A DNA stretch of 48,708 nucleotides from a virus. This document shows, piece by piece, positions 1-48,708 of this stretch (position 1 is its first letter; each line of letters begins with the position of its first letter). A program made the position numbers and the translations under genes. The stretch lies in the IMG/VR virus record IMGVR_UViG_3300032294_000457, positions 1 through 48,708 of that record, one strand, 5' to 3'. The notes beneath the pieces are model-generated. The model saw only the letters and a program-made list of their open reading frames with translations, ran no database searches and was not told the DNA's origin.

Positions 1-332
1 AGGTAACCAGGTCTTGTGAATTCCCAGTCGTCTTCAAGATAGAATATGTATTCTGAATCACAGTAAGATACCATGAAGTCCATCGCCCACCATTGTGAAC
101 GGTTACGAGGGAAACAGATGACGTCCGCGATCTCACCGTATTCCTCTACTAATTTCTCAAATACGCCAGGTTCGGCAGAATCATCCACGATCACCATCTT
201 GGTAACGTAGTCTTGTGTATCAAAGAATGATTGGAGTGTCTTGGCTAAGACGTCAAGTCTATTACAAGATAGTACAAAGGTGGTTGTGTCTGAATCTGGT
301 TGATCAACAGTGTGAAACTTCACTTGTGACAT
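1..332 (-). CDS. Glycosyltransferase family 2-like protein, C-terminally truncated by window edge
   Basis: I translated this by hand: an open frame runs from an ATG at 332 to the window edge, giving 110 visible residues with the C-terminus missing. It begins MSQVKFHTVDQ. Near residue 20 is the segment TFVLSCNRLDVLAKTLQSF, followed by a MVIVDDSAEP strand-turn and, near residue 100, the acidic motif FYLEDDWEF. This is the usual GT-A order: a first strand with an asparagine/arginine turn, then a VDD, then a metal-binding DxD-like EDD. A good ribosome site (GAGG) precedes the ATG, and an exact late promoter octamer lies at 354-361. The acceptor is unknown. It probably transfers a sugar to a phage or host surface structure, like the other glycosyltransferases in the window. 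Confidence 0.72.
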   Translation of the reverse strand, partial: MSQVKFHTVDQPDSDTTTFVLSCNRLDVLAKTLQSFFDTQDYVTKMVIVDDSAEPGVFEKLVEEYGEIADVICFPRNRSQWWAMDFMVSYCDSEYIFYLEDDWEFTRPGY

Positions 333-352
333 AGTTATTCCTCAATTATACT

Positions 353-1141
353 TTATTTATATAGTTCTGGGTACATAAAATACTTGGTTATTTTAGGGTT
401 ATAATGACCATTATGAATGTTCATCATATTATCAAAATACAAGCTCAATTTTTCTTTATGTAGTTTAGGTAAATTGAGTATACCAGTCTCTTCACACCAT
501 TCTTTATACCATATTTCTACAGTATGATTAGGATATTTTTTTGTATTTTGCCATGCCATAATCATATTTTCAATATCCCAAAACCATACTAGTTTAGCTT
601 TCGGATTTTTTAGTGATATTTCTTTTATATATTTTAAAATTCTTTTATGAAATAAATCTTGTCTATTTTTTGATGCATCTTCAGGAAATATTTCAACACC
701 TACAATAGGGTCATAATGATCTAGTATCAAACAATCACAGTTAATATTTTTTGCATTATCTATAGAATCATTAATGATAGTCATCTTATCTAAAAATTCA
801 TCACCATACAGTTCTCTATTTAATTCAATGACATCCTTTGATATTTCATACACAGTTAAGCTTTTAACATTAGGTTTATTTAAGATTAGGTTTTGTATTA
901 AACCAAATCCAAGTCCTGATGTAATTACATGCCCATAAGCTAGATCATATGAAGAAAATTGAACGTATATAGTATGTCTATTACCAGTATTTTCATTTGG
1001 ATCTCCGGGATGATAACTCATCCATACTTCTCCACTATGAATCAATTCATATCTTTTATTAGTTTCATTGTAAAATACTTCTATATTATCAGTTTTAAAA
1101 TGAAACTTTTTATCTCGTTCTAATTTAAATGGTAAAAACAT
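353..1141 (-). CDS. Spermidine synthase-like class I methyltransferase-fold protein
   Basis: This 262-residue protein has a Rossmann core. The glycine-rich motif HVITSGLGFGLIQNLIL is SAM-binding motif I, followed by the acidic strand end in LTVYEIS and then NCDCLILDHYDP. That order matches spermidine synthase-like and related class I SAM enzymes found in many marine T4-like phages. The substrate is unknown. The frame is open to an earlier codon at 1192, but that start would overlap the upstream oxygenase by about 50 nt; I prefer the ATG at 1139-1141, directly after the upstream stop. No strong ribosome site is visible, so translational coupling is likely. It follows two 2OG oxygenases and precedes a glycosyltransferase, so a role in modifying a surface molecule is plausible but unproven. 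Confidence 0.65.
   Translation of the reverse strand: MFLPFKLERDKKFHFKTDNIEVFYNETNKRYELIHSGEVWMSYHPGDPNENTGNRHTIYVQFSSYDLAYGHVITSGLGFGLIQNLILNKPNVKSLTVYEISKDVIELNRELYGDEFLDKMTIINDSIDNAKNINCDCLILDHYDPIVGVEIFPEDASKNRQDLFHKRILKYIKEISLKNPKAKLVWFWDIENMIMAWQNTKKYPNHTVEIWYKEWCEETGILNLPKLHKEKLSLYFDNMMNIHNGHYNPKITKYFMYPELYK
354..361 (-). promoter_or_regulatory. T4-type late promoter octamer TATAAATA
   Basis: The minus strand reads TATAAATA, the exact T4-family late -10 element recognised by the phage-modified polymerase (gp55/gp33/gp45 system in T4). It ends 21 nt before the ATG at 332, leaving room for a short leader with a GAGG ribosome site. It overlaps the Tyr-Lys-stop codons (TAT AAA TAA) of the preceding gene. 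Confidence 0.75.
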
Positions 1142-1142
1142 T

Positions 1143-1751
1143 TTATTTGAAAGGGGGTCCACCAACCCAAAGTACAAGAGAACGTCTAACACCTTTTGTA
1201 ACTGGAGTTACTCGGTGAAGAGTGTTTGAATTAAAGAACCACGCTCTACCTTTAGCCTGCTCTAATGACTGTGGAACATCATTAACTGTCTTTACTTGAA
1301 GTTCTCCACCTTCAAACTCAGATGTATCACTTAACAGTAAAGACATTGATAATTTTCTTGGCATAACAGCTTCTCGTGCTGGATGAGCATCTATATGCCA
1401 ATCATAATGTGTATTATTAGCAGCATAAGTAGTTAACTGTGCAGCTTCATAACATCCATCAAGATCATAATTGAAGAATGTTCTGTTAACCTCAGCGATC
1501 GCATTAGTAATATTATCCCATATATGTTGTATATGAGGTTGCGGAAGTAACCAAGAATTATCTGACTTCCTAATTTCCGGAGATATAACTCCAGTATGCC
1601 CGCCTCCGACATAACTTTTAGATGAGTTATGCCATTCGGGTAGTGATAATATTTGATTGATCTCTTCTGATGATAAGAATCCTTCCCAATATGCAATGTA
1701 ATCATTTGTACGATTTGGAAAGTGCGGAACTTTTGCTAGTAACGGTTGCAT
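1143..1751 (-). CDS. 2OG-Fe(II) oxygenase, PKHD-type hydroxylase
   Basis: The 202-residue protein carries the complete double-stranded beta-helix ligand set: H119-x-D121 in YDWHID, a distal H179 in NTLHRVTPV, and R190 in the sequence VRRSLVLW that binds 2-oxoglutarate. The block HRVTPVTKGVRRSLVLW is typical of PKHD/prolyl-4-hydroxylase-like hydroxylases, which couple 2-oxoglutarate decarboxylation to hydroxylation of a protein side chain or small molecule. Its start codon overlaps the stop of the upstream oxygenase by one base (TAATG), so the two are translationally coupled. The substrate cannot be read from sequence. Collagen-like fibres and the glycine-rich adhesin encoded nearby are candidates. 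Confidence 0.85.
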   Translation of the reverse strand: MQPLLAKVPHFPNRTNDYIAYWEGFLSSEEINQILSLPEWHNSSKSYVGGGHTGVISPEIRKSDNSWLLPQPHIQHIWDNITNAIAEVNRTFFNYDLDGCYEAAQLTTYAANNTHYDWHIDAHPAREAVMPRKLSMSLLLSDTSEFEGGELQVKTVNDVPQSLEQAKGRAWFFNSNTLHRVTPVTKGVRRSLVLWVGGPPFK

Positions 1752-2452
1752 TATTTGTTCGCCATTGTATTAGCACGATATCTTTGATAGAGTTTATTAT
1801 ATTCGGTATCTGCGTTAGCAGATAGTTTTATCTTTTTACCAAGTCTAATGACTTCTTCTTGAGAAGGCCATTCTTCTGCTTCCGGATATCTACTTTTCAA
1901 ATCTCCTCTTTCACAGGCATAATCACCATTAGCTCTTACGAAGTGAAAGAAGGCTTGTCCTGAATAGTAACCTTCAGGACCTGTACAGATATCTCTCCAG
2001 TGTGGGATGTCACACCCCTTATAGATTAGACCATCACCTTCTGCAAGATAGTAAGGTTTTCCGGCCATATAGATTGGCCATGAATAATTGTGAGATCTGC
2101 CCAGTTGAACTGTAACACTTATCTCGCATGCTGGTCTATCAGTATGCTTAGTCATATAGTTACCGGGAGAATAAAGTCTAGCATACGTATACGTAGGATA
2201 TAACTCTTCACCCAATATAGTTTCTAGCTTAGGCCATATCTGTTCATGCACAGTTTCTAAGAAATTATTATGATCGATATGCGCCATTATATTATCTATT
2301 TGACCATCACTATAGAATCCAGTATGAGCATGATGACGGAGCATGGCATGAGTCAAGTATTGATAGATGTCTTTAGATATAACATCCTTGCAATATAGAT
2401 ACCCTGATTGATTTAATACGTCGAATGCGGTTTGTTGTTCAATTTTACTCAT
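1751..2452 (-). CDS. 2OG-Fe(II) oxygenase-like protein
   Basis: I prefer the second in-frame ATG at 2452 (233 residues, MSKIEQQ) over the one at 2458, because a GTGAG ribosome-site-like sequence has proper spacing only for 2452. The protein has a tyrosine-rich approach to an H-x-D pair in YMTKHTDRPACEIS, then GDGLIYKGCDIPHWRD with the likely distal histidine. This is the pattern of the phage- and marine-bacterium-type 2OG-Fe(II) oxygenases. No clear Arg-Ser 2OG-binding pair is visible, so the exact subfamily is uncertain. It is the first of two adjacent oxygenases, which may act sequentially. Its promoter may be a degenerate octamer (CATAAATA) at 2504-2511. Confidence 0.72.
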   Translation of the reverse strand: MSKIEQQTAFDVLNQSGYLYCKDVISKDIYQYLTHAMLRHHAHTGFYSDGQIDNIMAHIDHNNFLETVHEQIWPKLETILGEELYPTYTYARLYSPGNYMTKHTDRPACEISVTVQLGRSHNYSWPIYMAGKPYYLAEGDGLIYKGCDIPHWRDICTGPEGYYSGQAFFHFVRANGDYACERGDLKSRYPEAEEWPSQEEVIRLGKKIKLSANADTEYNKLYQRYRANTMANK

Positions 2453-2503
2453 AATCATCTCACTTTAGTTACATTATAACACTTACATCAGTTAATGTAC
2501 AAT

Positions 2504-2511
2504 TATTTATG
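2504..2511 (-). promoter_or_regulatory. Degenerate late-promoter-like octamer CATAAATA
   Basis: The minus strand reads CATAAATA, one base from the late consensus, overlapping the end of the adhesin gene. It lies about 50 nt upstream of the paired oxygenase genes. A mismatch at the first T weakens the case, so this is only a candidate. Confidence 0.3.
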
Positions 2512-3664
2512 CGACTGATCCGTAGACTGTTCCTGTTGCACCCCATGTTACTGTATTTGCATTAAGGTTAATTGCTCTACCGCCTGGTTGACCTGGTGCG
2601 ACTAAACCTGTCGGAGAGCCACATCCTGCTGTACCAGCGCTTCCTCCTGCTCCACCAGTTCCAGCTCGCGTAGGTCCCACACAAAATGGAAAACTATTCC
2701 CGTTGGCACCAGCCGCTCCCCATCCGCCGCCACCGCCGCCTTTTAAACTTGCCCAGATTGGAATTGTAACAGGATTCGGACTACGGAATACAACTCCCGA
2801 TCCATTACCTCCTGCACCACCACCAGCACCACCTTGGCCTACGGTAGTAGTTCCTGAAACCCCAGGAAGAATTCTACCACCCCCGCCACCGCCATTAGCT
2901 AAACTACATATTGCAATTGGAGAATTAGTCACACCAGTGGCGCCAGCTACACCAATTGCACCACCGGCTCCACCAGCAACAGTGTTTACTGCTCCTGGTA
3001 CACTGGTTCTTGCCGCAGGTCCACCTCTTCCACCACCAGCACCACCACCACCTGCATGACCAGTTGTTCGATTTGTCCCGGTGATTGGCATTGGTGCTAC
3101 TCCTCCACCTCCTCCACCTCCACCTGCAATATAAGAGTTATTAGTAATAGTAACAGGTTTAGCTATATTAATAGCAGGTTGGCCTACTGCTGCCAGTATG
3201 ATATTAGGTGCAGCTATTGCATTAGGTGCCCAAGGGCCTACAGCCCCTCCTCCATGCCCGCCTTGACCCATAATAAACCCATTATTAATTACAGATACTG
3301 TACCTGGAAATCCGGCAGGAATATTCATACCATAAACCGTGGCGCCAGTCGCTCCATCAGCATAGACATAAACACCTGGAGCAACTGTAACTTGCACAGC
3401 TCCAGTTCCAGGATATCCATTAGCCGTAGCCCATGTTAATAGATTAAGGTTAGCTTGTGGAGTCGATATAGTTCCAGTCCACATAGTAGGAGGTTTTGTC
3501 TTACCACGAAGGTCATTCATGCCTATCATAGTTCCAGGGGTAGCAAAAGGTGCACCAGCAAGAGTCCTAACTACGGTGTCGTTCATGGTCACCACTGACG
3601 TAGAAGGTAAAGCATTCTCTACATTAACATCACTTAAACCTATTTGTCCTGATGGGGTAGCCAT
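2507..3664 (-). CDS. Glycine-rich tail fibre tip adhesin (polyglycine type)
   Basis: The 385-residue protein starts with a module common to phage glycine-rich tail proteins: SGQIGLSDVN, then VTMNDTVVRTLAG and MIGMNDLRGKT (residues 1-55). A central beta region contains two NN-[SG]-x-I turns, each leading into glycine runs of up to eight residues. Long poly-Gly stretches follow from about residue 130 to 365. This recalls the gp38-type adhesins of T-even phages, whose glycine-rich motifs form a polyglycine-II sandwich that displays host-recognition loops. A role as a receptor-binding tip is therefore likely, but the receptor is unknown. It lies 1 nt after the gene at 3666-4166, so the two are probably co-transcribed. 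Confidence 0.72.
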   Translation of the reverse strand: MATPSGQIGLSDVNVENALPSTSVVTMNDTVVRTLAGAPFATPGTMIGMNDLRGKTKPPTMWTGTISTPQANLNLLTWATANGYPGTGAVQVTVAPGVYVYADGATGATVYGMNIPAGFPGTVSVINNGFIMGQGGHGGGAVGPWAPNAIAAPNIILAAVGQPAINIAKPVTITNNSYIAGGGGGGGGVAPMPITGTNRTTGHAGGGGAGGGRGGPAARTSVPGAVNTVAGGAGGAIGVAGATGVTNSPIAICSLANGGGGGGRILPGVSGTTTVGQGGAGGGAGGNGSGVVFRSPNPVTIPIWASLKGGGGGGWGAAGANGNSFPFCVGPTRAGTGGAGGSAGTAGCGSPTGLVAPGQPGGRAINLNANTVTWGATGTVYGSVA

Positions 3665-3665
3665 T

Positions 3666-4166
3666 TTATCCTAAACTTAAATTAGAGTATCTCTTTGCGG
3701 TTGGTTCTCCGTTCTCATCTGATCTTGATTGGAACCATAAACCATCTGATTCATCTTGTACTAAAACGCTGATAATAAATAGTTCAGCATTCTCTACATT
3801 GATGATATTATCTATAGTAGCATTAGCATCAGCTGCAGCTTCTGCATGTGTATCAAATTCTTTTATCTCACCTTTAGCCGTATGATAGATATAACTTGAC
3901 AATTTAGTTTTGTCATCCTCATATCCGTCAAACATCCAGTCTATCTGATTTAATGGATCAGTTGCATCGGCAGGTACTCCGTCTATAGTAACTACATATG
4001 ACACTTTATCATCTATTGTCGTTTTATAATGTATACCAGGAGTAGGATATTGAGCTGCTCTAAAATCAGCCTTGATCTTAGCTTGAAGCGCTTTTGCATC
4101 CTCAAACGTCTCGGCTGTCTCTAATAGACCAGTTAGTTGATTATGTACTTGATACTTTTTATTCAT
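3666..4166 (-). CDS. Hypothetical protein, likely fibre-associated
   Basis: This is a 166-residue soluble protein with no signal peptide or membrane segment. It opens MNKKYQVHNQLTGLLETAET, is acidic overall, and has a central stretch with IDWMFDGYEDDK. I do not recognise a family. It sits directly upstream of the glycine-rich adhesin (1 nt gap), a place where adhesin chaperones or accessory tip proteins are often encoded, but that is only positional inference. Unusually, an exact late promoter octamer ends just 5 nt before its ATG and no ribosome site is visible, so its mRNA may be leaderless. Confidence 0.6.
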   Translation of the reverse strand: MNKKYQVHNQLTGLLETAETFEDAKALQAKIKADFRAAQYPTPGIHYKTTIDDKVSYVVTIDGVPADATDPLNQIDWMFDGYEDDKTKLSSYIYHTAKGEIKEFDTHAEAAADANATIDNIINVENAELFIISVLVQDESDGLWFQSRSDENGEPTAKRYSNLSLG

Positions 4167-4171
4167 ATGCT

Positions 4172-4179
4172 TATTTATA
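4172..4179 (-). promoter_or_regulatory. T4-type late promoter octamer TATAAATA next to start codon
   Basis: The exact octamer is on the minus strand. Only five bases (AGCAT) separate it from the ATG at 4166, so a transcript starting at the usual distance would begin at or near the start codon. It lies fully within the 17-nt gap after the gene ending at 4184. Confidence 0.6.
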
Positions 4180-4183
4180 TGAT

Positions 4184-4423
4184 TTACGACTTAATCGTGA
4201 TAGTAGAAGTTTCTCTATCTATCTCCATATGCCCTTCACAGGCAAAGTTCCAATCATCATTACCACGACCATCTCCAGATACTTCATCTTGACATGGGAC
4301 CTCTATCTTAACATGTTTACATATAAACTCTTTGTCATTCTCAAAGACTCTCCATGCATGTTCTAGTGAACCACGGCCAGGCTCACCTTTTGTCTTATTA
4401 AATCTTATTAGATACTTATTCAT
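4184..4423 (-). CDS. Small hypothetical protein
   Basis: This 79-residue protein begins MNKYLIRFNKTKGEPGRGS and ends with the beta-strand-like TSTITIKS. It contains three cysteines (in FICKHV, VPCQDE and NFACEGH) and an acidic C-terminal half. Its start overlaps the stop of the upstream oxygenase by four bases (ATGA), which implies translational coupling. Length, overlap and coding character support a real gene. I cannot assign a family or function. Confidence 0.6.
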   Translation of the reverse strand: MNKYLIRFNKTKGEPGRGSLEHAWRVFENDKEFICKHVKIEVPCQDEVSGDGRGNDDWNFACEGHMEIDRETSTITIKS

Positions 4424-5046
4424 ATGATCTCTGGTTGATTAATACACTGCTCAGTATACTTAACACCTACGTTAAAATGTATAAACCTAAACTCTTTATT
4501 CGATGTATTTTTCAAGACTGAATGTGGCAACCAAGAATTTGCAAACACTAACATGCCAGGTTTAGGAATATAGTTTATGATATTACTTGCTGATGTTAAG
4601 TTATTCTCATTAAGTTCTGGTAAACTTGAAAATACTTTTGCCGATCTTGGATCATGGAATATTAATTTAGAATCTTCACTAGGACAATCTATGAAGTAAA
4701 ACCCTGACATGACAGCACCATTATGTACATGATAATCCATTCCAGAACGCATATGATGTTCTTGACACCACATATCTAACATGTTTACTACACCATTTCT
4801 TAAATCATACCCTTGTTGGTTCAATACCTGAAGCACTGAATTAAGAATGAATAATCTTAATGGTTCGATCCTCTTATCATGAACAAAGTTATCAGTCATT
4901 CTAACTGGATAAATATTATTTGGTTCAGCGTCTACTTTGGATAAGTATTCTAAAGCAACCTTTTTTGCTACCTTAAGATGAGAAGAGATGTCTCCATAAT
5001 AAACATTGGATACAAAATGCGCTTCACTAAATAATTCATTTTCCAT
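4420..5046 (-). CDS. 2OG-Fe(II) oxygenase, phage type (2OG-FeII_Oxy_5-like)
   Basis: The 208-residue protein resembles the small putative 2OG-Fe(II) oxygenases common in T4-like marine phages. Around residues 104-121 it has MDYHVHNGAVMSGFYFID, followed by LIFHDPR, then GMLVFANSWLPHSVLKN with distal H175, and finally FRFIHFN with R187. The metal motif reads H106-x-H108 where classic enzymes have HxD, a form I associate with this family. The substrate is unknown. It follows a collagen-like fibre gene across a 59-nt gap with no exact late octamer, so read-through from the promoter at 7216 or another promoter type may drive it. Confidence 0.75.
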   Translation of the reverse strand: MENELFSEAHFVSNVYYGDISSHLKVAKKVALEYLSKVDAEPNNIYPVRMTDNFVHDKRIEPLRLFILNSVLQVLNQQGYDLRNGVVNMLDMWCQEHHMRSGMDYHVHNGAVMSGFYFIDCPSEDSKLIFHDPRSAKVFSSLPELNENNLTSASNIINYIPKPGMLVFANSWLPHSVLKNTSNKEFRFIHFNVGVKYTEQCINQPEII

Positions 5047-5105
5047 ATCGTTCTCACATAATCAGTCAATATTATATATTAACACAGTTATCAATTAATG
5101 TAAAT

Positions 5106-7178
5106 TTATTTACTGTCTATCTTATCATTCAACTCTTTGATAGCGGCGAACGCGAGGGCACAGAGCTTCTCGTAGTCGACCGCGAGCGTGCCGTCTTCTC
5201 TAGTACGTACTGCGATAGGGAATACTTCTTGAACGTCCTGTGCGATCACGCCAAAGTCTGACTTGCGAAGGAAGTATGCATCTTCACCGCCATGACTCTT
5301 GATATAGGTATCTGTCCAATCATATAACTTACCACCAATCTTCATGACTTTTTCAAGAGCGTTAGGTATGTCTCTGACGTTTTCTTTTAATGATTTATCA
5401 GAAGCAAAGTAGGCAGTTACGTTGTTAGTAGCACGTATCTCGCCAGTAGCACCGAGTGCACTCGTAGCTCCCCATGTACCAACATGTAAAGCACCGGTGT
5501 TGATTTGACCTTCATTTCGTATAGAACCTGTAGCACCTAGCTGTATACCTGTTGCGCCTTGTGGGCCGACATATATCTGATTACCAAACCAGCCAACACC
5601 TGAAGCACCACCTTGCGTAGTATATGCACCTGTTGCACCTATTAATAAAGTGAATCCAGAGATTGGGCCGTTTATGAAGCCACTAGGTGTGCCAGTACCT
5701 AAAGAAGTACCATCACTAAATGTGATAGCGCTTCCAAACCCCCCGCTTACTAGTCTTAAATTATTTGCTATTATGGTTCCTGTAGCACCAGTAGCTCCTG
5801 ATCCAGTATAACCATAGTTACCAACTAAAATCTGTGGAGTCCAGATATTACCCGCTGCAGCCATTGGGCCTGCAACCATCAGAGATCCAGTAGATCCTAA
5901 AGGTGATGCAGTTGATATCCAACCTGTGGCACCGATTAATACCTGATTAGTAGCGTATACAGCTCCTAAAAATCCTGTAGCACCTGTGGCTGCTCCTGCG
6001 GCGACACCGCTTGCACCAGCAGGGCCAGTTGCACCGTTTACACCATTACTACCAGCAGTACCTGTTGCACCAGACGCACCTTGGATACCTTGAATACCTT
6101 GAACCCCTTCAGGTCCAGTAGCACCGTTAGTTCCTGCTGTGCCTGTCGCACCGTTAGTACCTGCAGTACCAGTTGCTCCATTTAATCCTATAGAACCGCT
6201 AGCACCTTGGATGCCTGATGCACCATCAACACCCGATGCACCAGTGATACCAGTAGCACCTTGAGGACCTGTAGAACCTGTAGCGCCGTCGACTGGTGTT
6301 GATACGATAGCTAAGATGACTGGGTTATTATTACCTATCGCTGTACCACCACTATCAAGTAGTGTTACTGGGAATTGAACATACCCAGTCTGCATTACTG
6401 GAGTACCGTTAACTTGCCATTTTTGAAACCTATTGGAATCGTTTGCTTCTTGGATAACAAGGATATCGTTTAAGTTAACGATAGCTAAGAAGATGTCTAT
6501 GTCGACACTAGATCCAGTTATATGACTGACGTTGATCTGTGTTGATGAAAGTAATGTAGCATTATTCCATATGATTGTACCAGTACCTGGATCTCCAGAT
6601 TGCTGGTTAGTTTTTGATGTGTAGTTATAGTAGCTTGATGATTGACCTGATGGGCCTTGAGTACCAGTAGCTCCTGTTAAACCTGTCGCACCTAAACCTG
6701 TCGCTCCAGTTAATCCTGTTGAACCGCTTGCACCCTGAGTACCTGATGCACCTTGGATGCCTTGTTCACCTGTGGCACCTATATTTCCCTGAACTCCAGA
6801 CGCACCAGTGATACCAGATGCACCTTCTACACCTTGGATACCTTGTACGCCTTCAGGACCTGTTGCACCTCCGATACCTTGTGGACCTGTTGCACCAGTT
6901 AATCCTGTAGAACCTGACGCACCTTGGATTCCAGTGGCACCTGTCGCTCCTGTTGGTCCTGTAGCACCGTCGATACCTTGTATGCCTGTAGCACCATCAG
7001 AACCAACATAGCCTGAAGCACCGTCGATACCTTGTACGCCTGTAGCACCTTGAGGGCCTGTAGCTCCGTGTAGTGTACCTGTGGCACCTATCCATTCACC
7101 GCTTGTGTTGATTACGTCTATTGCTGAGCCTACTGCTAGCCCATTCTTGACTAAGAACTTATTGTTATTTGTTGCCAA
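5106..7178 (-). CDS. Collagen-like tail fibre with C-terminal S74 chaperone domain
   Basis: This 690-residue fibre has an N-terminal module ([12 protein letters not shown], then [13 protein letters not shown]) shared with the genes at 15123 and 17514, probably the virion anchor. Gly-X-Y repeats rich in GAT, GAS and GPQ occupy about residues 35-180 and 300-395, with a beta domain between them, then looser GATG-containing beta segments. The end is a peptidase S74 intramolecular chaperone: S593-D594 begins [11 protein letters not shown] and is followed by [13 protein letters not shown] and [19 protein letters not shown]74 domains fold trimeric fibres and cleave themselves at that serine. The start is a TTG at 7176-7178 with a GGGGAC ribosome site, and the paralogous genes also use non-ATG starts. 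Confidence 0.85.
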
Positions 7179-7214
7179 GGTTCACTGTCCCCGTTGGTTA
7201 ATTGATGTTATATT

Positions 7215-7637
7215 CTATTTATAAGATTCTAACTTAGCTTTTATGACTTCAGCCCACTTTTTACAGTCTTGTTCTGTGACCCTAACATCGAACGTGTTAG
7301 GCTTTTGAAATGCTTTATTTGTATCTTCAAACCTACCGAAATCTATAGTGTCTACCCATATGGTAAAGTCAGCGTCAAATATGTCTCTCATCTTTCGAAG
7401 AGGACAGACAAAATCTGCTATGACATAGTCATCATCAGATACATCAGCATAGCTAACCATTCGTGTAGCTTGTCTTAATCTACCTTCAGCACTAAAGTCC
7501 CAGTCATCATGTAGCTTACGGATAGCATCAGCATTAAGCCATAACACTGACTTACCAGCAACTTCTAATGATCTCTTTAACTCTTCTGCTAGTGTAGTCT
7601 TACCAGAACCTGGAAGACCCATGATTAATATCTTCAA
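7215..7637 (-). CDS. Adenylylsulfate (APS) kinase-like P-loop kinase
   Basis: The protein has 140 residues. A Walker A motif, GLPGSGKT, spans residues 7-14 in the opening MKILIMGLPGSGKTTLAEEL. LNADAIRKLHDDWDFSAEGR then parallels the APS kinase segment that carries the substrate aspartate and arginine, and ADFVCPLRKMRD parallels its FISP-Y/R region. APS kinases make PAPS, the sulfate donor of sulfotransferases, and one such gene lies two genes upstream in this operon. The protein is shorter than typical CysC (about 170-200 residues), and the usual KGLY lid motif is replaced by EDTNKAFQKP, so another small phosphoryl acceptor is possible. Its start overlaps the HAD gene by four bases (ATGA). 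Confidence 0.68.
   Translation of the reverse strand: MKILIMGLPGSGKTTLAEELKRSLEVAGKSVLWLNADAIRKLHDDWDFSAEGRLRQATRMVSYADVSDDDYVIADFVCPLRKMRDIFDADFTIWVDTIDFGRFEDTNKAFQKPNTFDVRVTEQDCKKWAEVIKAKLESYK
7216..7223 (-). promoter_or_regulatory. T4-type late promoter octamer TATAAATA
   Basis: The exact octamer on the minus strand is formed by the Tyr-Lys-stop codons (TAT AAA TAG) of the APS-kinase-like gene. It ends 37 nt before the TTG start of the collagen-like S74 fibre, leaving a normal leader that holds the GGGGAC ribosome site. Confidence 0.75.
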
Positions 7638-8008
7638 AATCCTTTATTCCTTTTAACGTTCCATGCGTATGCTGTAGTGATGTTACCAGGCTTCTCGTCA
7701 TTGACTAATATACGTTCACCTCTTGGCAAGTCAAATATGACATGATCGAACCTGATACCATTCTTAGTTAAAAACTTTAGAGTTATATCTTTAAGGTAGT
7801 TAGGTCTAGCTGTGACTAAGACTATGTAGTCTTCTTTAGGGATAGCTGCCCATAACTCTTTGACTCCTGGTAGTAACTTATCTTTTCCTACAGCTGAGAA
7901 TATCAGGTTGTATTCTAAGATAGTACCGTCAAGGTCAAAGAACCAGGTTTTAGGGTGTTTACTTGTAAACGTGAACGGGATTGGGTAATCTTTCAATGTC
8001 GCCCTCAT
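7634..8008 (-). CDS. HAD-superfamily phosphatase
   Basis: The 124-residue protein shows HAD motif I, DLDGT, at residues 25-29 with both catalytic aspartates (D25 and D27). Motif II, LVTARP, comes around residue 65. The C-terminal block HVIFDLPRGERILVNDEKP holds the motif III lysine or arginine and the motif IV acidic residues. It is compact, with little or no cap, so the substrate is probably a small sugar phosphate or a tethered phosphate. The start overlaps the upstream nucleotidyltransferase-cupin gene by 50 nt. No later ATG exists before motif I, so the start is forced. Context suggests dephosphorylation of a sugar-phosphate intermediate. Confidence 0.75.
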   Translation of the reverse strand: MRATLKDYPIPFTFTSKHPKTWFFDLDGTILEYNLIFSAVGKDKLLPGVKELWAAIPKEDYIVLVTARPNYLKDITLKFLTKNGIRFDHVIFDLPRGERILVNDEKPGNITTAYAWNVKRNKGF

Positions 8009-8732
8009 CGCAAAGTTGACCGTATTGTATCTCTATTATCTTAAGTGGTTTATCAGTCTTATTAGATAATTGGTGCCATTGCTCAGAATGGATGTTATGA
8101 TTTTCATGTTTATTAACAGTAATCTCTTCATGACCATTAAAGACAGTAGCAACACCTTCAGACACTAGCCAATACTCATTCCTTTTATGATGTTTCTGCA
8201 TGCTCAACGATTTACCTGGGTTTACAGTAAGCTCTTTGACTTTTACTTCATGCCCTTCTGTATGTAATATCCTATAGTATCCCCACGGCCTGTCAGTCTT
8301 AGGAGCTTTCCATTCTGATAAGATCCATGAACTAGAGTTCTTTTTATCATCTCCACCAACACCAAATACAAACTCTATGTTATCGTCAGGATAATCCATT
8401 TCAGGGATATTATCTTGTGATCTGTCTCCACCATTTGCAAATATGATCTTATTTTTGGGGAACCATTTTCTGGCTTGACGAATAGCATCCTTCGCGGTCC
8501 CATCAGAATCATCAAGAGGAACTGCCATCATGACTCTCTTAAGATTACTTAAGATGCTCAGCCTCTCTTCCAACGGAAGGAATGCTTTACCTTTTTTACG
8601 ACTTAACCATTCATCAGAGTTAACTCCAATAAAGACACGACCAAGTTCGGCTGCAGAGTTGATATAGTCGATATGACCAGAATGCAGAGGATCAAATCCT
8701 CCAGTTATCACGACAATATCATTGTTATCCAT
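7959..8732 (-). CDS. Nucleotidyltransferase fused to mannose-6-phosphate isomerase-type cupin
   Basis: This 257-residue protein has two domains. Residues 1-145 form a cytidylyltransferase-like domain: ITGGFDPLHSGH carries the HxGH signature (H17-S-G-H20), and SSSWIL at 133-138 resembles the conserved C-terminal motif of RfaE/TagD-type enzymes. Residues 149-250 form a cupin like the C-terminal part of ManC/phosphomannose isomerase type II: RPWGYYRIL, then SMQKHHKRNEYWLVSEG with metal-binding histidines, and IHSEQWHQL. It probably activates or interconverts a sugar (or another polyol) phosphate as a nucleotide donor for the adjacent glycosyltransferases. The usual partner of a ManC cupin is a GT-A guanylyltransferase, so this pairing is unusual. 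Confidence 0.78.
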   Translation of the reverse strand: MDNNDIVVITGGFDPLHSGHIDYINSAAELGRVFIGVNSDEWLSRKKGKAFLPLEERLSILSNLKRVMMAVPLDDSDGTAKDAIRQARKWFPKNKIIFANGGDRSQDNIPEMDYPDDNIEFVFGVGGDDKKNSSSWILSEWKAPKTDRPWGYYRILHTEGHEVKVKELTVNPGKSLSMQKHHKRNEYWLVSEGVATVFNGHEEITVNKHENHNIHSEQWHQLSNKTDKPLKIIEIQYGQLCDEGDIERLPNPVHVYK

Positions 8733-8743
8733 AATAATTTAGA

Positions 8744-9670
8744 TTATCCTATAAAAGTAGCATCGCTATCAAATTTAACTTCATTATCAAATTTAACTTC
8801 ATTATCAAGAGTAGCATCATTATCAAATTTAACTTCAGATAAATCTCTCCAGAATTCAGTATTTTTACATTGATTTAATATGTATTCTGATAACACTTCT
8901 TCAGGATTTAAAGAAGTAGATTTAAGTTCTTTTCTAACAGAATGCATATCTGATATACCATAAATTTTAGCATCATCTTCTTGGTGTAAATTTATTAAAT
9001 TATTAAAATCATGTTCAAAATATGGGATTTCTAAAAATTGATAAATTTTGTCCATAGTTTCTTTAGGATTATTAATTAAGTCGTCATACTCAATAAAATG
9101 TAATTGCTTTTCATAACCTTTAAGCACTGCATCTTTTAATCCAGTATAACTTTGACCTAAAATGCCATTAGCACTAGCTAATAATTCACATCTATTATCA
9201 TCAGTTAAAGACATATTATTTTTAACCAACATCTCATCCATAAAGTTAATCTTACCATTTATTTCATATGGGTTGCGTCTATGCATTGATATAAAAGATG
9301 TTAGTACTTCATCAATGCTACGTACAGGACAAAGTACTTTAGCTTGAATATCAAAATAGTTTTCGATATATTCTAGTTTATTAACCCATGCCCGATTTTT
9401 ATCAATAATTATAGGTTTATTAACATCACTATAATAATGCGCAATTGTGTTAGAGATTATTTGTTTTGCTTGATCAATCTTGGGGTAGGCTAAAAATAAT
9501 TCATCATTGGCCATGTAATTTTCTAAATTTACCATTAATCCAATAATAGGTGAACTAGGACCTGAATAAATGTCAGGATTTTGATTTAAGATTGCTGACA
9601 GCATAGTGCTACCAGATCTTGGTAAACCTGCCATAAAATAATAAGTTTTTTTATTCAATTCATTTGACAT
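8744..9670 (-). CDS. Sulfotransferase
   Basis: The protein has 308 residues. The 5'-phosphosulfate-binding loop of PAPS-dependent sulfotransferases is clear at residues 15-22 (GLPRSGST, within MAGLPRSGSTMLSAILNQNP). The 3'-phosphate-binding motif follows at about 114-132 (CPVRSIDEVLTSFISMHRR, with R117 and S125). It should transfer sulfate from PAPS to a hydroxyl or amino group, probably on a glycan made by the neighbouring glycosyltransferases. The C-terminus carries a repetitive acidic tail with EVKFD copies encoded by 18-bp tandem repeats, unlike the rest of the protein. The APS-kinase-like gene at 7215 could supply the donor. Confidence 0.82.
   Translation of the reverse strand: MSNELNKKTYYFMAGLPRSGSTMLSAILNQNPDIYSGPSSPIIGLMVNLENYMANDELFLAYPKIDQAKQIISNTIAHYYSDVNKPIIIDKNRAWVNKLEYIENYFDIQAKVLCPVRSIDEVLTSFISMHRRNPYEINGKINFMDEMLVKNNMSLTDDNRCELLASANGILGQSYTGLKDAVLKGYEKQLHFIEYDDLINNPKETMDKIYQFLEIPYFEHDFNNLINLHQEDDAKIYGISDMHSVRKELKSTSLNPEEVLSEYILNQCKNTEFWRDLSEVKFDNDATLDNEVKFDNEVKFDSDATFIG
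8767..8838 (-). repeat. Four tandem 18-bp repeats in the sulfotransferase C-terminus
   Basis: Four consecutive 18-bp units are present: TATCAAATTTAACTTCAT twice without change, one diverged unit (TATCAAGAGTAGCATCAT), and one ending in CAG. They keep the reading frame and encode a six-residue unit around EVKFD[NS]. Identical adjacent copies suggest recent slippage, so tail length may vary between relatives. Confidence 0.85.
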
Positions 9671-9681
9671 TATATTTTCCT

Positions 9682-10578
9682 TTATTGTTTATTCACTGAT
9701 TCGATAATCTTATTAATATCAAATAATTTAACATCCTCTGCAAATGGATATTCTAATTCATTACCATCAAAATCAAAATCAAATAGATAACTTCCTGGCA
9801 ATTTAAAATCGTATGGTACATCAGTACATATGTTATCATGAATATCATAACCAAATACTTTAGGACTAGTTCCATTCCATAATACAGTTGATTTTAAATT
9901 CATAGCTGCAGCAACGTGTTGTAAGCTTGAGTCGATTAATATGCGTTTTTTAGTATGCAACATTAAACTGAAAAATTCAGGTGTACTCAATGCTTGTTTA
10001 TCTGTAGCAAAGATATGCTCGGCACCTTCCAATTTTTTAGAGTTCATTTTTGTTACTTGATATATATGATAATCTTTTTTATAATGATCAACTAATTGTT
10101 GAGCTATATCAAATGGCATATCTCGTGTCCATGCATAGGGTTTAGCATCTAAAGACATCAATCCACCATTAGTGTGTATAACCATGATAGGTTTCTTTTT
10201 AGTCCAAAAACTCTTAGAAAGATTAAATTGCAAAGTATTGAACTTAACTTTAGGCAACTCTCCATCATATTTTAACCCATACATATCACACCAATTTTCT
10301 ATTAATCGTTTTTTCTTATGGACGTGATTGGTTGTATAATAAGGTTCATTATGGAAAATTATAGAATCTTTCTCGTGTACATATTCTTGATAAAAATATT
10401 GAGTTCCACCAATCATGTATACTCGATCAACAAAATCAAGATTTAAAAATACATCTGGATATGCACATACAACTATTAGTTGACGATCTGGATGATTTTT
10501 TTTGATTGCCTGTGCTACCGCAGTCGCAGCAACATGTTTACCTAATCCACCTTGGACATGAAAAATGCTATATTTCAT
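9682..10578 (-). CDS. Glycosyltransferase family 9-like (heptosyltransferase-type GT-B)
   Basis: This 298-residue protein starts MKYSIFHVQGGLGKHVAATAV, a GT-B N-terminal nucleotide-fold loop of the heptosyltransferase/ADP-heptose type. Later it has MVIHTNGG at the second domain and RILIDSSLQHVAAAMNLKSTVLWNGTSP, matching the GT9 donor-site region (DSx-x-H-xAAA, then a TxVLxG-like loop). It probably adds a sugar to the phage-made or host glycan. Its ATG immediately follows the stop of the upstream fusion enzyme with no gap, so the pair is co-translated. Donor and acceptor are unknown. Confidence 0.75.
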   Translation of the reverse strand: MKYSIFHVQGGLGKHVAATAVAQAIKKNHPDRQLIVVCAYPDVFLNLDFVDRVYMIGGTQYFYQEYVHEKDSIIFHNEPYYTTNHVHKKKRLIENWCDMYGLKYDGELPKVKFNTLQFNLSKSFWTKKKPIMVIHTNGGLMSLDAKPYAWTRDMPFDIAQQLVDHYKKDYHIYQVTKMNSKKLEGAEHIFATDKQALSTPEFFSLMLHTKKRILIDSSLQHVAAAMNLKSTVLWNGTSPKVFGYDIHDNICTDVPYDFKLPGSYLFDFDFDGNELEYPFAEDVKLFDINKIIESVNKQ

Positions 10579-11871
10579 TTAATTCACTCTTTCTAAAACG
10601 GTAAACCCGTTATTATTTGTTTTATAAATTTTAAATCGCCATTCAGGATGATCGACTAAAAATTCTATTATAGCCGACAACAAACCTTTATTATCTATAC
10701 CAACTTCACCACGTAATCCAAATGTATGGGTATCATGAAACGCAATATATTTTTTCACTTTCCCAGCATGAAGATTTAATTCTTGTTTTAATTGATTGTA
10801 AATATGCAATGTATCAATGAACAACATATCTGTTTCATCAATTTCAATTGCTAAAACGTTAGCTTTTATATATTTTACATTCTTACCAGCTATTTTAGCA
10901 ATATTAAATAAATCAGAAACTGTTTTGTTTAACTCAATATCATAAGACACTAATTCTACATTAGAATTTAACAATGCTCTAGTGCTGACTCCTGTGCGGA
11001 CTCCCATCTCTGTCACATGTCTACATTCTTTAGCTAGATCATATAATATATGTACGTTTTCGTATATGTCACTAGGTTGAATCTTGGCTCTTTGGTACTC
11101 ATTTGCTAAGATATTTATATACTTATTTTTTGACTCACGTTTGTCTTGAAATTGCTTGACTATATCTCGGCATATACTCCAATTTTCGTTATTAAAAAAA
11201 TCAGCATATTTCATAAGATTTATAGAATCTAATTCTATGCGCTTAGATATTTCACTATTAGGATCTTCGAAAGTTTTAAGTGTCCCTGATATTTCGCCCT
11301 TAATTTTATTACTGTTAAGTGTATAGACTTTATCAGCATGCTGTGTTAGATAATCATCTCCATACCATACTTTATATAAGCTAGGAATTAATTTATAAGT
11401 TTTTCTGTGTATAAACATACAGATGCCAAATGCCCAGGCCTGCCCGCCTATAGGTGACTTGCGATCATAATTCAAATCAACTATTTCTTCTTTAGTGTCA
11501 ATATAATCATCTATCTTATAGTTATCTTTATACCCTCTGAGATTTACCCCTATCATTTCTCCAGGTTTTAGATTAAAATTATTAACGGTGTTAAAAACAT
11601 CATCATCGATAAATATATCATCATTGACAAATGCCACAACATCTGTCGTTGACCTCAAATATCCTTCGTTCCAAGCTGGATTGACAAATATATTATATCC
11701 ATAACAAACTAATTCTATCTTGCTGTTGTCCAATATAGGATCAGTAGGACGTTTTTTTGGATTATTATCAATTAGGATAATCTTTTTAACTAAAGGATTT
11801 TGTACATATTTTTGTAGTTTATCGACAACACCTTCTACAACCCACATGGTAGGAATAACTAAATCAATCAT
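10579..11871 (-). CDS. Glycosyltransferase (GT-A)-methyltransferase fusion
   Basis: The protein has 430 residues. Residues 1-230 look like a family 2 glycosyltransferase: MIDLVIPTMW at the first strand, IILIDNNP, and the metal motif FVNDDIFID at D84-D85, then a GQAWAFGICMFIHR acceptor-side segment. From about residue 265 a methyltransferase-like Rossmann domain begins, with VTEMGVRTGVSTRALL as glycine motif I, LVSYDIEL, and DMLFIDTLH, resembling the Methyltransf_24/cephalosporin-hydroxylase-like group. The joined enzymes may add and then O-methylate a sugar. Its start overlaps the upstream glycosyltransferase by four bases (ATGA). Confidence 0.72.
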   Translation of the reverse strand: MIDLVIPTMWVVEGVVDKLQKYVQNPLVKKIILIDNNPKKRPTDPILDNSKIELVCYGYNIFVNPAWNEGYLRSTTDVVAFVNDDIFIDDDVFNTVNNFNLKPGEMIGVNLRGYKDNYKIDDYIDTKEEIVDLNYDRKSPIGGQAWAFGICMFIHRKTYKLIPSLYKVWYGDDYLTQHADKVYTLNSNKIKGEISGTLKTFEDPNSEISKRIELDSINLMKYADFFNNENWSICRDIVKQFQDKRESKNKYINILANEYQRAKIQPSDIYENVHILYDLAKECRHVTEMGVRTGVSTRALLNSNVELVSYDIELNKTVSDLFNIAKIAGKNVKYIKANVLAIEIDETDMLFIDTLHIYNQLKQELNLHAGKVKKYIAFHDTHTFGLRGEVGIDNKGLLSAIIEFLVDHPEWRFKIYKTNNNGFTVLERVN

Positions 11872-12512
11872 AGATTTCTACTTTTCTTGAAATCGCCCTG
11901 ATACATCTTATTGCCGATATGTGATACAGTATGACTAGGATCACACCAAATAGTATAACCTAGTTCTATGATTTTTTTACTGAGAGTGATATCTTCACCG
12001 ATAAAGTTACCATTTTGATAGGTATACTCGCAGATGTTCTTTAATTTCTTATTTCTAAAAATCAATTCTGCATTTGATTCCCAGAGATCCACGACGACCG
12101 ATCGTGATAATTTTAAAAAACCTGTGCCAGTTTTATTGAGTTTAATATAACCATCTGTAGGATCTGCTTCTTGATTTTCCATCGGGTAAACATTATAACT
12201 TATTTCTTTATCACCTTTATTAACGACTGGAACTGATATTACATCTTTTTCTGACAACAATATATTAATTAAGACAGATGCATCCCAATATTCATCATCA
12301 TCGATGAACACCATAGCATCGTCTTTTGATTTGTAGGAGAGGGCAAATAATTCATTTCTAGCCATTGGTAATATGCTTTCATTGGCCAGAAATACACAAC
12401 GGATATCTAGGTCATTTTTCAGACCTAATTTGATAGATTCACAAAGACTGTGAACAAAATGTGCATCAACTTTTTGATCTAAACATGGTGTAGCTATTAA
12501 TATTTTTTTCAT
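11868..12512 (-). CDS. GT-A glycosyltransferase-like protein
   Basis: The 214-residue protein is the first gene of the glycan operon. It has the GT-A opening MKKILIATPCLDQKVDAHFV, a candidate donor-site asparagine/arginine turn (MARNELFALS), and the DxD metal motif in MVFIDDDEYW (D71-D73). GTGFLKLSR and a C-terminal GEDITLSKKIIELGYTIWCDPS match acceptor-side and catalytic regions of phage-type glycosyltransferases that process a rare glycan. It is preceded by an exact late promoter octamer about 50 nt upstream, so it is probably expressed with the virion genes. Sugar and acceptor are unknown. Confidence 0.75.
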   Translation of the reverse strand: MKKILIATPCLDQKVDAHFVHSLCESIKLGLKNDLDIRCVFLANESILPMARNELFALSYKSKDDAMVFIDDDEYWDASVLINILLSEKDVISVPVVNKGDKEISYNVYPMENQEADPTDGYIKLNKTGTGFLKLSRSVVVDLWESNAELIFRNKKLKNICEYTYQNGNFIGEDITLSKKIIELGYTIWCDPSHTVSHIGNKMYQGDFKKSRNL

Positions 12513-12563
12513 AATATACTCAAAGATATAATTTAGTTTATGATATGATTATACATCATATTG

Positions 12564-12571
12564 TATTTATA
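12564..12571 (-). promoter_or_regulatory. T4-type late promoter octamer TATAAATA
   Basis: The exact octamer lies in the 137-nt gap between the terminator at 12597-12633 and the first gene of the glycan operon, ending 51 nt before that ATG. It makes the operon 12512-7215 an independent late unit. Confidence 0.75.
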
Positions 12572-12596
12572 ATACAATTATTTTATAACAAAGCAT

Positions 12597-12633
12597 AAAA
12601 AAGGAGATCATATACTATTATATATGATCTCCT
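12597..12633 (-). terminator. Intrinsic terminator after the 17-residue-repeat fibre gene
   Basis: A perfect 13-bp stem (AGGAGATCATATA with its reverse complement, 12602-12614 and 12621-12633) encloses a 6-nt loop. On the minus strand it is followed by a run of six U. It starts 16 nt after the stop codon of the fibre gene and should end that transcript. The other strand has no U tract, so it acts in one direction. Confidence 0.9.
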
Positions 12634-12649
12634 AATTTAAGTACAATTA

Positions 12650-14590
12650 TTATGCTTCTAAAGCTTCAACCCTTGCTTTTAATGCATCTATTTCAGTAGA
12701 AAGCTCTTTAACAGCATTTACTAAAACTGGAATTAAATAATCCGATGTTAACACTAGTTTATCAGGATTATCCGCTGAAGCAATAACTTTAGAATTTCCT
12801 TCTAATTCAGATATCTCTTGAGCAGAGAAACCATAACGTCGTTTACCTTCAGGATCTGTTAAACAACCAGTTTGTCTATCTTTAAATGCAAAGGTAATTG
12901 GATTAATTCCTTGTAAGAAACCACGACCATGTGGGACTGTTCCAAATATGCATTTATCTCGTATATCAGATATTGTTGTCCATCCGGTTTGAATCAACGC
13001 ACATGAATGCGCAGAGTTACCCATAATGATGAAGTTAGACTGAGTAGTAATACTGCATAAACCTGCTGCAGCACATGTACCAGCTTTACATCCAAAGAAC
13101 AAGTTGTTACATCCAGTAGTATTACAGCATCCTGCATTTTGACCTATAGCAATGTTATAACCACCAAATTGTTCAGTCAATCTTCCAGCATATGCGCCAA
13201 GGAATATATTGTGACCACCATTTGTTACAGCTTGTCCTGCGTTTTGACCTATAGCAATGTTGTTGCTACCTATATTATTTGATCTACCAGCACAACGACC
13301 TAAGAATACATTGTCATTAGAAGCAGCTGCACAACCAGCGAATTGACCTACAGCAATATTATGAGAACCACATGCATTTGTTGCTGCACAATGACCCGCC
13401 ACAAAGTTATAACCTCCAAACCCATTGCAACGCCCAGCAGATACACCTAAAAATACATTAAATGCACCGCCAGTACTACACTGACCAGCACAAGCTCCAA
13501 TAAATGTATTACCGTTTCCAGTCGTATTACCACGACCAGCGTATCTACCCGCGATAAAGTTGCAGCTTCCGGCAGTATTGTTGTAACCTCCACATTGACC
13601 AAAGAAAATGTTGTGATTACCAGTAGAGTTCTGTGAACCAGATAATCGGCCAGCAAAGAAGTTATAACAGCCACTAGTATTATTTCGACCTGAGCTTTGG
13701 CCAACAAAGAAGTTGTGACAACCAGTAGTGTTGGTCGATCCAGCTCTATCACCTAAGAATGTATTGTAACTTCCAAAACTTGTAGCACAACCAGCACAGT
13801 TACCAACAAAGATATTACCTGTGCCAGTGGTGTGGTTGGCACCAGCATAAAAACCAATAGCTAAATTATTGCTTCCAGTAGTATGTGTATTACCAGCACA
13901 GAATCCAGCAAAGAAGTTGCTCCAACCAGTAGTATTTGCAGCACCAGCACGGAATCCAAGGAATACATTGTGACGTGCAGTAGTATTAGAACAACCAGCA
14001 TATCTACCAATGAAGGTGTTATTCTGACCAGTAGTATTTGCATTACCAGCATTACCACCCGCAAAGAAGTTATCATTGCCACTACCACCATTGCCACTTA
14101 GACAGCTAGTGATGTTTCGTGTGCCGCATTGATTAAATACAGCAGCGCCGCCGCCAACACCTGAAGCACCAGCAACACCGGTCGCACCATTTATACCAGC
14201 AGTACCAGTTGCACCACTTGCGCCTCGAGCACCAGGAGCACCTTGTTCACCTGTAGCTCCAGCTGCACCAGGAGCACCTTCTGGACCAGCAACGCCAGTT
14301 GCACCAGCTGCACCAGGAGCACCTTCTGGACCAGCAACACCAGTAGCACCATCAGCTCCATTTGCACCTACACCAGTTGCACCAGCAACACCAGTTGCAC
14401 CAGCAGCACCAGCAGCACCAGTTGCACCAGTACCAGCACCTTCTTTTTCTAGCGGATATCCACCAGGTGTCGATCCATCCATGACAACAAGTGTATCTTT
14501 AGTTGTATCGTAAAAAATCTCACCAGCTGCACCTGTAACTGATGCTAGGTTTGCTGTGGTATCTCTTCTGTGTTGTAGCGTTTTTGCCAT
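12650..14590 (-). CDS. Tail fibre: Mtd-N-like head, collagen-like stalk, 17-residue repeats, S74-like tail
   Basis: This 646-residue fibre has four parts. Residues 4-48 (LQHRRDTTANLAS, GEIFYDTT, LVVMDGSTPGGYPL) match the N-terminal virion-anchoring domain seen in many phage fibres. Residues 52-146 are Gly-X-Y repeats with GAT, GAP and GAA. Residues 174-511 are about twenty copies of a 17-residue unit with consensus N-[FI]-x-x-G-x-x-A-G-x-x-N-T-T-G-x-x. From residue 540, SDIRDKCIFGTVPHG and RRYGFSAQEISE form an S74-like chaperone region ending in a short coiled coil. It has 26 cysteines, mostly at variable repeat positions, unusual for a fibre. A strong terminator follows and a late promoter precedes. 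Confidence 0.82.
   Translation of the reverse strand: MAKTLQHRRDTTANLASVTGAAGEIFYDTTKDTLVVMDGSTPGGYPLEKEGAGTGATGAAGAAGATGVAGATGVGANGADGATGVAGPEGAPGAAGATGVAGPEGAPGAAGATGEQGAPGARGASGATGTAGINGATGVAGASGVGGGAAVFNQCGTRNITSCLSGNGGSGNDNFFAGGNAGNANTTGQNNTFIGRYAGCSNTTARHNVFLGFRAGAANTTGWSNFFAGFCAGNTHTTGSNNLAIGFYAGANHTTGTGNIFVGNCAGCATSFGSYNTFLGDRAGSTNTTGCHNFFVGQSSGRNNTSGCYNFFAGRLSGSQNSTGNHNIFFGQCGGYNNTAGSCNFIAGRYAGRGNTTGNGNTFIGACAGQCSTGGAFNVFLGVSAGRCNGFGGYNFVAGHCAATNACGSHNIAVGQFAGCAAASNDNVFLGRCAGRSNNIGSNNIAIGQNAGQAVTNGGHNIFLGAYAGRLTEQFGGYNIAIGQNAGCCNTTGCNNLFFGCKAGTCAAAGLCSITTQSNFIIMGNSAHSCALIQTGWTTISDIRDKCIFGTVPHGRGFLQGINPITFAFKDRQTGCLTDPEGKRRYGFSAQEISELEGNSKVIASADNPDKLVLTSDYLIPVLVNAVKELSTEIDALKARVEALEA
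13058..14071 (-). repeat. About twenty 51-bp (17-residue) coding repeats
   Basis: The region encodes residues 174-511 of the fibre as back-to-back 17-residue units centred on NxFxGxxAGxxNTTG. Units diverge at variable sites, often to Cys, while Gly, Ala and Asn positions are kept. This pattern indicates a repetitive beta structure maintained at protein level, not a recent DNA expansion. Confidence 0.85.
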
Positions 14591-14664
14591 TTTTTTACTC
14601 CGAAAATTTGTTAATTAGTTTAAGCTATTACAAAACTTCAATCAAATCTGATTCTGTTATATAT

Positions 14665-14672
14665 TATTTATA
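14665..14672 (-). promoter_or_regulatory. T4-type late promoter octamer TATAAATA
   Basis: The exact octamer on the minus strand, in the 98-nt gap, ends 74 nt before the ATG of the 17-residue-repeat fibre. With the terminator at 12597-12633 it defines a single-gene late transcript. Confidence 0.72.
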
Positions 14673-14688
14673 ATGAATAAAGTCTCAC

Positions 14689-15105
14689 TTAGTACCCATA
14701 TGTGATCTTATCAAGGTTTGTCCTATTAGTAAATGAACCACTTACTATAGTAACGATCAATGTGCTTCCGTCCCAACTATCTACATTGCCTTCAGCTGGG
14801 TTTTGTGGACCTACACCTGCAGTATCCACGGTAATATTTTGGCCAACTAATGAGCTAAAGTCAATAGTATCATACCAGAACTCACCAACATATAGATAAG
14901 CTTTACCGACTGGGATAGCACCATTATCTGCATTAGTGTATGAATGGAACTGTGATGTACCATTACTTGTAACAGTGGTACCACCAATACGGGCTTTAAC
15001 TCCCTGACGAAGCCACTTGATAGCTGTGGATCCAGCAGAAGTTGGAGTTATCTTGACTGATACTACAGTCCCATTGGTTGTCGCTGTCGCTGAGAATACT
15101 GCCAT
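14689..15105 (-). CDS. Small virion-associated protein, function unknown
   Basis: The 138-residue protein is rich in Thr, Ser, Gly and Val, begins MAVFSATATTNGTVVSVKIT, and is predicted by eye to be mostly beta strand (VGEFWYDTIDFSSLVG, STLIVTIVSGSF). It has no signal peptide. It lies 17 nt after the long collagen-like fibre and before the next fibre, so a structural or decoration role in the tail is likely. I do not recognise a family. Confidence 0.6.
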   Translation of the reverse strand: MAVFSATATTNGTVVSVKITPTSAGSTAIKWLRQGVKARIGGTTVTSNGTSQFHSYTNADNGAIPVGKAYLYVGEFWYDTIDFSSLVGQNITVDTAGVGPQNPAEGNVDSWDGSTLIVTIVSGSFTNRTNLDKITYGY

Positions 15106-15122
15106 TTTATTTTTCCTTTACG

Positions 15123-15260
15123 TTATACCTCTAACTCTAAGTCTTCTGTACCAGAACCAGACATTAAATCTTCAGTTCCAGACATTGACATTAAATCATC
15201 ATCCGTTAAATCAATTGTACCAGAACCTGTTTGTAAATCTTCTGTACCAGATAATGACAT
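15123..15260 (-). repeat. SGTEDL coding repeats at fibre C-terminus
   Basis: The final 45 codons contain several degenerate copies of a unit built on DLMS-x-SGTEDL ([22 protein letters not shown] and shorter SGTEDL forms). The stretch is strongly acidic and lies outside the Gly-X-Y region. It may be a binding tail for another tail protein. Confidence 0.75.
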
Positions 15261-17489
15261 TAAGTCGCCGTTGAAATCAAATCCAGTAGCACCACTTGCA
15301 CCGGCTACTAAGTTCAATGTAGCGTATTCTGTAATGTATACGCCTGAAGCATTGTGTGTGAATATGACTTCTGTAACTTGTACGTTACCGCTTGCATCTA
15401 CACCTTGAATCAAGTATTTTGCTGTACCTAAATCATTTGCGGCAAATACGTCGATAGTTTGTTGTGATGTGCCAGATAATCCTGTAGAGCCTGATGCTAA
15501 GAATGTAATACCAGTTGCACCTGCATAACCTGTCGCACCTACGTCTCCAGTTGGGCCAGTCGCACCATCAAGACCTACTACACCTGTAGCACCTTGATCT
15601 CCTGTTACACCAGTTGCACCATCAAGACCTACTACACCAGTTGCACCGTCTGGACCTTGAACTCCATCTGCGCCACTTGCACCTTGAACTCCTTGCACAC
15701 CTGTAGCACCTGTTACTCCAGTCGCACCATCAAGACCTACTACACCAGTTGCACCGTCTAAGCCAGTTGAACCTGAAGCGCCAATCTGACCGACTGCACC
15801 ATCAAGGTTAATAACCCAACCACTAACGTTAGATACACTACCTACTGACTTAGTTACATTAAAATCAATATATGTTCCATCAGTAGCTGTGATAGTACCA
15901 ACCATATAGTTGTTAATATCTTTAGCCATGATAATGGTTTGACCAACTGAATAGTTGTATGTACCATTACCTGTATCTGGATCAGTATCTAATGTAACAG
16001 CAGTTACAGTTTGACCTATAGCTTGTACTGACCAATTACCTAATGCGTTTGCTTTGAATTGTAAACCATGGTAACCAGTAGCACCATCAGTACCTGTAGA
16101 ACCTGTTGGGCCTGATGCACCATCAATACCTTGAGTACCTGTGGCACCCGTTGCACCATCTAAACCTTGAGAACCAGTTACACCTTGTTGACCAGTTGCA
16201 CCGTCGTAACCTGAAGCACCTACGTCTCCAGTTGGGCCAGTCGCACCGATTTCTCCTGTTGGACCGGTTGCACCAGTAAAGCCCTGATTACCTTCAGGAC
16301 CTTGTTCACCCTGTTCACCAGTTAAACCTGTTGCACCGGTAAGACCTTGATTACCTTCAGGACCTGTGGCACCAGTTTCACCAACATCTCCGTCTGCACC
16401 GCTAGCACCTTGAATACCTTGTTCACCTGTAGCACCTGTTACTCCAGTTGCACCTGATTCACCAGTCGGACCTTGTGGACCTTCAATACCTGTAGCGCCG
16501 TCTTCACCAGTTTGACCTATCTCACCGTGTTGACCGTTATCACCTGTATGACCAGTAGCTCCATCTTCTCCGATAAGACCTTCTGGACCTGTTGCACCTG
16601 GGGCACCTGTAGCACCTGTTGGACCTTGATCTCCATCAGCACCGCTTGCACCTTGAATACCGGTATCACCTTGAGGACCTTCAGATCCTGTAGCACCTGT
16701 TTCACCAGTTGCACCAATAACACCTTGTGCACCAGTCGCACCTTCTGGACCAGGTGAACCTGCTACGTTAATATTCCATGAACTTCTAGAACCTGTACCG
16801 TTACTATCAGTTTTTGTAAATTGTAATTCTCCGGTACCTGAATTATATGATATGACTGTACCGTGTTGATGATCACCACCGCCATCAACTAATATGATTG
16901 GCATACCAACAGAATAGTTTAATCCTAATTCGTTAGTATAAACTGTTTGTGTTCCACTATTACCTAATGTGAATGTAGTTGATGATGTAGATTTGAATTG
17001 TAGACCTGGAGAACCTGTAGCACCTACTTCACCAGTTACACCACTTGCTCCATCGATACCAGAAGCACCGCTAGCTCCAGCAATACCTTGTGAACCTGTA
17101 GCTCCAGTATAACCAGTAGCACCGTCTTCACCTTGAGATCCTTGAGGACCTTGTTGACCAGCGTCACCTGTATTTCCAGTATCTCCTACTGGACCTTGCG
17201 AACCGGTAGCTCCAGTTAATCCTTGTTCACCGTTTAATCCTTCTTCACCTTGATAACCAGTTGAACCTTGTTGACCTTGTGAACCTGAAGCACCTTCTAT
17301 ACCTGTTGCACCAGAATCTCCTGTTGGACCCGTTGCACCAGCTGGACCTTGAGGACCAGTAGCTCCGTATGGACTTTGACCAGCACCTGAAGCACCAACC
17401 CATTCGCCACTAGAATTGATGACCTCAAACCCGGAAGAGCCTACTGCTAGGCCGTTCTTGACGTTAAATTTTATATCATTTGTTGCCAC
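15123..17489 (-). CDS. Collagen-like tail fibre with acidic SGTEDL-repeat C-terminus
   Basis: This 788-residue protein begins at a GTG (17487-17489) with a GGGAG ribosome site. The N-terminal module [12 protein letters not shown]...[13 protein letters not shown] is shared with the genes at 5106 and 17514. Gly-X-Y blocks at about residues 40-165, 255-478 and 585-668 are separated by two copies of a roughly 90-residue beta domain. Each domain opens with LQFK and ends near SxWxIN[LV]xG. A C-terminal beta domain with [19 protein letters not shown] resembles that of the next fibre. The last 45 residues are unique: acidic repeats around LMS-SGTEDL. It is probably a trimeric, flexible tail fibre. 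No S74 domain is present. Confidence 0.8.
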
Positions 17490-17513
17490 GTGTAATCTCC
17501 CAGATTATTCTTA

Positions 17514-19793
<2,280 letters not shown>

Positions 19794-19831
19794 AGTGATA
19801 TCTCCTTGATGGTGTTAGTGCTTTATTTTAT

Positions 19832-19839
19832 TATTTATA
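19832..19839 (-). promoter_or_regulatory. T4-type late promoter octamer TATAAATA
   Basis: The exact octamer on the minus strand sits in the 57-nt gap, ending 38 nt before the GTG start at 19793, with the AAGGAG ribosome site between them. It probably drives the two long collagen-like fibres and the small protein after them. Confidence 0.75.
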
Positions 19840-19850
19840 ATACTTAAATT

Positions 19851-21056
19851 TTAAACCGCTATAGTTGTTCGTAAATATTTTAAAGTAGTTACTGCATGAT
19901 CAGGTGTAAACCTTAACTCAATATCTCCTGATCCAGCCCATTGTATACGATTGATTAATAGAGTTGGAGTTCTAGTCTCTATAGTAGAAGCTCCGTAAAC
20001 TCCAGTTGAAACTTCAGTGAATGCTCCATTTAATGTAAACGTTGTAGCTCCATTGTTTAATGTAAATACTTCTCCGTCTTCAGCAGATAATAACCCTAAG
20101 ATGACATTAGAGTCTGTAGTGTAGACTCGGACAGAAGTATTGTTCCAATATGATACACCACCAGTATTAATTGCAGGTGATGTATAGTCATTAATTGCAG
20201 GTGAGTAGTACGCTTCAAACAAACCGATTGGATCACCTATGGTAGCATATTGTGTTAAGAACACGTTAGGTAAATCTATTAATAATCGTAACTCGGTTGC
20301 TTGATATAATGATGATGTAGATAGTTGCATCTCATACTTGGCGCTTCTATATAATGCAGGATCAATTACTTCTATGACTACTTTATCTGTGGTTGATGTA
20401 GTAAATACTGTTTCGACTAGACCAAAGCCAGTAGCGCCAGTTAAACCAGTCGCTCCACTTGCACCGTCCGAACCAATATAGCCAGACGCACCTGAAATAC
20501 CTGATGCACCTTGTGCTCCAGTTGGACCAGTAGCTCCTGATGCTCCCTGTACACCTACAGCGCCATCAAGATTAATTTCCCATGAACTGTATGTACCAGA
20601 ACCTGACGCATCAGTCTTAGTGAATACTAATTGACCTGTTGCTGGGTTATATGATGTGACTCTACCGTGTTGATGATTGCTAGCATTGAAAGCTAAGATG
20701 ATTGTTTGTGCAGTTGAATAATCAAGGTCTAAATCATCAGTAATAACTGTTACTGTGCCAGATCCACCGATTGTAAACGTGGAAGATGAAGACGTGTGAT
20801 AACGATCGCCTTGTACACCACTAGCACCCTGTGCACCAGTCGCACCATCAAGACCTACATAACCTGATGCTCCTGAAATACCTGACGCACCTTGCGATCC
20901 TTGCGGGCCTGAAGCACCGCTTGCTCCCTGAGGACCTGTAGATCCTGAAATACCACTTGCACCCTGAGGGCCTGTAGCTCCATCAATTGCAACAGTAGCT
21001 CCAGCTGATAAACCTTGTATACCAACCGCGGTGACTTCTGCGTAAATATCTGCCAC
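19851..21056 (-). CDS. Short collagen-like tail fibre protein
   Basis: The 401-residue protein starts at a GTG (21054-21056) with an AAAGGA ribosome site. Its N-terminus (MADIYAEVTAVGIQGLSAG) differs from that of the other collagen-like fibres. Two short Gly-X-Y blocks (about residues 25-85 and 170-215) flank one copy of the recurring beta domain that ends SSWEINLDG. The remaining C-terminal 185 residues form a larger beta domain beginning with a segment related to the other fibres (VVIEVIDPALYRSAKYEMQ). It may be a short fibre or an adaptor between baseplate and longer fibres. It is coupled to the small BppU-like gene 11 nt upstream. Confidence 0.78.
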   Translation of the reverse strand: MADIYAEVTAVGIQGLSAGATVAIDGATGPQGASGISGSTGPQGASGASGPQGSQGASGISGASGYVGLDGATGAQGASGVQGDRYHTSSSSTFTIGGSGTVTVITDDLDLDYSTAQTIILAFNASNHQHGRVTSYNPATGQLVFTKTDASGSGTYSSWEINLDGAVGVQGASGATGPTGAQGASGISGASGYIGSDGASGATGLTGATGFGLVETVFTTSTTDKVVIEVIDPALYRSAKYEMQLSTSSLYQATELRLLIDLPNVFLTQYATIGDPIGLFEAYYSPAINDYTSPAINTGGVSYWNNTSVRVYTTDSNVILGLLSAEDGEVFTLNNGATTFTLNGAFTEVSTGVYGASTIETRTPTLLINRIQWAGSGDIELRFTPDHAVTTLKYLRTTIAV

Positions 21057-21067
21057 TTCTTATTCCT

Positions 21068-21412
21068 TTATGCCGGATCCGGCTTTGTAATTTGTGGTGT
21101 GAAGATGATGATACCTTCTGACACCCTTAATCTTTCTCCGATAGAATTCTGTATCTCAATGTCATACATATATCTACCAGGTTTAATATTGTTTGTTTGT
21201 TCGTCTGTCAATGACACGCGAACCTGTCCACCAGTAATAGAAAATACCTCAGCATTGAAGTCAATGTGAGTCCTTGATGCATAAGATTTTCTGATGTATG
21301 ATGTGACTGTGAATCCAGTCAAGTTTAATGGCAGGCCATCAGATCCTTTAACTGTGATTACGGCTCCAAATGTGGATCCCGTGTCTATGTAAAAATTAGT
21401 TATAGCTGCCAT
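21068..21412 (-). CDS. Small Ig-like baseplate/fibre protein (BppU N-terminal-like)
   Basis: This 114-residue protein opens with YIDTGSTFGAVITVKGSDG and continues with LPLNLTGFTVTSYIRKSY, VRVSLTDEQT, GRYMYDIEI and a final VSEGIIIFTP. This alternation of strands resembles the N-terminal immunoglobulin-like domain of phage upper baseplate proteins (BppU_N) and the similar small proteins beside fibre genes in T4-like marine phages. A role in joining fibres to the baseplate is likely. Its ATG lies 6 nt after an exact late promoter octamer and has no visible ribosome site, so the mRNA may be leaderless. Confidence 0.65.
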   Translation of the reverse strand: MAAITNFYIDTGSTFGAVITVKGSDGLPLNLTGFTVTSYIRKSYASRTHIDFNAEVFSITGGQVRVSLTDEQTNNIKPGRYMYDIEIQNSIGERLRVSEGIIIFTPQITKPDPA

Positions 21413-21418
21413 ATCTAT

Positions 21419-21426
21419 TATTTATA
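21419..21426 (-). promoter_or_regulatory. T4-type late promoter octamer TATAAATA next to start codon
   Basis: The exact octamer on the minus strand is separated from the ATG at 21412 by ATAGAT only. It is the first intergenic late promoter after the radical SAM cassette, and it marks the return to a separate structural transcript. Confidence 0.65.
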
Positions 21427-21478
21427 ATCGGATTGAGTTAGGTTCTATGATCTAGTATATAAAAGTCTATTGGATTTG

Positions 21479-21883
21479 TTAGACATTTATCATAAATTCC
21501 TCTACAAAATACTTTTTAACATCAGCAACATACCCTATATTTTGATTAAACTGCCATCCGCCTATACAACCTAATATTTGATTATAAGCTGTAGGGTCTT
21601 CATCATACGTTACAAAATACGGATCATTCCCAAATAGTAAATCTATATCATTTAAGTAGTCAATAGGATTACCGCCAAACTCTTCTGATAGCCATCTAGC
21701 ATAACATATGGCAACCATATAGCTCTTAGATGGATATATCCAACCTAAGTTATCTTCTTTAAAGTATCTCACAGCATCTGTCACTATGTTATCTGTGATG
21801 ACTATATCTTTATCATTTAAGTCATCATCATGGACGGTATTTAGTCTATGATAGAGTTCTTGCCTTATTTTCCAATCTTCCAT
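21479..21883 (-). CDS. Hypothetical protein, last gene of the radical SAM cassette
   Basis: The 134-residue protein starts at the ATG at 21883 (MEDWKIRQELYHRL). An upstream TTG at 21898 in frame is less likely. It is acidic, with a helical N-terminal half, then MVAICYARWLSEEFGG and an aspartate-rich centre (YLNDIDLLFGNDPYFV). No Cys motif, signal or membrane segment is seen. It overlaps the preceding radical SAM gene by 38 nt, so it is made with it and may be its partner. I do not recognise a family. Confidence 0.6.
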   Translation of the reverse strand: MEDWKIRQELYHRLNTVHDDDLNDKDIVITDNIVTDAVRYFKEDNLGWIYPSKSYMVAICYARWLSEEFGGNPIDYLNDIDLLFGNDPYFVTYDEDPTAYNQILGCIGGWQFNQNIGYVADVKKYFVEEFMINV

Positions 21884-22793
21884 GTTTATACCAATCAATT
21901 AGTCCTTTATATCCATTACATCCATTATCTAAGTCTTTAACATAACGATAATGTTCTGTCAAACACTTACCATAATAATCACATGACTTACATATATGAC
22001 TTATATTATTAGGTTCATTTAGTGCCCAATCTTTATACTCTTGTATTGAGTCTAAAGTCTTAAAGTATTCTTTATCATTTAGGTCAAACTCAAGGACAGC
22101 AAATTGTCCAGTTGGAGTAATGTATACATGATCATTACTGAATGCATTACGAGATCCATCCAAAGTGGCTTGAATGTTCTTTTCATTGACAAACTCAAAC
22201 CTCATTTGTATATCACTATCTAACCATTTTTGTACAAATAACTCAAAGTCTTTATGGCTGACGGAGTGGCAGTTTGCTTGGTTGATACTATACGGTTTAA
22301 TCTCTACAGAACTTAAGTTACTTAATAGGTTTAACTGAGATATCATCTCACCTACATCTTTATTTATTAGATCTTTACTGGCTAAGATTAATATAGAAAA
22401 TGGATTATTAAGAGCAAACATATTATCCCATACACGATCATATTGTTCTCTACATTCAAAGTCATAGCTAACAGATACATATAAATCTGGGTTGGTTATA
22501 ACTCTATTCACCATACTTAAATTAGTGATTATGTTTATATCATTAATGCCACGTGATTTAACTATAGCACATAGTTCTTCTACATAATCTTCAGGTAATA
22601 ATCCTATCTCTCCGCCATATAAATCTATCCCGCCAATCTCATCAACAGACAAAACTTCATCAAGTCTCTTTTCTAATACTCTTAAATCTAATAGAGTTTT
22701 GTCGTCCAATTGTTCTTTAGTTAAGTAGCAAAAGTCACACTTAAAGTTACAGTAATACCAAGGGTTGATTGATAAGTTAATTTTACGCATCAT
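21846..22793 (-). CDS. Radical SAM protein with C-terminal cysteine cluster (cassette member 7)
   Basis: This 315-residue protein has the radical SAM [4Fe-4S] motif CNFKCDFC at C15, C19 and C22, right after NLSINPWYYCNFK. The SAM-contact motif LYGGEIG follows near residue 59. A C-terminal cluster, CKSCDYYGKC near residue 271 followed by GCNGYKG, resembles a reduced SPASM/twitch auxiliary cluster. Such enzymes cleave SAM to a 5'-deoxyadenosyl radical and often modify peptides. Two ATGs (22793 and 22790) are possible starts. It overlaps both neighbours, implying tight coupling. The substrate is unknown; the CHxS-tailed protein at 31663 is the obvious candidate. Confidence 0.85.
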   Translation of the reverse strand: MMRKINLSINPWYYCNFKCDFCYLTKEQLDDKTLLDLRVLEKRLDEVLSVDEIGGIDLYGGEIGLLPEDYVEELCAIVKSRGINDINIITNLSMVNRVITNPDLYVSVSYDFECREQYDRVWDNMFALNNPFSILILASKDLINKDVGEMISQLNLLSNLSSVEIKPYSINQANCHSVSHKDFELFVQKWLDSDIQMRFEFVNEKNIQATLDGSRNAFSNDHVYITPTGQFAVLEFDLNDKEYFKTLDSIQEYKDWALNEPNNISHICKSCDYYGKCLTEHYRYVKDLDNGCNGYKGLIDWYKHGRLENKARTLS

Positions 22794-23460
22794 AATAATC
22801 TAGTTTAGTTTCAATATGTTCTTGCAGATTGTTTTTCCAAGATTCAAATTGTTTAATTGCTTTCTTGTGTAAACTATGATGCCCCAATATATTAAATGGA
22901 TTGAACCATAATTTATATTTACTGTGGTTAAATTCTATCCTAACGTAATGGTAGTTATCATAGTTGCGAAATAGAGAAATGTTCATATCACGTACTTCAT
23001 TAAATTTATTCTTTTCATTATCTTCTATACGCCTATATTCATCAGATCCATATTGACTAATATTTGATAGCGATTCATATTCTTTAAATATGATGTCTTC
23101 GCTTGGCACATCATTTATAAACTTACGTGCATTTTCTTGTGTATTAAACGCTAATGTAAAATAAAACTCTTTCCATGGATCTACATGACCAGCACAAGAA
23201 CTTACTGTTAGATAACCTTTATCTTGCAGTGATTTGATGATTGGCCAAACACCATCTTCTATTTGCGTTCTAAAGTCTTTGTGATATGGACTAACAACAA
23301 CAGCAATATATTTTCCATCGTTTGTTGTACAATAAATACGCCCATCTTTATGTTTTTTATTTGGGCAACGATTAATAATCTCTTCTTCGTAAGATTTTTG
23401 TTGTCTATATTGTTTATATTCAGACTTTACTACGTATTCAGTTTTAATATTCTTGAACAT
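22783..23460 (-). CDS. Hypothetical protein in the radical SAM cassette
   Basis: This 225-residue basic, aromatic-rich protein begins MFKNIKTEYVVKSEYKQYRQQ. A central block, KYIAVVVSPYHKDFRTQIEDG, then GYLTVSSCAGHVDPWKEFYF, looks like an alpha/beta domain with a conserved-looking SSCAGH loop. The C-terminal third contains many His and Asn residues (NYHYVRIEFNHSKYKLW, LGHHSLHKK). It lies between two radical SAM genes and overlaps both. I cannot assign a family. The SSCAGH loop recalls Tyw3-like SSCxGR motifs only superficially, so I do not name it. Confidence 0.62.
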   Translation of the reverse strand: MFKNIKTEYVVKSEYKQYRQQKSYEEEIINRCPNKKHKDGRIYCTTNDGKYIAVVVSPYHKDFRTQIEDGVWPIIKSLQDKGYLTVSSCAGHVDPWKEFYFTLAFNTQENARKFINDVPSEDIIFKEYESLSNISQYGSDEYRRIEDNEKNKFNEVRDMNISLFRNYDNYHYVRIEFNHSKYKLWFNPFNILGHHSLHKKAIKQFESWKNNLQEHIETKLDYYDA

Positions 23461-24511
23461 ATGGAGTAGGTTGTAGTTCGTTAGTCAATCCATTGGCCTC
23501 AATTATATCTGGAGCTAATTGTTTCATTCTATAACAATGATCTTCTACCAATTCATAGTCTTTTAGATCTTTAATTGTTTTTCTACAGCCATTACAAATA
23601 GAGAACATTGGACAAGAATAGCATGAAGATTTTAGTGATTGTAATTCTGGTTCAAATCTTAATGGATAAACTTTATCACCATTCATTTCAGACTTGAAAT
23701 CTATGGAATGAGATCTATCGTCGCCAAAAGCCCCACATGAATAATAATCACCAGATGGTTGGAGTGTTCTAATGCCTCCATCGCATTCTCTATTTTGAGG
23801 ACATGTTGTGCCGAGACCTTTCAGTCTAACAATCATTTGTTTAGTGTTGTATTCCCACTCTGTCAACCCAAGTTTCCAGATTTTAACATAAATCTCATAC
23901 ACTTTAGATAACACGTATGGCTTACCTTCTTGACCCATCATGATATTACGAAATTTGACAGGAGGCCCAGAGGACATTGCGTAATTTAGTTTACACTCAA
24001 CACCCATCTTCTTAGCAAGTTCAACGTTCTTAATAGCTAAGTGTTCATTTTCTTCTGTGATGACTGATATAAATCCAGGTCTATATCCAACTTTCTCAAG
24101 CATCATATCACTTACTGCCCAAAAGTCTTCTTCACTAAACTCAGTAAGATCTCCCTTCAATCTTCCACCACCATATTGGAATGATGTAGTAATGCCCATT
24201 CGTGGATGTCTAAACAGATCAACCCATTTTTTTGGATTTTTATAAAACGGCCAAAGATTACTTGTGAAAGAAATAGATGTGCTTAGACTATTATCATCTA
24301 AGTACTTAATGATTTTCCAATAGTATTCTGGATCCATCATTAATGGATCTCCACCATTAACAATAATTGTATTGGTTTCTGGAAATCTTTTTAAGAAATC
24401 AAAGATATACTGGAGATCTAATTCGGCAGTTTTATCATCAGTAATATGAGTGCTAGAACAGAATGTGCATTTAAAGTTGCACTTCTCAGTTGGTTTTATT
24501 ATTAGATCCAT
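23444..24511 (-). CDS. Radical SAM/SPASM-like protein (cassette member 6)
   Basis: The 355-residue protein starts at the ATG at 24511 (MDLIIKPTEKCNFKC); a GTG 18 nt upstream is an alternative. The [4Fe-4S] cysteines lie in CNFKCTFC and the SAM motif is VNGGDPLM. In the C-terminal third, cysteines in TTCPQNRECDGG, YYSCGAFG, SSCYSCPMFSICNGC and DHCYRM form a full SPASM-like set. SPASM proteins bind two extra clusters and usually modify ribosomally made peptides or act as sulfatase maturases. It has the most complete auxiliary-cluster signature of the downstream group. It overlaps the previous radical SAM gene by 26 nt. Confidence 0.87.
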   Translation of the reverse strand: MDLIIKPTEKCNFKCTFCSSTHITDDKTAELDLQYIFDFLKRFPETNTIIVNGGDPLMMDPEYYWKIIKYLDDNSLSTSISFTSNLWPFYKNPKKWVDLFRHPRMGITTSFQYGGGRLKGDLTEFSEEDFWAVSDMMLEKVGYRPGFISVITEENEHLAIKNVELAKKMGVECKLNYAMSSGPPVKFRNIMMGQEGKPYVLSKVYEIYVKIWKLGLTEWEYNTKQMIVRLKGLGTTCPQNRECDGGIRTLQPSGDYYSCGAFGDDRSHSIDFKSEMNGDKVYPLRFEPELQSLKSSCYSCPMFSICNGCRKTIKDLKDYELVEDHCYRMKQLAPDIIEANGLTNELQPTPYVQEY

Positions 24512-25547
24512 ATTGTAATAGATTCTCACTATCCATTCTATTAAAGAACTCTCTAAATAGACAGTCCTGGGTTCTTTCTAGTTTTGCCCAATCAGCTTGA
24601 ACAAAACATCTAAACTGACAACGATCAAACCATTTACATGATAAACATTGGTTTCTATCTAAATGTGATTGGATAATATTACTATTTGATTTGTAGTCAA
24701 TCTTATTTATGAAAGTCACAGGATCATAATTGATATAACGACATGTGACTTCTCTTCCGCTTGGGAGTATTGTCGTCTTATTCATGGAGTAACAAGTCAT
24801 CTTATTTCGTTCATTAACAATAAGATCTTTTATTGGATATATCTCAGGGTAATTTTTAGCAATGAATAACATGCAGTCCAACATTTCGTGCTCAGTTGGC
24901 ATCATTTTTTCTGCATTTGCTTCTGGAACATAATAATCAAAGTATAGTGTATAGTTCTCATAAAGATAATCTTTAAAGAATTTATCAGTCCTAGTTAATA
25001 TCCTTTTAATTGCTTGTTTAGTTAATACAAATCCAACTACTGTAATAATATCTTTAAAGCTTTTAATGTTGTGTTCAAATTGTACTGTTCGATTTAAATT
25101 CAATCCACGGCCAGCAAAGTCATATGAAGTTGAAATATATGAATTAGGTTTAATAGCCCTTAATGTATTAATAAAATCTTTTACGCGTTGTGATTTTAAG
25201 AATATTAAGTTAGTAACCCAATTGAATCTTACCGTATGATTATTGTCGTCACACCAAGAATTGATAGTGTTATAAAATTTTATATAGCTTTCAAATGTAT
25301 CATCTGGTACTAAATCATTGAATATTTCACCACCCATAATATTAACAATGTGGCTATTCATATTAGACTTTTTCATAAAGTCTATAACTTGTAAAGCCTT
25401 TTCCTCGATAGTGTTCATACCTTCTATAGAGTCGTGATCTTGCCCACAGAAAGCGCAACTCAAGTTACAGAACTCAAATAGATGTAACTCAATCTCAGTT
25501 GAGTCTGGCATTTTATCTTTTAAAACATGTCTTAGGAATTCACTCAT
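24486..25547 (-). CDS. Radical SAM protein with C-terminal cysteine cluster (cassette member 5)
   Basis: The 353-residue protein has CNLSCAFC at C27, C31 and C34, then NIMGGEIFNDL as the SAM-binding GGE motif. The C-terminal auxiliary region reads QCLSCKWFDRCQFRC, with another Cys in QDCLFREFF. A preceding segment, MTCYSMNKTTILPSGREVTCRYINYD, matches the substrate-side strand seen in SPASM enzymes just before the clusters. The start overlaps the upstream radical SAM stop by 8 nt. It is clearly different in sequence from its neighbours apart from the motifs, which argues for a separate role, not a recent duplication. Confidence 0.86.
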   Translation of the reverse strand: MSEFLRHVLKDKMPDSTEIELHLFEFCNLSCAFCGQDHDSIEGMNTIEEKALQVIDFMKKSNMNSHIVNIMGGEIFNDLVPDDTFESYIKFYNTINSWCDDNNHTVRFNWVTNLIFLKSQRVKDFINTLRAIKPNSYISTSYDFAGRGLNLNRTVQFEHNIKSFKDIITVVGFVLTKQAIKRILTRTDKFFKDYLYENYTLYFDYYVPEANAEKMMPTEHEMLDCMLFIAKNYPEIYPIKDLIVNERNKMTCYSMNKTTILPSGREVTCRYINYDPVTFINKIDYKSNSNIIQSHLDRNQCLSCKWFDRCQFRCFVQADWAKLERTQDCLFREFFNRMDSENLLQYGSNNKTN

Positions 25548-26547
25548 ACACCATATCCATAAAGCATTTAAGCTTAAATTTGTTTGCTATTAAAAAATAA
25601 CCCTTACCCAAGCACTGAGTAAGATGATTACAATCTTCGCACTTATCTAATATTACATTATTTATGTCTTGTAATTGACCATATGTATTTAAAAATGCAT
25701 CGTATGTAGATCCATTTACCAAATACTGTTCATCATCAATATACACATATTCGTCAAATGGAATAATTGGATTAAGATATATTCTATTTGGATTGCCAAC
25801 AAAAGAAAAAGCCGGTTTTCTCAACAAAGTTCTATTGTTATATTTAATTTTAAACTCTTCATTAGATTCATAAAAGTCTCCAAATTCATTGATTGTTCTA
25901 ATGCTTTCTTCTAGCATTTTTTTCTTCTTATCAAATTTTATTTCTTTATTATATAAAAATGTAAAATTTAATTCTACAATTTCATCATCTGATAAAAAAC
26001 TAATTAATTCTTTTAATTTTTCTTTTTCGATTTTGCTTAATTTAAATCCAGTATTGATAGCAAGATTAATTACTATTCTATCCTTATATTTTTCTTTAAT
26101 TGCCTTAATTCTACTTTTTATAATTAGTTGATAATTTACATCAAATAACTTAGCAATTAATAGATTAATTTGAAGTTCTATCTTTAGGTCTTTGCTTATG
26201 GAATCTACAAGTTCAAAAAATGAATGGTCAAATTCAGTCTCTATTGTCGATGCTATTCCAACATATGAAAACATCTTTAATGTATTCTTAAAATCTTCAT
26301 TGTGTAATAAGAGATAATTATCTGGATTGTCAAAAATATCAGTTGGAAGCAAATAACATGTCTCCAACTTATAATCATTTGCTACAAGATCTTTTGCTAG
26401 GTTGTATGCAGAAGAAAAATCATTAAAATTATTATCAGTCTTTTTATAAAAACACCCACGACAATCCATAGAACAATGATTTAGAATCATCATCCTAAAT
26501 TCTACTAACTTATGCGGATCGCCATATCGCTCATATGAATTATGCAT
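25540..26547 (-). CDS. Radical SAM-like protein, divergent (cassette member 4)
   Basis: The 335-residue protein keeps the CxxxCxxC motif at C25, C29 and C32 (NHCSMDCRGCFYKK). I see no clear GGE motif: the region where it is expected reads TCYLLPTDIFDN, as in the protein at 27645 (IAPTDFLS). A C-terminal cluster, DKCEDCNHLTQCLGKGY, ends close to a last Cys in KLKCFMD. Many lysines and a helical middle set it apart. It and the 27645 protein form a subgroup with a PTD-containing strand in place of GGE. Its start follows a small unknown gene by 11 nt. Confidence 0.8.
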   Translation of the reverse strand: MHNSYERYGDPHKLVEFRMMILNHCSMDCRGCFYKKTDNNFNDFSSAYNLAKDLVANDYKLETCYLLPTDIFDNPDNYLLLHNEDFKNTLKMFSYVGIASTIETEFDHSFFELVDSISKDLKIELQINLLIAKLFDVNYQLIIKSRIKAIKEKYKDRIVINLAINTGFKLSKIEKEKLKELISFLSDDEIVELNFTFLYNKEIKFDKKKKMLEESIRTINEFGDFYESNEEFKIKYNNRTLLRKPAFSFVGNPNRIYLNPIIPFDEYVYIDDEQYLVNGSTYDAFLNTYGQLQDINNVILDKCEDCNHLTQCLGKGYFLIANKFKLKCFMDMVYE

Positions 26548-26558
26548 GTTTAAAGAAT

Positions 26559-26954
26559 TTACTCATATACGTGTGTGATATCTACGTCATCGACGATAAA
26601 ATTATTAAGTTTAAAACATCTATTTGGTTTATTTCTTAAATGCACTAATGCTAGTTTAAACTCATTAGTCCATTTTTCTTCCTTTTCCATGGAAGAACTT
26701 AGTACTTTAAAAAGTTCACTTGCAGTTTTGATTCCAAGCTCTTCAGTCAAATATAATATATTATTATCTATTAGACGATATTCTAAGGCCATAGGATAAT
26801 AATATTCAGAATTATATTCATAAATTACTATGAATGATATATCATATCTTGCTTCTTTAAAATGCGCAAACTCAATCTTTGCATCACCATTTAAATTAAC
26901 TTTGGTTATAGTGCAAGAAGTTATGGGTTTGCTATTGCGAATAAAATCATTCAT
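26559..26954 (-). CDS. Hypothetical protein in the radical SAM cassette
   Basis: The 131-residue protein begins MNDFIRNSKPITSCTITKVN. Alternating hydrophobic residues (DISFIVIYEYNSEYYYPMALEYRLI) suggest an antiparallel beta sheet, followed by a helix (TASELFKVLSSSMEKEEKW). Size and fold order would fit a small partner or peptide-recognition subunit, but I see no known RRE or HxsD signature. Its start overlaps the upstream gene stop by one base. Function unknown. Confidence 0.6.
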   Translation of the reverse strand: MNDFIRNSKPITSCTITKVNLNGDAKIEFAHFKEARYDISFIVIYEYNSEYYYPMALEYRLIDNNILYLTEELGIKTASELFKVLSSSMEKEEKWTNEFKLALVHLRNKPNRCFKLNNFIVDDVDITHVYE

Positions 26955-27652
26955 TATAAAATCTCAGAGAAACAAATGTCTTTTGCCCATCGCATAGAAA
27001 GGTCCTTTGATACATCTCTATTTGAGCCAAAAACTATATTACTATTATCTGTCGTTAAAAGCTTTTCAAGGTTTAGATCTATTGACACTATTTCATTTAT
27101 GATTATAGTACCAATAACTTCTGCTGGTATGAATAGATCACTAAAGTTTTCATAAATGCTTGATACGTATTCTTTTACAAATGTGAAAGGAACATTGATA
27201 GTTTCTACTGTGCTTTTTCTATAATCATCATAGCCCAATAATATAGAATCTTTGGTAAAATGTATTAAAGCTCCCATAAAGAAGTATGTAGTATCAACTT
27301 GTAAATCTTTTAAATTATTTTTTTCTAATAGAACTAAATCGTATTGGTTTGCATGGAGCATCCATGATTTATATTTTTCATCTAGTAATTCATAAATTGC
27401 TAAATCAGATCTGCCTTTTAATCTATCATCAAGTTCATTCAATCTTTTACAAGGATAATTCATTAAATCACCATATGATAAAGGTTGATTAAAATATGCT
27501 TTTAATAGACCACTAATAGTCATTTGTCCAGAATCATACTTCCTTGTGCCCATAGTAAATCTATAGAATCCCGGAAAGTAATCACCAGAAGATAAAATCA
27601 TTTTAGCATATTCGACATCATCAATATATGCCAAATCAATTAAGTTAGTCAT
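26954..27652 (-). CDS. Hypothetical protein in the radical SAM cassette
   Basis: The 232-residue protein starts at the ATG at 27652 (MTNLIDLAYIDDVEYAK), which keeps an 8-nt overlap with the preceding radical SAM gene. An earlier ATG at 27676 would extend the overlap to 32 nt. It has an N-terminal tyrosine- and phenylalanine-rich part (DYFPGFYRFTMGTRKYDSG), a central helical region and a C-terminal strand-helix block. There is no cysteine motif. I cannot name a family. Its place between a radical SAM enzyme and another small unknown suggests a three-gene unit. Confidence 0.6.
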   Translation of the reverse strand: MTNLIDLAYIDDVEYAKMILSSGDYFPGFYRFTMGTRKYDSGQMTISGLLKAYFNQPLSYGDLMNYPCKRLNELDDRLKGRSDLAIYELLDEKYKSWMLHANQYDLVLLEKNNLKDLQVDTTYFFMGALIHFTKDSILLGYDDYRKSTVETINVPFTFVKEYVSSIYENFSDLFIPAEVIGTIIINEIVSIDLNLEKLLTTDNSNIVFGSNRDVSKDLSMRWAKDICFSEIL

Positions 27653-28748
27653 TATACGGTAATGTGCCCATGGCATTAACTACACACATGGCGTCTTTGG
27701 CTACCAAACAATCTTTTATTCCATGAATATCCATAAGATGTAGTATTCCTCTATCTACACAAGATCCTAACATTGAGCAATCTCCACATTCTGTTTTATC
27801 CCCAACATTCAAATATTGTTGCAGTTGAATATCTTGTTCGAATTGTTCAAATTCTTTGGCATTATAATCTTTAATTGGCATTTTTAATTCGTCTACGAAA
27901 GAAACATATCTTTCATATAACAGTGGTGAATAATAAAATTCACCATTTTTCCAATTATACTGTCTTTCCACTAGCGAATCATTCAATCTACCAAATGAAA
28001 ATCTTAAATAACCAGATTTTTCCGTAGAAACCAAAGAAGTATTAAACATATTTTTAATTCTCATAGCGGCTGATTCAAACTCTTCTTTAGTTAAACTAGA
28101 GTCTTTTCTCCCAAGAGAAAAATTAAAATCTATGGTAGTTTCAAAAAGATGTTTAACCTTTTGATGTAAGTAATCATAATCTTTTAGGATGTGTGCAAGT
28201 TTAGTACTATCATAATCATATACATTCATGATACCAAATGACCTAACTTTAGTAGGCCAATTCAATAATTTTATCATTTTGTCTTGATGAGTTTTAAGAA
28301 CTTCCAAATATTTTTGATTTTCTATTTTATCTGGTTCAATTATGACATTAATCTCCAGTTCCATATTTGAATAATGCTGTTTTAAAACGTCTGCAACTAA
28401 ACTTGCTTTGTCCATGCTTAAATAAGTCGTCTGCAATGAGATACGTTTAAACTTATTCAAGATCTCAATAACACGTTTATCAGTTAAAACGGAATATGTG
28501 TTAGTTGCTGATAAAAAATCAGTTGGTGCAATGAATGCAATAAAAGGCTTGTATGAATTTTCAGGTGTGAAAGAGTTCATTATCTTCATTAGTTGAAGAT
28601 AACTCTCATCGTTAATTGCAGCAGAACCATTTTTATTTACATGGCAACCTTTACAATTAAACTGACATCCATTTAAGAATTCAAAGTTTAAATTAAAATA
28701 GAATGTGTTAGATTCATTTAAACTTCCAGAAGCTAAATATGCATCCAT
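27645..28748 (-). CDS. Radical SAM-like protein with C-terminal cysteine cluster (cassette member 3)
   Basis: The 367-residue protein carries CQFNCKGC at C28, C32 and C35 (FLNGCQFNCKGCHVNKN). The strand that normally ends in GGE reads FIAFIAPTDFLSATN, as in the related 25540 protein. The C-terminal cluster is CGDCSMLGSC near residue 325, followed by a last Cys in KDCLVAKDAMC. Between them is a long helical region with a possible substrate-binding strand (KSGYLRFSFGRLNDS). It starts 1 nt after the upstream unknown gene. The two PTD-type proteins may form a heteromer or act in sequence. Confidence 0.82.
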   Translation of the reverse strand: MDAYLASGSLNESNTFYFNLNFEFLNGCQFNCKGCHVNKNGSAAINDESYLQLMKIMNSFTPENSYKPFIAFIAPTDFLSATNTYSVLTDKRVIEILNKFKRISLQTTYLSMDKASLVADVLKQHYSNMELEINVIIEPDKIENQKYLEVLKTHQDKMIKLLNWPTKVRSFGIMNVYDYDSTKLAHILKDYDYLHQKVKHLFETTIDFNFSLGRKDSSLTKEEFESAAMRIKNMFNTSLVSTEKSGYLRFSFGRLNDSLVERQYNWKNGEFYYSPLLYERYVSFVDELKMPIKDYNAKEFEQFEQDIQLQQYLNVGDKTECGDCSMLGSCVDRGILHLMDIHGIKDCLVAKDAMCVVNAMGTLPYND

Positions 28749-28749
28749 A

Positions 28750-29466
28750 TTAAATCTCGAAATTTGGAGGAGTTAATGGTAATTCTTTTGAAATTAGTTG
28801 TTTAAGTAATGGAATGAATGCATTACACTCGTTATTATAATATTCAAAAAATGATTTACCTTTAAACATATATACTTCAAAGTGTCGTTTAAAATAGTAT
28901 AATGCTACTGATTTATCTGCGCCAAAGTAAAGTTCTAAGAATGCAGGAATCTTTAATAGATTAATAACGTTTAAACCAACAAAGTTTTCATCATCAATAA
29001 TAGGAAAAGTTTCTTCTACTTTAATTTTCTCATTTAAATCTTTATAAGAATAGATTAAGAAAACCATAGTTGAATCTAAAAAGATCAACCATCTTTCAAT
29101 GTCTGATTTATTTTTTTCTATGAATGTATCACACTCTTCGGCCGTAAGAGATAATGTTTTAAATAACAATGACGGATCGGATCCAATCATATGTAAAATA
29201 ACTTGCGCCATCATGATGTTCAAAGCAGGAACATTAGTAATATTTTTAATATCTAAATACGCTTCTAATAAAGCTAACTTCTTTTCTTTGCTTAAACAAT
29301 CCAATTTAAGATCACATGGAACGTCAAGATTTGACAAATACGTTAAAAAGATTTTGTTTTGAAGTTTACTATTTTCATAGTCAATTAAAAACATTATGTT
29401 TTTATCTTTAAAATACTCTTTAATACAGTCAATTGGAATAGGTGCAATTGTATCAATATATTTCAT
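28750..29466 (-). CDS. Hypothetical protein in the radical SAM cassette
   Basis: The 238-residue mostly helical protein begins MKYIDTIAPIPIDCIKEYF and contains LQNKIFLTYLSNLDVPCDL and a long hydrophobic helix pair (LNIMMAQVILHMIG, WLIFLDSTMVFLIYSY). These helices are not long enough to be confident membrane spans. It overlaps the upstream radical SAM gene by 14 nt and is followed after 1 nt by the next. I do not recognise a family. A substrate-carrier or adaptor role is possible but only by position. Confidence 0.6.
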   Translation of the reverse strand: MKYIDTIAPIPIDCIKEYFKDKNIMFLIDYENSKLQNKIFLTYLSNLDVPCDLKLDCLSKEKKLALLEAYLDIKNITNVPALNIMMAQVILHMIGSDPSLLFKTLSLTAEECDTFIEKNKSDIERWLIFLDSTMVFLIYSYKDLNEKIKVEETFPIIDDENFVGLNVINLLKIPAFLELYFGADKSVALYYFKRHFEVYMFKGKSFFEYYNNECNAFIPLLKQLISKELPLTPPNFEI

Positions 29467-30577
29467 AATTATTCCTTAATTCAGTTAAATTGTTTTTAGC
29501 TTTGTCTTCATATAGTTTTATAAAAACTTCTTTATTATTTCTAATCTTACTTATAACACTTTTAGATAATGGGCATTCATCTGACTCATCAAACAAACTT
29601 GCATCACAATTACCACCACATATATCGTAATGTTCACATTCAAAACACATAGTATGTTGATCCATTTCAACTAACTTTTTCATCATTACATCTAGTGACT
29701 TATTTTGGAATGTAGCCCAATCTTGTTTCATTTCAGTAGTAGTTGAAAATGGCTCAACATAAGTTTTATCTGGACATAAACCAACAGTACCATTTGGATT
29801 TAAAGTAAAAGTGCGTTTATCACAACAATTACATTTACAATCGAACATATTTCCGGTAATTAATGTCTTTGTAAAAAGATCTATTTGTGGTAAACACCAT
29901 GTAGTTTTATTATGCTGATAATAATCTACTAACTTCTCTAACCATATAGCCCATTTTTTATTATTGGGTTTTAAGTTTCTGGTTTGTTCATCGAATGTAG
30001 TTAATAACTCAAAGTCAATTGAATCAACACCATCGAACATTTTAACAATCTCAAGAGGATCGTAGTTTAACAAATGTTTTTGAGCAGTAATTGCTATATG
30101 AACTTTTATATCATTTGCAAGAAGTTGTTTTAAATTGCTAAAGAATAGATTTTCTTGATCAGTCTTCTTATTAATTGCAATAGATCCAAATCTAATGTCA
30201 GCATCCCAAGAAACACCAATGGTTGATCGATACTCAGTCTTTACAAAATTAATAAACTCATCATCTATAGTATATAATAGATTTGTTTGAGGAACTATAT
30301 CCATTCTTATATTAGGAAATTTAGATCTGATTATTTTATTAACATCAGCTAAATGTGAATATGGCGCAAGAAAAGTTTCTCCGCCATGTATATAAAATGT
30401 AGCTTTTTGGGGATTAACATTATCTTTTATGGATGACAAAAAATCCTCAATATAGTTAAGATCAGTAACCATATAAGGATCTTTATTACCAAGAGTAAAA
30501 CAGTGAGTGCAATTTAAATTACACCCCTGCACAACTCTTAAGTAAATAACATTAAATTCATTACTAAATATATTCAT
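29453..30577 (-). CDS. Radical SAM/SPASM maturase-like protein (cassette member 2)
   Basis: This 374-residue protein has VVQGCNLNCTHCF (C19, C23, C26) and the SAM motif FYIHGGETFL. Its C-terminal region has cysteines in CKCNCCDKRTFTLNPNG, GLCPDKT, and CFECEHYDICGGNCD, then DECPLSK. This is the anaerobic sulfatase maturase/peptide-modifying SPASM architecture with two auxiliary clusters, and it parallels the protein at 32317 closely in layout (CNLNC-HCF, HGGE, FTLN-NGT, CGG-C). The two are likely paralogues flanking the CHxS-tailed protein. It starts after the cassette's only appreciable gap (41 nt). Confidence 0.88.
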   Translation of the reverse strand: MNIFSNEFNVIYLRVVQGCNLNCTHCFTLGNKDPYMVTDLNYIEDFLSSIKDNVNPQKATFYIHGGETFLAPYSHLADVNKIIRSKFPNIRMDIVPQTNLLYTIDDEFINFVKTEYRSTIGVSWDADIRFGSIAINKKTDQENLFFSNLKQLLANDIKVHIAITAQKHLLNYDPLEIVKMFDGVDSIDFELLTTFDEQTRNLKPNNKKWAIWLEKLVDYYQHNKTTWCLPQIDLFTKTLITGNMFDCKCNCCDKRTFTLNPNGTVGLCPDKTYVEPFSTTTEMKQDWATFQNKSLDVMMKKLVEMDQHTMCFECEHYDICGGNCDASLFDESDECPLSKSVISKIRNNKEVFIKLYEDKAKNNLTELRNNYEIY

Positions 30578-30595
30578 ATTATAATAAACAATTCA

Positions 30596-30610
30596 CTTAA
30601 TAATATTAAG
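30596..30610. repeat. AT-rich inverted repeat in the cassette's largest gap
   Basis: CTTAATAATATTAAG is a perfect 7-bp inverted repeat around one base, in the 41-nt space before the second SPASM gene. A TATAAT-like hexamer lies between it and the ATG on the minus strand. It could be an operator or a weak secondary promoter site, but an AT-rich palindrome of this size also arises by chance. Confidence 0.3.
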
Positions 30611-30618
30611 AAGTTGTG

Positions 30619-31662
30619 CTATTCATCCAATCTATATGATGCTAGCGCTGAAGTATCATTTGAACGGGCAATATTATAGCAATATGTTGCAAACACGTGA
30701 TTAGATTTTTCTTTAAACATTTCGCCAGTATATGTACATCCAAAGCCTCTATCAATATCTCTCCAAAGAAGCTTCTCATATTCATCATTGTTAACTAGTT
30801 GATTAAGATCATCCATTTTTTCTTCGCCAGAATACATAGCATATATTTGAGTCCACAACGGATCAAACATTTGATAATCATAAGTTCTTTTAATATATTC
30901 TCTATTATGAGTAAAATTTCTATCAATTACCCATTTTAAAGTATCACTATTCGCTAATTGCGATTCAATAGTTCCAATGTCTAAATTTAAATTAGAATCT
31001 AAAATATTTAAATTTAACGAGCCGAATATGATTTCATATTTTAATTGCTCTAATTCGTCTAACCAATTATCCCAAGTCATAACTTCTATTTTTGATAATA
31101 GCGCACTTTTATATTTTGTAGATCGATTATAAACATAATCAGCAAGTAAGTACTCAAACGACAATAAAGATTTATCTATGCGTTGCAAAGTTTCACAAAT
31201 AACTGTTTTATCATACACATCTTCAAACGCGGAATATTCCATTGGATGAATAGTATCCAATATTATTTTTTTCCGATTGTCATTGACCGACATTTCGTAA
31301 TATGATCTTAGTCTTGTACTTTCAATAAATGAAACATGGATTTTATATAAGTCTTCACAAGAAGCGTATTTAAATACATTTTTTAAAAATTCAATTTGTA
31401 ATTCATATAATTTACTAGGTTTTACATATAAAATAACTTTGGCAGGTCTATTAATTAAATCTTTCCATAAATTTTCTTTCCTGCCATTGAATGAATAATT
31501 AATTAAATCCTCAAATGTTGGTTGAGATTCATAAGCTTCATTGTTTTGCACAGTTATCATTGGCTTATTGCCATAAATATCTGATGCTAATATAAAGTCT
31601 TTTCCAGCTGGTTCAAAATTAAAATCAAAATTTAAGTAAACCGAGTTAAATAAATGAAACAT
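30619..31662 (-). CDS. Hypothetical protein immediately after the CHxS-tailed protein
   Basis: The 347-residue protein starts MFHLFNSVYLNFDFNFEPAGKD and is largely helical after residue 60, with many Tyr, Asn and Asp residues. No cysteine cluster or known motif is visible. Its ATG directly abuts the stop of the CHxS protein, and its purine-rich ribosome site is formed by that protein's last codons (31666-31677). Such strict coupling suggests the two proteins are needed together, for instance as substrate and chaperone or binding partner. I do not recognise a family. Confidence 0.65.
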   Translation of the reverse strand: MFHLFNSVYLNFDFNFEPAGKDFILASDIYGNKPMITVQNNEAYESQPTFEDLINYSFNGRKENLWKDLINRPAKVILYVKPSKLYELQIEFLKNVFKYASCEDLYKIHVSFIESTRLRSYYEMSVNDNRKKIILDTIHPMEYSAFEDVYDKTVICETLQRIDKSLLSFEYLLADYVYNRSTKYKSALLSKIEVMTWDNWLDELEQLKYEIIFGSLNLNILDSNLNLDIGTIESQLANSDTLKWVIDRNFTHNREYIKRTYDYQMFDPLWTQIYAMYSGEEKMDDLNQLVNNDEYEKLLWRDIDRGFGCTYTGEMFKEKSNHVFATYCYNIARSNDTSALASYRLDE

Positions 31663-32298
31663 CTATCTTCTTCCTCTAGAACCATGACACGATGCGTGGC
31701 ATGATGTGTGGCAAATTCGGAGATCTATGATATCTCCATAAGTATCTGTGTTAGCTGCTATTCTTAATGAAGTATAAAAGGTATTTAATGTAGATGCTGT
31801 AATGATATCATTAGCAGCAGGACCTGAAACACTTAATGGATTTGTTCTTAAATAGGTATCATTTAAGTGAGCGTAACCAACTTGCTCTGCAAATGTGCCT
31901 AGTCCACCACCAGAATATTGGTAATAAATTCCAGCTCTAACTAATCTTACTCTCGTAGTTTGATAAGCATAGTTTCTAAGCACTGACACAATGTTACTAG
32001 CTGTAATTGCTTCTGTAAAGTCTGCTGCTGTAGGATTGGTCATACCAACACTAGGAGCAACTGTTACGTCCACACTTCCACCTCCTATTGAATTATTGAT
32101 CCAAGAGGGCGAAGGATGGAATCCTATGATAGGATATGGTCCAACATAAGGAGTGCTATTGTATTGACTAAGTGCGTAGTCATATGTTGGTTTATTACCC
32201 GAGTGCCATCTGGCCCTATTTTGCTCTGGGGCCATTACAGCACTAACAAAATCATCAATGATAGTCTGTTTTGTTACTACGGTGCCAGCTGTTGCCAT
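31663..32298 (-). CDS. Virion-like protein with C-terminal (C-H-x-S)x3-RGRR tail; candidate radical SAM substrate
   Basis: The 211-residue protein has a beta-rich, Gly/Ser/Thr-rich body like other tail proteins (MATAGTVVTKQTIIDD, YYQYSGGGLGTFAEQ, NDIITASTLNTFYTSLRI). It contains no cysteine before the end. The last residues read DLRI then CHTSCHASCHGS then RGRR: three C-H-x-S units, each containing H-x-S. The three units use different codons for Cys, His and Ser, so they are conserved as protein. It lies between two SPASM-type radical SAM genes, is abutted by an unknown gene, and has a 2OG oxygenase upstream. I infer that it is a fibre or tail-tip protein whose tail is post-translationally modified or binds metal. 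Confidence 0.75.
   Translation of the reverse strand: MATAGTVVTKQTIIDDFVSAVMAPEQNRARWHSGNKPTYDYALSQYNSTPYVGPYPIIGFHPSPSWINNSIGGGSVDVTVAPSVGMTNPTAADFTEAITASNIVSVLRNYAYQTTRVRLVRAGIYYQYSGGGLGTFAEQVGYAHLNDTYLRTNPLSVSGPAANDIITASTLNTFYTSLRIAANTDTYGDIIDLRICHTSCHASCHGSRGRR
31666..31677 (-). promoter_or_regulatory. Ribosome binding site inside the RGRR codons
   Basis: AGAGGAAGAAGA encodes the final Arg-Gly-Arg-Arg of the CHxS protein and lies 4-15 nt before the ATG at 31660-31662. It is a strong purine-rich Shine-Dalgarno sequence. The RGRR end may thus be shaped partly by translation of the next gene. Confidence 0.65.
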
Positions 32299-32316
32299 AA
32301 AATCCTCTTTATCTAT

Positions 32317-33357
32317 CTATATATGTATTATAGAAAATATCTTTTTTTTCTTAGAAAGCTCTCTCATTAAACTTTTAGGAGCACCACATATCTCATCTTG
32401 CCAAGATAATTGGTGACAATCCCCACCACAATATTGAAACACATCACATGAGTAACATAATGGGTTTCTAGACCTCTCACATGCCATATTTTCTAGGCGT
32501 ATAGGACTATTTATAAGGTTATTTATATCATCATCTATATGGCCAAATTGAAATTCTGGTGCTGAATTCGGACAGCCTGAAATCGTTCCGTCAGCATTTA
32601 ATGTGAAAATCTTTTCTTCACAATCCCTGCAAAATGTGCCACCTTTAGTAAAACCAGTGTCAAACTTAGAATAAATTGTTTCTAAAAAATCATTCTCAAA
32701 CCAGTGTCTGGCACCATATTTTTCAGATTGATGGTGCATCTTTAAAAACCAGGCATCTTGTTCGATGTTAGATGGAAATATCTCTGGAAACTTTTTAGCG
32801 TTCCCATTGTTAGTCAGTCTTTCAAATGATACCTCTTGAACTCCCAATCTTCTTATCCATCTTAATAAGACTATTGGGTCTATAGCTATAGTATCTTTTG
32901 TGACACTTATAAACAGTTTAATCGTTACACCTTCAGACAATAGAGTCTTTACATTACTTCTCCAAAGATTTACTTGTTTTTTATTATCAAACCTTATCTT
33001 TGGATCCCATGAAGTTCCAATTCTACCATTAAAAGGACCTTTTATTAAATCTATATGTTCTTGATATAACTTAAACACCAAATTGGTTGTTGCACCCCAA
33101 GTGGAATTTGTAAATAAATCTTTACAATTATTCCAGACCTCCCGCATTTGTGATGGAGGAACTAAAAATGGTTCGCCACCATGAAATTCACAATGTAATG
33201 TATCATTTTTAGATGCGTGATTGGAAAATCTATGGATCCAATCAATTACTTTATTATGATCCCAGTACACCTTTGCACCATTTATACCATTAGTGAAACA
33301 ATGACGACAGTTTAGATTACACGTCTCAGTCGTCTTTAGGTAAAACATCCAATTCAT
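32317..33357 (-). CDS. Radical SAM/SPASM maturase-like protein (cassette member 1)
   Basis: This 346-residue protein has CNLNCRHC (C13, C17, C20), EFHGGEPFLVPP for SAM binding, and a complete SPASM-like set: TFCRDCEEKIFTLN, ISGCPNSAPE, ACERSRNPLCYSCDVF, YCGGDCHQLSW and a final Cys in EICGAPK. It is a likely peptide- or protein-modifying enzyme directly upstream of the CHxS protein (18 nt gap). The start overlaps the upstream oxygenase by 32 nt. Two exact TATAAATA octamers lie near its 3' end (32508-32515 and 32520-32527) and may be extra late promoters for the next gene. It closely parallels the protein at 29453 in motif layout. Confidence 0.88.
   Translation of the reverse strand: MNWMFYLKTTETCNLNCRHCFTNGINGAKVYWDHNKVIDWIHRFSNHASKNDTLHCEFHGGEPFLVPPSQMREVWNNCKDLFTNSTWGATTNLVFKLYQEHIDLIKGPFNGRIGTSWDPKIRFDNKKQVNLWRSNVKTLLSEGVTIKLFISVTKDTIAIDPIVLLRWIRRLGVQEVSFERLTNNGNAKKFPEIFPSNIEQDAWFLKMHHQSEKYGARHWFENDFLETIYSKFDTGFTKGGTFCRDCEEKIFTLNADGTISGCPNSAPEFQFGHIDDDINNLINSPIRLENMACERSRNPLCYSCDVFQYCGGDCHQLSWQDEICGAPKSLMRELSKKKKIFSIIHI
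32508..32527 (-). promoter_or_regulatory. Two in-gene TATAAATA octamers upstream of the CHxS gene
   Basis: Exact octamers at 32508-32515 and 32520-32527 lie on the minus strand inside the 3' part of the first SPASM gene, about 210-230 nt before the CHxS protein start. They could give the structural protein its own late expression. Ile-Asn codons (ATA AAT) generate such octamers easily, so this is a guess. Confidence 0.3.
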
Positions 33358-33841
33358 TATAAGATTTATCCTTCAAATAGTTTTCTAAACCAAAGCTTAA
33401 CGTTAATGCTGCATATTCATTTAGCGCTTGGTGTGGAGTATTTGCTGGTATATACACATGTTCTCCAGCTTCTAATACTATATATGCTCCATTCACCATC
33501 ATGGTTTTCTTACCTTCACAGCAGACTATGATCACATCATCTGGATCAGTATGCATACCAAAAGATGGAGAGTTTTCTTGAGCTATAAATGCATGACATG
33601 TCACAGGACCATGATGACCATACTCATCAGCCAATTCACGACACTTATCCCAAATTACTTTAGAATATCGTTCCATTCCTTCGACCTTAATAGTCTTAGG
33701 CTTATCCTCATATAGTTCGCTAGAATGATTAAGGGGGATTTGCATCCCCCTGTCATTTATTATTGAAACTAAATGTTGCTTATATGACAAAGGGTTGTGA
33801 ATAAATTCAACAACTTCATTAAGTGTTATAATATAAAGCAC
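33326..33841 (-). CDS. Cupin-type 2OG-Fe(II) oxygenase (JmjC-like)
   Basis: The 171-residue protein starts at a GTG overlapping the upstream fibre gene by 16 nt. Its core is a cupin: SFGMHTDPDDVIIVCCEGKK gives H97-x-D99, and GEHVYIPANTPHQALN gives the distal H137, the JmjC/ROX-type His-x-Asp...His iron triad. A lysine pair in the strand GKKTMMV could hold 2-oxoglutarate. Such oxygenases hydroxylate protein side chains. As first gene of the radical SAM cassette it may act on the same virion target. An unusual G/C-rich hairpin lies in its coding sequence (33732-33751). Confidence 0.78.
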   Translation of the reverse strand: MLYIITLNEVVEFIHNPLSYKQHLVSIINDRGMQIPLNHSSELYEDKPKTIKVEGMERYSKVIWDKCRELADEYGHHGPVTCHAFIAQENSPSFGMHTDPDDVIIVCCEGKKTMMVNGAYIVLEAGEHVYIPANTPHQALNEYAALTLSFGLENYLKDKSYNELDVLPKDD

Positions 33842-34926
33842 TCCACTAATTTTTCTTCATGTGTTAAATCTGTCTTTAACGCGATTGCAATTGGATTAAC
33901 TTGTCCTAGTGTAGCTTGACCGTTTGTAGCTGCGCAAAGAGTTTCTCCCTTTCTGATAGGACCAATTACTCTAACAGGCACCCTTCCTTTGATAGCAACT
34001 GCCTGACCAGATGATTCTGAATTCATCAAGAATGCTGGATTCTCTGATATAACTCCTATAGAGTGTTGTCCTATATAATCTGATGCTGTACATTCAAAAT
34101 CTTCTTTATCAGATATGACAACAACAGTTCCAACCGGATATTTTTGGTCTGTAGTATATTTCTCGGCTAAGTCTGCATATCTAGCTGACGTTGCTGTACC
34201 ATTAAATACTGTTGCTGTTAAATTACCAAAAGCATCTCGCAATGCTATAGTATTTCCAGTAGCTGCAGTTGCAGAAGCAAATCCATCTAATAAGTCTGCA
34301 TCTAATCCAGATCCCAGTCCATCATTGCCTGAATGCCACGGAGTATAACCTAAAGCATTAGTAACATCAGTGCCGCTTAGTGAAGTACCAGATGTTGCTC
34401 TGCCTTTAGCATCCACAGTAATCTTAGTATATGTTCCAGCAACTACACCGCTTGTAGCTAGAGTGAATGCACCAGTAACGTTAGCAGATCCGTTAAATGA
34501 AGTGGTCCATGAACCGTCTCCAGTAATACTAATTGTTCTGGTATTAGCTAATGTTGCTGCTGAACCACCAGCATTACCTGTTACATCTCCCGTAACATTA
34601 CCTGTAACGTTGCCAGTTAAATTTCCAGTAACGTTGCCAATTAAGGTAGCTGTGATTGTGCCTGCAGCAAAATTGCCTGAAGAATTTCTAGAAACTAAAC
34701 TAGTGCCAACATTTGATGAGGTTGGACTTAATCCATCTACTAAGTCTGCATCTAAACCAGAATTAGCACCATCAACAGTTAATAGTTTTGAAAGCACATC
34801 TGCAGCATTATATGAAGTAGTAGTTAACTTTGTACCAAGTTCGGTATTTAATGCAGTAAAGTTGGCATCCACCTCTGCTAATGTTAGAGGTGATCCTTTA
34901 ATGCTTCGTAGTGTTAAGTCTGCCAT
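33826..34926 (-). CDS. Tail fibre protein with phage_fiber_2-type repeats and G2-like C-terminal domain
   Basis: The 366-residue protein starts with MADLTLRSIKGSPLTLAEVD, a fibre N-terminal module shared with the next gene upstream. Repeats of the NVTG-NLTG-NVTG type at about residues 95-120 match the phage fibre repeat family. LDADLLDG units appear twice. The C-terminal 110 residues (RYADLAEKYTTDQKYPVGTVV, SIGVISENPAFLMN, AIKGRVPVRVIGPIRKGETL) resemble the peptidase G2 intramolecular chaperone found at fibre ends. It should assemble as a trimer. The 16-nt overlap with the downstream oxygenase links it to the radical SAM cassette. Confidence 0.8.
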   Translation of the reverse strand: MADLTLRSIKGSPLTLAEVDANFTALNTELGTKLTTTSYNAADVLSKLLTVDGANSGLDADLVDGLSPTSSNVGTSLVSRNSSGNFAAGTITATLIGNVTGNLTGNVTGNVTGDVTGNAGGSAATLANTRTISITGDGSWTTSFNGSANVTGAFTLATSGVVAGTYTKITVDAKGRATSGTSLSGTDVTNALGYTPWHSGNDGLGSGLDADLLDGFASATAATGNTIALRDAFGNLTATVFNGTATSARYADLAEKYTTDQKYPVGTVVVISDKEDFECTASDYIGQHSIGVISENPAFLMNSESSGQAVAIKGRVPVRVIGPIRKGETLCAATNGQATLGQVNPIAIALKTDLTHEEKLVECFIL

Positions 34927-34935
34927 TTAAAATCC

Positions 34936-36138
34936 TTATCCAAATATTACAATATTTACTCGTGAAAAGTCTGCTTCAACATTATTAGCATCTACACAAT
35001 TGATGGTCAATGTAGTAGTAGTATAATTATCAGTAGTAACTATAGCTGCATTACCAGAAGTTAAAAATCCAGTGGCTACAGCTGCATAATTAGCATTAGG
35101 TAAGGCAGTCCTAAATGTTAGAGTATAGTTACCAATAGAATTCCTTAATACTGATGCTATGTTTCCACTTCTTCTAATTAATCTATTTGTGTTTGATGTA
35201 GATGTAGCATTAGTGGTATCTTTTGTACCATCAAAATTGATCCATGCTCGAGCCGCAAATATAGGAGCATCTCCGTCTTGTTCATCCGATGGGAATGCTC
35301 CGAATTTATCACTATCTAAATCACCAGCAACTACGACAAAACGATCACTTACCCAATTAGTACCATCAGAGAATAATACATCTCCAAATGGACCTGGTCC
35401 AGTTAAACCTGTACCGCCATTTTCTTTTGGTAGTATTTCTGTAACTTGTGTTGTTAAACTAACTGATACAGTATCCCAAATTGGAGGGGAAGTAGCGCCT
35501 CTAGATTTTAAGTATTGGCCAGATAAACCATTAGAACCATTTGTATTAATAGTTCCACCGAAGACTGCTGAGGTACCTGCTGAAAATATTCCTGCTGCGC
35601 TGAGTGTAGTAAATGCTCCAGCGGCTGGAGTAACATCACCAACAGCACCATTATGGGTTCCTGTAGTGTTTCCAGTTACATTGCCTGCTACATTGCCGGT
35701 AACATTGCCGGTAAATGTTGCATTAGCACCAGTAGCACCAGTTGAATTCTCTAAAATTTTAGTAGTACCGTTTGAAGCATATACATCACCTATAAGATTG
35801 CCAGTGACATTACCATTGACATCACCTGTAACATTTCCATTGACATTACCGGACAATGTAGCAGTAATAGTATTAGCAGCAAAATTTCCTGAAGAATCTC
35901 TTGATACAACACTAGCTCCAGTTGCGCCCGATACAGCATTTAATCCATCTAATAAGTCTGCATCAAGTCCAGAACCTGTGCCATCTACAGTCTTAATCTT
36001 AGTCAATACATCTGATGCAGTATAATCACTAGATAATAGTCTAGTGCCAACATCAGTATTAAGATTGGTGAAGTTATTATCAATCTCTGTATTAGTAAGG
36101 GGAGTACCTTTTGTATTTCTAAGTGTTAATGTTGCCAT
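34936..36138 (-). CDS. Tail fibre protein with phage_fiber_2-type repeats
   Basis: The 400-residue protein begins MATLTLRNTKGTPLTNTEID, a module paralogous to the downstream fibre. Both proteins then have DADLLDG or DADLVDG followed by a VSRDSSGNFAA-like segment and NVTG repeats. The C-terminus differs: FAARAWINFDGTKD, RRSGNIASVLRNSIGNYTLTF and a final beta segment are typical of fibre tip domains with a conserved N-I-x-S-V-x-[RD]-x-G turn. The two genes probably arose by duplication with exchange of tip domains. Its start overlaps the upstream coiled-coil gene by 20 nt. Confidence 0.8.
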   Translation of the reverse strand: MATLTLRNTKGTPLTNTEIDNNFTNLNTDVGTRLLSSDYTASDVLTKIKTVDGTGSGLDADLLDGLNAVSGATGASVVSRDSSGNFAANTITATLSGNVNGNVTGDVNGNVTGNLIGDVYASNGTTKILENSTGATGANATFTGNVTGNVAGNVTGNTTGTHNGAVGDVTPAAGAFTTLSAAGIFSAGTSAVFGGTINTNGSNGLSGQYLKSRGATSPPIWDTVSVSLTTQVTEILPKENGGTGLTGPGPFGDVLFSDGTNWVSDRFVVVAGDLDSDKFGAFPSDEQDGDAPIFAARAWINFDGTKDTTNATSTSNTNRLIRRSGNIASVLRNSIGNYTLTFRTALPNANYAAVATGFLTSGNAAIVTTDNYTTTTLTINCVDANNVEADFSRVNIVIFG

Positions 36139-36325
36139 CGTTCATCCGTTCTATAATTGATTCTAATTTATTTATTTTTTCTATTAAATAATCTATCTTC
36201 TGTTCTCTATCTTTAATGCTTTGTCTGATAGCTCTATATTTATTTAATTTCGTAGTATCCATTTCTAGTATAGCATTAGTCGTAGTATCTCTAACTAAAG
36301 ATTCATTTTCTACACGTATCTTCAT
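36119..36325 (-). CDS. Small coiled-coil protein
   Basis: This 68-residue charged protein has a likely coiled coil from about residue 25 to 62 (IKDREQKIDYLIEKINKLESI shows heptad leucines and isoleucines; I quote the 20-residue core around it only in part). It overlaps the fibre start by 20 nt and follows the giant DUF4815 gene after 1 nt. A scaffold or attachment role for the fibres is possible. I know no specific function. Confidence 0.65.
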   Translation of the reverse strand: MKIRVENESLVRDTTTNAILEMDTTKLNKYRAIRQSIKDREQKIDYLIEKINKLESIIERMNDGNINT

Positions 36326-36326
36326 A

Positions 36327-39300
36327 TTAGCTATCCAATGCTATGATTCTAAGATCTCTTAATCTAGGTGTAGATGTTTCACTTGAAGACAACATTACTA
36401 TCTTAATTTGGAAAGCATTAAACCTAGCAGTGATAGGACTATCTTGTGGTACGCCGAAACTATTAAACGCACCTGATGGGAAGAACCTATACTCTTTAAA
36501 ATCAAATGCTGAAGTAGATATTGGTACAGATTTTTCTTGAGTCATTTGTACCCAAGTCTCATCATCTATAGGAGTAGTTTTCTCCGTAGGTAGTGTTTTA
36601 TAATAAACACGCACTGATGTACCTGCAGGTAGGTTTATATCTACAGTTACACATAAATTAGATGCATCAAATCCATCTGCTAAGCTAACAGGTTTAGTGA
36701 TATATTTAGCTACAGCGTTTCCACCAAATCTAGATCCAGCTTCACCAGTAGAATCATTATTGATAGTGTTCAATACTGTCACAACTGATAGTGCAGCTGC
36801 ATCAACTGCTGGAGATATAGCAGTATCATTTGTAGTAAGAGTGGCTTGCAACCTTAAGCTAGGATCTCCAGTACCAGTACTTGCGGCCGCAGCTAATTGG
36901 CGTAGCTCTCCAAAATTAATATCTTGGTTAATGTTGATGGGAACCCAAGCAGTATCAAATGAACTTCCACCATACCAAGCTTTAGCAGCCCAATTTACAG
37001 ATGTTCCAGTTGGTAATATTGTAGAGTTTTTAACGAATAATGTATGATAGTTAGTTGCCACTGGATCTGCGATATTAAATTCAACAGTACCTGTAGAAGC
37101 AAACACAGCTCTTCTAATAACAAATTTTAAATCTTGATTTTGATTAGCTTCCCAAGTAGAAGCATTTTGCGATTTAAATAATGATCCGAGGTATGGCTGT
37201 TTATTAACTTTTTGCGTGCCATTTAGTTCTGTTTGACCCACTTCTGAAATGAATACTTGGTAGTCTTGAGTGTTAGCTGTTAAGACTAGCGAATATTCTC
37301 CAGGACTTAGATGAATTGGATTAGCAAAATTAAATGTAGTAGCTGTAGTGCCATTAGTTGAAATGTTTATGTCTTCCGGGTGTAAGATGACTTCTGCAAA
37401 TGGTATTGATCTTGTTGATTCAGGATAACCATTAATTGTCCTTCTAATCTCTAATGTAACAGGTACAGTAGAAGATTTAGTTCTGAACCAAATATCTACT
37501 GACGATACATAGAATCCTTGCGGATACGCTGTAGGATCAACTAAGAATGATTGTGCTAATGGATCAACCCAGAATCTTGTACCAGTTTGTACTGTAACTC
37601 TTTGATTTTGTACAGCACGAGTAGTTAATAGAGTTTCTTGTTTAGTTTGTAACGTACCTGTTGCAGTATACTTGGCTTCTCCGATAGACTCTTGAGCTTC
37701 GGTATCGTTTGATGAATTATCAATTAATCTGAATGTTCGTTCACCAGTCTTAAATGTATTAGCTGGTAATTGGAACTCAAACCCAATATTACCGTACTCA
37801 TCAGGCACTAATGAATTGCCTAAAGTATAGGTAGTTTTAGCCGTAATAACAGCATAACCTTTAACTGTATTGTCAGGATTTAATGACACGACGTATTGTC
37901 CAACTGATATAGTACCAGTCTCATCAAACACTGTTAGGTATCTCTTAGTATTATCTGTCGTTAATGGTTGTGTATAGATTGCAGTCTTAGCTGTTCCAGT
38001 TTGTGTACCAGTAGAACTTGTAGATCTAATTGATAGTGATTCATATACACCTTGTGTAGAGTCAAATAAAGTACCTACATGGTTTTGAACTTCTATCAAC
38101 GTTAATGGGCGACAATACGCAGTAACACTAGTATTCTCAACAAATGGATATAACCTTGCATTAGGTTTAAATGTCTTAGCTGTGCCTCTAATAGTATTAG
38201 CTCTAATGAATGGGATGTATTGTACATCAATGACACTAGTTCCTAATGAAGTGGTATTTTGACTAAGCACATTTGTTTGTATAGTAGTAGTTGAACTAGT
38301 GATAGAAACTCTATTACCACTACCAGTAATATTTTGAATAGTTCTATCAGCTGCGTCTGGAACTTGTACATCAACGATCTTATTAACTGCAGGTAAGTAT
38401 TGAGTATCTACCCATTGATCAAATGCTGGTTCAAGTACGATAGAGCCAGTAAATCTAATAACATCAAATGGGTTGATATTAATAAAAGTGGTCGCTACTA
38501 ACTGACTGATAGCTGTAGATTCAGTATACTCTAGAGTTACTAAATCTCCATTTTTTTCTGTATCTGTTAATGTAGATGTGTCAAATGCATTAAATGCTAC
38601 AGTAAATGGAGCTCTTAACTCTTGATTCACAGGATCAATAGCTGCGTTAAAGTCTATATTAGCAGCTTGTGCCAATGAATTTTCATTATAATTAGTTGCT
38701 GCTAAAGACCATGTGCTAGATCCATTGAACCAAGCATTCCACCAACCCCAGCGTCTTTCAGACCAAGCAGTTGGGCTTCCATAAAATATATCTTGCGAAG
38801 TAAATGGATCTACAGCAAATCCATTTTTAAACTTCTCTTGATTTGATGCATCCGGGATAGAAGTATCTTTAGCTTGTTTTTCGAGTAATGAAAGTTGAGT
38901 ATAATACTCTAAGTTATTAATACGTTTTTCTAAACGACCGATGTCTCTCATCGTGTAACGTTTATTATCAATGTATTTGATTTGAACATCTTCAACATAT
39001 GCTGTGTATGGAGGTATAGCTAAGATATACAGTGTCATACCATTTGTCTCATCTGCTGGGACTAATGGATATATCGCAGGAACACCTTCTTTAACAATAA
39101 ATTGTTTATCTGATGTAGCTATAATCTTATCAAATCTACCTAAGTAATAATCATATGTTGCTTCCATAGTTGCGATAGGATCAGGGATTTCACCATTTGA
39201 TAGTGTAGTCGCACCATCATCACGTCTAGGTCTAAAGTCGATAGCGTCTCTTAATTCTGTTATTGTGCCTGTTGATGGATCTGTAAATGCTGGGATATCT

Positions 39301-41522
39301 TCGTAGTCAATTGCATATGAACCTCTTGATAAGAATCCAGATCCAGTATGTGAGAAGTTTCTATAAACAACTAATAGATTGTCTGTATTAGTTACTGGAG
39401 CAGTTCCTGTAAGAACTAAAGATCCATGATCATAAAATTCAGCACGTTGACCGTTATCTAGAGTGTAATTTGCAGTAACGTCTGTACGAGCTACAGCACC
39501 CCAAGTAATAGCACCAGTAGTACTATTAACAGTAACAGTTGATCCTGTATCACTACCAATATTATATACGCCTAAAATATCATATACATCAGAAATACCA
39601 GCAGTACCTGATGCATTTGCGATAAAATCTTTGCCACCTAAAGTTTGATTTAGGTTTGTTGTAATTACACCCTTAGTATATCCTGATAATGTTTTAGTTC
39701 TAGTAGAAGAAAGTTGTGAACTTAAATCAATACTTGCGATAAGTGTGGCAGTACCTGCAAATGCACCATCGTTTAGATTAACAGTAATTTGATGGCTTTG
39801 ATTAGGTGTACCACTAATAGTAATTGTTCTTCCTGCAGCTGTCATATCTAAGATAGAACCTGCAGCCATTCCAGTGCCACCGGCAGCTGATACAGTGTTG
39901 AATACGATGTGATAATGAGTATTCTTATCATCCGCGCTAACAGTAGATGAACCTACCCATTGTTCATTGGTACCTAAAAGACAACCTGACGCATTATTAG
40001 CGACCCCACCATTAAATATTAATGGTAATGTTCTTTGAATCCTATATTCTACAGAACTTATAGAATCGATATATTGATTAGAAAGTGGGAATACTAAACC
40101 TGGAACGTCTTGACCTGATAAGAATACGTCTCCACCGCTAGAACCGCCAACTTTACTTAGTAAATCTATATTTGCACCAGCTGTGACGTAAGCTCCTGAG
40201 CCTGAAGTATATACAATAGACTCTACGTCTTTAAAGCTACCACCGCTCATCGTGATATTAAAGAGATACATTCTGTATACATCATCTATCTTAGCACCGG
40301 TACCTGAGCTCCATCTCATGAACCTAACTCTAGCTGTGCCAATTCTTGTACTTGAGTTTGCGACTGAACCTCTAACTACGTTATGTAATTCAACACTTGT
40401 ATATGGACTTGATGCAGCATTTGTAGTGAATACACCAAATACACTAGTAACATGTAAATAATTGCCATAGTTAAGACTAACGTTAACACCAGTAGCAGTA
40501 GCTGTGTCTCTAGCTCTATCTAATGTTAAGAACTCTTGATTGATAGTTTCATACTCATAGCCTTTAACATAACCTTTACCTGGATCTAATGCTACAGTAA
40601 ACTTAGTTGCATCAGGAGAAGTTGCTTGATGGTCTAATATTTGTATAGGCCATTTCTTAACTGTGTAGTCACCTGATTCATCAAATGTTCTACGAGCAAG
40701 CTCTTTACCAATCTCAGAATAAACTGTCTTGTCTCTATTAACTACTAAGTCTCCATCAACTACTCGAGCTATCTCTATAAAGTTATCTAATTCTGTAGCT
40801 AAGTCTTTTGCTCTTAGTGTTAATGTTATACCATAACGATTAGCTCCAGGAGCTGCATAATTTGGTGTGCCTTGTGCGCCATCTAGTAAAGTACTATCAG
40901 CATCTGAATCTACTTCACTCTCAGTTACTAAGAAACCTATATTCTTAGATGATGTATTCGTGTATTTGTCTACTGCAATTTTTTGGGCTTCAACGTATAC
41001 AAATTTGCCATCAATGAAGTATACTCCATCATCTACAGAGAATATGATAGCATCATTGAATGGATCTGTAGTTTGTACTTTAGCAGAAATGGCAACTGCA
41101 GAGTTTGTAGTAATAGTTTCTGAAGCGGTAAATGTACCGCCTGATATAACTTTAACTAATAGAGTAATTGGATCTGTGCCTGTAGCTGCTACAGCTAATT
41201 TAACTACAGCTTTAGTTCCAGATGTTGCACCAGTAATGATAGTGTCAGTAAATTTAGTATAATCTACTGATGCTCCAGAAAATGAAGAGTCTAATTTAAT
41301 AGACAAGATATCATTCTCAAATGATCTTCCTCCATCTAAAACTACAGAGCCATTGACAAATACATGCTTACCAAATTTATTGATTTGGTCTTGAATTTGT
41401 GTTTGGAGCTGTGTTAGTTCTCTGGCTTGAACTGCATATCCTGGTCTAAAAAGGATTCGATGATAATTCTTGGTTTCATCAAAATCGTCATAGTAAGGAT
41501 TAATATTAAAATTAAGTGACAT
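36327..41522 (-). CDS. Giant virion structural protein, DUF4815-type
   Basis: At 1731 residues this is the longest gene. The N-terminus (NINPYYDDFDETKNYHRILF, then PGYAVQARELTQLQTQIQ) is characteristic of DUF4815 proteins of T4-like cyanophages, which are virion structural proteins usually encoded after the baseplate wedge genes. DFRPRRDDG and a KRYTMRDIGRLEKRINNLEY block follow in the middle. The C-terminal half is rich in beta segments (WVDPLAQSFLVDPT, HLSPGEYSLVL) that resemble fibre- or lectin-like modules. It probably forms part of the baseplate periphery where fibres attach. An exact late promoter lies 27 nt before the ATG. Confidence 0.82.
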   Translation of the reverse strand: MSLNFNINPYYDDFDETKNYHRILFRPGYAVQARELTQLQTQIQDQINKFGKHVFVNGSVVLDGGRSFENDILSIKLDSSFSGASVDYTKFTDTIITGATSGTKAVVKLAVAATGTDPITLLVKVISGGTFTASETITTNSAVAISAKVQTTDPFNDAIIFSVDDGVYFIDGKFVYVEAQKIAVDKYTNTSSKNIGFLVTESEVDSDADSTLLDGAQGTPNYAAPGANRYGITLTLRAKDLATELDNFIEIARVVDGDLVVNRDKTVYSEIGKELARRTFDESGDYTVKKWPIQILDHQATSPDATKFTVALDPGKGYVKGYEYETINQEFLTLDRARDTATATGVNVSLNYGNYLHVTSVFGVFTTNAASSPYTSVELHNVVRGSVANSSTRIGTARVRFMRWSSGTGAKIDDVYRMYLFNITMSGGSFKDVESIVYTSGSGAYVTAGANIDLLSKVGGSSGGDVFLSGQDVPGLVFPLSNQYIDSISSVEYRIQRTLPLIFNGGVANNASGCLLGTNEQWVGSSTVSADDKNTHYHIVFNTVSAAGGTGMAAGSILDMTAAGRTITISGTPNQSHQITVNLNDGAFAGTATLIASIDLSSQLSSTRTKTLSGYTKGVITTNLNQTLGGKDFIANASGTAGISDVYDILGVYNIGSDTGSTVTVNSTTGAITWGAVARTDVTANYTLDNGQRAEFYDHGSLVLTGTAPVTNTDNLLVVYRNFSHTGSGFLSRGSYAIDYEDIPAFTDPSTGTITELRDAIDFRPRRDDGATTLSNGEIPDPIATMEATYDYYLGRFDKIIATSDKQFIVKEGVPAIYPLVPADETNGMTLYILAIPPYTAYVEDVQIKYIDNKRYTMRDIGRLEKRINNLEYYTQLSLLEKQAKDTSIPDASNQEKFKNGFAVDPFTSQDIFYGSPTAWSERRWGWWNAWFNGSSTWSLAATNYNENSLAQAANIDFNAAIDPVNQELRAPFTVAFNAFDTSTLTDTEKNGDLVTLEYTESTAISQLVATTFININPFDVIRFTGSIVLEPAFDQWVDTQYLPAVNKIVDVQVPDAADRTIQNITGSGNRVSITSSTTTIQTNVLSQNTTSLGTSVIDVQYIPFIRANTIRGTAKTFKPNARLYPFVENTSVTAYCRPLTLIEVQNHVGTLFDSTQGVYESLSIRSTSSTGTQTGTAKTAIYTQPLTTDNTKRYLTVFDETGTISVGQYVVSLNPDNTVKGYAVITAKTTYTLGNSLVPDEYGNIGFEFQLPANTFKTGERTFRLIDNSSNDTEAQESIGEAKYTATGTLQTKQETLLTTRAVQNQRVTVQTGTRFWVDPLAQSFLVDPTAYPQGFYVSSVDIWFRTKSSTVPVTLEIRRTINGYPESTRSIPFAEVILHPEDINISTNGTTATTFNFANPIHLSPGEYSLVLTANTQDYQVFISEVGQTELNGTQKVNKQPYLGSLFKSQNASTWEANQNQDLKFVIRRAVFASTGTVEFNIADPVATNYHTLFVKNSTILPTGTSVNWAAKAWYGGSSFDTAWVPININQDINFGELRQLAAAASTGTGDPSLRLQATLTTNDTAISPAVDAAALSVVTVLNTINNDSTGEAGSRFGGNAVAKYITKPVSLADGFDASNLCVTVDINLPAGTSVRVYYKTLPTEKTTPIDDETWVQMTQEKSVPISTSAFDFKEYRFFPSGAFNSFGVPQDSPITARFNAFQIKIVMLSSSETSTPRLRDLRIIALDS

Positions 41523-41549
41523 ATCTGGTTACTCTTTCAATGTTTTATA

Positions 41550-41557
41550 TATTTATA
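41550..41557 (-). promoter_or_regulatory. T4-type late promoter octamer TATAAATA
   Basis: The exact octamer on the minus strand overlaps the stop codon of the gp8-like gene and ends 27 nt before the ATG of the giant DUF4815 gene. It is the last intergenic octamer I see before the radical SAM cassette, which may depend on it. Confidence 0.75.
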
Positions 41558-44504
41558 AGGTTAAAGTGGTTTTTATTGTAATAATTTGATCATCTGAAGG
41601 AGCATATGGTTCTCTGACACTGAAAAATATGAAGTCTCCGGAGAACTGATCAATAGTTCTTTCTGAAACACTCTCCACAGTAATAGTAGACACTGGTACT
41701 GTTGGGTTTAAGTTTAATCCTCCATTTGTTGGGTCTGTTACGATAATGTCACCTATGTTAATGCTAAAGTTATTAAAAACAGATAATAATATCTGAGTAT
41801 CATTAAATTCTACTATACGATATTTTTTATAGTTGGGTCCTGTTGCTTCTTGTTTAAGTAACAACATATCGTATTCTAGTTTTAATTTATCAAACTGACC
41901 AGTGATTAATACACAACCAGATCCAATCTCTTCTGTAAATCTTTGGTTAGTACCAAACTTCTTGAGGTTTCTAATCAATCCAGCCTTACGATAATCATTT
42001 TTTATTTCTAAACCTTGATTTAAGTCTTTGGACATTGCGGTGTAGAATTGTAGTGATCTTGCATATAATTCTTCAACAGCATTGAATCCATGACCTCCTA
42101 ACGGAGACATGATTGCTCTTGCTAGACATCCAGTTCCCAATCCTCCGGTCACAACTACATCGGTCCAAGTATATCCAGATCCAGTAGTCAACATGTTAAC
42201 AGCTACAACTTTACCTCCAGTTACCACAGCTTCAGCTGTTGCTCCTTGACCGTCTCCTAAGATTTCTACAACAGCTGCACCATACCCTGTACCACCTTCC
42301 TCTACTTTAATAGCTTCAATAGATCCTGGCACAGCTAATAGTTCTACGTTCGATTGTAATGTGTTAACATTACCAACATCGAAATCTACTGATAGTTGAG
42401 CCCCTGAACCAGAACCAGATGAGTCAGTTATGATAACATTTGCATTAGTATATCCGATACCTGAATTGTCTATGCTATACCCAACTATCTCTCCTCCAGT
42501 ACCGAGCACGACAGTTCCTAGTGCAGCTTCATCTGTTGATGTTAATGTATGAGCATCTCCTACACCATCTGTTAAGTTGATAGCAGTTCCTGCTGAAGCA
42601 TTTGCAGACGTCGTAGCGAGTTTAAAGCTATTGGCATCAGTTCTAATAATGTAGTATACCCTTTGTGCAGCACCTGTTCCCGTTCCGGCGGCAGCGGCTG
42701 TGAATATATCACCAACAGCATACGTAACTCCGCTTGTACCAGCTGCAGTATTCCATTGTAACTGTGTAGTATTACCTAAACTTCTGATAATATAAACAGC
42801 GCTTGTAATAAATGAACCAGCTGTAGTGTTACCTGAAGTTAAACCTCCAATCGATGTACCACCGCCATTAGAGTATGTTACAGTATCACCAGTAATTAGT
42901 CTGTGAGTAGAGTATGAAATTGTTTCTGTCGAATCATTTAAATCAGTAGCACCATTAAATGTGATTTGTGGATTAGATATAGTTGCTGTAGGAATAGCAA
43001 CATAACCATTACCTGGATCTGTTATAGTAATGTATAACACTCCTCCTGATGCTATTGCAGCTGTACCTGTTGCAGTAGTGCCTCCTAAAGTTTCTGGATT
43101 CGAGAATGTTACAGTTGGAGCTTCAGCGTATTTTGTACCAGCAGAAGTTATAACTACTTGAAATACAGCATCAGTTCCTGGGCTAATCTCTAAAGATATC
43201 TCTGCTTCAGTCTTGGTGGTATCTGCGGATAGCGTTGCATCTCTTCCCAAATATGCCAATACTGTTGTGCCATTAGCTGCAGAACCTGAAGTATGAGTAG
43301 GAGCTGTTGTACTAGTAGTTCCACCCGTAGTAACCTCATAGTATTTTAATCCTGACTTTAATATGTCTCCGGTATTGTATGCACTAGCTATAGCATAATC
43401 GTCGTCTTTAGTAATACCCGCAGAAGTGGTTACCTCAGGTGTGGTTGTATATCCATATCCTTCATAGTCAAGGGTGACTGTAGTTATTGCATTTCCAGTT
43501 AATGTGCATGAAGCTAGTGCTTGGGACGCAACATACTGCAACTGTGCACTGCCATTAGTTACAGTTCCTGAAGTATGTGTTGGACCAGATGTTCCCAATA
43601 GTGTGCCAGAGATAACATAGTAATAGTTTGTACGTTGTGTAGCAGAGTTATAGTGTTTAATATAAGTGCCAACAAGGATATTAGCACTAGCTGTCCAAGC
43701 AATAGCAATATATGGTTCTGCAATTGTAATAGTTGGAGTAGTAGAATATGAATCACCTGCATCATCTATAGTAATAGAATCTATGATATATGGGTTTTCT
43801 TCTTTATAACCATCTCCAATAATTTCAGCAGTAGTAGTTGCTATATTATATCCAGCCCCGCCGCTATCGATGGTTACAGAATTAATGGCCCCGTTTGAAT
43901 AGTATGGAGCTTTAAGCGACGTAGTTACTGGCATATATGCCGTAGATAAAAATTTGTTTCTTAATGATATTGGAAGAGCATACATAAATTTCCATCTATA
44001 TCCATCAGCTGTAGTAAAGATTTGATGAGTCGTACCAGTTGGCATGACTGTAGAAGGAGAATCATTATTATTCCAAATACATTTATATACGTTATATTGG
44101 GATGTTAATACATAGAAGTTTGCATCTTCTAATTTAGTAGCTCCTGATTGTGCAGGTCCATATCCTACACCTGAAACATATTCTATAGCATCATCATACA
44201 TGTCATAGGTAGTATTAAATTCCCAATCTATGCGGCGTATTACATAAGACACATCAGAAGGTTTAATCTTTTTAGCAGTTAATATATCGCGTCTAACATG
44301 TAACTCATATCTAAAGTTATATGAAGGCTCTCCTGGTATATCAGATGGACTTGATGGAATAAACGGACTTAAGAAGTCTGTCCACAAGTTTTCTTTACCA
44401 TACCAATGATAGTACGTAGCGGTTTTAGAGACGATCTCTTGATATACTGCATCAATGATAGTTTTTTTGAACCTAGACGTGAATATTTCGTACGATGTTG
44501 CCAT
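41553..44504 (-). CDS. 8: Baseplate wedge protein, gp8-like
   Basis: The 983-residue protein has the gp8 layout of marine T4-like phages. The N-terminal part reads SYEIFTSRFKK, YHWYGKENLW, PSDVSYVIRRIDW, NFYVLTSQYNVYKC and TADGYRWKFMY, and the C-terminal part has HGFNAVEELYARS and NDYRKAGLIRN. T4 gp8 has about 330 residues, so this form is about three times longer. The extra length is a central array of about eight units around GxGYxxxPxVxI (for example SGGAGYN, DPGNGYVAIPTATI) plus one copy of a beta module shared with the two preceding genes. gp8 is a wedge subunit of the T4 baseplate. Confidence 0.8.
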   Translation of the reverse strand: MATSYEIFTSRFKKTIIDAVYQEIVSKTATYYHWYGKENLWTDFLSPFIPSSPSDIPGEPSYNFRYELHVRRDILTAKKIKPSDVSYVIRRIDWEFNTTYDMYDDAIEYVSGVGYGPAQSGATKLEDANFYVLTSQYNVYKCIWNNNDSPSTVMPTGTTHQIFTTADGYRWKFMYALPISLRNKFLSTAYMPVTTSLKAPYYSNGAINSVTIDSGGAGYNIATTTAEIIGDGYKEENPYIIDSITIDDAGDSYSTTPTITIAEPYIAIAWTASANILVGTYIKHYNSATQRTNYYYVISGTLLGTSGPTHTSGTVTNGSAQLQYVASQALASCTLTGNAITTVTLDYEGYGYTTTPEVTTSAGITKDDDYAIASAYNTGDILKSGLKYYEVTTGGTTSTTAPTHTSGSAANGTTVLAYLGRDATLSADTTKTEAEISLEISPGTDAVFQVVITSAGTKYAEAPTVTFSNPETLGGTTATGTAAIASGGVLYITITDPGNGYVAIPTATISNPQITFNGATDLNDSTETISYSTHRLITGDTVTYSNGGGTSIGGLTSGNTTAGSFITSAVYIIRSLGNTTQLQWNTAAGTSGVTYAVGDIFTAAAAGTGTGAAQRVYYIIRTDANSFKLATTSANASAGTAINLTDGVGDAHTLTSTDEAALGTVVLGTGGEIVGYSIDNSGIGYTNANVIITDSSGSGSGAQLSVDFDVGNVNTLQSNVELLAVPGSIEAIKVEEGGTGYGAAVVEILGDGQGATAEAVVTGGKVVAVNMLTTGSGYTWTDVVVTGGLGTGCLARAIMSPLGGHGFNAVEELYARSLQFYTAMSKDLNQGLEIKNDYRKAGLIRNLKKFGTNQRFTEEIGSGCVLITGQFDKLKLEYDMLLLKQEATGPNYKKYRIVEFNDTQILLSVFNNFSINIGDIIVTDPTNGGLNLNPTVPVSTITVESVSERTIDQFSGDFIFFSVREPYAPSDDQIITIKTTLTL

Positions 44505-44510
44505 ATTTTA

Positions 44511-45215
44511 TTATCCTACAGTGATCACCCATTGAATAGCTATAGTTTCAGATGAAGATTTAGTAATTATTGGGAATGTTGTTCTGCATAACATTGTACC
44601 AGCTGTTAGTTTATGTCCTGCACCTGAAGTGCCTGTAATATTTATTGCAATGCCATCAATCGCATTAGCTGCAGATGACGCAAGCTTAACTACGTCATCA
44701 TTAACTTTAATGATGTAATATTGCGCTCCGTCAGTTAAGTTAGTTATCACTGTGTTACCACCATCAGTATAAGTAACCAAGTCACCAGTATCGAATCCAT
44801 GACCAACATATGGGATAGTATCACCACCATCATCAACATCGTCTCCGTCAAAAGATATAACTGCACTTGCTGCAGCGTTAGTGATAGAAGCTTCAACGAT
44901 ATCTCCAGTACCGGTACCCGCTGGAAATGTTGCTACAAATGTAGCATTGACACCAGATGCAGTTGCAGAATCTACAGCAACACGGGCTAACTCATTAACT
45001 AATGTTGTCTGAGATGCTGACGCTGATGATGCATCATCACCAATAGCCATATAACCCATAACGCTTGCAGTGTTTGCAATTATTCTAGAAGCTAGAAATT
45101 GTTTTCCTGAAGTAACTACCAAATTGTTTACTTCTGTTTCATACACTAAGTTTTTAACTGCATCAAACTTCTTGATGACTAATTTACCTGTAAGTTTTAC
45201 GTTCGATTGTAACAT
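44511..45215 (-). CDS. Virion structural protein with an inserted HGF-type beta module
   Basis: The 234-residue protein opens NVKLTGKLVIKKFDAVKNLV and has GKQFLASRIIANTASVMGYM then AIGDDASSASASQT, the pattern of a small structural protein common in phage tail regions. Residues 120-200 are an inserted copy of the beta module (HGFDTGDLVTYTDGG, YYIIKVNDDVVKLASSAANA) also found in the flanking gp7- and gp8-like proteins. The native C-terminus resumes with LCRTTFPIITKSS. It is probably a baseplate component. Gaps of 10 and 6 nt to its neighbours place it in the wedge operon. Confidence 0.7.
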   Translation of the reverse strand: MLQSNVKLTGKLVIKKFDAVKNLVYETEVNNLVVTSGKQFLASRIIANTASVMGYMAIGDDASSASASQTTLVNELARVAVDSATASGVNATFVATFPAGTGTGDIVEASITNAAASAVISFDGDDVDDGGDTIPYVGHGFDTGDLVTYTDGGNTVITNLTDGAQYYIIKVNDDVVKLASSAANAIDGIAINITGTSGAGHKLTAGTMLCRTTFPIITKSSSETIAIQWVITVG

Positions 45216-45225
45216 ATATTACTCC

Positions 45226-47058
45226 TTAAAAATTCCTTGTTTTTGTTAGCGTATGATTAGATCCTACACCATCTGTTAAATTAATTGTTAAACCGCCTAA
45301 TGCATTAGCTGCGGATGTAGCTAATTTTATTGTATCATTGTCTACTTTGTATACATAATATGTATTTAGATTAGATAAGCCCCCAATAGCTGTGCCACCA
45401 TTTGTTCTATATACTACAGCGTCTTGTGTAGAGAATCCATGATTTGCATATGTAATAGTCTCAAGACTATCATCGACTGCTGTGGCAGCATTAAATGCTA
45501 TATCAACCGAAGCTGATCCTGAATCGTCCATGCTAACTGTTGAACTTAAAACGTTTCTAGCATCACCATAGAATCTATATGCGGTAGGTGGGTTATAGAA
45601 TCCTTCTAACTCAAAGTAGTCAATATCATATGGCTCTCTTCTGATTACTCCACCAGAATCCACTGGATATACAAACATATCTCTAATAGATCTATTTATC
45701 TGAGTTGTAGAAGCACCAGATTGCCATTCTCCTAGTTCAAACGTAGCAGATACTGTAGGAGCAAAAGTAGCTTGGATCTGATAATTAGAGAATAATGCTG
45801 TACCAGTAGGATGTAGGTATGATTTAATTAATGATTTGTACTTATCTAAGCTTTGGTTGATAGTAATAACATATGAAAACTTTTGGTAATACCTACTATC
45901 TTGAAGATAGATATCATCATCTAAGAACCCGTCGTTGTTGATAAACTGTCCCTGATACTTAGCAACAGCTCCAATAGTAAACTTAATGATGGCAAAGTTT
46001 ACTATTTCATTAGCTCCAGCCTCAGTTTGTTGATACCATTGATTTAATAATACCCCGGCGTATGTATTATCTGAATAATCTATTTCGGAGTATATTGGTG
46101 AAATTAAGTAACCAAAATCCACATAATTTTCAATAAATGTATCATTGGGGATTGAGAACTGTCTAGTACTATTCTTATCAATTGTTAAGCTTGCATCATA
46201 AATGATGTCTGTTACACTCTTAGTTGAAAAGAAGTCTAGTGCATAACCCGCACCAAATTGAATTGTGGTTAATGCAAGTATGCCTCCGTTTGAGTCAACT
46301 TTTGTAACTTTTAATTTTTGTGTAATTACTTGACCATTTGAAATTGTAGCTGTTTCAAAGAACGTTCCAACTTTAAATCCAATACCTTTATTAAGTATTT
46401 CATAGCCTACGGTAGTAGGGATGATTGTACCTACCACACCATCATCATCGATGGTATATCCAGTTTGAATCGTGCCATAATAACTTTTATCGATGTATAG
46501 CTGATAGATATTATCTCTGTAATATTCTACTCGTGTCACAAATACTTTGATGGAAAGGTTAGTACCATTTAAGTTGATTCTATTTCCAACTAAATTAAAA
46601 GCGTCTCCTGCTGATATGTCAACAAATATAGACATCTCTTGTTGCCATTTGCCATCGGATGCTTTAAGTACTTGATCCCATGGATAGTGGATCTCGGCAT
46701 CTTTATTATATAATAACTTGAATAAAAACTTATATGAAGCTTCTGTTCCCTTTGCAGTAAATATCTGCTTAGCTTTTCTTAAAAAGAATGCTCTATCTAT
46801 AAATTCATAGTTATCACCAAATATATCAAGCTCATTCTTAAAGTATTGGATAAACTCATCAATAGTATCATCTAAATCTCTTAGCTCAGTTAGGTTTCTT
46901 TGTTGGTTTCCTCCCTGAAAACTAGTTGCACCTACCGTAAATGTTTTAGCATTTAAGAACTCATAGTATGCTTCTATGAATTCAACGAAAAGTGGGTAGT
47001 CAGCCCGTACAAATTCTGGGAGCTGTTTAGATACTACAGACTTTAAGTTAACTGACAT
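45226..47058 (-). CDS. 7: Baseplate wedge protein, gp7-like
   Basis: The 610-residue protein begins SVNLKSVVSKQLPEFVRADY followed by PLFVEFIEAYYEFLN, a signature of the baseplate structural protein that follows gp6 in marine T4-like phages. Then come FIDRAFFLRKAKQIF and KGTEASYKFLFKLLY, and near the C-terminal third SYLHPTGTALFSNYQ. The last 80 residues are a copy of the beta module (HGFSTQDAVVYRTNGG, TYYVYKVDNDTIKLATSAAN) shared with the next two genes. Start and gp6 stop overlap by one base (TAATG). It is shorter than T4 gp7, so the name rests on position and on the marine-phage family. Confidence 0.7.
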   Translation of the reverse strand: MSVNLKSVVSKQLPEFVRADYPLFVEFIEAYYEFLNAKTFTVGATSFQGGNQQRNLTELRDLDDTIDEFIQYFKNELDIFGDNYEFIDRAFFLRKAKQIFTAKGTEASYKFLFKLLYNKDAEIHYPWDQVLKASDGKWQQEMSIFVDISAGDAFNLVGNRINLNGTNLSIKVFVTRVEYYRDNIYQLYIDKSYYGTIQTGYTIDDDGVVGTIIPTTVGYEILNKGIGFKVGTFFETATISNGQVITQKLKVTKVDSNGGILALTTIQFGAGYALDFFSTKSVTDIIYDASLTIDKNSTRQFSIPNDTFIENYVDFGYLISPIYSEIDYSDNTYAGVLLNQWYQQTEAGANEIVNFAIIKFTIGAVAKYQGQFINNDGFLDDDIYLQDSRYYQKFSYVITINQSLDKYKSLIKSYLHPTGTALFSNYQIQATFAPTVSATFELGEWQSGASTTQINRSIRDMFVYPVDSGGVIRREPYDIDYFELEGFYNPPTAYRFYGDARNVLSSTVSMDDSGSASVDIAFNAATAVDDSLETITYANHGFSTQDAVVYRTNGGTAIGGLSNLNTYYVYKVDNDTIKLATSAANALGGLTINLTDGVGSNHTLTKTRNF

Positions 47059-48708
47059 TAGTTCCTACTTGAAGTAAATATGTAGTTTGTGCCGCCACCT
47101 GGATCACCTACTGAAACTTTATCTAGTATTACGTTTACGATGATGTTTTCGTCAGGTATGGTAACTAATTGATTTCTAATTGATACCACATCGTTTGATT
47201 GTGGTTTAATTATTAATTCTAATACTGGGCTTTGTGTTAAATCAATACCAGTAATCTCAAGCTCTGTTAGTCTTATAATTCCATTAGGATAATCTACAGA
47301 ACCAAATGTTCTTATGTATACTTTTTCCCCTGTATTACTAAAGTAAAATAATCTTAATTGACCAGTAAAATGATCTGTAGGTAGATCTTCAATATACATT
47401 ATATTATCATTTCCAGCAATATAGAATCCATGAGATGTAATAGATTCTTCTGGCACTCCAGATCCATAGATTGGGTTTGCTAAGTTAATCGTATAATTTG
47501 CATTTGTATTGTACTGTACATTTATTTCACGATGCAGTTTGATTGTAGTGATGTTACTAACTATAGCGTCTTCTGTATTATCGATCAATGCACTAAGGTT
47601 TGAATGTCTAAATACTCCAGTAAATGAATTTAAGTTATCAGTGTTATAGTCTTTTATGGTTTGGATAACTAACTCTTTAAGTGTATTCTCAGATCTAACT
47701 GTTAAACGCGGGTTATAGTAAGCCGAACATGTTACTTGTAGACTAATATATTCTGGATCTACTATCTCAGGAGTGATAGATACAACGTTCTTTTGTTTTA
47801 AGATAGAATCTATAATATAATCTTTTTGATTTTGAGTCAATACGTCAGTAGTGGTAGGTTTGATAGATAAAAATACTTTACCATAGATTGGAGGGTCATT
47901 GTCTTCTCCGCCCCAAACATTGATAGTTTGGGCTTCTGGGTATAATCTAAATATTATAGCTCTATAGTCTTCAACTGTAACAGCTCTATTTTGTGACGAG
48001 TATGATCTAGGAGCATTATACCTTATAGACTCGATAGTCTCTGCAGGAGATCCTCCTACTGCTGGAGTGGTAGTAGTAACTGCTACTGACCCACCTAATA
48101 GTGTTGAACCATTGTATGCAAACACACGAGCTCCATTACCAGCTTCTTCATTTGTTACTAAGTATGTTAGATTAACTATGTTACCATTTTCTAAAGCCTT
48201 ACCAATGACTCCGTTACCAAACTCTAATTCATATAGTTGGCCTTCGATTTCTTTGATAAAGTATACTCTAGAATCTCCATCCAAGTTTAATAAATCTTCT
48301 TGATTTACAAATGTTGTAAATACAGAAGAAGCAGAGTTATCTTGCACCCTTACAGCTAGTGTTGACATATCTACATTTTGATTTGGGATAGTGTATCGTA
48401 CACCATCTGCAACTGTATATTTAAATGATAACGGAGTTCCTTCTTTGATTTGTACTCCTTGAAAAGTATAAGTTGAACCAACACGAGTAGTTACTATGCT
48501 CTCTGTATTATAAAATGTAAACTGTGTGCCTTCTATAGTTGTGTTGAATGCACTATATGCCGGTAAAGTCAATGTTGCTGGAGATGAAGTAGTACCAGAT
48601 ACTACTATATTCTCGGTAGCTGTGGCAGCAGATGATGAGTAAGGCACGTACCCAATTTCTTTAGCTCTTGAAACGACGCTTGATCGTTTGCTGGCAGAAT
48701 CCAAGAAA
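47058..48708 (-). CDS. 6: Baseplate wedge protein, gp6-like (5' end outside window)
   Basis: The frame is open to the window edge, so the true start is missing; 549 residues are visible. It begins FLDSASKRSSVVSRAKEIGY, a region that lies inside gp6 of T4-like phages, not at its start. RYNAPRSYSSQNRAVTVEDY and INVWGGEDNDPPIYGKVFLS match the conserved baseplate J-like core of gp6. VSITPEIVDPEYISLQV and later NPIYGSGVPEESITSHGF follow. gp6 forms the ring of the T4 baseplate wedge. A TTG at 48704 could be read as a start but is most likely an internal leucine. Confidence 0.85.
   Translation of the reverse strand, partial: FLDSASKRSSVVSRAKEIGYVPYSSSAATATENIVVSGTTSSPATLTLPAYSAFNTTIEGTQFTFYNTESIVTTRVGSTYTFQGVQIKEGTPLSFKYTVADGVRYTIPNQNVDMSTLAVRVQDNSASSVFTTFVNQEDLLNLDGDSRVYFIKEIEGQLYELEFGNGVIGKALENGNIVNLTYLVTNEEAGNGARVFAYNGSTLLGGSVAVTTTTPAVGGSPAETIESIRYNAPRSYSSQNRAVTVEDYRAIIFRLYPEAQTINVWGGEDNDPPIYGKVFLSIKPTTTDVLTQNQKDYIIDSILKQKNVVSITPEIVDPEYISLQVTCSAYYNPRLTVRSENTLKELVIQTIKDYNTDNLNSFTGVFRHSNLSALIDNTEDAIVSNITTIKLHREINVQYNTNANYTINLANPIYGSGVPEESITSHGFYIAGNDNIMYIEDLPTDHFTGQLRLFYFSNTGEKVYIRTFGSVDYPNGIIRLTELEITGIDLTQSPVLELIIKPQSNDVVSIRNQLVTIPDENIIVNVILDKVSVGDPGGGTNYIFTSSRN

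Follow-up and report, generated by a model that had tools for sequence, protein, structure and literature searches.

Why should a T4-like phage carry a long series of radical SAM genes between its fibre genes, and on what would the encoded enzymes act? We addressed this question for a stretch of viral DNA of 48,708 nucleotides (hereafter the window), comprising positions 1 to 48,708 of the IMG/VR virus record IMGVR_UViG_3300032294_000457. The original prediction, made from the sequence alone, held that seven CxxxCxxC radical SAM proteins, six unknown proteins, and one cupin oxygenase lie head to tail with overlaps around the only structural-looking protein of the region, which ends in Cys-His-x-Ser (CHxS) repeats, and inferred that the phage matures the tail of a virion protein by RiPP-like chemistry, giving the tail tip a crosslinked or otherwise altered end. 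The observation is confirmed and extends far beyond this one window, and the interpretation is supported, although modification of the tail, the bonds that would form, and a location at the tail tip were not demonstrated.

The open reading frames and their coordinates are as originally given: 15 co-oriented genes at positions 21,479 to 33,841 (Table 1). All seven putative radical SAM proteins have CxxxCxxC near the N-terminus, but only two of them pass the curated cut-off of Pfam, whereas five match the phage radical SAM family phrog_1802 at E 1e-35 or better and the remaining two rest on the evidence listed in the table. SPASM-type C-terminal domains are supported for three to four of the seven, not for all of them.

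Table 1 Features of the cassette and the adjoining fibre gene in the window, with supporting evidence. Counts out of 54 refer to the cassettes compared; L numbers denote individual relatives.
Position	Strand	Feature	Evidence
33826..34926	-	Fibre protein with Peptidase_G2-like C-terminal region, directly upstream of the cassette; this fibre family precedes the cupin in most relatives	phrog_7389 tail fibre, E 5e-21; PF11962, 24.4 bits, just under cut-off; same cluster directly upstream of the cupin in 110/138
33326..33841	-	Cupin/JmjC_2-type Fe(II)/2OG oxygenase, candidate His or Arg hydroxylase	PF08007, E 1.7e-9, above cut-off; phrog_8014; H97, D99, and H137 (HxD...H facial triad) invariant in 100 homologues
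32317..33357	-	rSAM-A, SPASM-type radical SAM enzyme next to the tail gene; core	phrog_1802, E 1e-68; TIGR04085 SPASM, 32.3 bits; PapB-like, 47.6 bits; 54/54 cassettes
31663..32298	-	CHxS-tail protein (211 aa), the presumed substrate; folded N-terminal domain plus C-terminal CHTSCHASCHGSRGRR-stop	phrog_35144, E 1.3e-8 over residues 123-211; family invariants; model pLDDT 75.9 with a low-confidence tail
30619..31662	-	Core protein of unknown function (g30619), no CxxxCxxC	phrog_36207, E 1e-16; 51/54 cassettes
29453..30577	-	SPASM-type radical SAM, related to rSAM-A; best NCBIfam resemblance YhhB (cyclophane former)	NF041707, E 1.4e-16, 60 bits against cut-off 445; phrog_1802
28750..29466	-	Core protein of unknown function (g28750), candidate substrate carrier or recognition factor	phrog_20767, E 7e-64; 54/54 cassettes; confident model (pLDDT 87) without PDB match
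27645..28748	-	CxxxCxGC radical SAM, accessory family common in the tandem-tail cassettes	phrog_31457, E 1.6e-93; 42% identical in Burkholderia jumbo phages
26954..27676	-	Unknown accessory protein, so far seen only here and in L163	
26559..26954	-	Unknown accessory protein, so far seen only here and in L163	
25540..26547	-	Divergent CxxxCxGC radical SAM	CxxxCxxC present; weak Fer4_12; homologues in L136, L147, L163, L180
24486..25547	-	rSAM-B, core	phrog_1802, E 7e-49; 54/54 cassettes
23444..24529	-	rSAM-C, core	PF04055 above cut-off; phrog_1802, E 2.7e-63; 53/54 cassettes
22783..23460	-	Unknown accessory protein	15/54 cassettes
21846..22793	-	rSAM-D, core	PF04055 above cut-off; phrog_1802, E 6e-36; 51/54 cassettes
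21479..21898	-	Core protein of unknown function closing the cassette	phrog_20737, E 6e-52; 48/54 cassettes

To find out how widespread the tail is, a 25-aa generic tail query was first compared with phages by tblastn, which returned nothing because a query this short cannot reach the E-value, and a degenerate DNA pattern was used instead. The tail CHxSCHx[SN]CHx[SN]RGRR-stop recurs in well over 100 virus contigs, with at least 119 matching stretches in IMG/VR and 19 in 84,980 prokaryote genomes, and in essentially all true hits the motif ends exactly at the stop codon, which is far beyond chance. Nine loci where the pattern matched by chance, internally or out of frame, carry none of the cassette families. 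The C, H, and R positions are invariant in 165 non-redundant proteins while their codons vary (TGT/TGC, CAT/CAC), so the constraint is on the protein. The tail is likewise invariant in 64 proteins found without using it, and shows 91% modal identity against 59% for the rest of the protein. In one relative (L126) it is expanded to about 13 CHx units, as repeated cores are. Low-scoring tblastn hits of the tail protein to Salmonella phages do not cover the tail and were dismissed.

Co-occurrence of the tail with these radical SAM families had been proposed in advance as the test of the hypothesis, with tails common in phages lacking nearby radical SAM genes as the outcome that would speak against it; that outcome did not occur, and the association is strict in both directions. 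All 34 whole records tested with a true tail carry four to seven phrog_1802 genes, against none of the two chance-match records, and all 75 loci from the reverse search with room downstream of rSAM-A carry the tail. Among 50,697 isolated-phage records, the tail and rSAM-A occur in the same seven records. The core order is fixed in 54 cassettes, and the order fibre–cupin–rSAM-A–CHxS–g28750–g30619–rSAM-B–C–D is shared by marine T4-like phages and, less completely, by isolated jumbo phages, with cassette-type loci in Agrobacterium, Sinorhizobium, Pseudomonas, and Burkholderia jumbo phages. The phages RSF1 and RP31 are not included in the isolated-phage collection, although an IMG/VR record of 222,888 bases that we take to be RSF1 carries both tail and cassette. 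Accessory genes in other lineages include further 2OG-Fe(II) oxygenases and a KedN5-like B12-type radical SAM methyltransferase.

The location of the CHxS protein on the virion is supported by three observations: the fibre gene directly upstream of the cassette, an N-terminal domain shared with a Gly-rich fibre-like protein, and the position of the homologue in phage Atu_ph07, gp170, as the first gene of a cluster of virion proteins mapped by mass spectrometry (CDS 170-215; PMC6102473). The presence of gp170 in purified virions is inferred from the boundary of this cluster and not from the peptide list itself (Supplementary Table S5), which leaves the matter undecided. Fold comparisons of the CHxS protein, including its N-terminal fold, and of g28750 with PDB gave nothing significant, and a comparison with BFVD gave only other phage proteins, among them an Atu_ph07 protein of 296 aa, the length of gp170.

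Taken together, these data are best explained, with high confidence, by a mobile, RiPP-like phage cassette that crosslinks and oxidises the C-terminal tail of a fibre/baseplate-associated virion protein. In this view, the CHxS protein is translated with a folded N-terminal domain and a C-terminal core of three Cys-His-x-Ser units ending in Arg-Gly-Arg-Arg, after which the four conserved radical SAM enzymes (A to D), with the always-present g28750 and usually g30619 as likely carrier or recognition factors, would install covalent bonds in the repeats, most likely His(i)-to-Ser(i+2) cyclophane-type C-C bonds and/or Cys thioethers. The cupin/JmjC oxygenase, and in other lineages the further oxygenases and the methyltransferase, would add hydroxyl or methyl groups, and the finished protein would be built into the fibre/baseplate region, where the stiff, altered tail would serve adsorption or penetration. 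Our analysis directly establishes the gene content and order, the two-way co-occurrence, the invariance of the tail, the intact catalytic motifs, and the fibre-gene neighbourhood, whereas the rest is inference of graded strength: it is very likely that the tail is the substrate and likely that it is on the virion, somewhat more likely than not that crosslinks form, and about as likely as not that the tail has a role in host contact. No modification has been observed, its demonstration needs mass spectrometry of the core, and radical SAM chemistry in an aerobic marine host needs a supply of reductant and Fe-S that this fragment does not show. The locus does contain a gene for a ribosomal substrate with a conserved, repetitive core next to modifying enzymes, as is expected for RiPP biosynthesis in general. 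No peptidase or transporter was found among the families recognised in the conserved set, but several core proteins are of unknown family, so that this says little either way about leader removal and export. Similarly, no RRE or PqqD-like leader-binding domain, which is common but not universal in RiPPs, was hit by Pfam or NCBIfam models in the proteins scanned, and the radical SAM cores start within about 30 residues of the N-terminus, yet a structural RRE in g30619 was not excluded and the question of leader recognition is not settled by these searches. The accessory enzymes differ between phages, and a further-reaching reading, which we consider more probable than not, is that unrelated myoviruses share a horizontally moving cassette that rebuilds the C-terminus of a fibre/baseplate protein into a crosslinked, hydroxylated, and in some lineages C-methylated peptide, the first virion-displayed RiPP, whose tail chemistry may itself be diversified and could act as a chemical ligand (for example a metallophore-like mimic) for host entry.

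Other explanations appear unlikely. The locus looks like a RiPP gene cluster with a repeated core at the C-terminus, expanded in L126, and the CHxS protein could therefore be a very long precursor whose modified C-terminal peptide is cut off and acts as a free antimicrobial, signal, or metal chelator, but the lack of a recognised peptidase or exporter in the conserved set, the position directly behind fibre genes, the modular N-terminal domain, and the place of gp170 at the edge of the virion cluster all speak against release. It is similarly unlikely that the radical SAM enzymes act as auxiliary metabolic genes on a glycan, nucleotide, or host metabolite, with the tail as a mere neighbour or an unmodified metal-binding tail. 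Published readings of phage radical SAM clusters are indeed metabolic, both for Campylobacter phage CP220 (PMC2853527) and for the Fe-S assembly genes in T4-like marine genomes (PMC5332604), and sugar-type genes lie elsewhere in the window; however, the strict two-way co-occurrence across unrelated phages, the embedding of the tail gene in the operon, and the resemblance of the SPASM members to peptide maturases argue otherwise. Least likely of all is the binding of haem or a metal by the Cys-His pairs without covalent remodelling, the enzymes being needed only for loading. Cys and His are common ligands, and CHxSCH contains CxxxCH, which resembles a rare c-type haem motif, but haem attachment takes place outside the cytoplasm and needs no radical SAM set or oxygenases, no haem-lyase-like gene was seen, and neither the invariant Ser/Asn nor RGRR would be explained.

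The nearest characterised models of the radical SAM proteins are the peptide maturases PapB, DynA, YhhB, and FxsB, and a profile of rSAM-A hits CteB-type (5wgg) and anSME structures, but every radical SAM protein scores far below the cut-off of any characterised maturase, so that the reaction cannot be read off. Triceptides (three-residue cyclophane RiPPs or 3-CyFE products; XncB, OscB, MscB, HaaB, YhhB) are made by SPASM radical SAM enzymes acting on short aromatic-x-x motifs, in which His C2 is joined to C-beta of residue i+2 (YhhB, HaaB) or, by MscB, Phe to Ser (PMC11002830). The His-x-Ser/Asn spacing is compatible with such a bond, which was not assayed here, but triceptide precursors are bacterial and served by one radical SAM, while here a folded virion protein of about 125-310 aa with a Cys before every His is accompanied by four or more radical SAMs plus oxygenases; the best score, 60.4 bits for YhhB against a cut-off of 445, excludes membership and the others are lower. 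The His-Xaa-Ser (Hxs) system, to which the original prediction pointed, shares repeated H-x-S in a target and more than one radical SAM protein, but this is analogy only: HxsB scores 26 bits against 370 and HxsC 31.7 against 267.9, there is no HxsD hit, the tail protein matches no NCBIfam model and is thus not an HxsA-type target, and the Cys-His-x-Ser unit and RGRR end differ. To the ranthipeptides and sactipeptides (PapB, CteB) the link is that rSAM-A resembles PapB and the CteB structure and that the tail has a Cys in every repeat, but the PapB score lies below the cut-off of 340, thioether formation is not shown, and there is no dedicated small precursor. The protein-maturing anaerobic sulfatase maturase and QhpD also modify a folded working protein that is kept instead of a released peptide, yet these are single cellular enzymes for a single site, in contrast to a multi-enzyme set for a viral structural protein. 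Finally, CP220 and T4-like marine genomes also carry many radical SAM genes, for which no target protein was described; the annotated radical SAM neighbours in CP220 are amidinotransferase and sugar-transferase genes, and this phage was set aside as a relative.

Within the literature that could be searched, no description of the tail or the cassette was found. Our interpretation would give a target to a large class of unexplained phage radical SAM genes that have been filed as metabolic genes. The cultured phages Atu_ph07, FLC6, FLC8, SURPRISE13, DT01, and Phosso carry the cassette. In this view, the enzymes are also a new source of multi-step peptide tailoring that acts on a folded protein, and RiPP-type chemistry would be added to the ways in which a virus builds its particle.

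Within the 48,708-base IMG/VR virus record, 15 genes on the minus strand between fibre genes read in one direction with short gaps or overlaps. In order, these are a cupin, the radical SAM protein rSAM-A, the protein with the C-terminal Cys-His-x-Ser repeats (CHxS-tail protein), a protein of unknown function (g30619), a second A-like radical SAM protein, a second protein of unknown function (g28750), a CxxxCxGC radical SAM protein, two unknowns, another CxxxCxGC radical SAM protein, rSAM-B, rSAM-C, an unknown, rSAM-D and g21479, also of unknown function. Baseplate wedge proteins, which we read as T4 type, lie upstream of the cassette, with a fibre gene that has a Peptidase_G2-like end directly upstream, while a protein of the L-shaped-tail-fibre-assembly type and collagen-like fibres are found downstream. 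The latter fibres and other features noted in this record and in related loci are listed in the table.

Features observed in the virus record and in related loci
Sequence	Coordinates	Strand	Feature
Virus record	1143-1751	minus	2OG-Fe(II) oxygenase (PF13640, E 4e-16) outside the cassette
Virus record	7959-8732	minus	Fusion of a cytidylyltransferase-like domain with a mannose-6-phosphate isomerase C-terminal cupin domain, suggesting nucleotide-sugar or surface glycan work by the phage
Virus record	8744-9670	minus	Sulfotransferase-family protein (PF13469, PF00685), unusual among fibre genes
Virus record	15123-17489, 17514-19793, 19851-21056	minus	Three adjacent collagen-like fibre proteins with long G-x-x runs, two of them above 750 aa, next to the cassette
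Locus L126	7832-8512		CHxS tail expanded to about 13 CHx units separated by short VPV/VV spacers, a natural repeat-number variant for enzyme studies
Locus L197	8318-9241		Gly-rich 308-aa fibre-like protein that shares the CHxS N-terminal domain but lacks the tail

The tail is more than a chance occurrence. A degenerate DNA pattern of the tail (TGYCAY...) returned at least 119 stretches in IMG/VR and 19 in the prokaryote genome collection, and in essentially all true cases the protein stops exactly after R-x-R-R. In 165 non-redundant proteins the three C-H pairs and the three Arg are invariant and the fourth position of each unit is Ser, sometimes Asn or Ala, whereas the codons vary freely. The same invariants are shown by 64 proteins that were found through rSAM-A rather than through the tail. 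Across one large subfamily, the last 16 residues have 91% modal identity against 59% elsewhere. True tails also occur in contigs filed as bacterial or archaeal genomes, mostly MAGs (loci L131, L135, L136, L138-L140, L142-L144 and L147-L149), which are probably phage contigs binned with hosts; 11 of these 12 loci also carry radical SAM genes, but L140 does not in its short contig.

Co-occurrence of the tail with the radical SAM families, which the original prediction had put forward as its own test, was examined in both directions. All 34 whole virus records tested with a true tail carry 4 to 7 radical SAM genes of the family phrog_1802, while the two records with chance matches carry none, and all nine loci where the pattern matched by chance lack every cassette family. 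In the fetched stretches, 119 of 129 tail loci (the virus record described here included) contain a radical SAM gene; nine of the remaining ten were among the whole records tested and all of those nine had the genes, and the tenth is the short contig L140. Conversely, of 80 loci brought in by rSAM-A alone, 75 have room downstream and all of these carry the tail, while 5 end at the contig edge. Among isolated phages, the tail and rSAM-A are found in exactly the same seven records, namely those of the Burkholderia phages FLC6, FLC8 and SURPRISE13, Agrobacterium phage Atu_ph07 (two records), Sinorhizobium phage Phosso and Pseudomonas phage pPa_SNUABM_DT01.

The composition of the cassette was determined for 54 cassettes with more than 9 kb downstream of rSAM-A. 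The CHxS protein, rSAM-A, g28750 and rSAM-B were each present in 54, rSAM-C in 53, the cupin in 52, g30619 and rSAM-D in 51 each, and g21479 in 48. The order is fibre, cupin, rSAM-A, CHxS, g28750, g30619, rSAM-B, accessory genes, rSAM-C, rSAM-D and g21479, and jumbo phages keep cupin-A-CHxS as well as B, C and D. The accessory genes vary, with 2OG-FeII_Oxy_3 in 53/80 loci, 2OG-FeII_Oxy_5 in 45/80 and a KedN5-like B12-type radical SAM protein in 26/80. A second arrangement, common in marine contigs that include a Rhodobacteraceae bin, has two tandem CHxS proteins of about 127 aa and CxxxCxGC radical SAM proteins, with the core enzymes in a divergent block. One 151-kb phage (IMGVR_UViG_3300025138_000014, the record of loci L066, L079 and L229) has both the tandem-tail and the single-tail cassette, with 7 phrog_1802 genes.

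In contrast to the tail, the N-terminal part of the CHxS protein is not fixed and ranges over many sequence families. In four contigs (L194, L196, L197 and L198) the first 60 residues are instead fused to a Gly-rich fibre-like protein of 308 aa, which lacks the tail and is placed between rSAM-A and a shorter CHxS protein of 140 aa. The predicted structure of the CHxS protein is confident in the body and weak in the tail, has no PDB match, and matches only phage proteins in BFVD, among them an Atu_ph07 protein of 296 aa, the length of gp170. In Atu_ph07 the CHxS protein is gp170, and virion proteins seen by ESI-MS/MS have been mapped to clusters including CDS 170-215 (PMC6102473). Since the peptide table itself was not examined, this evidence for a place on the virion is strong but indirect, and detection of gp170 in virions is inferred from the cluster boundary; gp215 is the capsid protein in both paper and record, so the numbering agrees and gp170 is the edge of the cluster.

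Searches of the open literature found radical SAM clusters in phage CP220 and in T4-like marine genomes that were read as metabolic genes (PMC2853527, PMC5332604), and a list mention of cupin and Fe-S genes in FLC6 that are shared with RSF1 (PMC8066314). None of these papers describes the tail, its link with the enzymes, or a virion target, although most subscription papers and preprint servers fell outside these searches and absence is therefore not proof.

The nearest characterized relatives of the SPASM members are peptide maturases (PapB, DynA, YhhB and FxsB), and the nearest structures are those of CteB and anSME. Known triceptide enzymes join His C2 to the beta carbon of residue i+2, and MscB joins Phe to Ser (PMC11002830). 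Cys-His-x-Ser/Asn therefore offers one His-x-Ser ring and one thioether site per unit, but this chemistry is inferred, as no enzyme passes a family cut-off. The cupin has the full iron triad, and its best Pfam family, JmjC_2, contains ribosomal Arg and His hydroxylases, so that His or Arg of the tail is a natural target, which is likewise inferred rather than observed. We consider g28750, always present in the 54 cassettes and of unknown fold, to be the candidate for the carrier that brings the tail to the enzymes.

The cassette and its tail protein, as first noticed, were confirmed by our analysis. The interpretation offered in the original prediction, that the phage matures the tail of a virion protein by RiPP-like chemistry, also stands, except that the link it drew to the His-Xaa-Ser (Hxs) system is only an analogy. 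Although it has not been seen, modification of the tail is by far the best explanation.
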